From assembly GCA_017461725.1 (NCBI GenBank), contig JAFTXG010000013.1:1-36666 (forward strand): a stretch of 36,666 nt of DNA, in the 5' to 3' direction. Positions 1-36,666 of this stretch are shown here, piece after piece. A model generated the notes under the pieces. That model saw only the letters and a list, made by a program, of their open reading frames with translations, made no database searches and was not told the DNA's origin. Both the position numbers and the translations under genes were made by a program. Every line of letters begins with the position of its first letter. Positions within the stretch are counted from its first letter, which is position 1. The DNA is from Lachnospiraceae bacterium (GTDB lineage: Bacteria; Bacillota; Clostridia; Lachnospirales; Lachnospiraceae).

Positions 1-78
1 CGACGAGGTAGATAGGTTGGAGGTGGAAGTGTCGTAAGGCATGCAGCTGACCAATACTAATCGGTCGAGGGCTTATCC
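1..78 (+). rRNA. 23S rRNA, 3' end (partial)
   Basis: The first 78 bases carry the conserved 3' terminus of bacterial 23S rRNA, with the block CTGACCAATACTAATCGGTC at 48-67 followed by GAGGGCTTATCC. The gene starts upstream of the window. The exact 3' end is set by the usual terminal helix and is uncertain by a few bases. The next 72 bases are spacer with a typical Clostridia processing-like stretch (TTTCCTGTGTGTGGTTTTGA near 104-123). No 5S rRNA follows before the tRNA cluster. Confidence 0.95.
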
Positions 79-150
79 AGAAGGTCATGGAAGAATGTCA
101 AAGATTTCCTGTGTGTGGTTTTGAAGGTACATGTAAACACGCTGAAGTGA

Positions 151-223
151 TCCTCCTTAGCTCAGTCGGTAGAGCACGCGGCTGTTAACCGCGGTGTCGT
201 TGGTTCGAGTCCAACAGGGGGAG
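151..223 (+). tRNA. tRNA-Asn (GTT)
   Basis: A 73-nt cloverleaf. The acceptor arm TCCTCCT pairs with AGGGGGA, the discriminator base is G, and the anticodon loop CTGTTAA carries GTT at its centre. The T arm has GGTTCGAGTCC. CCA is not encoded. It is the first of five tRNAs downstream of the 23S gene and is probably cotranscribed with the rRNA operon. Confidence 0.97.
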
Positions 224-228
224 TTATT

Positions 229-302
229 GGACCTTTAGCTCAGTTGGTTAGAGCAACCGGCTCATAACCGGTCGGTCCCGGGTTCGAGTCCCCGAAGGTC
301 CA
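229..302 (+). tRNA. tRNA-Met (CAT)
   Basis: A 74-nt cloverleaf with acceptor GGACCTT/AAGGTCC, discriminator A, and anticodon CAT in the loop CTCATAA. The 5' G pairs normally with C72, so it is not an initiator tRNA. An elongator Met is the most likely identity; a lysidine-modified tRNA-Ile2 has the same genomic anticodon and is not excluded by eye. CCA is not encoded. Confidence 0.9.
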
Positions 303-342
303 CTCGAAACTCATAAGTAGATACACCAGATAATTATTATTT

Positions 343-416
343 GGCCCGGTGGCTCAGTTGGTTAGAGCGCCGCCCTGTCACGGCGGAGGTCGTGGGTTCG
401 AGTCCCATCCGGGTCG
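343..416 (+). tRNA. tRNA-Asp (GTC)
   Basis: A 74-nt cloverleaf with acceptor GGCCCGG/CCGGGTC, discriminator G, and anticodon GTC in the loop CTGTCAC. The T arm is GTGGGTTCGAGTCCCAT. CCA is not encoded. It is separated from the preceding tRNA by 40 AT-rich bases. Confidence 0.97.
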
Positions 417-458
417 CTTTTCTATTTAATAATAGAAAAATTTAATATTATGCATTTT

Positions 459-531
459 GGGGTCTTAGCTCAGCTGGGAGAGCATCTGCCTTACAAGCAG
501 AGGGTCATAGGTTCGAGCCCTATAGGCCCCA
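459..531 (+). tRNA. tRNA-Val (TAC)
   Basis: A 73-nt cloverleaf with acceptor GGGGTCT/AGGCCCC, discriminator A, and anticodon TAC in the loop CTTACAA. CCA is not encoded. Only 5 bases separate it from tRNA-Leu. Confidence 0.97.
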
Positions 532-536
532 TTTGT

Positions 537-622
537 GCCGGTGTGGCGGAATTGGCAGACGCACAGGACTTAAAATCCTGCGGGTGGCGACACTCGTACC
601 GGTTCGATCCCGGTCACCGGCA
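537..622 (+). tRNA. tRNA-Leu (TAA)
   Basis: An 86-nt class II tRNA with a long variable arm. The acceptor is GCCGGTG/CACCGGC with discriminator A, and the anticodon is TAA in ACTTAAAAT. The variable arm is the CGGGTGGCGACACTCG region. The encoded sequence ends at A622 followed by GAAG, so CCA is not encoded. It is the last tRNA before the terminator. Confidence 0.97.
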
Positions 623-624
623 GA

Positions 625-668
625 AGCCCGATAAATATCATTGAGATGGTATTTATCGGGCTTTTTCT
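625..668 (+). terminator. Rho-independent terminator of the rRNA/tRNA operon
   Basis: A 16-bp stem is formed by 625-640 and 647-662 (one G-T wobble) with the 6-nt loop TTGAGA, followed by TTTTTC. It begins 3 nt after tRNA-Leu and ends the stable-RNA operon. Confidence 0.93.
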
Positions 669-724
669 TATGGAGTTGGTTTTTCTCTGTCACAAAATGA
701 TATAGTTGATAGAGAAGGCGGGCC

Positions 725-767
725 TTCGCAATCGGGAAGATGTTCGCAATCGGGAAGGGTGATTGCG
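725..767 (+). promoter_or_regulatory. Direct plus inverted repeat upstream of a consensus promoter, possible operator
   Basis: TTCGCAATCGGGAAG occurs twice exactly, at 725-739 and 743-757 (period 18). The inverted core GATTGCG follows at 761-767, just before the -35 hexamer at 769. Seven-base cores are therefore arranged as CGCAATC, CGCAATC, GATTGCG. This looks like a regulator-binding array for the downstream pair of isomerase-like genes. The regulator is unknown. Confidence 0.5.
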
Positions 768-768
768 T

Positions 769-797
769 TTGACAAGACTATGAATAAGCAGTATAAT
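769..797 (+). promoter_or_regulatory. Consensus sigma-A promoter for the sugar isomerase-like genes
   Basis: TTGACA at 769-774, a 17-nt spacer, and TATAAT at 792-797: a perfect match in both hexamers. Transcription would begin near 804. This rules out an ATG-like codon at 797 as the gene start and supports the ATG at 860. Confidence 0.88.
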
Positions 798-859
798 TGT
801 TTTGTCGGTTTAGGAGTGCTGCATTGAGTGAAGATATTGGGGATGAAAGGAATGGTCAG

Positions 860-1702
860 ATGAAAAATTTATTTCTCTCTGCGTATGCGGTTAATTTTTG
901 TGATCATGAGAAGATGCATGAATTATTAAGGGCATGCAGTTTTGCCGGTATGGGTGCTGAACTGTCTATGTTCAGTAAAAAATCAAAGCATCCCGATTTT
1001 ATGGAGACGTTGATGCAGGTGAAGGATTCTTTTGGGGCATATGATGTTTCCTTTCATGGTCCATACTTCGAGGTTGAGGCGACCAGTCCCCTGGACAGTG
1101 AAGCCCACCGTGACATGATTGATGCTTATCGGGAATCTTTTGAAGTTTATGAGGCCTTTTCTGCTGAATCTATTGTAATGCACACGAATCAGAAAATAAA
1201 ACTGTCAGAAGATAATTCAGATTTACAGAATAATGCTATTGAAACAATTAAAGAGATTGGGGCGATGGCGAGAGAAAAAGGGGTAAACCTCCTGGTCGAG
1301 AATGTGGGAAATCGATTTACAGGAAATGTACTGTTTCCGTATGAGGAGTTTATTCAGTTGTTTGATCGGATTCCTGAAGATATCGGATGTTTGATTGATG
1401 TGGGACATGCCTTTCACAATGGTTGGGATGTGGTAGAGCTTGTGAAACGTTTGGGAAGTCGCATCAAAGCTTATCATCTGCACAATAATGATGGTGAACA
1501 TGACACTCATCGATTGATGTTCACAGAAGGCCAGTATTATACGGTTGAAGATTGGAAGTCGCTGATGATAGCAATGGAAGAATATTCCCCGAATGCCAGC
1601 TGGATACTGGAGTATGCGCCGGGTGAGCAGATCAGTAATGAAAGTGTGGTGGAGGATGTGAGAAAATTGCTCGGTTTGCGGAGAGAGCTTGGCTTTGAAT
1701 AG
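860..1702 (+). CDS. Sugar phosphate isomerase/epimerase family protein (TIM barrel)
   Basis: About 280 residues, the usual size of the xylose isomerase-like TIM-barrel (AP endonuclease 2) family. Family-type features include FHGPYFEV near residue 70, the metal-ligand style segment LLVENVGN near 150, CLIDVGHAF near 183 and AYHLHNNDGEHDTH near 210, then LEYAPG near the C-terminus. Glu, Asp and His residues at these strand ends normally bind a divalent metal. The ATG at 860 was chosen because AAAGGA lies 8 nt upstream and a consensus -10 ends at 797. A second member of the same family follows 113 nt downstream, so the two may act in one carbohydrate pathway. The substrate cannot be read from the sequence; hexulose or inositol-type isomerisation or epimerisation are the usual roles. 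Confidence 0.85.
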   Translation: MKNLFLSAYAVNFCDHEKMHELLRACSFAGMGAELSMFSKKSKHPDFMETLMQVKDSFGAYDVSFHGPYFEVEATSPLDSEAHRDMIDAYRESFEVYEAFSAESIVMHTNQKIKLSEDNSDLQNNAIETIKEIGAMAREKGVNLLVENVGNRFTGNVLFPYEEFIQLFDRIPEDIGCLIDVGHAFHNGWDVVELVKRLGSRIKAYHLHNNDGEHDTHRLMFTEGQYYTVEDWKSLMIAMEEYSPNASWILEYAPGEQISNESVVEDVRKLLGLRRELGFE

Positions 1703-1815
1703 GATGGAGTCCTCGATGAGACTGAGGTTGGTAAATATGTTGTTTTCAAATTATCCCAAATGTTGGAAATTCAAAGTTATCTATACGTTTAAATTGGATT
1801 ATAAGGAGAAGTGAT

Positions 1816-2733
1816 ATGCAACCATCGGCAACGATAAAGACATGTATGAAAAGCTTTGGCGGTTCTCAGCTGAATGATTACGGAGATGCAGTCCGAATGC
1901 TTTATGATGCCGGATATCGGGTGATGGACTTTTCTTTTGTTCATCAGACACATGAGGACTACATTCTCCGAGGTGATGACTGGCAGAAAAAAGTGGACCG
2001 GGTGGCAGATGTTGCAGCTTCTTTGGGCGTGACATTTTCCCAGTCTCATTTGCCCTATATCAAAACCGGTCAGAGAAACACAGATCCTTCTTTTCAGAAG
2101 CCAGGTTACGAGGAGTATTTTTGGGAATGTATGCGTCGTGCTTATATTGCCAGCGGAATGCTTGGAGTGAGGTATGCGACTGCTCACCCGATTAGTTTCA
2201 GCGAGGTGAATTATGAGGAAGATGCTTCGCTGAAGGGAAATCACAGGTTGTATGACTCTTTTGTGGAACTCGGAATTAAGCATAATGTGGGAACTGCTTT
2301 CGAAAACATGCTGCCTAGTTTGGATCGGCGTTTTCCGGCGAAGTATTGTTCGCATTATGATCAGCTGATTCGGCTTGTAGACAGCTATAATGACTCGATG
2401 GTTGCAGTTTGTTGGGATACCGGTCATGCGAATCAGATGAAGTTTGATCAGGTCAGAGCATTGCAGGCAGTTGGACATCGCCTGAAAAATCTGCACATCA
2501 ATGACAATCATTATGGCTTGAGAGATGAGCATTTGTTGCCGTTTATGGGTGAAATTAACTGGTATGAGCTGATACCGGTGTTGGCGGAAATCGGTTATGA
2601 CGGAGATATGACCTTCGAGACCCCGAAAGTGGGGGAGGGAGCAGAGGGGGAATTGCAGAGAGCTTTTCTTCGTTTAACTTATGAGACTGGTTGTAAGCTG
2701 GTTGAGATTTATCAGTCTGCCTTGGAGAAATAG
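1816..2733 (+). CDS. Sugar phosphate isomerase/epimerase family protein (TIM barrel), second copy
   Basis: 305 residues. It is recognisably of the xylose isomerase-like TIM-barrel fold, with SQSHLPYI near residue 78, AFENMLP near 160, VCWDTGHANQMKF near 198, LKNLHINDNHYGLRDEHLLPFMGEINW near 220 and MTFETPKVG near 263. The E, D, H, D and E residues in these segments match the expected metal-site pattern. The start is supported by AAGGAGA 6 nt upstream. It is divergent from the preceding family member, so it is not a recent duplicate. Both genes probably share the promoter at 769-797, and a strong terminator follows at 2743. The substrate is unknown. Confidence 0.85.
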   Translation: MQPSATIKTCMKSFGGSQLNDYGDAVRMLYDAGYRVMDFSFVHQTHEDYILRGDDWQKKVDRVADVAASLGVTFSQSHLPYIKTGQRNTDPSFQKPGYEEYFWECMRRAYIASGMLGVRYATAHPISFSEVNYEEDASLKGNHRLYDSFVELGIKHNVGTAFENMLPSLDRRFPAKYCSHYDQLIRLVDSYNDSMVAVCWDTGHANQMKFDQVRALQAVGHRLKNLHINDNHYGLRDEHLLPFMGEINWYELIPVLAEIGYDGDMTFETPKVGEGAEGELQRAFLRLTYETGCKLVEIYQSALEK

Positions 2734-2742
2734 AATCATATG

Positions 2743-2779
2743 ACCCGGCGAAGGATGGTGAGATCTTTTGCCGGGTTTT
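2743..2779 (+). terminator. Rho-independent terminator
   Basis: A 14-bp stem forms between 2743-2756 (ACCCGGCGAAGGAT) and 2763-2776, with two G-T wobbles and a 6-nt loop, and runs into TTTT. It lies 10 nt past the stop of the second isomerase-like gene. Confidence 0.9.
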
Positions 2780-2824
2780 GTTCGGATTTGTCGATAAATA
2801 TTTTAATATATGGCAGAAAAGGAC

Positions 2825-2853
2825 TTCCTATTTTGAAAAAAATGATGTATAAT
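2825..2853 (+). promoter_or_regulatory. Probable rho promoter
   Basis: TATAAT at 2848-2853 is a perfect -10 element. A weak -35, TTCCTA, lies at 2825-2830 with 17-nt spacing. The predicted leader to the rho start is about 90 nt. The -35 match is poor, so the element is likely but not certain. Confidence 0.5.
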
Positions 2854-2950
2854 AAATACATTAGATCATTAATACCTATCTTACCTGATTTAAGGGCCTT
2901 TATATTTCCCGTAAAGAATGAAATAAAAGATATAGAAAGTTGAGAAAAGC

Positions 2951-4849
2951 ATGAGAAAGAAACTGGAAACACTCCCGCTTTCTGAATTGAAGGCAATTGC
3001 AAAGGAGAACCAATTGAAAAATATCAGTACGTTGAGAAAAGCGGAGCTGATTGATCGTTTGTGCGAGTTACATGAGGAGCGGGTACGAAGTCAGGCGGTG
3101 GCTCCCGAAAAAACAGAACATATTGAGGTTCGAAGTGATGAAAATGCGGGCGAGCCCGTCGCTGAAAAAAAAGATGAGCAGCGAGAAAATAATATGACGG
3201 AAGAAACCGGAAAAACTGTGATGCCTACACCGGTGCAAAGTCAGGATGGGGAGGTGCGACGTCCCAGAGAATACAGGCCTCGAAATTCTGAATTTGCGCA
3301 GAGGGCTTCCGGAAATATGCGCCGACCTCAGTCCCAGCAGATGAGACAGGGGATGAATCGCGCCCAGAGGCCTTATGATTATAATCAGCGGCAGGAACGG
3401 CGACCTTACAATAATCGCGCCCAATATATCCGGAATGAGGAGGGGGACGTGGTTCAGACTGAACAGGCAGATAAGCTGGTTCAGGATGCAAATATTGTTC
3501 CCTATAGTGATTCGGCTGTGAAAAATGAGATGACTGGACAGCGTGCGGAGATGGCTAAGGAGCAGATGATCAAGGAACAGTCTGTTGACACCGAAACAGC
3601 AGCTGTTACTTCGGAAGCGACCGCCGAAGGAGCAGTGGAAGCTAAGACTGTCTCTGAGAATAGTGTAGAAGGCGGTACAGCAAACAGCGCAGAAAATGAT
3701 TGCCGTGAGGATCTTCAGGCATTGGACAGCGGAATTGTGGCACAGGGGATTCTGGAGGTTATGCCGGATGGATTCGGATTTATTCGGTCGGCTAACTATC
3801 TGCCTGGCGACGAGGATGTTTATGTTGCGCCCTCTCAGATTCGACGCTTTAATTTGAAGACCGGCGATATCATCACCGGAATGCGAAGGATCAAGACCAG
3901 CGCGGAAAAATTTGCGGCACTGTTATATTTGACACAGGTGAATGGATATCCGCCCTCAGTCCTTGAAACCAGACCAAACTTTGAAGATTTAACCCCTATA
4001 TTTCCGAATTGTCGTTTGCACCTGGAGCGTCCCGGTGGAACCAAGGCGATGCGAATCGTTGATTTGCTCTCGCCTATTGGTAAAGGACAGCGCGGAATGA
4101 TTGTATCACCGCCTAAGGCCGGAAAGACAACCTTGTTAAAAGATGTTGCCAAGGCGATCACGATTAATCATCCGGACATGCACTTGATTGTTCTGCTAAT
4201 TGATGAGCGCCCGGAGGAAGTGACTGATATTAAGGAGTCCATCGAAGGTGAAAATGTTGAGGTAATTTATTCTACCTTTGATGAATTACCTGATCATCAT
4301 AAGAGAGTATCGGAGATGGTATTGGAAAGGGCGAAACGCTTGGTGGAGCATGGACGGGATGTTATGATTTTGCTGGATAGCATCACACGCTTGGCCCGAG
4401 CGTATAATCTGACAGTGGCCCCCAGTGGACGAACCTTGTCGGGCGGTCTTGACCCAGCAGCTCTCTATATGCCTAAGCGATTTTTTGGCGCAGCCCGAAA
4501 TATGCGCGAGGGTGGAAGCTTGACTGTATTGGCGACTGCACTTGTGGATACCGGAAGCCGCATGGATGATGTGGTCTTTGAGGAATTCAAGGGTACCGGT
4601 AATATGGAACTGGCATTGAACCGTAAGCTTTCGGAGAAGCGTATTTTCCCGGCTATCGATATTCAGAAATCTGGAACCAGACGTGATGATCTTCTGTTGA
4701 CGCCGGAGGAGCGTGGAGCAGTTGATCTGGTCCACAAGATTACCGGTGAAGGTAAAGGCGACGAAGCAGTCGAGCGTGTATTGAATCTATTCAGCCAGAC
4801 CAGGAATAATCGCGAGTTTATTGCCATGGTAGGTAAACTGAAATATTGA
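2951..4849 (+). CDS. rho: Transcription termination factor Rho with long N-terminal insertion
   Basis: Rho is a hexameric RNA-dependent ATPase/translocase that ends transcription of untranslated RNA. The protein has 632 residues, against about 420 in E. coli. Residues 1-45 are the Rho_N helical domain ([20 protein letters not shown]). Residues about 50-250 are low complexity and disordered: acidic stretches, a segment rich in R, Q, N and Y (about 100-160), then A/E/T-rich. The cold-shock-like RNA-binding domain begins near 263 ([13 protein letters not shown]). The ATPase follows, with Walker A PPKAGKTT near 388, [10 protein letters not shown], Walker [16 protein letters not shown], and the R-loop KGTGNMEL. 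All catalytic elements look intact. It is preceded by its own probable promoter and followed by a separate ferredoxin gene. Long insertions of this kind are known in Rho from some Actinobacteria and Firmicutes. Confidence 0.97.
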
Positions 4850-4925
4850 ACTGGTGATGATGATTGTTTGATTTGCAAAACGAAAAAGAAATTTGATTGA
4901 ATCAAAAAATGAACATCGAAACAGA

Positions 4926-4954
4926 TTGCCCTTTTGGGGAATGTTTGCTATACT
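4926..4954 (+). promoter_or_regulatory. Promoter of the ferredoxin gene
   Basis: TTGCCC at 4926-4931, a 17-nt spacer and TATACT at 4949-4954 (4/6 and 5/6 matches). The predicted start site near 4961 gives a leader of about 40 nt to the ATG at 5002. A GGAGG ribosome binding site lies just before the start. Confidence 0.7.
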
Positions 4955-5001
4955 AATAGAAAATCGTCACTAAATTACTTCAAGCAAATGGAGGATACAA
5001 G

Positions 5002-5382
5002 ATGAAAAAATTGAAAGTAACGAATCAGGATGCATGTATGGCGTGCCTTCAGTGCGAGGTTGCCTGTTCAGAAGCATTTTATAAGATGTTTGATCCGGAC
5101 AAGTCCTGCATCCACATTGTAGAGAAAAAAGAGAAGGTTAAGACACAGGTGTGTGTTCAGTGCGGAAAGTGTGCAAAGGTTTGTGAGCATGGTGCTATCA
5201 CCCAGAACGCAAAGGGTGTTTACATGATCAACAAGAAGCTTTGTGTAAACTGTGGAAAGTGTGTAGCTGCCTGTCCCTTTGGCGTTATGGTTGCAGGGGA
5301 GAAAAATCCCAGCAAGTGTATTGCATGTGGTATCTGCGTAAAGGCCTGTCCTATGGACGTTCTCGAAATCGTAGAGAGCTGA
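5002..5382 (+). CDS. 4Fe-4S polyferredoxin, four cysteine motifs
   Basis: 126 residues with four successive CxxCxxCxxxC motifs: CMACLQCEVAC near residue 12, CVQCGKCAKVC near 52, CVNCGKCVAAC near 81 and CIACGICVKAC near 110. The second to fourth are followed by ferredoxin-like turns (EHGAI, PFGVM, PMDVL). The sixteen cysteines can hold up to four [4Fe-4S] clusters. It resembles the HycB/DmsB-type electron-transfer subunit but stands alone with its own promoter and terminator, so its redox partner is not visible here. A soluble cytoplasmic electron carrier is the reasonable role. A GGAGG-type site precedes the ATG. Confidence 0.88.
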   Translation: MKKLKVTNQDACMACLQCEVACSEAFYKMFDPDKSCIHIVEKKEKVKTQVCVQCGKCAKVCEHGAITQNAKGVYMINKKLCVNCGKCVAACPFGVMVAGEKNPSKCIACGICVKACPMDVLEIVES

Positions 5383-5388
5383 TATTGT

Positions 5389-6894
5389 TTATAATTGAAT
5401 CAGATGATAAGGAAGAGAGTGCTGCGAGAGGATCGCAGCCTCTCTTTTTTGGCAACTGAAAATTAGCTTTTGGCCGGGATAATCAGCGCTTAGTCTTGCC
5501 AGAAGGACTGCAAGACGTGAATCATCGGTGGTAGAAAAAATGTCATCCAGCAAAAGCGGAAGCTCCGCGCCGGGGAAAAGCAATTCCATAGAGGCAAGGC
5601 GGCATGCGAACATGAGCTGTTCTACGGTGCCGCGGCTTAAACCGTCGATAGGGATAAGTCGTCCCTCCTCTATCAGAGAGAAATGAAAAGACTCATCAAT
5701 CAATAGTTGGGAAAACAGCCTCCCGGTCAGGGCAGATGCATGGCGAATAAAGGTGCGCTGCAGATCGGGGCTGTACGTGTGATGAATCTCCGAAGACAGA
5801 TCGGAAATGGTATCAATGGCCAACTGAAGGGCATCTATCTTCTGAGATAATGATTCATCAGAGAGGAGCTGTTTTTCCAGCAAAAGTTTTTTTGCGTTAA
5901 GTATGTCTATGCGGCCGAGCAGGGATTGTAATTCATCAAGGGAGTGAGAGAGGGATTTATTTAACGAATATTCGTCTTTCTCAGCGGAAAGAGAATGCAC
6001 TTCATCAAAGTCAGTGACGCAATCCAAGGAGCTTTTTTTACGAATCATAAACAGCATGCCAAACAGGCCTGCCAGAAATGAAAGCGCGGCAGGCAGGTAG
6101 TCAATCGACAGGGATGTCGATTTGGAGAACGGCGGGCAAAACAGAAAGTAAACGCCAAGCAGCAAAAACAGAAAGCTGATCGCCGTCACTACGATTCCGA
6201 AATGGTAAAGAGTCGCATGCTGAGGAGGCGCTTCCTGAACCAGGATGTCATCGAAACCAGCCTGTTCATGGAGTTTGGTCTGAAGCGCATGGAGTTCCTC
6301 GGTCACACAAAAGAGATCGCCGGAGGTTGCACCGGATAGTTCAGCAAGAGCTTCCTTCTTTTGGCGCTTCAGGTTCTGGAGGGCCTGTGAGGCGGAAAAG
6401 GTCATGGAGCCACTTCCTGGAAGGTTCTGGGTGTATTGACGCAGGATGCCAGAAAGTGCGTTGATATCAGAGTTGGATTGCCCGGAAATATGAAACATAG
6501 CGCGATAAGCGGCGCCGTTCACCTGGGAGAGTAACTGCGCCAACATGGTTTCGCCATGGGGCATGACCACTCCATCATCCAAACGTGTAAGACGCGTGAA
6601 TCGAGTGTCGGAAAGAAAACTCCGCTCCAGAAACCATGACGCACCGTTCGCTGTGAATGTGAGGGTGCCACCGTAGGCGGTAGCGTGCCAGGGGAGGAAA
6701 TGGACATATGCATCAAAGCGTGATGCCCGTCCTCGACTGCGCTCCAAGCCATAAAGCATATGAAAAATAAAACTGCAAAGCGTGGACTTTCCAGCCTCAT
6801 TATCACCACAAATTAAATTTAAATCTTCCGAGAAGGTCAAGTCCAGATTGGCCAGCTTGCCAAACCCATCAATGTGAAGTTGCTGTAAAATCAT
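5389..6894 (-). CDS. yhaN: YhaN/Rad50-like AAA ATPase, short, with membrane hairpin
   Basis: 501 residues. The N-terminus has the SMC/Rad50 layout (LHIDGFGKLANLDLTF, then Walker A GDNEAGKS at 30-37). The C-terminus has the ABC signature region LSRGTVEQ at 419-426 and Walker B LPLLLDDIFS near 446. In place of the long coiled coil there are short helices and two hydrophobic segments at about 231-253 and 266-284, predicted to form a membrane hairpin. YhaN-family proteins in Bacillus are about 960 residues, so this copy has lost most of the coiled coil. It lies 34 nt downstream of the YhaO/SbcD-like nuclease, the usual partner of such ATPases, and ends a minus-strand run starting at dinB. Its last codons overlap the terminator hairpin of the convergent ferredoxin gene. 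A role in DNA end processing is inferred. Confidence 0.82.
   Translation of the reverse strand: MILQQLHIDGFGKLANLDLTFSEDLNLICGDNEAGKSTLCSFIFHMLYGLERSRGRASRFDAYVHFLPWHATAYGGTLTFTANGASWFLERSFLSDTRFTRLTRLDDGVVMPHGETMLAQLLSQVNGAAYRAMFHISGQSNSDINALSGILRQYTQNLPGSGSMTFSASQALQNLKRQKKEALAELSGATSGDLFCVTEELHALQTKLHEQAGFDDILVQEAPPQHATLYHFGIVVTAISFLFLLLGVYFLFCPPFSKSTSLSIDYLPAALSFLAGLFGMLFMIRKKSSLDCVTDFDEVHSLSAEKDEYSLNKSLSHSLDELQSLLGRIDILNAKKLLLEKQLLSDESLSQKIDALQLAIDTISDLSSEIHHTYSPDLQRTFIRHASALTGRLFSQLLIDESFHFSLIEEGRLIPIDGLSRGTVEQLMFACRLASMELLFPGAELPLLLDDIFSTTDDSRLAVLLARLSADYPGQKLIFSCQKREAAILSQHSLPYHLIQL
5414..5450 (+). terminator. Terminator of the ferredoxin gene, inside the convergent coding sequence
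   Basis: The core stem GCTGCGA (5421-5427) pairs with TCGCAGC (5433-5439) around the loop GAGGA. An outer stem AGAGAG (5414-5419) pairs with CTCTCT (5440-5445) with one bulged T, and TTTTT follows. The hairpin lies wholly within the last codons of the minus-strand ATPase gene, encoding its KREAAILSQHSL segment. Confidence 0.85.
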
Positions 6895-6928
6895 AATGGT
6901 TCCTATCTATTATTAGTAGCAGAGAAAA

Positions 6929-8011
6929 TTAGTTTCCGGCGGTATCTAATAGTGCCTGAAGTCCGATATACAATGCTTGTCTGTGCACTTCGTCCAGTTC
7001 TTCCTCAGAAGAACCGGAAGGAAGAAATGATCGAATATATTGTCCGACCAGATCTGAACGGTGTTGATTAAGCAAGGTGCAGAAATCATACCAAGGAGCT
7101 GTGTCATCGAGAATTTCATATATCTGCGGCAAATCGGAAAAAGCTTCCGAACAGATGGATATCTCCGGAAGTCTGGTTCCGGTGAAGGTTACAGAGTACA
7201 AATCTCCATGAGAACCCTTGGAAATCCGCGAGAACAGAGCCTTTCGAAGAGAGAATAATGTATCCTCGGGGGTCACCTGAAGAGATAGCGGAATGTAGCG
7301 GGTATGGGAAAATGGTACAAAGGAAAGCTGGGTCCGGTTTGGAGTGAGATCAAGCTGCATAAAGCCATGGTTTCCGGTTTCCGTGTGATCCAGTGGCTCC
7401 GGGGAGCCACAATATGCCATCTGCCTGCCGGGGAAGATACGGGGTTTATGGATATGCCCAAGGGCAATGTAATCAAAGCCAGAATGCTCCAAGACAGAAA
7501 AATTCAGCGGGAGATGCAGCGCATCCCCGCCGTGGAGCATCAAAATGTGATACTGGTCATCCTGGGGAGCGGACACTTCGTCGGGAAACGGCTTTTCTGT
7601 TTGAAAGGAGGAATAACTGAATCCATGAACAACAGTGTTTAGTTCTGGAAAGGCAATCCGGCTGTCAGGATCAGTGGGAAGAAGTGTGATATGATCACAC
7701 CAGGGGTAGTCTGCCATAGGTGAGCCGGGGGAAAGGAAATCATGATTTCCGGCGATTATCACTACTTGAGTGTGAACGAGGTCGGCAAATAGTCCGTTTA
7801 CTTCCCGCAGCTGTCTCAGGTTGGGCTGACGGTGAAAAAGATCTCCGCTGACGAGCAGCAAATCTGCCGCCCAATCATTAGTGTAGGAGATCAATCGCTG
7901 AAATGTGCGCCAGCGCTGGGCAGAAGAAGATCCTGACGAAATCGCCTTTGATCCTGATGAAATTTCCGAGATAGTGTCAAGGTGCAGGTCACCGGTATGA
8001 ATAATGCGCAT
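6929..8011 (-). CDS. yhaO: YhaO/SbcD-like metallophosphoesterase (DNA repair exonuclease)
   Basis: 360 residues of the calcineurin-like phosphoesterase fold found in SbcD/Mre11 and YhaO. All five motifs are present: GDLHLD (D8, H10), VSGDLFH (D57), IIAGNHDF (N89, H90), MLHGGD near 153 and LGHIHKP near 183. These residues coordinate two metal ions, usually Mn2+, for double-strand exonuclease and single-strand endonuclease activity. The C-terminal region is the capping domain. The gene lies between an SDR gene (26 nt upstream) and the YhaN-like ATPase (34 nt downstream), so nuclease and ATPase are probably coexpressed and form a complex. The ATG is preceded by AAAGGAG on the minus strand. Confidence 0.88.
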   Translation of the reverse strand: MRIIHTGDLHLDTISEISSGSKAISSGSSSAQRWRTFQRLISYTNDWAADLLLVSGDLFHRQPNLRQLREVNGLFADLVHTQVVIIAGNHDFLSPGSPMADYPWCDHITLLPTDPDSRIAFPELNTVVHGFSYSSFQTEKPFPDEVSAPQDDQYHILMLHGGDALHLPLNFSVLEHSGFDYIALGHIHKPRIFPGRQMAYCGSPEPLDHTETGNHGFMQLDLTPNRTQLSFVPFSHTRYIPLSLQVTPEDTLFSLRKALFSRISKGSHGDLYSVTFTGTRLPEISICSEAFSDLPQIYEILDDTAPWYDFCTLLNQHRSDLVGQYIRSFLPSGSSEEELDEVHRQALYIGLQALLDTAGN

Positions 8012-8037
8012 AAACGCTCCTTTTTATTTGCGGTAAA

Positions 8038-8769
8038 TCAGATCCAGCCTCCGTCATAAGTTATGATTTGGCCTGTCAGATAAGGTGACTGGCTAATCAG
8101 TGCATAGGCGAATGATCCGACTTCGGAGGGCGTGCCAAAGCGCCCCATGGGGATCTCAGACTGGAGGGTATCCCGCTCCTCATCTGAAAAACAACGATTC
8201 ATCTCCGTGTCAATCACACCGCAGGCGATGGCATTTACACGGATGCCGGAGGGCGCCAGTTCTTTGGCCAGTGCTTTGGTCAGAGAATTGATCCCCCCCT
8301 TGGTAGCTGAGTAGGCTGCTTCGCAGGAGGCGCCTACATTTCCCCAGACACTGGAGATATTCAGTATATTTCCTCGTTTTTCTCTCAGCATCAGCGGAAT
8401 AGCCAGTTTTGAGCAGTAAAAGCAGCTGCTTAAGTTTGTCTGGAGAAGGTGATGCCACTCATCGGGGGTCATATCCTGCAGCAGGCCAATGTGGGAAATA
8501 CCGGCATTATTGATCAGCACATCCAGACGATGGAATCGAGCGCTGAGCTCGTCGAACAGACGACAGCATTCATCCCAAACGCCTAAATCGCCGATGAACG
8601 GATGACAGGATACACCCCAGGCGGTGATCTCATCACAAACTGCGAGGAGATCATCCTGCCTTCGGACACAGGTGATCACACAGTCATAGCCGTGACGGGC
8701 CAGTGTGATAGCGATTTCTCTGCCGATACCTCTGGAGGCACCGGTGATCAGTGCGACAGGATTTTTCAT
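8038..8769 (-). CDS. Short-chain dehydrogenase/reductase, FabG-like
   Basis: 243 residues, a classical SDR. It has TGASRGIG at 9-16 for the dinucleotide, NNAG at 87-90, catalytic S140 in NISS, and the YxxxK pair Y153/K157 in YSATKGG. The C-terminus ends YDGGWI as in FabG-type reductases. It would reduce a keto or acyl substrate with NAD(P)H in the cytoplasm; the true substrate is not readable. The start codon overlaps the dinB stop in an ATGA arrangement, so it is translationally coupled to the SOS-type polymerase. That is an unusual place for a housekeeping fatty-acid enzyme. No other fatty-acid genes are nearby. Confidence 0.88.
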   Translation of the reverse strand: MKNPVALITGASRGIGREIAITLARHGYDCVITCVRRQDDLLAVCDEITAWGVSCHPFIGDLGVWDECCRLFDELSARFHRLDVLINNAGISHIGLLQDMTPDEWHHLLQTNLSSCFYCSKLAIPLMLREKRGNILNISSVWGNVGASCEAAYSATKGGINSLTKALAKELAPSGIRVNAIACGVIDTEMNRCFSDEERDTLQSEIPMGRFGTPSEVGSFAYALISQSPYLTGQIITYDGGWI

Positions 8770-10019
8770 GATGGAACCTCCCTTGTGTTGCGTTTGGCTT
8801 TATTGAGGCCGCCGCTCATGTGACTCTCATCTGAGCCGACAAAGCATGCCCGTTTCAGGGAATCTTCACCATAACGGGTGCGGATAGAATCGACAGCGGC
8901 GTTAAGTCTGGTCAATTTTTCTGAACGCTGCAGATTAAATAAATCATATTGCTCGTATGCAGTATCTGTGGCATGGCTGGTGTGCACACCAAGCTGGCGG
9001 ATGGGGGTGCCGTCCCAGAGTTGGTCAAACAACGTACAGGCAGAATGGTATATCGTCTCCGTCAAATTGGTGGTGGAGGACAGGGTCATTTGTCTGGATG
9101 AGTGATGGAACTCGTAGTCCACCAGTGATACCGAGATGGTGGAAATGTGTGCGCTGTCTGCCCGGATACGGGAACCTACAGTCTCTGAGAGAGACAGCAG
9201 GAAACGCAGAGCAGTGGCTCTGTCGGTAATATCAAAGGGGATGGTCTGGGAATTACCGTAGCCTTTGTTTGATGCCTCGTGGACCGTTACGGTATCGTGA
9301 TCGAGGCCGTTTGCGTAATCCCAGAGCTGACCGCCGTGTTTGCCCAGATGAGACATGATAAGCTGACGATCCGAGGCGGCCAGGTCCCCGATGGTTTTAA
9401 TCCCCAGATGCTGGAATGTCTTTAAGGAAGAACGTCCGGCGTAGAGCAGATCACCGATGGGAAGCGGCCAGAATTTATCCCTCATTTCAGATAGAAAAAG
9501 GGTGTGTACCTTATCAGGCTTTTCAAAATCAGAGGCAGTCTTTGCCAGAAACTTATTGTTAGAAATCCCGATATTGACCGTAAAGCCCAGTTTGGAGGAA
9601 ATCATATCCTTTAGGGTATGTGCAAACTCTACCGGGGAGCCGTAAAGCAGTTCGGTTCCGGTCATGTCGCAGAAGGCCTCATCGATGCTGAAGGGCTCTA
9701 CCGACGGTGCGTACTCCCTGAGCAGGTCCATGAACGCCCGGGAATTGCGTACGTAAAGATCAAAATTCGGCGGAACGACTACCAGTTCAGGGCACTTCTG
9801 ACGGGCTTTGACCAAAGGTTCTCCAGTGCGGACACCGAAACGCTTGGCAGCGGTGGACTTGGCCAGAACGATACCGTGGCGCTGCTCCTCACTGCCGCCG
9901 ACGGCAGAGGGGATGTCACGCAGATCCAGCGAGTCCCCCAGTTGATTGATCCGGTAGCTGGCCTCCCAGGAAAGAAAAGCGCTGTTTACATCAATATGAT
10001 AAATAATCGGTTCGCCCAT
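8766..10019 (-). CDS. dinB: DNA polymerase IV-type translesion polymerase (Y family)
   Basis: 417 residues. Y-family motifs are clear: YHIDVNSAFLSWEA (metal-binding D10) and FSIDEAFCD (D113, E114). The thumb/little-finger region follows with helix-hairpin-helix-like IGDLAASDRQLIMSHLGKHG. A beta-clamp binding pentapeptide QYDLF is visible near 357-361. It copies across damaged bases without proofreading. The promoter at 10040-10068 is near-consensus, and a LexA-type box lies 10 bp upstream of its -35. AAAGGAGA on the minus strand sets the start. The 3' end overlaps the SDR gene by 4 nt, making dinB the first gene of a four-gene minus-strand unit. Related UvrX-type polymerases are the alternative subfamily. 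Confidence 0.94.
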   Translation of the reverse strand: MGEPIIYHIDVNSAFLSWEASYRINQLGDSLDLRDIPSAVGGSEEQRHGIVLAKSTAAKRFGVRTGEPLVKARQKCPELVVVPPNFDLYVRNSRAFMDLLREYAPSVEPFSIDEAFCDMTGTELLYGSPVEFAHTLKDMISSKLGFTVNIGISNNKFLAKTASDFEKPDKVHTLFLSEMRDKFWPLPIGDLLYAGRSSLKTFQHLGIKTIGDLAASDRQLIMSHLGKHGGQLWDYANGLDHDTVTVHEASNKGYGNSQTIPFDITDRATALRFLLSLSETVGSRIRADSAHISTISVSLVDYEFHHSSRQMTLSSTTNLTETIYHSACTLFDQLWDGTPIRQLGVHTSHATDTAYEQYDLFNLQRSEKLTRLNAAVDSIRTRYGEDSLKRACFVGSDESHMSGGLNKAKRNTREVPS

Positions 10020-10039
10020 GTCTGATCTCCTTTGACCAT

Positions 10040-10068
10040 AGTATACCCGTAAATCACCCGGATGTCAA
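10040..10068 (-). promoter_or_regulatory. dinB promoter
   Basis: On the minus strand, TTGACA (10068-10063), a 17-nt spacer and TATACT (10045-10040). It starts leftward transcription about 15 nt before the dinB ribosome binding site. Its -35 lies 10 bp from the LexA-type box. Confidence 0.88.
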
Positions 10069-10078
10069 CAAGAATAAT

Positions 10079-10092
10079 CGAACAAATATTCG
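10079..10092. promoter_or_regulatory. LexA (SOS) box between divergent dinB and ogt promoters
   Basis: CGAACAAATATTCG differs at one position from the Gram-positive LexA consensus CGAAC(N4)GTTCG. It sits between two outward-facing promoters, 10 bp upstream of the dinB -35 and 19 bp upstream of the ogt -35. LexA here could repress both directions. The assignment rests on the motif and on the repair genes on either side. Confidence 0.78.
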
Positions 10093-10111
10093 ATAAAATT
10101 GCGAAAGGGAA

Positions 10112-10140
10112 TTGACAGAACGAAAAAGAACAGGTATAGT
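10112..10140 (+). promoter_or_regulatory. ogt promoter
   Basis: TTGACA at 10112-10117, a 17-nt spacer, and TATAGT at 10135-10140. Transcription would begin near 10147. That excludes the ATG at 10143 and favours the start at 10182 (or an in-frame GTG at 10176). Confidence 0.87.
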
Positions 10141-10181
10141 GGGTGGAAACAGGGGATACGGTGAAAAGGATAGGTGTGAAA

Positions 10182-10757
10182 ATGGAAAACGACATAAAAA
10201 CGAAAAACGACATAAGAATGAAAAATGATAAGAAAACGAAACTGTATATGGATTCCTATGATTCTCCGCTGGGCAGAATTTCGATGACCTCCGACGGGGA
10301 TGTGCTCAAAGGTTTGTGGATCGAGGGTCAGCATTATTACGCGGATTCGCTGGATGAGAGTCCTGAGCCTGGAGCGTGCTCTGCATTTGCGCGGACGAAG
10401 CGCTGGCTGGATATTTATTTTTCGGGCGATATCCCGGATTTTATACCGCCGCTGGCACCGGAGGGGTCTGCATTCAGACGGAGAGTGTGGGAGATCCTTC
10501 TGGATATTCCTTATGGGGAAGTCAGGACATACGGGGATATCGCAGCGCAGATTGCGTCAGAGACTGGGAAAAAGCGAATGGCAGCACAGGCAGTGGGCGG
10601 TGCTGTGGGACATAACCCGATTTCAATCATCATCCCCTGTCATCGTGTAGTGGGAAAGGATGGAAGTCTCATCGGCTACGGAGGCGGCCTTGACAAAAAG
10701 ATTTTTCTTTTGGGACTGGAAAAGTGGCTTGACCCGAAGGATTACAGCGATTTCTAA
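10182..10757 (+). CDS. ogt: Methylated-DNA--[protein]-cysteine S-methyltransferase
   Basis: 191 residues from the chosen ATG. The suicide enzyme moves an alkyl group from O6-alkylguanine to its own cysteine. The active-site motif is IPCHRVVG with C153. The helix-turn-helix part, LLDIPYGEVRTYGDIA, precedes it, and GYGGGLDKK follows. The start was set by the promoter (TSS near 10147) and AAAAGGA at 10164-10170; ATG 10248 is an alternative that would remove the unusual N-terminus. Residues 2-20 form a degenerate six-residue repeat (NDIKTK, NDIRMK, NDKKTK) encoded by A-rich 18-nt units absent from the normal family start. The divergent LexA box makes damage induction plausible. Confidence 0.93.
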   Translation: MENDIKTKNDIRMKNDKKTKLYMDSYDSPLGRISMTSDGDVLKGLWIEGQHYYADSLDESPEPGACSAFARTKRWLDIYFSGDIPDFIPPLAPEGSAFRRRVWEILLDIPYGEVRTYGDIAAQIASETGKKRMAAQAVGGAVGHNPISIIIPCHRVVGKDGSLIGYGGGLDKKIFLLGLEKWLDPKDYSDF

Positions 10758-10897
10758 TCGGATTTTAATTTTTCTTCCCTTTTTCTTTAATCTTGACGGT
10801 GTATATTAAAGACTGTAAACCGCAGGAAGGTCAGCCGGGGAAAATGGTTGAGGAAGACTGTGGGAGACTATGCGCCGTCGGGCGAGGAGGATTTGAT

Positions 10898-11494
10898 ATG
10901 GAACGGATTGAGATGGTGGAAAAGGTTTGTGAAAAGGCCAACGTTACGATGGAAGAGGCCAAAGCAGCGCTTGAGCGGAACAACTGGGATCTGCTTGACA
11001 CGATGGTCGAACTGGAACGTCAGGGGAGGACCGGACAGATGAACATGGAGGGGGCGAAGGCATCCACGGAAAGGACTTACCGGCAGGAGTATGAACAGGT
11101 AAATCCGACTGCCTCCCGGGGAGAGAGCGGAAACGGCACGAGTACCGGAAAAGAGGTGTTTCAAAAGATTTGGGATAAGCTGGTGGAACTCTTTCACAAA
11201 AGTCTCAGGAATTCCTTTGTCGTGAGCAAAAAGGAAGAGGTGCTGGTCAGATTTCCCGTACTGATCTTGGTGCTGTTGGCGCTGGGGGCTTTCTGGCTGA
11301 CGCTGATTATACTGATTGCAGGATTATTTTTTGATTTGAGATATTCTTTCCAGGGCAGGGATTTAGGCAACGACTCGATTAATGATACCATGAGCAAGGC
11401 CACGGATTTTGCACAGGAGTTGGTCCGTGAGGTAAAAGAAGGTCAGAAAAATGACAGTCAGAAAAACGACAGTGAGGGTAATGCGAAAAAATAG
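10898..11494 (+). CDS. DUF4342-like protein: UBA-like domain plus transmembrane segment
   Basis: 198 residues. The N-terminal 45 residues (MERIEMVEKVCEKANVTMEE, then AKAALERNNWDLLDTMVELE) form a UBA-like three-helix domain like that of EF-Ts and DUF4342 proteins. After a polar linker and a basic segment near 95-115, a hydrophobic stretch at about 122-150 (PVLILVLLALGAFWLTLIIL) should span the membrane. The polar C-tail ends in a repeated QKNDS. The ATG at 10898 is preceded by GAGGAGG with 7-nt spacing; a TTG 105 nt upstream is not supported. It lies 82 nt upstream of a two-component system and may be cotranscribed with it. The function of the family is unknown. Confidence 0.8.
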   Translation: MERIEMVEKVCEKANVTMEEAKAALERNNWDLLDTMVELERQGRTGQMNMEGAKASTERTYRQEYEQVNPTASRGESGNGTSTGKEVFQKIWDKLVELFHKSLRNSFVVSKKEEVLVRFPVLILVLLALGAFWLTLIILIAGLFFDLRYSFQGRDLGNDSINDTMSKATDFAQELVREVKEGQKNDSQKNDSEGNAKK

Positions 11495-11575
11495 GCGGAT
11501 TAGAGGTAGACTGATCTGAATCGTTTCGGATCGTTGCAGTGAAAACGAGGAACTCAACAGTGGAGAGGAACGCAG

Positions 11576-12262
11576 ATGGCATCGATATTGATTGTGGAGG
11601 ATGAAGAAAAAATTGCGCGGTTTGTAGAGCTGGAGCTGATCCATGAGGGATATCAGACCGGAAAGGCAGCAGACGGACGGACTGGACTGTTCATGGCGGA
11701 GAGCGGTGAGTATGATCTCATGGTTCTGGATATCATGCTTCCGGTATTAAATGGTCTGGAGGTACTGCGGCGGCTGCGAAAAACTTCGGATATGCCGGTG
11801 ATTCTCCTGACCGCCAGGGATGCGGTGATGGATAAGGTGAGTGGACTGGAGATGGGCGCTGATGATTATATGACCAAACCATTTGCCATCGAGGAACTGC
11901 TGGCCAGAATACGTCTGGCGCTGCGCAAGGCCTCAAAAGGGCGGGCGGTACAACCGTGCACTGTACTTACTGCGGGGGAGGTCTCGCTTAATGTGGAGGC
12001 CCACACTGTCGTCTGCAGGGGAGAACAGATATCGTTGACCGGCCGGGAGTTTTCTTTGCTGCAGACTCTTTTGGAAAATAAAAATATTGTCATGTCCAGG
12101 GACAGTCTGACCAACCGCGTATGGGGGTACGACTATTTTGGTGAGACAAATGTGGTGGATGTTTATGTGCGCTATCTGCGTCAGAAAATTGATGATGTTT
12201 ACAAAATTCAGCTGATTCAGACGGTGCGGGGCGTGGGATATGTGATCAAAGATAATGGTTGA
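11576..12262 (+). CDS. Response regulator, OmpR/PhoB family
   Basis: 228 residues. The receiver domain has the acidic pocket D9/E10, phospho-acceptor D52 (LMVLDIMLP), T79 and K101 (MTKPF). The winged-helix DNA-binding domain has the typical LTGREFSLLQTLLENKN segment, then the recognition helix region and VDVYVRYLRQKID, ending VRGVGYVI. It should be phosphorylated by the histidine kinase 10 nt downstream and bind direct repeats in target promoters. Target genes are not evident in the window. Confidence 0.95.
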   Translation: MASILIVEDEEKIARFVELELIHEGYQTGKAADGRTGLFMAESGEYDLMVLDIMLPVLNGLEVLRRLRKTSDMPVILLTARDAVMDKVSGLEMGADDYMTKPFAIEELLARIRLALRKASKGRAVQPCTVLTAGEVSLNVEAHTVVCRGEQISLTGREFSLLQTLLENKNIVMSRDSLTNRVWGYDYFGETNVVDVYVRYLRQKIDDVYKIQLIQTVRGVGYVIKDNG

Positions 12263-12272
12263 GAGGTAGCTT

Positions 12273-13541
12273 ATGGGCATAAGAAAAACATCTTCGATCG
12301 TATGGAAAATCAATGCCTATATTCAGAACGACCGACTATGGAGTATGATGTTTCAGGATATTTTGCTGCTGGGTGTGGGTGTTGTCAGCTGGTGTGCTGC
12401 GGCGGAGAGACAGTACGGACCCATTGAAGTGGAACGGGTAAGAAACATCGTATATGTGGACAGTGCGGGCTGGTGGGATCGGCTCATCAGTGTCGGCTAT
12501 ACCTTTGTACCGGCTGGAGCCACAGAGAAGGTGACCGTCTCTGTGGGGGCTTTTTTGCAGTATGCTCTTCCGGTCATCGTGACCCTGTTTGGATTTCAAG
12601 TATTGGGGTGGCTGCTTGGATGGATGAAACATAGTCGTCAGCTCCGACGGTATATGCGTCCCATCGATGATGCCGCCCTGACAGCGGAGAGAATCTCGGC
12701 CCAGGGAATTGATGAACAGCAGATACAAAATCTGGAGGATGCCATCGATCAGATTAGCCTTTCTGAGGCTTCAGTCCACATTGGAGATAAGGATTTGATG
12801 GGGCTGGAAAATGCCATCAATAACTTGCTGAAGCGGCTGCAGGAAAGCTATCGCGAACAGACCAGATTTGTGGATGATGCCAGTCATGAACTGCGGACAC
12901 CGATCGCGGTAATCCAGGGCTATGCCAGTATGTTGGAGCGCTGGGGGATGAATGACCGCACCACACTGGAGGAGTCTGTTCACGCGATCCGCGAGGAGGC
13001 CGACCACATGAAGACGTTGGTGGATCAGTTATTGTTTCTGGCGAGAGGAGATCGGGGACGACAGCAGTTTACGTTGGCACCGGTAGATATATCGGAGATG
13101 TTGAAGGAAATCCGCGAGGAGTCAGAGATGATCGATGAGACTCATCGGTACGTTTTGAAGGCTGAGCCGGGATTGCGTGCTTACGGCGACGCGGCCATGT
13201 TGAAGCAGGCTGTAAGGATTTTGATGGAAAATGCGGCGAAATATACTCCTGCTGGTGGGTTGATTACCTTAAAGCTGGAAACGGCTCGGAGCAGAAACGA
13301 GATCGGAATCAGTGTACAGGATGAAGGAATCGGTCTGGAGGCAGAAGAAGCTGCCCATATGTTTGAGCGGTTTTTCCGCGGAGAGGATGCCAGAGGAAGT
13401 ACAAAGGGCAGCGGTCTGGGCCTGGCGATCGCCAAGTGGATCGTTGATCGGCATGGCGGAAGAATCGAGGTGCTGAGTTATAAGGGTGTGGGGACAAGGA
13501 TGACGATCTGGATTCCCTGGCATGCGTCAGCACTGCAGTAA
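12273..13541 (+). CDS. Sensor histidine kinase, HisKA/HATPase type
   Basis: 422 residues. TM1 is at about 26-44 and TM2 at about 92-116, enclosing a short extracytoplasmic loop of about 45 residues, so the sensed signal is probably membrane-proximal. A linker/HAMP-like region follows, then the H-box FVDDASHELRTPIAVIQGY with H205, the N box MENAAKYTP, G1 DEGIGL and G2 GSGLGLAIAKWI. All ATP-binding elements are intact. A GAGAGG site precedes the ATG, 10 nt past the response regulator stop. The pair forms one transcription unit, possibly with the DUF4342-like gene. Confidence 0.95.
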   Translation: MGIRKTSSIVWKINAYIQNDRLWSMMFQDILLLGVGVVSWCAAAERQYGPIEVERVRNIVYVDSAGWWDRLISVGYTFVPAGATEKVTVSVGAFLQYALPVIVTLFGFQVLGWLLGWMKHSRQLRRYMRPIDDAALTAERISAQGIDEQQIQNLEDAIDQISLSEASVHIGDKDLMGLENAINNLLKRLQESYREQTRFVDDASHELRTPIAVIQGYASMLERWGMNDRTTLEESVHAIREEADHMKTLVDQLLFLARGDRGRQQFTLAPVDISEMLKEIREESEMIDETHRYVLKAEPGLRAYGDAAMLKQAVRILMENAAKYTPAGGLITLKLETARSRNEIGISVQDEGIGLEAEEAAHMFERFFRGEDARGSTKGSGLGLAIAKWIVDRHGGRIEVLSYKGVGTRMTIWIPWHASALQ

Positions 13542-13895
13542 CAAATTCACAAGTGGAAATGATTGTCCCGAAATTGTATGGTTGATGCTCTGTTCAGGAC
13601 CGACTTCCGTATTTGGCCCTTCGTATTCAAGCGCTTTGAGGCTACTCATGTTCCCGTTGCTCTTGCATATGATCCTTTCTTCTTTGTACGCTATCTGGTT
13701 TCCGGTGCATCTGCAGTTGCGAACACCACCGTGTATTTTCGGTAATCTGATTATTCCTAGATAAGTGATACAAGTGAGGGCGGTCCGCACCGATTAAGGT
13801 GCGGCTGTTTTCCATAATAACCACTGGACAGAATGAACGAGGTTTGGTAGACTAAATACATACACAGGCGGCGATGTTCTGATAAGGAGAGAGAA
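13542..13895. other. 354-nt intergenic region without a convincing gene
   Basis: Both strands have short open frames of up to 87 codons, but none has a good ribosome binding site or a recognisable domain. A 7-bp GC hairpin CCGCACC/GGTGCGG (13785-13804, loop GATTAA) followed by CTGTTTT may be a weak terminator. The remainder, 13542-13780, is unexplained. Confidence 0.6.
13825..13853 (+). promoter_or_regulatory. Promoter of the acyltransferase gene
   Basis: TGGACA at 13825-13830, a 17-nt spacer, and TAGACT at 13848-13853 (5/6 and 4/6). The ATG at 13896 follows with AAGGAGAGAG upstream. Confidence 0.55.
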
Positions 13896-15200
13896 ATGGA
13901 AGTAAAGTACAGTAAGTGGGTAAAACCCTATGATACGACGAAAAAACCGCTGCGGCAGGCGAAATTATTTACCTTCATTTTGTGGGCCGGCAGTAAGGTG
14001 ATCATGGCTTTTCAGCCCTACAAGGTTGAGAAGATCAATATGGAGGGCTTTGAGCGTCCCTATTTATTGCTGTCAAACCATCACTATTTTGTGGATTTTT
14101 ATCTCAATGCCATTGCGACCTACCCTAACTCGGTAAACAACATTGCGACCATCGACGGCTATTACCGCAGACCGTTTTTGATGGAGTGGCTGGGATGTCT
14201 CTGTAAGCGCAAATTTACGACGGATATCAGTCTGGTCCGCTCCATCAAATATTGCTTCGAAGAGTTAAAGAGCGTGGTGTCTCTGTATCCAGAGGCGCGC
14301 TACACCCCTATCGGAACGACGGCGATCCTGCCCGATTCCCTCGGAAAGATGGTGAAAATGTGCGGCGTGCCGGTGGCAGTGCTTCTCCATCACGGAAACT
14401 ATCTGCATACCCCTTTCTGGGATCACGATCACGCCAGAAAGGTAAAGCTCCATTCCACCCTGACCGGTATTCTGACGGCGGAGGAAGTAAAGAAACTCAG
14501 TGCCGACGAGATCAACGAGAAGATTCGTGAGGCATTCTACTATAATGAGTATGAGTGGCAGAAGAAAAACAATATCCGTATCACCGAGCCTTTCCGCGCA
14601 CAGGGGCTGCACAAGGTTCTCTATCAGTGTCCCCACTGTAAGACAGAGAGCCGGATGAACAGCAAGGGCACGGAAATCTTCTGTGAAGCCTGCGGCAAGC
14701 GGTGGGAGATGGACGAGCTGGGCGAGCTCCATGCACTGGAGGGAGAGACTGAGTTTACCCACATCCCCGACTGGTTTGAGTGGGAGCGCTCCGAGGTGCG
14801 CAGACAGGTACGCGAGGGCAGCTATCACTTTGAGGACGAGGTGGAGGTTTATTCCCTGCCTGAGCCTTGGCGTTTCCGGAATCTTGGCAAGGCCACACTG
14901 ACCCATGATGAAACCGGATTCACCATTAAGGGTCACTATAACGGCGAGGACTATTGCATCCATCGCCCTGCGCAGGGCATGTACGGCCTTCATGTGGAGT
15001 ACGACTATGTGTACATAAAACCCTGTGACTGTGTGGATATCTCCATCGAGAACGATTCTTTCTACTGTTATCCGACCCTGCAGAATGTGGTGACGAAGCT
15101 GTCCTTTGCCACGGAGGAGCTCTTTATCATGCACAAAGAAAAAATGCAGGAAGAGAAATTAAAGAAGCGTCAGAAGCTTGCAGCAAAGGGAAACCCGTAG
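13896..15200 (+). CDS. PlsC-like 1-acylglycerol-3-phosphate acyltransferase with C-terminal zinc ribbon
   Basis: 434 residues. The N-terminal half is PlsC-like: the catalytic HX4D box is NHHYFVD (H62, D67), and YPEARYTP near 131-138 is in the place of the FPEG substrate box. Family members transfer acyl groups to lysophosphatidate or related lipids at the inner membrane; a weak hydrophobic segment is at 24-40. The C-terminal half carries a zinc ribbon (C245, C248, C263, C266: CPHC and CEAC) and an unassigned beta-rich region with charged patches. PlsC enzymes are usually about 240 residues, so the extra 190 residues are notable. AAGGAGAG sets the start. The lipid substrate is uncertain. Confidence 0.8.
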   Translation: MEVKYSKWVKPYDTTKKPLRQAKLFTFILWAGSKVIMAFQPYKVEKINMEGFERPYLLLSNHHYFVDFYLNAIATYPNSVNNIATIDGYYRRPFLMEWLGCLCKRKFTTDISLVRSIKYCFEELKSVVSLYPEARYTPIGTTAILPDSLGKMVKMCGVPVAVLLHHGNYLHTPFWDHDHARKVKLHSTLTGILTAEEVKKLSADEINEKIREAFYYNEYEWQKKNNIRITEPFRAQGLHKVLYQCPHCKTESRMNSKGTEIFCEACGKRWEMDELGELHALEGETEFTHIPDWFEWERSEVRRQVREGSYHFEDEVEVYSLPEPWRFRNLGKATLTHDETGFTIKGHYNGEDYCIHRPAQGMYGLHVEYDYVYIKPCDCVDISIENDSFYCYPTLQNVVTKLSFATEELFIMHKEKMQEEKLKKRQKLAAKGNP

Positions 15201-15327
15201 AATTATATTGATATAACTGTTGGTGCGTAAGACGGAAAACCCCATAAAGATATGCTGAAATAAAATACTGGAAAGCCGTGGGATGAAACTGCAAATGCAG
15301 ATGGAAATACGGCTGAAAGGAGCACTC

Positions 15328-16449
15328 ATGCCTCCCATTAATATCCTGATTAAGCCCGCATCCGGCAGTTGTCAGATGCGCTGTGAATATTGTTTTTATG
15401 CCGATGAGATGTGTAACCGCGAGACCGGAAGCTACGGCATGATGAAGCCGGAAGTGCAGGAGATGATGGTCAAAAAAGGTCTGCAGGCTGCGGAGAGAAG
15501 CATTACCTTCTCTTTCCAGGGCGGAGAACCGACGCTGATCGGTCTGGAGTATTACCAGCGGTTGATGACGCTGATCGAAAAGTATAATACGAAACGGCTT
15601 CAGGTGTCCTTCGCTCTTCAGACAAACGGCTACGGGATCACCGAGGAGTGGGCAAAGTTCTTTGCGAAGCACGGCTTTTTGATCGGTATCTCCCTTGACG
15701 GGCCCAAGGATATTCACGACCGCTACCGCAAGGACGGTAAGGGAGAGGGAACCTTCGACCGGGTAATGAACGCTATCAGTCTGTTTAAGAAATACAAAGT
15801 GGAGTTCAATGTCCTCACGGTGGTCACCGGACACACGGCGGACGAGATCGGACGGATCTATAAGTTTTTCCGAAAAAACAATATTGTCTATCAGCAGTAT
15901 ATCGCCTGCCTTGATCCGCTGGGCGAGCTTCGTGGAAAGATGGAGTATTCCCTGACACCGGAGAAATACGGAAAGTTTTTGAAACGGCTGTTTGACCTCT
16001 GGTACGAGGATATGTCCCGGAAAAATTATGTGTACAATCGCTATTTTGAAAATCTGGCGGGGATGCTGGCCGGGTATCGTCCGGAGACCTGTACGCTTCT
16101 GGGGTACTGCATGCCCAGCTATGTGGCGGAGGCCGACGGCAGCATCTATCCATGTGATTTCTATGTTCTCGATGATTACCGTCTGGGCAATCTGATGACC
16201 GATGACTTCGGGGATTTTGATCGGAGACGCACGGAGATCGGCTTTGTGGAGGCTTCCGCAAAACACGAGGAGGAATGCCTGACTTGTCCCTGGGGTTACC
16301 TGTGCAGGGGAGGTTGTCGGAGAGACAGAGAGCCTGAGGCGGGTGCCGGCATCGGAAAGAATTATTTCTGTGAGGCGTACAAGGAGTTTCTTCCCTATGC
16401 CAAGGACAGGCTTGTGGAGATTGGAAAAATGTGGATCGGAAGAAAATGA
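15328..16449 (+). CDS. Anaerobic sulfatase-maturating enzyme-like radical SAM/SPASM protein
   Basis: About 373 residues. The radical SAM motif CX3CX2C is C15, C19, C22 (GSCQMRCEYCFY), followed by GGEPTL. The C-terminal SPASM region has the cysteines of anSME enzymes: CTLLGYC, the EADGSIYPCDFYVLDDYRLGN segment with the conserved Asp next to Cys, then CLTCPWGYLCRGGC and YFCEAYK, which hold two auxiliary [4Fe-4S] clusters. Such enzymes oxidise a Ser or Cys of sulfatases to formylglycine. No sulfatase is in the window, so the client is elsewhere or differs. The ATG at 15328 is chosen for its AAAGGA site; an upstream ATG at 15283 lacks one. It follows the acyltransferase by 127 nt. Confidence 0.88.
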   Translation: MPPINILIKPASGSCQMRCEYCFYADEMCNRETGSYGMMKPEVQEMMVKKGLQAAERSITFSFQGGEPTLIGLEYYQRLMTLIEKYNTKRLQVSFALQTNGYGITEEWAKFFAKHGFLIGISLDGPKDIHDRYRKDGKGEGTFDRVMNAISLFKKYKVEFNVLTVVTGHTADEIGRIYKFFRKNNIVYQQYIACLDPLGELRGKMEYSLTPEKYGKFLKRLFDLWYEDMSRKNYVYNRYFENLAGMLAGYRPETCTLLGYCMPSYVAEADGSIYPCDFYVLDDYRLGNLMTDDFGDFDRRRTEIGFVEASAKHEEECLTCPWGYLCRGGCRRDREPEAGAGIGKNYFCEAYKEFLPYAKDRLVEIGKMWIGRK

Positions 16450-16811
16450 GCCCACAAAATGTATTATACAAGCTTTGCTTATTGCGCTCTGACCGTGAAG
16501 GAGGAAGAAGATGGGGTTCGCATTTCCTGCAAAGTGAAAAATATCGCTCAGTCGCGGGAAAAGAAGTTGTGCAGCTGTACATTTCTGATTGGATAAGCAC
16601 GGTGTCAAAGCCTGAGAAGGAGCTGAAGGATTTTGCGAAGGTGTATCTGGAGCCGGGGACATATGACTTGTTGATCGGTGCGTCCAGCCAGGATATCCGA
16701 TTGGGGGAGCGTATGTATATGATAAGGGATGCGAGTATACGCTTAATTATACCGCAGAAGAAATTATGGGATAGATTGCAAAATATGTGGGGATATCCTG
16801 AGAATAGGTAA
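16450..16811 (+). pseudogene. Remnant of a GH3 beta-glucosidase C-terminal Fn3-like domain
   Basis: Reading on past the anSME stop in the same frame gives MYYTSFAYCALTV, then EEEDGVRISCKVKN, like the Fn3-like domain of family 3 beta-glucosidases. Near 16545-16555 the homology shifts frame to VAGKEVVQLYIS and continues with KPEKELKDFAKVYLEPG. It then jumps straight to TYDLLIGASSQDIRLGER, missing the roughly 35-40 residues that normally lie between two EPG motifs. A third frame gives YTLNYTAEEIMG and a stop. There is no catalytic domain and no start signal. It is a decayed tail with at least one frameshift and one internal deletion. Family identity is from motif memory only. Confidence 0.75.
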
Positions 16812-16815
16812 TTGT

Positions 16816-16859
16816 AAAACAGCTGTCATACCAATGTTATCGGTAGGACAGCTGTTTTT
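16816..16859. terminator. Bidirectional-looking terminator downstream of asnS
   Basis: ACAGCTGTC (16819-16827) pairs with GACAGCTGT (16847-16855), with an inner TACC/GGTA pairing after one mismatch. T and A runs flank it (TTTTTG on plus; TTTTAC on minus). It lies 31 nt beyond the asnS stop on the minus strand and after the GH3 remnant on the plus strand. Confidence 0.82.
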
Positions 16860-16889
16860 GTAAATGATGTCGGTAAACGGCAGCTGGGA

Positions 16890-18281
16890 CTACAGCTCAC
16901 AGTTATTTACTGTTCTGGGGAAGGGCAGTACGTCGCGGATATTGCCCATGCCGGTCAGGTACATGACGCAGCGCTCAAAGCCCAGACCGAAGCCCGCGTG
17001 GCGTGCAGAGCCGTACTTGCGCAGATCCAGATAGAAGTCGTAGTCCTCGGTGTTCAGACCCAGCTCGTTCATGCGGGCAACCAGCTTATCGTAGTCATCC
17101 TCACGCTGGCTTCCGCCGATGATCTCGCCGATGCCGGGAACCAGACAGTCCATAGCGGCTACGGTCTTTCCGTCCTCGTTCAGCTTCATATAGAAGGCCT
17201 TAATCTCCTTCGGGTAATCGGTTACAAATACAGGGCGTTTGAATACCTGCTCGGTCAGGTAGCGCTCGTGCTCGGTCTGCAGGTCGCAGCCCCAGAATAC
17301 CTTGTAATCGAAGTTGTCGTTGTTCTTTTCCAGAATCTCGATGGCCTCGGTGTAGGTCACATGGCCGAAATCGCTCTCCAGAACATTGTGCAGGCGGTCA
17401 AGCAGGCCCTTGTCGATGAAGGAGTTGAAGAACTGCATCTCCTCGGGAGCTTTTTCCAGCACGTAGCTGATGATATACTTCAGCATGTCCTCTGCCAGCT
17501 GCATGTTGTCATTCAGGTCGGCAAACGCAACCTCGGGCTCGATCATCCAGAACTCAGCCGCATGGCGGGTGGTGTTGGAGTTCTCGGCGCGGAAGGTAGG
17601 GCCGAAGGTGTAAATATTGCGGAAGGCCATGGCGAAGGTCTCGCCGTTCAGCTGGCCGCTGACGGTCAGATTGGTGGGCTTTCCGAAGAAGTCCTGAGTG
17701 AAGTCGATCTTTCCATCCTCGGTCTTAGGCACGTTGTTCAGGTCCATGGTGGTCACCTGGAACATCTCGCCTGCACCCTCGCAGTCGCTGCCGGTGATCA
17801 GTGGAGTGTGAACATAGACGAAGTCACGCTCCTGGAAGAAGGTGTGGATCGCGTGGGCGATCAGGGAGCGAACGCGGAACACTGCCTGGAAGGTGTTGGT
17901 TCTGGGACGCAGGTGGGAGACGGTGCGCAGGTACTCCAGAGAGTGGCGCTTTTTCTGCATGGGGTAATCGCTGGCTGACTTGCCCTCCACCAGAACAGAG
18001 GTCGCCTGCAGCTCGAAGGGCTGCTTTGCCTCGGGGGTAGCGATCAGGGTACCCTCCACGATAACGGCCGCGCCTACGTTTAATTTGGATACCTCTGCGA
18101 AATTCTCCATATCATCGTGATATACGATCTGCAGGGTGTTGAAGAAGGTTCCGTCGCTGACTACCAGGAAACCGAAGTTTTTGGAAGCGCGATTGGAACG
18201 TACCCAGCCGCCGATGGAGATCGGCTTGTCTATATATTTCTCAGTGTCTTTGAAAATACTGCGTACGGTTGTCAGGTTCAT
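16890..18281 (-). CDS. asnS: Asparagine--tRNA ligase
   Basis: 463 residues, the usual size. An N-terminal OB-fold anticodon domain ([20 protein letters not shown] near 21-40) is followed by a class II catalytic core: motif 2 [20 protein letters not shown] and motif 3 [13 protein letters not shown], ending [13 protein letters not shown] as in AsnRS rather than AspRS. It charges tRNA-Asn in the cytoplasm. AAGGAG on the minus strand precedes the ATG. The promoter is an extended -10. The roughly 50-nt leader has no T-box, unlike trpS in this window. Codon use is strongly biased, as in a highly expressed gene. Confidence 0.97.
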
Positions 18282-18331
18282 GATGATTCTCCTTATGGGT
18301 CAAAATAGTTAAAAATAAATGATTATCTTTC

Positions 18332-18340
18332 ATTATAACA
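18332..18340 (-). promoter_or_regulatory. asnS promoter (extended -10)
   Basis: On the minus strand, TGTTATAAT: a perfect TATAAT (18337-18332) with the TGN extension. No good -35 is seen at 16-18 nt. The leader to the ATG is about 45 nt, with AAGGAG before the start. Confidence 0.65.
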
Positions 18341-18470
18341 CGTTTATCCTGTAATTACCAGTGGTAAAAGCAAAAAAGTCTGTAATACATGGAAAATAAA
18401 AAGAAAAATAGTGAAAAAAGTGTGGGTTCCACACAAACAGTAGTGATTTGACAGCGAAAGTTTGTTCGGC

Positions 18471-18499
18471 TTGACAAATATGAACTTAGGGGTTATATT
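18471..18499 (+). promoter_or_regulatory. Strong promoter of the adhesin/SipW operon
   Basis: TTGACA at 18471-18476, a 17-nt spacer, and TATATT at 18494-18499. A second TTGACA at 18468-minus-20 (TTTGACAG, 18467-18473 region upstream) is not spaced to a -10. The start site is predicted near 18506. The only gene downstream on this strand is the GTG-started adhesin at 18743. Confidence 0.82.
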
Positions 18500-18505
18500 G
18501 TTTCT

Positions 18506-18742
18506 ACATTCGCGGGGCGTTCGTCTTACGCGGATTACATATCATACCAGGGTGTACTGTGTTCCGTTCGGAGGGGCACCCGTCACAGATATTCTTGGTC
18601 GATTTCAGACAGGAATCAGAGAAATGAAAAACGCATTTTGTTCGTCTGGGGGAATGATGCCCGGGCCTGGGAAAGTGCGCCTGAAAATGGGGGTGATTAA
18701 AAAAATAACAAATTTAGTCATTGAGAAAGGGGACAAAATCAG
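18506..18742 (+). other. Long 5' leader of the adhesin operon, possible structured RNA
   Basis: About 237 nt lie between the promoter and the GTG start. Complementary blocks alternate: GGGTG (18550-18554) with CACCC (18577-18581), and CTGTG (18557-18561) with CACAG (18584-18588), around a small TCC/GGA hairpin. This a-b-a'-b' order would allow a pseudoknot. No known riboswitch class (including c-di-GMP types) was recognised. The A-rich 3' part (18697-18742) leads to AAAGGGG. Short open frames are present but lack good start signals. Confidence 0.4.
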
Positions 18743-21079
18743 GTGAGAAAAAGAAGAAAAATTGCAGTGGTGTTTTGGTTGACAATCATCTTGTTGATCA
18801 TTCCCGGCGGTTGCATCACTGGATTTGCGGAAACTGTCGGGACAGAGGAGAGGGGGACGGAAGAAAAAGATGAGGAAGAGACAAAAGAAACGGGGGATGT
18901 GTGCCAGGAGGATATTGATGCCTATGTGCAGACCGTTTCGGAACTGCCGGCCTACCTGAGAGCGGACAATGCTGAGGCTGTTTCTGCGCTGCTGAGTAAG
19001 GCCCATGAGTTATATAGTGGGCTGAATGAAACAGAAAAGGCAGAACCGGAGGTGGTTGCCGCTCACGGGGCGTGGGAGAATATGGTACGGCAATCCCAGA
19101 GTACGGCGTTGATCTCGGAAAAGGTGACGGTCAATTATGTTTCACCTGACCAGCTGGGCGAGATCGAAAATCTGGTGCCGAGGCAGGGAACGGCAGGGCC
19201 GGAGAGCGAGGGTTTTGCGCTCGATTCTGAGAATACTGTCGTGTCAAATGGCGTGATCAAAGCAGATGTGCTTCATGATCAGGGAACCGGAGGAAATCAG
19301 GAGATGATCGCTGTTTCCTGCGATGGACAGGCGTTGGAGTCAGATGTAAAGCTGACGGTAAAGTATTCGAACATCGGAACCTATTATGAGGGCCGCATTT
19401 ATACGGATCAGAACGTAGCCGGGATTCAGGTAAATGCTGTCGTGACGATCAGTAATCCCTATAACGCGAATCGAATTTCGTTGTATGAGAATTTCTGGAT
19501 GGGCGGAACGGTAAACGGAGGCTCAGGAAAGCTTGGATATGCTCAGGGAACACCGGGCAGGGCGGATGTGAGTATAACCTTCTGCGATGAAAACTGGAAT
19601 CCCATCGCGCTGAAGGAAGATGCGCAGCTGATCGCCAGCTCGATCTCCCACGGTTACTATAAGGGATGTTCCTATGAGGGAATCAGCTTTTCCGGGGCAG
19701 AGGCGGAGACTACGGTCAGGATATATGATCAGGCCCATGGAAATATCGGAATCGATGACGGCTCGCTGTTCGGACTGGATCAGACCTTTTACGGCGAGTT
19801 GGCCGGGGCCTATTACTGTGCTGACAGCGGCGGTCCTCATTCGGGAGGAAACGATTATGAGGATACCAGGTCCGGCGGGACCTTTATGGTACACGGTGTG
19901 GGATTTTATCAAAAGTCATCCACCTGGAAAATGACGATGACGACGCAGACGACATACAATGGAGGTCACGACTACTGGTTCTATTTTACTGCTGCGCCGG
20001 CCAATCTGACCAGACCGCAGGCACCGACGAAAAGCGTCAGCAGCGGAAAGGTACAGACCGGGGAGACGCTTTCTTACGCGCTGGAGCAAAAGCTTTCGGA
20101 AATTCAGAAGGATGGCTATGGCTACTATGGATCCCTCGTATTCTATGATACCCTGCCGGAGGGCGTGGAATATTTGTCTGCCGGCATGTATCTGGATGAG
20201 ACGGATGTCACATCGTCGGCAGGAACATTGAACTATAATGCCGCCATCGGAAAAGTGACCTATACGTTTTCTGCATCGTATCTGAAAAACATGACCTATA
20301 ACGGACAGACCGCAAAGCTGGTGATCAATTGCAGACTGGACAGCGATTTGAGCGGCGAGCATTTGATTACAAATACAGGAAATGTATCGGTTTGCGGGCA
20401 GGTGGAATCGGCGGTGGCGGAGTTTACTCCGCTGTACGAAATTACTACGGAGGTGGTAAACGGTACGATCGATCCGGCGGTGACAGGAATTATTCCCGGA
20501 GCAGAGAAGACCATATGCTATGGACCTGATAGCGGTTTCGTCCTGGAATCCATTGTGGTTGACGGTACGGAGGTGGAAGGGGACATGTATTCTGCCGGAT
20601 ATACGTTTTCCGATATTCTGGAAAATCATCATATCCGGGTGGTATACCAAAGGCAGCAGGCAGACCGGAGTGTACAGCTGACAAAGCGGATCCGGGCCTC
20701 AGAGATCATATTTGATCACGGGAATCCGGCGTTTCTGTTCCGTCTGGAAGGAACGGATCAGCTGGGGAATAAGCGGCTCTGCTATGGAGCGGTGCTCTTC
20801 ACCCGGGAATATGTGGAGGCAAATACGGATGCAGATGGATTTGTATCCTGTACGGTGACCTTTGATGGGCTGATGCCCGGAGTATATACGGCCACAGAGG
20901 AGATTACCAACCGATATCAAACCGATCAGATTATTTCGCTGTCAAACTGCAGTATAAACGGTGAGGCTGCAGTGTTTGATCTGACTGAGACCGGCAGCGG
21001 AAGTGCCGAGTTTGTCAATCGGAAGTATGAGCAGGGAGGTTTTTCACACAGTAGCCTTGTGGAAAATAAAGTCAGTTGA
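18743..21079 (+). CDS. Large secreted adhesin/pilin-like protein with isopeptide-type domains
   Basis: 778 residues from a GTG preceded by AAAGGGG (10-nt spacing). A signal peptide is clear (basic MRKRRK, a hydrophobic core, cleavage near GFAE at about 30). An acidic linker and a helical segment (to about 120) follow, then a large beta-rich N-terminal domain (about 150-430). A fimbrial isopeptide D2-like domain is suggested near 430-570 (LSYALEQKLSEI, FYDTLPEGVEYLS, ITNTGNVSV). A short repeat domain near 575-635 (TIDPAVTGIIPG, HIRVVYQ) and a Spy0128-like pilin domain near 640-765 (FLFRLEGTDQLGN, AEFVNRK) complete it. There is no LPXTG-like motif or C-terminal hydrophobic anchor, so it may be held by the TasA-like partners downstream. 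Domain names are from pattern memory. Confidence 0.8.
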   Translation: MRKRRKIAVVFWLTIILLIIPGGCITGFAETVGTEERGTEEKDEEETKETGDVCQEDIDAYVQTVSELPAYLRADNAEAVSALLSKAHELYSGLNETEKAEPEVVAAHGAWENMVRQSQSTALISEKVTVNYVSPDQLGEIENLVPRQGTAGPESEGFALDSENTVVSNGVIKADVLHDQGTGGNQEMIAVSCDGQALESDVKLTVKYSNIGTYYEGRIYTDQNVAGIQVNAVVTISNPYNANRISLYENFWMGGTVNGGSGKLGYAQGTPGRADVSITFCDENWNPIALKEDAQLIASSISHGYYKGCSYEGISFSGAEAETTVRIYDQAHGNIGIDDGSLFGLDQTFYGELAGAYYCADSGGPHSGGNDYEDTRSGGTFMVHGVGFYQKSSTWKMTMTTQTTYNGGHDYWFYFTAAPANLTRPQAPTKSVSSGKVQTGETLSYALEQKLSEIQKDGYGYYGSLVFYDTLPEGVEYLSAGMYLDETDVTSSAGTLNYNAAIGKVTYTFSASYLKNMTYNGQTAKLVINCRLDSDLSGEHLITNTGNVSVCGQVESAVAEFTPLYEITTEVVNGTIDPAVTGIIPGAEKTICYGPDSGFVLESIVVDGTEVEGDMYSAGYTFSDILENHHIRVVYQRQQADRSVQLTKRIRASEIIFDHGNPAFLFRLEGTDQLGNKRLCYGAVLFTREYVEANTDADGFVSCTVTFDGLMPGVYTATEEITNRYQTDQIISLSNCSINGEAAVFDLTETGSGSAEFVNRKYEQGGFSHSSLVENKVS

Positions 21080-21179
21080 AATCCAAAGGAAAATAAAGAT
21101 TAAAAACGAAAGCCAAACAGAGGAAACAAAGCAGGAAACTGGAAAAGAATTGGAAAATTAATTAAAAAGGAGAAGAAAA

Positions 21180-21875
21180 ATGAAAAAAATGATGAGAATG
21201 CTGGCAGCAAAAATGAAGGTGATGAACAGAGGAACAAAGAAGGTTTATATGGGTGTGCTTGCATGCCTGCTGTTAACTGCACTGGCCGTGGGAAGTATCT
21301 CTGCTTACTTTACGGATGGGGATGCTGTCACCAATACATTTACCGTAGGCAGAATATCGCTGGACCTTCAGGAGCCGGATTGGGATCCGGACACGGCAAA
21401 GGATATGACGCCCAATCAGACGGTGAAAAAGAATCCTCAGATTTACAATGATGGGGCAAACAGTGAGTTTGTATTCATGGAAGTGGTGATTCCGTATGGA
21501 ACGCTGATCACGGCGAATGAGGACGGAACATTAAATGCTGCCGGATATACCGAGCTTTATCATTACACAGTCAATCCCGGCTGGCATCAGATGTCCGGCA
21601 CCCGGAACGAGGCAGACCAAACCGTGACGTATCTGTATGTCTACGGAGATGCAGAAAATTGCACTGAGCTGGCGGTGGGATCCACTACTCCTGCATTGTT
21701 TGACACGGTAACGCTCGCCAATGTGGTTGAGGATCAGGCCCTGGAGGGAAAAACGCTGGAGATTATCATCAAGGCATACGGTATTCAGACAACCAATATC
21801 AATGGAGGAAAAACCGCACCGGCTGATGTGTGGATGGTTTTATCCAACCAGGCTCCCTCTGTTGTGAAGGAATAA
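21180..21875 (+). CDS. TasA/CalY-like protein with SipW-type signal peptide
   Basis: 231 residues. The N-terminus is basic, then VYMGVLACLLLTALAVGSIS and AYFTDGDAVTNTFTVG, the hallmark of SipW-dependent camelysin/TasA proteins, with cleavage expected just before or at the AYFT segment near residue 42. The mature domain (about 185 residues) is beta-rich, as expected of a fibre-forming subunit: PNQTVKKNPQIYNDG, MEVVIPYGTL and VTYLYVYGD resemble other members. AAAAAGGAG sets the start. It is the second gene of the operon, 100 nt past the adhesin with no terminator between them. It is probably a major extracellular fibre or matrix subunit. Confidence 0.85.
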   Translation: MKKMMRMLAAKMKVMNRGTKKVYMGVLACLLLTALAVGSISAYFTDGDAVTNTFTVGRISLDLQEPDWDPDTAKDMTPNQTVKKNPQIYNDGANSEFVFMEVVIPYGTLITANEDGTLNAAGYTELYHYTVNPGWHQMSGTRNEADQTVTYLYVYGDAENCTELAVGSTTPALFDTVTLANVVEDQALEGKTLEIIIKAYGIQTTNINGGKTAPADVWMVLSNQAPSVVKE

Positions 21876-21890
21876 AGGGAGGTAGATGTG

Positions 21891-22424
21891 ATGAAAGGTA
21901 TTGGCAGAATGTGTCGCATGACATGGCTGATCCTGTTCATTGGAATAATCGCTGCATTGACCGGGACGGTCAGCGCTTATCTGGCAGATGGAGAACAGAT
22001 AGAAAATCGCCTGACCATCGGTGGGAATCAGATTGAGATCCGGGAAGAGTTCGATCCGCCGGAGGAATTGACTCCGGGAAGTACATTTACGAAATCAGTC
22101 CGGGTGGAAAACTCTGGACATAGTGAATGTTATGTGCGGGTGAAGGCTGTTTTTTCGGACAGTAATACAGGCCAACACTGCAGTCTGGATTGGAATACGA
22201 CGGATTTTAACTATTGTGCTGAAGATGGTTTTTATTATTATCGGTACAAGGTGATGCCAAAGGAGCTGACCGCGTATCTGTTTACGACAGTTACGGTCAG
22301 CCCGGAGGCACCTCCGGAGCAGCTGGGGGAATTCTCCATATTGGTATATGCAGAGAGCTGTCAGGCTGTCGGCTTTGCCACAGGTGATGAGGCCTGGGCA
22401 TATTTCGGGAGGAATAAGTCATGA
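21891..22424 (+). CDS. TasA/CalY-like protein with SipW-type signal peptide, short form
   Basis: About 177 residues from the ATG at 21891 (AGGGAGG at 21876-21882; an in-frame GTG at 21888 is less well spaced). The signal segment LILFIGIIAALTGTVSAYLA then DGEQIENRLTIG is of the SipW type. The mature part has the family pattern LTPGSTFTKSVRVENSGHSE and CYVRVKAVFSDS, a conserved short beta-sandwich. It lacks a C-terminal anchor, so the product should be released or assembled outside. Its stop overlaps the next ATG (ATGA), giving tight coupling. It may be a minor subunit or an assembly partner. Confidence 0.82.
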   Translation: MKGIGRMCRMTWLILFIGIIAALTGTVSAYLADGEQIENRLTIGGNQIEIREEFDPPEELTPGSTFTKSVRVENSGHSECYVRVKAVFSDSNTGQHCSLDWNTTDFNYCAEDGFYYYRYKVMPKELTAYLFTTVTVSPEAPPEQLGEFSILVYAESCQAVGFATGDEAWAYFGRNKS

Positions 22425-23572
22425 AAAAGAGAGTCGGGTGGACAGTGCAGATGCTGTTGATCGGTTTGTCCGCCATTTTGGTAGGTACCGGAGCGATGAT
22501 CTGGGCCCGGCCGACAGCGGAAACCAACAATTCTTTTGCTACCGGTGTGGTCCGTATTGATCTTCAGCAGACACAGCTGGATGAACATGGGAGAGAAACG
22601 CAGATCAAAGAGGATATGTTGCTTTTGCCGGGTACGGATGTGTCTCGGGCTGCCATTATACATAATCGGGGAAATGACTGCTATATCCGTGTTCGCGTCG
22701 GGTTTCGTGGGACTGATCAGTTGGATGAATCCTGTCTGTACGGGATTGACGACGAATGGGTCAGAGCGGAGGATGGATATTATTACTATCAGCGCGTGCT
22801 TCCGGCAAACAGTTCAGTAAATTTTTGCGAAGGACTGCGGATCCCGGAGGATTTTGGTGAGACGGAGGCTGGGAGTGAAATCGCATGGGAGATTCAGGCA
22901 GATTCGATCCAAAGTCGGAATATTACGCCGGATATTGGAGCGGCAGATCCATGGGGAGAAGTGGAGATTCAGGAGTCGGTGATTACAGATGGAGGTCAGA
23001 TACATATTCTCAGCAGGTCTGATAAAAAATTTGTCGTACACTATCAGGGGGAGGTGGATAAATTGATTGTAAATGAGGAGAATTTTTTCGGCAATCTGCC
23101 TGAATTGATGCCGGGGGACGAGTTTACCGATGGTGCAAAACTGATCAATAACGGTAATCGCCCTATCCGGCTGTATTTCAGAAGCGTTGTGGAGGACACA
23201 TCCGATGTTACCGATAAAATACAGCTGATGATTGAGACCGAGGTGGAGGGGAATTCGCAGGTGATTTATGAAGGACCGCTCAGAGGGGATGAATTGTCGG
23301 ATGAACTGGTGCTGATGACCATTCCTGCAGAGAGTGTGGGGAAAATGGTGTTCTCAATCTATGTTCCGCCAGAACTGGATAATGCTTATGCGCTGAAAAA
23401 CAAGGCGGTGCAGTGGATTTTTTCCACGGAGAGGATTTTGCTGCCTGAGGATGGTGTGGATACCGGTGACAGCCGCATGATCGGCGGATATTTTTTGTTG
23501 TCCGGTTTGTCTCTCGGATTTGCTGTCCGTATGATCCAGCGAAAAAGGAGAGCAAATGACAGCAGGGACTGA
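22421..23572 (+). CDS. Two-domain TasA-like protein with C-terminal membrane anchor
   Basis: 383 residues. The N-terminus (MKKRVGWTVQMLLIGLSAIL, then GTGAMIWARPTAETNNSFATG) is a SipW-like signal peptide with the AxPTAETNNSFATG variant. Domain 1 (about 40-165) shows LLLPGTDVSRAAIIHNRGNDCYIRV and domain 2 (about 200-345) LMPGDEFTDGAKLINNGNRPIRL, the same fold repeated. A hydrophobic segment near 358-374 (YFLLSGLSLGFAVRM) followed by RKRR forms a C-terminal membrane anchor. It could tether fibres made of the two preceding proteins to the cell. The gene overlaps the signal peptidase gene by 17 nt. Confidence 0.8.
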   Translation: MKKRVGWTVQMLLIGLSAILVGTGAMIWARPTAETNNSFATGVVRIDLQQTQLDEHGRETQIKEDMLLLPGTDVSRAAIIHNRGNDCYIRVRVGFRGTDQLDESCLYGIDDEWVRAEDGYYYYQRVLPANSSVNFCEGLRIPEDFGETEAGSEIAWEIQADSIQSRNITPDIGAADPWGEVEIQESVITDGGQIHILSRSDKKFVVHYQGEVDKLIVNEENFFGNLPELMPGDEFTDGAKLINNGNRPIRLYFRSVVEDTSDVTDKIQLMIETEVEGNSQVIYEGPLRGDELSDELVLMTIPAESVGKMVFSIYVPPELDNAYALKNKAVQWIFSTERILLPEDGVDTGDSRMIGGYFLLSGLSLGFAVRMIQRKRRANDSRD

Positions 23573-24068
23573 GGGAATCGCAGGGAGAATTACAGACCTG
23601 TGCAGAGGCATACTGAGTGGTATAATAACGATGGCGGCTGTGTATGCAGCCGCCATACTGGTTCTCATGCTGGGCGGGATAAAGCCATACATCGTAATGA
23701 GCGGATCCATGGAACCGACAATCTGCACGGGCAGTCTCTGTCTGGTGTATAGCAAAGCGGCCTTCGAATCTATTGCTGTCGGAGATGTGATCGCCTTTGA
23801 GACGGCCGGAGGAAGCATGGTAACTCATCGGGTGATAGGGATAAGCGACAGAGGGATGGAGACAAAAGGCGATGCGAATGATGTGCCGGATGGATACACG
23901 ACCACGCCGGAGAATTTTCGGGGGAAAACGGTATTTTCGATTCCTTATCTTGGCTATGTGAATTATGCGATGAATAGTCAGCCCGGAAAAATAATCTGCA
24001 TGATCCTCTTTTTATTGCTTTTGGCAGCAGATATATTGCGAAAAGTGCCTGAACCGGGGGAAATTTGA
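23556..24068 (+). CDS. sipW: SipW-type signal peptidase I (Ser/His)
   Basis: 170 residues. The catalytic serine lies in MSGSMEPTI (S51), and the general base is histidine in VTHRVIG (H91), the Ser-His arrangement of the archaeal/ER and SipW type instead of the Ser-Lys dyad. KGDANDVPD near 104-112 supplies the conserved Asp. TM1 is at about 22-42, and a C-terminal TM is at about 146-162. It should process the three upstream SipW-type precursors at the membrane. AAGGAG before the ATG lies inside the end of the preceding gene. It is the last gene of the operon. Confidence 0.92.
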   Translation: MTAGTEGIAGRITDLCRGILSGIITMAAVYAAAILVLMLGGIKPYIVMSGSMEPTICTGSLCLVYSKAAFESIAVGDVIAFETAGGSMVTHRVIGISDRGMETKGDANDVPDGYTTTPENFRGKTVFSIPYLGYVNYAMNSQPGKIICMILFLLLLAADILRKVPEPGEI

Positions 24069-24137
24069 CGAATTTTTATAAAAAAAGTTGTTTATTGTAA
24101 TATGCACAAAAAAGATTTGAAATGTTGAAAAAAGTTG

Positions 24138-24166
24138 TTCACATATTCTAAGCTTTGTGCTATACT
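24138..24166 (+). promoter_or_regulatory. glgC promoter
   Basis: TTCACA at 24138-24143, a 17-nt spacer, and TATACT at 24161-24166 (5/6 each), with TGC directly upstream as an extended -10. It lies 37 nt before the glgC ATG. Confidence 0.8.
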
Positions 24167-24203
24167 ATAGTTATCATATTTTAACTAGGGGTGGATTGAC
24201 ATC

Positions 24204-25472
24204 ATGAAAAAAGAAATGATTGCCATGCTTCTGGCTGGCGGCCAGGGTAGCCGTCTTGGCGTACTGACCGAGATGGTAGCGAAGCCTGCTGTTGCATTTG
24301 GCGGCAAGTATCGCATTATTGATTTCCCGTTGAGTAACTGTATCAATTCCGGGATTGATACGGTAGGTGTGCTGACACAGTATCGCCCGCTGCGGCTTAA
24401 CTCTCACATCGGTATCGGTATTCCGTGGGATCTGGACAGAAACCATGGCGGTGTTACCGTGCTTCCGCCTTATGAGACGAGCACCAAGGGCGAGTGGTAC
24501 AGCGGTACGGCGAACGCGATCTATCAGAATCTGGAGTATATGGAGAATTATAACCCCGAGTATGTTCTGATTCTGTCCGGAGACCATATTTATAAGATGG
24601 ACTACGAGCAGATGCTCGACTATCATAAGGCAAAAGGGGCAGATATCACCATCGCCACGATGGCGGTTCCCATGGAGGAGGCCAGCCGTTTTGGTGTGGT
24701 GATCACCGATGAAGATAAAAAGATCACTGAGTTCGAGGAGAAACCCCCTCAGCCCAGAAGCAACCTGGCATCCATGGGTATTTATATCTTTACCTGGTCT
24801 GTTCTTCGCGATGCGCTGATTAAGCTGTCCGAGCAGCCCGGCTGCGACTTTGGTAAGCATATCATCCCTTATTGCCACGCAAACGGAAATCCTACTTACG
24901 CTTACGAGTTCCAGGGATACTGGAAGGATGTAGGTACTCTCGGTTCCTACTGGGAGGCAAATATGGAGCTGATCGATCTGGTTCCCGCATTCAACCTGTA
25001 CGAGGAGTTCTGGAGAGTATATACCAACAGTGATATGCACCCCGCTCAGTACATTGGTACCAACGCAGTGGTTGAGCGCAGCGTAGTCAGCGAGGGCGCG
25101 GAGATTTACGGACGAGTATATAACTCCGTGATCGGCGCCGGCGTTGTGGTTGAGGAAGGCGCAGAGATCAAAGACTCCATCATCATGCAGAACTGTGTGA
25201 TCGGTGCAGGTTCCAGTCTGAACAAGGCGATCCTGGCAGACGATGTCAAGGTCGGAAGAAATGTTAAGATGGGCGTAGGCGAGTTCGCACCCAGCAAGCT
25301 GGATCAGAAAGTATATGCCTTTGATCTGGTTACCGTCGGTGAGCACTCTGTCATCCCCGATAATGTGAGCATCGGCAAGAATACGACGATCTCCGGTGTG
25401 ACGACCGCAGAGGATTATCCGGACAACTGTCTTGAGAGCGGTGGATATATTAAGAAGGCAGGTGAATTATAA
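24204..25472 (+). CDS. glgC: Glucose-1-phosphate adenylyltransferase
   Basis: 422 residues. It makes ADP-glucose from ATP and glucose 1-phosphate, the first committed step of glycogen synthesis. The nucleotide-binding [14 protein letters not shown] is at the N-terminus, followed by [15 protein letters not shown], the catalytic [16 protein letters not shown] region, and a C-terminal left-handed beta-helix of hexapeptide repeats ([15 protein letters not shown] and on). AGGGGTGG precedes the ATG. Its stop overlaps the glgD start by one base. The strong codon bias suggests high expression. Confidence 0.97.
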
Positions 25473-26593
25473 TGAAGGCAATCGGTATAATTCTTGCTGG
25501 TGGTAACAGCAAACGGATGAAAGAACTTTCCCAGTACCGCGCGATCGCAGCGATGCCGGTGGCTGGTGGATATCGTGCGATTGATTTCGCGCTCAGCAGT
25601 ATGAGCAATTCACATATCAGTAAGGTGGCAGTTATCGCGCAGTATAACTCCTTCTCACTGAATGAGCACTTAAGCTCCTCCAAGTGGTGGGATTTTGGAC
25701 GTAAGCAGGGCGGCCTGTATGTATACACCCCCATGATTACGCCTAACAACCGCAACTGGTATCAGGGAACTGCGGATTCCATGTATCAGAACATCCGCTT
25801 CCTCTATGAGAGCCATGAGCCCTACGTAGTGATCGCCTCCGGTGACGGCGTTTATAAGCTGGATTATAATAAGGTGCTGGACTATCACATTGCAAAGCAG
25901 GCCGACATCACCCTCGTGTGCACCGACAGCCCTGCAGGCGGCGATCTGAGCCGCTTCGGTGTACTGAAGACCGATGAGGACGGCCGTGTGGTAGAGTTCG
26001 ATGAGAAGCCGATGGCTACCGAGCTCAATCTGGTTTCCTGCGGTATCTATGTGATCCGCCGCCGTCTGCTCATCGAGATGCTGGAGCAGTGTGCAGAGGA
26101 GGAGCGCCACGATTTCGTACAGGATATCTTGATCCGCCATCGCAATGTAAAGCAGATCTATGCTTACCAGATGGACGGCTACTGGAGCAACATCGCAAGC
26201 GTGGAGGCTTACTATCAGACCAACATGGATTTCCTGAAGAAAGAGGTTCGCGATTACTTCTTCCATCAGGAGCCCGAGGTTCACTCCAAGGTGGATGACA
26301 ATGCACCTGCAAAGTACAACCCCGGAGCGAAGATCCGCAACAGTCTGATCTGCAGCGGAAACATCATCAACGGTGAGATTGAAAATTCCATGCTGTTTAA
26401 GAAGGTATATGTGGGTAACAATTGTGTGATTCGTAACTCCATTATCCTGAATGATATTTATATTGGTGACAACACGGTGATTGAGAATTGTATCGTGGAG
26501 AGCCGCAGCAATATCGAGGCTAACTCGGTATACAAGGGAACTCCCGATGACATTAAGATTGTGGTGGCGAAAAAGTCCCAGTACAGAGTATAA
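25472..26593 (+). CDS. glgD: GlgD, partner subunit of ADP-glucose pyrophosphorylase
   Basis: 373 residues, shorter than GlgC, and characteristic of Firmicutes GlgC-GlgD pairs. The nucleotidyltransferase fold is present (ILAGGNSKRMKELSQYRAIA, then ASGDGVYKLDYNKVL) and hexapeptide repeats follow near the C-terminus (VYVGNNCVIRNSIILNDIYI). The canonical G-rich GSRL loop is altered to NSKRMKEL, in keeping with a regulatory or catalytically weak subunit. It overlaps glgC by one nucleotide, so the two are translationally coupled and probably form heterotetramers. Confidence 0.95.
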   Translation: MKAIGIILAGGNSKRMKELSQYRAIAAMPVAGGYRAIDFALSSMSNSHISKVAVIAQYNSFSLNEHLSSSKWWDFGRKQGGLYVYTPMITPNNRNWYQGTADSMYQNIRFLYESHEPYVVIASGDGVYKLDYNKVLDYHIAKQADITLVCTDSPAGGDLSRFGVLKTDEDGRVVEFDEKPMATELNLVSCGIYVIRRRLLIEMLEQCAEEERHDFVQDILIRHRNVKQIYAYQMDGYWSNIASVEAYYQTNMDFLKKEVRDYFFHQEPEVHSKVDDNAPAKYNPGAKIRNSLICSGNIINGEIENSMLFKKVYVGNNCVIRNSIILNDIYIGDNTVIENCIVESRSNIEANSVYKGTPDDIKIVVAKKSQYRV

Positions 26594-26638
26594 CGACAGA
26601 GAAGAAAGGCATCCGCAAGGATTGGAGGACGATTTGAC

Positions 26639-26923
26639 ATGCAGATTACGGACGTGAGAGTGCGCAAAGTGGCAAAAGAAGGCAAGATGAAGGCCATTGT
26701 TTCCATGACCCTGGACAACGAGTTCGTTGTCCACGATATCAAGGTAATAGAGGGAGAGAAAGGCTTATTCATCGCCATGCCGAGCCGCAAGTCTGCTGAC
26801 GGCGAATACCGTGATATTGCCCATCCCATCAACTCAGATACCAGAGACAAGATCCAGAGTGTGATTCTGGCCAAGTATGAGAGTACGTTGTTGAGCGAAG
26901 AGCTTGATGACTATGAGATCTGA
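26639..26923 (+). CDS. spoVG: Septation/RNA-binding regulator SpoVG
   Basis: 94 residues, full length: [40 protein letters not shown] and [14 protein letters not shown] are diagnostic. SpoVG is a small DNA/RNA-binding regulator linked to sporulation septum formation and stationary-phase gene control. GGAGG lies 9 nt upstream of the ATG. It follows glgD by 45 nt without a terminator, so it may be read from the glgC promoter. A strong terminator follows. Confidence 0.96.
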
Positions 26924-26950
26924 TTGGGAATGAACATTGTTTAAACCAGA

Positions 26951-26985
26951 GGAGTATATGCCCAGTGTGGCATATACTCCTTTTT
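26951..26985 (+). terminator. Rho-independent terminator after spoVG
   Basis: A perfect 12-bp stem forms between GGAGTATATGCC (26951-26962) and GGCATATACTCC (26969-26980), with the loop CAGTGT and TTTTT at 26981-26985. Confidence 0.95.
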
Positions 26986-27007
26986 ACATCACAGGAGTGG
27001 TTGAGCA

Positions 27008-27883
27008 CTATGCGTCTCGATATTGCTTGGGTGTCATTCCCTTATATTTCTTAAACACCTTGATAAAATTGCTGCATTCATTGAAGCCGCATTCCATACA
27101 AATATTTGTCACGGGCAGCCCGGTGCTATGCAGCATCTGGGCTGCCTTTTCAATTCGGTACATATTCACATACTCCATGGGGGACTGGTGTGTGATCGAA
27201 CGGAAAAAACGGCAAAAATAGCTGGGGTTCATATTGGCCACGGCGGAAAGATCATTCAATGTGACCGAGTGGGCATAGTGAAGCTCGATAAACTCGAAGA
27301 CGGACTTGATCAAATCTATTTTGTGGGTGGTTTCGGCGGTGCGGATCTGATTGGCGGTACACAGTTCCTCGTTGAGAATCGTGGCAAAAAACAGGCTGAT
27401 GGCCCCGAGAACAGAGAGCTCCAGTGGGAGATCAGGTTTGGCGGGATCGGAAGCGGAAACTGACCTGCAGATGGCTGACAGCTCCGAGATGATGTGGTCA
27501 ATTTTGACGGATTTGCCCACGGGATAATAAATATCCGGCAAGGTTTGCTGCCGGTAAATCGGCCGAAGGTGCTTTTTCACCATGTCCAGATTGCGGTAAA
27601 GCCCGTGTAAGTCAAACAGAAAACATTCGTAGATACAATCGTCCGGTGTGCCGCCGTGGAGCATACCGTCCCTGATCAGCAGGAGATCTCCGGGGTGAGC
27701 AGTGTAGACCGTATTGTCTGCGTGAGCCGTAAATGTTCCTTCCAGCACATGGATGATCTCCCATTCCTTGTGCCAGTGGAAGGGCATGTTGTAGCGGGGA
27801 TGGGATTTGTCCACATAATAGTATTCAAAGGGAAAATCCGGTGTGCCGTGCTGTCTGGGTTCGTGAAAGAGAAAAGAGTTCAT
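27008..27883 (-). CDS. AraC-family transcriptional regulator with N-terminal cupin
   Basis: 291 residues. The N-terminal part (about 20-110) is a cupin-like ligand domain: NMPFHWHKEWEIIHVLEGTF and AHPGDLLLIRDGMLHGG. The C-terminal part has two AraC helix-turn-helix units, with VTLNDLSAVANMNPSYFCRF and LPVTNICMECGFNECSNFIK, ending KKYKGMTPKQYRDA. It is divergent from the fucose genes, so it is the likely fucose-responsive regulator. Two copies of a 16-bp element overlap both divergent promoters. The ligand is inferred to be L-fucose or a derivative. Confidence 0.92.
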   Translation of the reverse strand: MNSFLFHEPRQHGTPDFPFEYYYVDKSHPRYNMPFHWHKEWEIIHVLEGTFTAHADNTVYTAHPGDLLLIRDGMLHGGTPDDCIYECFLFDLHGLYRNLDMVKKHLRPIYRQQTLPDIYYPVGKSVKIDHIISELSAICRSVSASDPAKPDLPLELSVLGAISLFFATILNEELCTANQIRTAETTHKIDLIKSVFEFIELHYAHSVTLNDLSAVANMNPSYFCRFFRSITHQSPMEYVNMYRIEKAAQMLHSTGLPVTNICMECGFNECSNFIKVFKKYKGMTPKQYRDA

Positions 27884-27949
27884 GTGCTGTCATCCTCGTC
27901 AATCATCAGTGGTTTCGATTTGCTGCTCACTCATGTGCATTGCTTCAGT

Positions 27950-28054
27950 TTTCCGGGGATTGTTGCCGGAAAGTCAATATTTCACTATTTTTAGTGATTA
28001 TATCACAAGAATATCCGGTTTGACAATGTTAAAATAACTATATCAAAAGAATAT
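27950..28054. promoter_or_regulatory. Divergent araC/fuc control region with repeated operator
   Basis: TATATCAMAAGAATAT occurs at 27999-28014 and 28039-28054 (15/16 identical, 40 bp apart). Copy 1 overlaps a minus-strand TATAAT (28002-27997) for the regulator gene. Copy 2 covers the area where the -10 for TTGACA (28020-28025) should lie; the best -10 there, TATCAA at 28041-28046, is weak and only 15 nt away, as expected of an activator-dependent promoter. The palindrome TCACTATTTTTAGTGA (27982-27997) and the inverted repeat TTTCCGG/CCGGAAA (27950-27972) lie in the regulator leader. Confidence 0.65.
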
Positions 28055-28069
28055 GGGGAGGTATGCGGA

Positions 28070-29497
28070 ATGCCCTACTATTTGGCAATCGACATCGGCG
28101 CATCCAGTGGAAGACATATTCTCGGTTTTTTGGAGAACGGGAAGATGCAGCTGGAGGAAGTGTACCGTTTTGAGAATGGAATGAAAGAAAAAGACGGTCA
28201 TCTCTGCTGGGATTCGGAGTACCTGTTTTCGGAGATCAAGAACGGGCTGAAGAGGTGTAAAGAGATCAGAAAAATTCCCGTCAGCATGGGGATTGATACC
28301 TGGGGCGTGGACTTCGTGCTGATCAATGAGCAGGGGGAGCGTATCGGTGAGGCGGTGGGATACCGTGATCACCGCACCGATGGAATCAGAGAAAAGCTGG
28401 ACCCCATCATCAGCCAGGAAGAACTCTACGAGCGGACCGGGATTGCGTTTCAGCCCTATAACACGCTGAATCAGCTGGTGGCGCTGAAGATAAATGAAGC
28501 CGGGCAGCAGACACCGGGTGGACGACAGTTGCCCTGTGCCAAGTCTATGCTGATGACTCCGGACTATTACAATTACCTGCTGACCGGAAAGGCAAAGCAG
28601 GAGTACACCATTGCCTCCACCAGCCAGATGCTGGATGTACATACGGGCGGCTGGGATGAAGATTTGATCGATCGATGTGGCTTACCGGGGCATCTTTTCC
28701 TCCCGCCGCAGATGCCGGGGACATTGAATGGGAGACTCAGGCCGGAGGTGGCCGGGGAGGTAGGCTTTGACTGTGATGTGGTCATGGTTGCTTCCCATGA
28801 CACAGCGTCTGCAGTGATGGCCGTTCCCTGTCTGGAGGAAAAGGCGCTCTATATCAGTTCAGGCACATGGTCGCTGATGGGCAGTGAGAGCAGTGATCCG
28901 GCAAATGATCCGGAGAGTATGCGTGCCGGATTCACCAACGAGGGCGGCTATGGAAAGAAGTACCGTTACCTGAAAAACATCATGGGGCTCTGGATGATCC
29001 AGTCCGTCCGGAATGAGATCGGAAGGGAAAAGTCCTTCGGCGAGATCTGTGAGATGGCTGCGAGGGAGACGATCACCTCTCTGGTGGACTGTAACGATGA
29101 TCGCTTCCTCTCACCGAAGAGTATGGTGGAGGCAGTACAGGAGTACTGCCGGGAGACCGGGCAGCAGGTGCCGGAGACGCTTTCGGAGCTGGCCTGTGTG
29201 ATCTACAACAGTCTGGCGAAATGCTACGGGGAGACCAAAGAACAGATCGAAAGGCTCACCGGAAAGAACTTCGACCGGATCTATATCATCGGGGGAGGCT
29301 CCAACGCGGAGTACCTAAACCAGCTGACGGCAAACTATGCCGGGTGCGAGGTGTCCGCCGGACCGACAGAGGCCACAGCCATCGGAAATCTCATGTGTCA
29401 GATGATCAGAGACGGGCAGTTTAGGGATCTGACGGAGGCGAGACAGTGTGTGATCAACAGTTTTGCGGTGAAGTATTATCAGTGTCATTGCAAATAA
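28070..29497 (+). CDS. Rhamnulokinase-family sugar kinase, probable L-fuculokinase
   Basis: 475 residues of the FGGY kinase superfamily. The N-terminus YLAIDIGASSGRHILG is typical of RhaB-like enzymes. GIDTWGVDFVLIN near 85, VASHDTASAV near 241, SSGTWSLMG and the adenosine-binding IIGGGSNAEYLNQLTANY near 405 complete the fold. Sequence-wise it is closer to rhamnulokinase than to E. coli FucK. The neighbours are fucI, fucA and fucU, so the physiological substrate is probably L-fuculose, giving L-fuculose 1-phosphate. GGGGAGG 8 nt upstream sets the ATG. It is the first gene of the operon. Rhamnulose as substrate is the alternative, but no rhaA or rhaD-type isomerase is present. Confidence 0.87.
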   Translation: MPYYLAIDIGASSGRHILGFLENGKMQLEEVYRFENGMKEKDGHLCWDSEYLFSEIKNGLKRCKEIRKIPVSMGIDTWGVDFVLINEQGERIGEAVGYRDHRTDGIREKLDPIISQEELYERTGIAFQPYNTLNQLVALKINEAGQQTPGGRQLPCAKSMLMTPDYYNYLLTGKAKQEYTIASTSQMLDVHTGGWDEDLIDRCGLPGHLFLPPQMPGTLNGRLRPEVAGEVGFDCDVVMVASHDTASAVMAVPCLEEKALYISSGTWSLMGSESSDPANDPESMRAGFTNEGGYGKKYRYLKNIMGLWMIQSVRNEIGREKSFGEICEMAARETITSLVDCNDDRFLSPKSMVEAVQEYCRETGQQVPETLSELACVIYNSLAKCYGETKEQIERLTGKNFDRIYIIGGGSNAEYLNQLTANYAGCEVSAGPTEATAIGNLMCQMIRDGQFRDLTEARQCVINSFAVKYYQCHCK

Positions 29498-29581
29498 GAT
29501 CAAAAGGAAAACATGATCAAAAGGAAAACATGATCAAAAGGAAAACCGTGATCAAGAAAAACCGCAATCAAAAGAAAAATC
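29498..29581 (+). repeat. A-rich 17-bp tandem repeat ahead of fucI
   Basis: The unit GATCAAAAGGAAAACAT is repeated perfectly at 29498-29514 and 29515-29531. Degraded copies follow at 29532-29549 (18 bp), 29550-29566 and 29567-29581. Each good unit contains an AAAAGGAAAACATG that mimics a ribosome binding site plus start codon. The array lies between the kinase stop and the fucI leader. Confidence 0.85.
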
Positions 29582-29629
29582 AGGCAATACATATCGTTAA
29601 AATATATATTAAGAAAGGAAACGAAAACT

Positions 29630-31426
29630 ATGGCAGAAAACAGATTGATCGGAAGATACCCCGTGATCGGCATCCGTCCCACCATCGACGGCCGCCGGGG
29701 ATATCTGAAAGTGAGAGAGTCTCTGGAGGAGCAGACCATGAATATGGCTCTGTCCGCAAAGAAACTGTTCGAGGAGAACCTTCGCTACTCCAACGGAGAG
29801 CCTGTGAAGGTTGTGATCGCGCCCACCACCATCGGACGTGTGGCTGAGGCTGCGAAGTGTGCGGATTATTTCGCACAGGAGGGTGTGGAGATTACCCTGA
29901 CCGTAACCCCCTGCTGGTGCTACGGTGCTGAGACCATGGATATGGATCCCAGAACCATCAAGGGCGTTTGGGGCTTCAACGGAACCGAGCGACCCGGCGC
30001 GGTTTATCTTGCATCCGTATTGGCTACCCACGCACGGAAGGGCCTGCCCGCATTTGGCATCTATGGACATGACGTGCAGAACGCAGACGCCACGGACATC
30101 CCCGAGGATGTAGTGGAAAAACTGCTCCGCTTTGGCCGTGCGGCTGTTGCAGTGGCTACCATGAGAGGAAAGTCTTATCTGCAGATTGGTTCCATCTGTA
30201 TGGGTATCGGCGGCTCTATCATTGACCCTGATTTTATCGAGTCCTATCTGGGCATGCGCGTGGAGTCCGTGGATGAGGTGGAGATCATCCGCCGCATGGA
30301 CAAGGGCATCTACGATCAGGCTGAGTTTGAGAAGGCATACGCGTGGGCCAAGGAGAAGTGTATCATCGGCTTCGACAAGAATCCCGAGGCAGTACAGAAG
30401 ACCCCCGAGGAGACTGACAATGATCTTCAGTTCGTGGTGAAGATGATGTGCATCATCAAGGATCTGATGAACGGCAATCAGAATCTGCCCGAGGGCTGCG
30501 AGGAGGAGATGGTTGGACACAATGCCATCGCTGCCGGTTTCCAGGGGCAGAGACAGTGGACTGACTTCTATCCCAACTGTGACTTCCCCGAGGCGATGCT
30601 GAACACTTCCTTCGACTGGAACGGCGCGAGAGAGCCCTACATCCTGGCGACGGAGAATGACGTGCTCAACGGTCTGGGTATGCTGTTCATGAAGCTGCTG
30701 ACCAACCGCGCACAGATTTTCGCGGACGTTCGTACCTACTGGAGTCCCGAGGCTGTGAAGAAGGCTACCGGATATGAGATTGAAGGTATCGCAAAGGAGG
30801 CGGGCGGATTTATCCACCTGATCAACTCCGGTGCGGCTTGTCTGGATGCAAACGGACAGGCGAAGGATGAGAATGGAAATAACGTGATGAAGCCTTGGTA
30901 CGAGGTTACCGAGGAAGATATGGATGCGATCATGAAGAACACCACCTGGAATGCGGCTGACTACGGCTATTTCCGTGGCGGTGGATTTTCCTCCCGTTTT
31001 GTCACTGAGGCGGAGATGCCTGTGACCATGATCCGCCTGAATCTGGTGAAGGGCCTGGGTCCCGTGCTGCAGATCGCAGAGGGCTGGACCGTGAAGCTTC
31101 CTGAGGAAGTGACCGACACCCTGTGGAAGCGCACCGACTACACCTGGCCCTGCACCTGGTTTGCACCTCGCTGCGACGGCAAGGAAGGTCCCTTCAAGAC
31201 CGCTTATGATGTGATGAACAACTGGGGTGCAAACCACGGTGCCATCAGCTACGGTCACATCGGTGCGGACCTGATTACCCTGTGCTCTATGCTCAGAATC
31301 CCTGTGAGCATGCACAATGTACCGGAGGAGAAGATCTTCCGCCCGGCTGCATGGAATGCCTTCGGCATGGACAAGGAAGGACAGGATTACAGAGCATGCG
31401 CAGCTTACGGACCGCTGTATAAATAA
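29630..31426 (+). CDS. fucI: L-fucose isomerase
   Basis: 598 residues, the usual size. It interconverts L-fucose and L-fuculose with Mn2+. The N-terminus [20 protein letters not shown] and the segments [37 protein letters not shown] and [22 protein letters not shown] match FucI, as does the C-terminal [20 protein letters not shown]. The Glu of the AREP-adjacent metal site and the following Asp are intact, and a His of the C-terminal NHGAISYGH region supplies the third ligand by family analogy. AAAGGAA lies 9 nt before the ATG. It is the second gene of the operon, with codon use strongly biased. Confidence 0.97.
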
Positions 31427-31445
31427 AAAGTATCTGCCTTTGGTC

Positions 31446-31521
31446 TGGCGCAAGGGGATGTATATAGACCGCTTACGCCATAGGTTTGCCACCGCGGAAG
31501 AACTCCCACTTTCGCGGTGGC
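31446..31521 (+). other. Two hairpins in the fucI-fucA spacer
   Basis: Hairpin 1 joins TGGCGCAAG (31446-31454) with CTTACGCCA (31472-31480), one mismatch. Hairpin 2 joins 31488-31499 (GCCACCGCGGAA) with 31510-31521 over 12 bp. No T-run follows (CTGTTTATC), so these are not good terminators. They may be RNA-stability or processing elements that set fucI expression against fucA. Confidence 0.6.
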
Positions 31522-31607
31522 CTGTTTATCAATTCCGGACAGGGCAGATAAAGCATAGAGAGTCATGGGAGGATAGCGTACAAAACATGATTGAGAAATG
31601 GAGTTAG

Positions 31608-32291
31608 ATGATGACAAAACAGGAAATCAAGCTGCAGATCTGTGACATCTGCAATAAAATGTGGCAGCTGGGCTGGGTGGCAGCCAACGACGGAAATGTG
31701 TCGGTGAAAATCAGCGACAATGAGATCATCGCCACCCCCACCGGCATCAGCAAGAGCTTTATCACGCCGGAGAAACTGGTGACCATCGATATGGATGGCA
31801 ATATCCTGGAGGCGGAGGAGGGGTATCGTCCCTCCAGCGAGATCAAGATGCATCTCTGCTGCTACAAGGAGAGAGAGGATGTGGGCAGTGTGATCCATGC
31901 CCATCCCCCGGGAGCGACCAGCTTTGCGGTGGCTCATGTGCACATGGACAATTATTCCATGATCGAGTCCATCATTGCCATCGGCAGTGTGCCGATCACC
32001 CCCTACGGAACTCCCTCAACCAACGAGGTCCCCGATGCAATCCGTCCTTACCTGCAGAAGCACGATGTGATGCTGCTGGAAAATCACGGAGCGCTGACCG
32101 TGGGAGCCGATCTGCTCACCGCTTATTATCGGATGGAAAGTCTGGAACTGTGGGCGAAGATTGAGCTCAATGCAAGGATTTTGGGCGGAGTTAAAGAGCT
32201 CTCCAGAGAGAACATTGACCGTCTGATCGGCATGAGAGGGAAATACGGTGTGACCGGAAAGCATCCGGGATATCAGAAATATAACGATTGA
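31608..32291 (+). CDS. fucA: L-fuculose-phosphate aldolase (class II aldolase/AraD family)
   Basis: 227 residues. It splits L-fuculose 1-phosphate into dihydroxyacetone phosphate and L-lactaldehyde with Zn2+. Family signals are NDGNVSVKI near 28, EIKMHL, the zinc-binding HAHPPGATSFAVAH near 96, and ENHGALTVGADL near 153 with the third His. The catalytic Glu is in SSEIKMH. ATG 31608 or the next ATG at 31611 follows TGGAG. Other class II aldolase members (AraD) epimerise at C4, but the neighbouring fucI and fucU point to fuculose phosphate. It is the third gene of the operon. Confidence 0.93.
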   Translation: MMTKQEIKLQICDICNKMWQLGWVAANDGNVSVKISDNEIIATPTGISKSFITPEKLVTIDMDGNILEAEEGYRPSSEIKMHLCCYKEREDVGSVIHAHPPGATSFAVAHVHMDNYSMIESIIAIGSVPITPYGTPSTNEVPDAIRPYLQKHDVMLLENHGALTVGADLLTAYYRMESLELWAKIELNARILGGVKELSRENIDRLIGMRGKYGVTGKHPGYQKYND

Positions 32292-32320
32292 TTACGAGAA
32301 CGGTAAGGGGCTGATGCAAA

Positions 32321-32761
32321 ATGTTAAAAGGAATTCCGAAGCTATTGTCCCCGGAGCTCTTAAAAGTGCTCTGCGAGATGGGACACAGTGACCGTCTGGT
32401 GATTGCAGACGGAAATTTCCCTGCTGAGTCCATGGGGAAGGATGCAAAAGTGATCCGAATGGACGGCCATGGTGCCTGTGCCGTGCTGAAGGCGATTCTT
32501 CAGGTGTTTCCACTGGATACTTATGTGGAAACACCGGTGAATCTGATGCAGCTGATGCCGCAGGATGTGGGGCAGGTTGAGACACCGATCTGGGGCGAGT
32601 ACGCGAAAATCGTGTCGGAAAATGATGAGCGCGGTGAGCATGCGATCGGTCATATTGAGCGGTTTGCATTCTATGAGGAGGCAAAGAAAGCCTATGCAAT
32701 CATTGCCACCGGCGAGAGTGCGCTGTATGCCAATGTGATGCTGCAGAAGGGTGTAATTTGA
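32321..32761 (+). CDS. fucU: L-fucose mutarotase (RbsD/FucU family)
   Basis: 146 residues, full length. The family pattern is clear: LLKVLCEMGHSDRLVIADGNFP (catalytic His and Asp), PVNLMQLMPQDVGQVETPIW in the middle and FYEEAKKAYAIIATGESALY near the end. It interconverts alpha and beta anomers of L-fucose to feed the isomerase. AAGGGG lies 10 nt upstream of the ATG. It is the last gene of the fucose operon, with a 29-nt gap after fucA. The convergent luxS ends 33 nt away and no hairpin is seen between them. Confidence 0.95.
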   Translation: MLKGIPKLLSPELLKVLCEMGHSDRLVIADGNFPAESMGKDAKVIRMDGHGACAVLKAILQVFPLDTYVETPVNLMQLMPQDVGQVETPIWGEYAKIVSENDERGEHAIGHIERFAFYEEAKKAYAIIATGESALYANVMLQKGVI

Positions 32762-32794
32762 ACAAAAAGATTCAAAATGGCAGGATGTTAAATC

Positions 32795-33274
32795 TTAATC
32801 CGGATACACCATCCGCTTTTCATCGATCCCGATGAGCACCTCTCTCAGATACTTCTCCGCCAGCCAGTTGGCCATGGGCAGGTTCATATCCAGATAGTTT
32901 CCGCAGTCTCTGGCGGAGGCACCGGGCACCTCATCGTGGAAATCCCGGATGAAGGTGAACATTTCGGTCAGCAGCCCGATGATATCCTGGGACATATACT
33001 CGCCGGCCAGCAGCAGATAAAAGCCGGTGCGGCAGCCCATAGGGCCAAAGTAGATGGTCTTGTCCGCATACTCGGGGTGGTTGCGCAGGAAAGTGGCACC
33101 CAGATGCTCGATGGTGTGGATCTCCGCGGTGTTCATGACCGGCTCGGCATTTGGCTGGGTCATGCGCAGATCAAAGGTGGTGATGGGCTGACCGCCGGCG
33201 TAATCCACGCGAGAGACATATACACCGGGCAGCAGGGTGAGGTGATTTACGGTAAAGCTGGCGATTTTTTTCAT
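32795..33274 (-). CDS. luxS: S-ribosylhomocysteine lyase
   Basis: 159 residues from the ATG at 33274, which has AGGAGA upstream; a longer frame from 33313 adds unconserved residues. It cleaves S-ribosylhomocysteine to homocysteine and the AI-2 precursor. The metal-site signature HTIEH (H53, H57) and the Cys of DCGNYLD are present, and the catalytic CRTGFY Cys is at 81. It stands alone on the minus strand with a TTGACA/TACACT promoter. No pfs or metE neighbour is visible. Confidence 0.97.
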   Translation of the reverse strand: MKKIASFTVNHLTLLPGVYVSRVDYAGGQPITTFDLRMTQPNAEPVMNTAEIHTIEHLGATFLRNHPEYADKTIYFGPMGCRTGFYLLLAGEYMSQDIIGLLTEMFTFIRDFHDEVPGASARDCGNYLDMNLPMANWLAEKYLREVLIGIDEKRMVYPD

Positions 33275-33315
33275 ATCGATTATTCTCCTAATTAGTAAAA
33301 CATTTAATCTCATAT

Positions 33316-33344
33316 AGTGTACTGGTTTTGCTCAGGCTTGTCAA
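33316..33344 (-). promoter_or_regulatory. luxS promoter
   Basis: On the minus strand, TTGACA (33344-33339), a 17-nt spacer and TACACT (33321-33316). The leader to the ATG is about 35 nt. The DNA behind it (33345-33491) holds no recognisable gene; a 67-codon frame there is unconvincing. Confidence 0.82.
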
Positions 33345-33491
33345 GTTTTGAAGATGTCAGCATTGCTGTTACGAACAGTGGAAACGATGAGAATGATGCG
33401 GAAGAGATGACGAAAGCGGCGGCTCGATCTATTTGCCTGTCGGGGAGATGGTATGGTTTTGTTGAGAGCGGTCAGCGTTGGAAAATTAAGC

Positions 33492-33521
33492 TTGACAGAA
33501 AGCCTCCTCCCATAGTATAAC
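33492..33521 (+). promoter_or_regulatory. trpS promoter
   Basis: TTGACA at 33492-33497, an 18-nt spacer and TATAAC at 33516-33521. Transcription starts near 33528, giving a T-box leader of about 355 nt before trpS. Confidence 0.82.
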
Positions 33522-33537
33522 ATTCTTATGAAAACCG

Positions 33538-33787
33538 TTGAAGAAGAGTAGTACCCTGTGATAAGCAGTACAGAGAGCCGCGGATGGTGGGATCGGGGCA
33601 TGTGGATACAGGCGAATGGACTTTGGAGGTGAACCGGAGAGGATACTCCGTTATCAACGTCGGCATATAGAGGTGGAGACACCGAGGTATGCGCTTAAGA
33701 GGGTACGACGAGTACCAAGCTGGGTGGCACCGCAGGAGATTTAATCGGCTCCTGTCCCTGCAAGTATGTGGGGACAGGGGCTTTTTA
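33538..33787 (+). promoter_or_regulatory. T-box leader for trpS, Trp (UGG) specifier
   Basis: Stem I shows the T-box hallmarks: AGTAGTACC near 33546, AGAGAGCC near 33570, GGATGGTG near 33580 and the GAA-TGG-A specifier with TGG at 33617-33619. The conserved T-box GGGTGGCACCGC is at 33722-33733. The terminator stem is 33748-33759 with 33770-33781 (12 bp, two G-T), then TTTTT. The antiterminator uses CAGGAG (33733-33738) pairing CTCCTG (33749-33754). Uncharged tRNA-Trp should bind through TGG and its 3' end, preventing termination. The amino acid matches the downstream trpS. Confidence 0.93.
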
Positions 33788-33883
33788 CGATGAAAGTAAG
33801 CCATGCAGACGAGACTGCGCTGTGCTTGCACAAGTACAGGCACGGCTATCATCCCATTATGATGAAATTTGGAGGAAAGAAAA

Positions 33884-34888
33884 ATGATCGATGGCAAGAA
33901 AACATTATTCAGCGGTATGCAGGCAACCGGAAACCTGACTCTGGGAAATTATCTGGGTGCGCTGAAAAACTGGGTTACTTTAAATGAAGAGTATGAGTGC
34001 TTTTTCTGTGTGGTGGATGAGCATTCTATCACCGTGCGTCAGAATCCCGCGGAGCTGAGGAAACGCTCCAGAGACCTTTTGATGCTTTATATCGCAGCCG
34101 GTCTGGACCCGGAGAAAAACTGTATCTATTACCAGTCCCATGTGTCCGCTCACGCGGAGCTGGCATGGATTTTGAACTGCTACACCTATATGGGCGAGCT
34201 GAGCCGCATGACCCAGTTTAAGGATAAATCCGCAAAGCATGCTGACAATATCAATGCAGGTCTGTTCACCTACCCTGTGCTGATGGCGGCTGATATTCTG
34301 CTGTTCCAGGCGGATGTGGTGCCGGTCGGTATCGATCAGATGCAGCATCTGGAGCTGACCCGCGACATTGCCAACCGTTTCAACGGTGTTTATGGTGACG
34401 TGTTTACCATTCCCGAGGCTTACATCGGAAAGGTCGGCGCGAAGATCATGAGTCTTCAGGAGCCCACCAAGAAGATGAGTAAGTCCGATGAAAATGCAAA
34501 CGCCAGCATCTATCTGATGGACGATATGGACACCATCATGCGCAAGTGCAAGCGCGCGGTGACCGATTCTCTGGCGCAGATCCGCTACAGCGAGGAGCAG
34601 CCCGGTGTGAAGAACCTGATCGATATCTACAGTGCATGTACCGGAAAGACCCCCGCCGAGGTGGAGCGCGAGTTCGACGGAAAGGGCTACGGCGATTTCA
34701 AACTGGCGGTTGGAGAGTCTGTCTGCTCAGTGCTGAAGCCTCTTCAGGAGGAGCACGCGCGCCTGGCGAAGGATAAGGCCTATGTGGATCAGATCATCAA
34801 GAACAACGCGGAGAAGGCTGGCTACTACGCCAACAAGACACTGCGCAAGGTACAGAAAAAAATCGGATTCCCCGAGAGAGTGAGATAA
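33884..34888 (+). CDS. trpS: Tryptophan--tRNA ligase
   Basis: 334 residues. Class I signatures: the HIGH-like TGNLTLGNYLGA at about 15-26 and KMSKS in KKMSKSDENANAS near 193. PVGIDQMQHLELTRDIA and the C-terminal helical domain follow. It charges tRNA-Trp. The ATG at 33884 is preceded by GGAGG; a TTG 15 nt upstream is less likely. The T-box leader with a Trp specifier controls it. The amidase gene follows 6 nt after its stop, so they may be cotranscribed. Confidence 0.97.
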   Translation: MIDGKKTLFSGMQATGNLTLGNYLGALKNWVTLNEEYECFFCVVDEHSITVRQNPAELRKRSRDLLMLYIAAGLDPEKNCIYYQSHVSAHAELAWILNCYTYMGELSRMTQFKDKSAKHADNINAGLFTYPVLMAADILLFQADVVPVGIDQMQHLELTRDIANRFNGVYGDVFTIPEAYIGKVGAKIMSLQEPTKKMSKSDENANASIYLMDDMDTIMRKCKRAVTDSLAQIRYSEEQPGVKNLIDIYSACTGKTPAEVEREFDGKGYGDFKLAVGESVCSVLKPLQEEHARLAKDKAYVDQIIKNNAEKAGYYANKTLRKVQKKIGFPERVR

Positions 34889-34894
34889 TGGAGA

Positions 34895-35887
34895 ATGGGG
34901 AATAGAAGAGAGGAACATTATCGTCGACTCCAGATGGTGTTAAAATGGATGCTGGCTGTCAACCTGATTCTGGTCGGGATCGTGGTGATGCTGGGCGTGA
35001 GAACGGCAGTGCTGAGTCGCGAGGTAAAGCAGCTGGCTGAACAGCTGGAAACCGTGGCACCGGATTTTGGCGGTGGGACAGATGGCGAGAGCGATGGTCT
35101 ATCGGGCATAGAGACCGATGAGCCGGATGAGTCTGATGAGGGCTCAGCTTCGAAAGCGGATCAGAGTACCGAAAGCACAACGGCAGAGGATCTTGAGGTG
35201 AATGCGACCGAGGAGGAGTCGGATGAAGAACAGATGACGGAAGAACCCACTGCCGAGGTGCCTGCCACCGAAGCATCGGTGACTGAGCCACCGAATGAAG
35301 TCGGGCTACGCAATTATATTGTCTGTCTGGATGCAGGACATGGCGGTCCCGGAGGAAAGGGTGCTACCTCTCCGCTTGACGGCAGAATAGAGAGTCATGA
35401 CACACTGAAATTGACACTGGCTGTGCAGAGAGCGTTGGAATCGTACAGTGACATCACCGTCGTGATGACCCGTACTGAGGACGTGGAGGTGGATAATGGT
35501 GTCAGAGCGCAGATTGCAAATGACGCAAATGCTGATCTTTTCGTATCGTTCCACCGCAATTCCAACACCAGCGGTGACAAGGGCGGTGTCGAGGGCTGGA
35601 TTCACAGCAGCAATCCCAGCGACAGCCGGGCGGCGGGAGAACTGATCCTGGCGGCCATGGAAAAGGTCGGAGTGACTTACAATTATGGTGTGAAGAGTGG
35701 GACCTGGGATGAGCCGGATGTGAATTATAAGATTATTCGGCTGGCAGAGATGCCTGCAGTGCTTCTGGAAGTGGGGTATCTGAATTATGCCAGAGATAAC
35801 GAGCTTTACGATCAGAATTATGAGGCTTATGGAAGGGCTACAGCCGAGGCAATCTATACCTGGTTGAAAGATTGGGTGGTACGCTGA
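34895..35887 (+). CDS. N-acetylmuramoyl-L-alanine amidase (amidase_3), membrane-anchored
   Basis: 330 residues. An N-terminal membrane anchor (about 14-38, LKWMLAVNLILVGIVVMLG) is followed by a long acidic, low-complexity linker (about 50-140, rich in E, D, S and T). The catalytic amidase_3 domain (about 143-330) has the zinc ligands in DAGHGG, the ESHD segment and SFHRN, and the catalytic Glu in LLEVGYLNYARD. It cuts the bond between muramic acid and L-Ala in the cell wall. The start codon overlaps no strong ribosome binding site; ATG 34934 is an alternative. It follows trpS by 6 nt. The acidic linker may set reach through the wall. Confidence 0.88.
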   Translation: MGNRREEHYRRLQMVLKWMLAVNLILVGIVVMLGVRTAVLSREVKQLAEQLETVAPDFGGGTDGESDGLSGIETDEPDESDEGSASKADQSTESTTAEDLEVNATEEESDEEQMTEEPTAEVPATEASVTEPPNEVGLRNYIVCLDAGHGGPGGKGATSPLDGRIESHDTLKLTLAVQRALESYSDITVVMTRTEDVEVDNGVRAQIANDANADLFVSFHRNSNTSGDKGGVEGWIHSSNPSDSRAAGELILAAMEKVGVTYNYGVKSGTWDEPDVNYKIIRLAEMPAVLLEVGYLNYARDNELYDQNYEAYGRATAEAIYTWLKDWVVR

Positions 35888-35915
35888 AATATTTAAAGTA
35901 TTTTGGAAAATGAAC

Positions 35916-35945
35916 TTGAAATATTGCGGTAAAGTGTGTTATACT
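35916..35945 (+). promoter_or_regulatory. Promoter of the Lrp/AsnC regulator gene
   Basis: TTGAAA at 35916-35921, an 18-nt spacer and TATACT at 35940-35945, with TGT directly upstream as an extended -10. The leader to ATG 36032 is about 80 nt. Confidence 0.75.
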
Positions 35946-36031
35946 CACATTGTTGTGTAAACGCATGACTGTGTTCAAAACCTGCAGCGAGGACAAGCAA
36001 CTGTGGATTTTGTGTATGGAGGCTAAAAGAT

Positions 36032-36481
36032 ATGGACAAGATGGATTACGCAATTCTGAAAAGCTTGCGTGAAAATGCGAGAAATACTGCTTCTACGATT
36101 GGAAAGGAGATTCACCTTTCTGTATCTGCGGTGCTGGAGCGTATTCGCAAGATGGAGAGTACCGGCCTGATCAAGCAGTACACCATCGTGGTTGATCAGG
36201 AAAAGCTGGGGAATAACATGACTGCACTGATGGAAGTAAAAATGGCGCATCCCAAGTATTATGAGGGGATTATTGATGCCATCAGAAACAATGAAAATAT
36301 CGTATCCTGCCATTTGATCGCAGGTGATTATGATTTGTTGCTGACGATTTATTGTCGTTCCGCAGAGCATCTGGAGCAGGTGCATCGCATGGTGATGGCT
36401 CATGAGGGCGTTACATCGACCAAGACAAACGTGGTATTGAGAACTGCAAAGAACAACTATTGTTCGATTCCGGAAGAATAA
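36032..36481 (+). CDS. Lrp/AsnC-family transcriptional regulator
   Basis: 149 residues. An N-terminal winged helix-turn-helix (MDYAILKSLRENARNTASTI, VSAVLERIRKMESTGLI) is followed by the RAM ligand/oligomerisation domain (MEVKMAHPKYYEGIIDAI, SCHLIAGDYDLLLTIYC, LEQVHRMVMAHEGVTSTKTN). It probably senses an amino acid and forms dimers or octamers. GGAGG lies about 10 nt upstream of the ATG. A strong terminator follows. Target genes are not evident. Confidence 0.93.
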   Translation: MDKMDYAILKSLRENARNTASTIGKEIHLSVSAVLERIRKMESTGLIKQYTIVVDQEKLGNNMTALMEVKMAHPKYYEGIIDAIRNNENIVSCHLIAGDYDLLLTIYCRSAEHLEQVHRMVMAHEGVTSTKTNVVLRTAKNNYCSIPEE

Positions 36482-36500
36482 ATCTTATATCTGACTGATT

Positions 36501-36532
36501 ACCTGCACGGGCCATTTCCGTGCAGGTTTTTT
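36501..36532 (+). terminator. Rho-independent terminator after the Lrp gene
   Basis: ACCTGCACGG (36501-36510) pairs with CCGTGCAGGT (36518-36527) around the loop GCCATTT, then TTTTT. Confidence 0.94.
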
Positions 36533-36540
36533 GTCTATCG

Positions 36541-36666
36541 AAAACCACGCGATAGTCGCGTGGTTCCGTAGAGCTTTAGCGATGTATTAAGACAAAAAAC
36601 TCCTAATGTGTATAATGAAGGCGTGACCTGCCAGTTACGCCGAATTAACACATTAGGAGGACAGTA
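36541..36666 (+). mobile_element. Probable IS200/IS605-type left end and transposase leader (partial)
   Basis: A 10-bp hairpin with a 3-nt loop, AACCACGCGA-TAG-TCGCGTGGTT (36543-36565), resembles the subterminal hairpins of IS200/IS605 ends. After it come TTAAGA (36587-36592), an 18-nt spacer and TATAAT (36611-36616). A second hairpin is GGCGTGAC/GTTACGCC (36620-36641). A 12-bp perfect inverted repeat (36600-36611 with 36648-36659) ends in AGGAGG at the window edge, ahead of a presumed gene start. The transposase lies outside, so the type is inferred from structure. Confidence 0.55.

Follow-up and report, generated by a model that had tools for sequence, protein, structure and literature searches.

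A TasA-type operon of a Lachnospiraceae bacterium whose large adhesin ends in a tail resembling a subunit-joining donor strand

TasA-type fibres are known as components of the biofilm matrix, and the proteins that partner them as starters or chaperones. In the tapA-sipW-tasA system of Bacillus subtilis, TasA polymerises through an N-terminal donor strand formed by residues 28–38, with contacts made by F29, I32 and F39 (PMC9674648), and TapA gives its N terminus as donor (PMC10151520). The polymer of the sipW-bsaABCRSD system of Clostridium perfringens is reported to be unaffected when the neighbouring sortase is lost (PMC7395162). The locus described here lies in a window of 36,666 nucleotides, the whole stretch of Lachnospiraceae DNA that was analysed, and is probably a TasA-type operon whose adhesin would be mounted on a predicted fibre by a 12-residue tail, through donor-strand complementation and with no sortase. 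The new point with respect to the first-pass annotation of this DNA is the tail itself, the sequence of which resembles the donor strand found at the N-terminus of TasA-like subunits.

The operon spans a promoter-like site at 18471 and five open reading frames that end at 24068, all on the + strand, in agreement with the five-gene operon and leading promoter proposed at first pass. The promoter-like site (TTGACA-17-TATATT, 18471..18499) agrees with the consensus at 11 of 12 positions and is the top scorer among 21 such sites found in 16400–24400, where 10.1 are expected from shuffles. Between promoter and adhesin start lies a long leader of 237 nt (18506..18742), partly conserved in a same-genus locus (L005). 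An Rfam search of this leader with E up to 1 gave no match and it folds no better than shuffles do (z -0.78); a riboswitch or other known RNA was rejected, and it is left as a plain leader. A GA-rich, ribosome-binding-like stretch precedes each of the five genes. The tight coupling described for genes 3 to 5 is confirmed by overlaps of 4 nt between T2 and T3 and of 17 nt between T3 and the SipW-type gene.

Gene 2 (21180..21875) encodes T1, a TasA/camelysin-family subunit of 231 aa and the likely shaft, which scores 32.2 bits with PF12389 (Peptidase_M73/TasA), above the cut-off of 22.5. T2, from gene 3 (21888..22424), is a short TasA/BsaA-like subunit of 178 aa that stays below both family cut-offs, with 54.3 bits against 60 for TIGR04090 (BsaA), for which T1 and T3 reach 24.3 and 13.1, and 14.0 against 22.5 for PF12389. 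Gene 4 (22421..23572) encodes T3, a likely anchor of 383 aa with two TasA-like domains and a C-terminal membrane helix, whose PF12389 score of 19.5 is also below the cut-off. As both T2 and T3 lie under that cut-off they are treated as relatives only, T3 being placed by profile comparison, in which its first domain matches the T1 profile; T2 is a weaker relative. The earlier reading of three TasA-like subunits hence survives in that all three are TasA-related, but neither T2 nor T3 reaches the M73 cut-off and T2 also misses that of BsaA. A TasA-like fold is nevertheless found among the middle proteins, since solved TasA ranks first by VIA-align for the T3 model, although the Foldseek top 50 for T3 contain no TasA and the whole-chain matches are mixed beta proteins. 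Profiles of T1, T3 and the adhesin, compared with solved structures at E up to 1, matched neither a TasA nor an adhesin chain; the few matches obtained, to G-protein and dynein chains only, were rejected.

T3 closes with a sorting-like end (23456..23569) made up of VDTGD, a helix at residues 352–382 that is present in the model, and RKRR. In an alignment of 40 relatives the Gly of this end never varies, and its Thr and Asp are kept in at least 90%, so that the first-pass statement that no sorting signal is visible does not hold. Gene 5 (23556..24068) encodes a SipW-type signal peptidase of 170 aa, in which Ser51 and His91 can be read from the sequence and which scores 101.1 bits with TIGR02228, above the cut-off of 51.85; the proposed Ser/His SipW peptidase is thereby upheld. 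Against the Bacillus SipW equivalog NF046067 it scores 86.4, under the cut-off of 190.

Gene 1 (18743..21079) encodes the secreted adhesin of 778 aa and begins with GTG. An alignment with Sgo0707 covers the model range 156–565, within which the head region (residues 156–420; 19208..20002) is of low confidence, with pLDDT mostly below 70 and below 50 at residues 291–390. The predicted fold of residues 423–563 (20009..20431) is that of a C2-like domain, the C2-type domain of an antigen I/II-type isopeptide adhesin. The last domain (residues 642–760; 20666..21022) is pilin-like and is better modelled, its blocks having a pLDDT of 79–91 except for one at 65. Lys648, Glu719 and Asn759 occupy the places of the Lys, catalytic acid and Asn of an isopeptide-bonded pilin domain, and a Lys648-Asn759 isopeptide bond is predicted. 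This Lys-Glu-Asn set recurs in all 20 aligned rows, the window's own among them, the alignment comprising 20 adhesin ends out of 33 (31 open reading frames plus P0044 and P0045), which bears out the isopeptide-type adhesin of the earlier reading. A plasmid-borne spread of the adhesin was rejected on a tblastn search of 72,556 plasmid records, which gave no match.

Right behind the last strand the prediction becomes unfolded, with pLDDT below 50 from residue 763, and it is here that the donor-strand-like tail is found (residues 767–778; 21041..21076). Its Asn775, invariant in 18 of 18 aligned adhesin rows, is the same motif Asn as in the N-terminal strand motifs of T1 (residues 44–57; 21309..21350; Asn52, invariant in 12 aligned), T2 (residues 32–45; 21981..22022; Asn40, invariant in 8 aligned) and T3 (residues 29–42; 22505..22546; Asn37, in at least 90% of 40). 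The T3 strand is probably packed on T3 domain 2 in the model, at low confidence. Motif positions were mapped to F29 and F39 of TasA with the TasA sequence and the spacing available from PMC9674648.

The tail was detected with a 12-wide profile trained on TasA-like N-termini only; its starting pattern was written with the tails already seen, although these were absent from the training set. A 14-wide run came first; as the tail in the window stops at motif position 12, the width was then set to 12, and both results are given. The profile was applied to 61 loci (the window, L005 and L042–L100), of which 58 contain TasA/SipW-type matches and 47 yielded candidates. To count as a candidate, an open reading frame had to be 450 aa or longer, to lie on the same strand as the operon and no more than 600 bp from a TasA/SipW-type frame, and either to have a hydrophobic stretch at its N-terminus or to be truncated there. 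Frames open at the C-terminus, and near frames with no hydrophobic N-terminal stretch, served neither as candidates nor as controls. The best site fell in the last 45 residues in 20 of 42 non-redundant candidates, against 1.6 expected (P 5e-18), and in 25 of 50 in the redundant set. The corresponding figures were 3 of 36 for control large frames (3 of 35 non-redundant) and a mean of 1.25 of 42 for shuffled adhesins, whilst the 14-wide profile gave 15 of 42 (P 6e-12) and 1 of 36 controls. The pattern hydrophobic-7 any-Asn-any-hydrophobic is present 30 times in tails, spread over 25 of the 42 proteins, where 3.3 are expected from protein bodies.

These counts have their limits. The window's tail ranks second, not first, among the 767 positions of its own protein; in two of the 25 profile positives (L066 and L099) the site differs from the tail proper; and the best site lies elsewhere in 22 of the 42 non-redundant candidates, some of which are unrelated proteins and several of which have a visible SH-type tail with a low score. 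In L068 and L072 the last domain and motif lie 544 and 378 residues ahead of the C-terminus, and the notion that the motif is always C-terminal was rejected for these two loci. The tail is also the best site behind last domains that do not match the window's, in five non-redundant adhesins (L080, L081, L083, L084 and L087). Outside the family, the profile ranks first in two of six candidates from 12 loci (P 0.02), the site in one of the two (L113) being a different one, and in these other families of the class the tail is visible by eye in four of the six. Across 28 loci a tail resembles the donor strands of its own operon no more closely than those of other operons (permutation P 0.30), and such matching was rejected as not significant.

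The last domain together with the tail was found at 34 places in 397 same-family genomes, 18 of them inside the search alignment and 16 outside, and each of the 34 has TasA-like genes no further than 10 kb away. Among the 61 loci, 31 open reading frames carry the adhesin end, and SipW with at least two TasA-like genes is present in 31 of 31; L041 was excluded from the counts as it has the same genes as L005 on a contig of equal length. Genes of the T1, T2, T3 and SipW types all adjoin the adhesin in 26 of the 31 loci with its last domain, which is why the set is taken to be more than chance, and 20 of the 31 contain a T3-type frame that is 320 aa or longer and has TG among its final 60 residues. 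Co-occurrence with the adhesin in relatives, on which the first-pass proposal had staked itself, is therefore conserved, and the gene set recurs, but not the gene order: adhesin and SipW change place within the set, the adhesin gene being its last member in L046, L047 and L050, and a fixed order was rejected. Nor does every TasA-like locus have a tail-bearing adhesin, an idea rejected since the T3 profile matches 68 of the 397 genomes and the adhesin end only 31. A candidate is missing in 11 of the 58 TasA/SipW-type loci, two of which (L071 and L073) contain a tail-bearing adhesin missed by the rule.

Since the final 12 residues of the adhesin look like the strand that joins TasA subunits to each other, this tail is likely to plug the adhesin onto the fibre. 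SipW is predicted to cut the signal peptides off T1, T2 and T3, and T1, from its N-terminal motif, to polymerise in a TasA-like manner by inserting this strand into the next subunit. The adhesin tail would occupy the groove of the first subunit, as the TapA N-terminal strand does in Bacillus subtilis, and every fibre would then begin with an adhesin. TapA is marked by a donor strand at its N-terminus, behind a SipW-type signal; the adhesin, with its strand-like motif at the C-terminus, does not fit this and may work like TapA without being TapA. Further subunits would join at the cell end, and T3, which either its TGD signal or its C-terminal helix would hold in place, would accept the last free strand, whilst the isopeptide-type last domain would transmit pulling force from the adhesive head to the tail. 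The best model thus remains a shaft with an anchored base and an adhesive end, the roles of these parts being inferred.

It is quite unlikely that a sortase or another covalent route joins the adhesin to fibre or wall, with the tail no more than a conserved end piece of the last domain. The conserved TGD-helix-basic end of T3 would suit such a route, as would the sortases present in 19 of 21 searched genomes that contain related loci, four of which (G118, G164, G031 and G049) have them within the stretch fetched around the locus, and the large LPxTG-ended proteins that lie 1.3–4.9 kb from TasA/SipW-type genes at four other TasA-like loci (L093, L096, L099 and L100). However, the adhesin does not show the LPxTG, membrane helix and basic tail of a sortase-anchored adhesin, and an LPxTG or C-terminal membrane-like segment occurs in none of the 31 adhesins with the tail end, window included. 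Moreover, the tail also follows unmatched last domains, and BsaA of C. perfringens is reported to polymerise without the neighbouring sortase (PMC7395162). A sortase search of the window's genome (G000, 86% complete) found none, and the other of the 21 genomes with none detected is a genus relative (G030, 84% complete), both being incomplete assemblies; the earlier remark that no sortase gene is visible agrees with this search of the window's genome but does not extend to most genomes with related loci.

Two other readings leave the covalent route aside. The tail may be a donor strand on an adhesin that sits along the fibre or at its cell end, or that caps growth, instead of standing at the distal end, and the place of the gene at the end of the set in some loci, the internal motif in two and a polarity that the data do not fix all leave room for this. 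It is nonetheless unlikely, as a donor strand with no groove of its own would fit only the start of a TasA-type chain, given the polymerisation described for TasA (PMC9674648), and the look of an anchored end already belongs to T3. That the adhesin is a soluble matrix protein co-regulated with the fibre genes, its tail alike by chance or relaxed composition, is very unlikely: the motif is short, 22 of the 42 candidates have no tail as best site and tails show no preference for their own operon's donors, but against this stand the excess over controls and shuffles, the invariant Asn, and the recurrence of the tail behind last domains that do not match and, as judged by eye, in other families.

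If adhesins with a donor-strand tag ride on the fibre, TasA-type fibres would double as adhesive pili, the attachment code would be legible from sequence alone, the fibre-riding surface proteins of Clostridia would become predictable, and it would be explained why these adhesins have isopeptide stalks with no wall anchor. A broader proposal, to which we give an even chance, is that a short donor-strand tag at the C-terminus takes the place of LPxTG in Clostridia, so that varied large pilin-like adhesins plug into TasA-type fibres in a modular and sortase-free manner, as a Gram-positive counterpart of chaperone-usher pilus tips. The LPxTG-ended neighbours at four TasA-like loci lower the odds of this.

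No description of a C-terminal donor-strand tail on adhesins was found in the open-access literature, a search whose scope does not extend to bioRxiv and which is no proof. Sgo0707 and the antigen I/II-family adhesins of streptococci share predicted domain folds with the window's adhesin. They end in LPxTG, whereas the window's adhesin ends in a donor-strand-like tail. In the F-ENA fibre with its F-BclA tip, the tip copies the docking peptide of the subunit and is modelled as binding the fibre end, and a separate anchor protein is a further likeness to the window; as described in that preprint, F-ENA differs in being a spore appendage of DUF4183 trimers with an N-terminal hook and a collagen stalk (PMC11952670). 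The TasA-CalY-CapP system of Bacillus cereus is alike as a sortase-independent heteropolymer of two TasA homologues and a third partner, but CapP is described as chaperone-like (PMC13082335), unlike an adhesin that carries a donor strand at its C-terminus. The sipW-bsaABCRSD system also combines SipW with secreted TasA/BsaA-type proteins; in its available description there is no large isopeptide-type adhesin, BsaB, BsaC and BsaD are putative secreted proteins, and a two-component system is included (PMC7395162), which is not found among the window's five genes, and T2 stays under the cut-off of the BsaA model. With tapA-sipW-tasA, as described in PMC9674648 and PMC10151520, the locus shares a SipW-type peptidase, a TasA-family subunit with an N-terminal donor strand, seen here as a motif, and, by inference, the idea of a minor strand-donating partner that starts the fibre. 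In contrast to that system, the window has three TasA-like subunits and no TapA among its five genes, it adds a two-domain subunit with a TGD-membrane end, and the partner that bears the strand is here a large pilin-like adhesin, which has it at the C-terminus.

The fibre operon in the window is conserved and belongs to a known type; what is new is the end of its adhesin, which copies the fibre's own clip and makes this a new variant. Five genes lie on one strand (18743–24068) downstream of the best promoter-like site in the stretch and encode, in order, the adhesin (778 aa), the three TasA-like proteins T1 (231 aa), T2 (178 aa) and T3 (383 aa) and the signal peptidase SipW (170 aa). T2 overlaps T3 by 4 nt and T3 overlaps the peptidase gene by 17 nt. 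The five-gene operon described in the first-pass annotation is borne out. The same five genes, flanked by the same neighbours, are found in L005, a locus from a Lachnospiraceae MAG of dairy-cattle colon recovered by a scan with two peptide patterns; these same genes appear as G030, which the search tool assigns to the window's genus. In G348 (70% complete), the third genome from this genus, neither T3 nor the adhesin end was matched.

The 237-nt leader that separates the promoter-like site from the adhesin gene (18506–18742) shares short identical stretches with L005; it matched no known RNA family and its folding energy is not unusual. Downstream, 24204–26593 holds a glgC-type gene, with a promoter-like site of its own at 24138, and a second, similar-looking ORF; both follow the operon in L005 as well. 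Upstream, a radical SAM gene resembling anaerobic sulfatase maturases (15283–16449) is directly followed by a 126-aa ORF (16431–16811, forward strand) that looks like a remnant, since it matches GH3-type glycosidases in their C-terminal Fn3-like domain only.

In the last domains of the adhesins, all 20 aligned rows retain the Lys, Glu and Asn that an isopeptide-forming domain should have, and the bond is predicted from these residues. About eight residues past the Asn begins a tail (residues 767–778 in the window) of the rough form F/Y-S/T-H/D-x-D-x-V-x-N-x-F, usually followed by the end of the protein. T1, T2 and T3 display the same pattern at the start of their mature chains, and all or nearly all aligned rows keep the same Asn there. 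The hydrophobic positions of the tail motif, which we take to correspond to F29 and F39 of TasA, are spaced like those residues. In TasA the corresponding N-terminal segment is a donor strand, for which PMC9674648 names contacts at F29 and F39, ten apart.

A profile trained only on TasA-like N-termini was used to scan large signal-bearing ORFs adjoining TasA/SipW-type genes. Of 42 non-redundant candidates, 20 had their best site within 45 residues of the C-terminus against 1.6 expected, with control values of 3/35 for other large ORFs and a mean of 1.25 for shuffles. The tail is the second-ranked site of the window adhesin; a tail is the best site in five non-redundant adhesins with an unmatched last domain (L080, L081, L083, L084, L087). 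Among six candidates from other families of the class, the profile ranked first in two, in one case at another site, and the tail was seen by eye in four (L105, L108, L113, L116). L108 and L113 each have a TasA-like ORF much longer than usual (641 aa at 8762 and 627 aa at 8896, respectively, forward strand) that adjoins SipW and the tail-bearing adhesin. The motif is internal in two adhesins, L068 (4166–10990) and L072 (12473–16459), where last domain and motif sit inside longer proteins and precede repeats that are presumably InlB-type and BspA-like. Neither LPxTG nor a C-terminal membrane-like segment was found in the 31 adhesins with this end. The tails showed no preference for the donor strands of their own operon, so these 12 residues reveal no specificity, should there be any.

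The adhesin was matched in 24 and T3 in 28 of 200 same-family genomes; across 397, the T3 profile matched 68 and the last domain plus tail 31. By our reading of the results, all 34 places with last domain and tail (18 included in the search alignment, 16 outside it) have TasA-like genes no more than 10 kb away. Since loci were selected by a match to T3 or the adhesin, these numbers apply to loci of that sort rather than to TasA operons at large. The conserved co-occurrence expected earlier was seen: in the loci examined, each of the 31 ORFs with this end is accompanied by SipW and two or more TasA-like genes, the T1, T2, T3 and SipW types are all present for 26, and for 20 there is a long T3 that carries TG close to its C-terminus. 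Gene order, which had been proposed as a check, differs among loci. No adhesin candidate was found in 11 of 58 TasA-like loci under a selection rule that missed two true cases. Of eight other adhesins scanned, SpaA repeats were above cut-off in four, DUF11 in one and DUF7601 in one; antigen I/II, collagen-binding and thioester matches were below it. Heads and stalks differ between adhesins, so the fibre set is fixed and the adhesins that go with it are exchangeable.

No sortase was found in the incomplete genomes searched from the window's genus. At least four relatives have a sortase gene inside or next to the fibre locus (L047 6909–7742, L049 about 5121–5492, L077 about 1250–1717 and L075 about 6293–6760), which suggests that T3-type TGD ends are sorted in these four and that T3 may well be wall-anchored there. 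Large LPxTG-ended, pilin-like proteins lie 1.3–4.9 kb from TasA/SipW-type genes in four loci (L093 12794–14230, L096 15117–19000, L099 4461–6005 and L100 1–4994), which may hold a sortase-type pilus beside the TasA-like set.

Two TasA rows align with the T3 model over a span that starts at residue 29 or 31 and ends at 338, in which about 120 residues are paired; a TasA fibre row covers 211–337. From these ranges, the N-terminal strand of T3 seems to be packed against its own second domain, a weak reading given a pLDDT near 63 for that strand.

On the simplest reading of the sequences, the tail of the adhesin would sit in a groove on a TasA-like subunit and so mount the protein there; since it offers a donor strand and lacks a TasA groove, the adhesin would be the first member of the chain. 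T3 resembles the opposite end of the fibre, given its conserved TGD-helix-basic C-terminus and the apparent strand placement in the model; if its own strand packs on domain 2, domain 1 would be free for the last fibre strand. T2 may be an adaptor. The role predicted for the adhesin tail resembles that of TapA, a partner whose donor strand, according to PMC10151520, is able to start the TasA fibre. Likewise, an adhesin with a fibre-like tail recalls F-BclA, described in PMC11952670 as a tip protein that copies the fibre's docking peptide.
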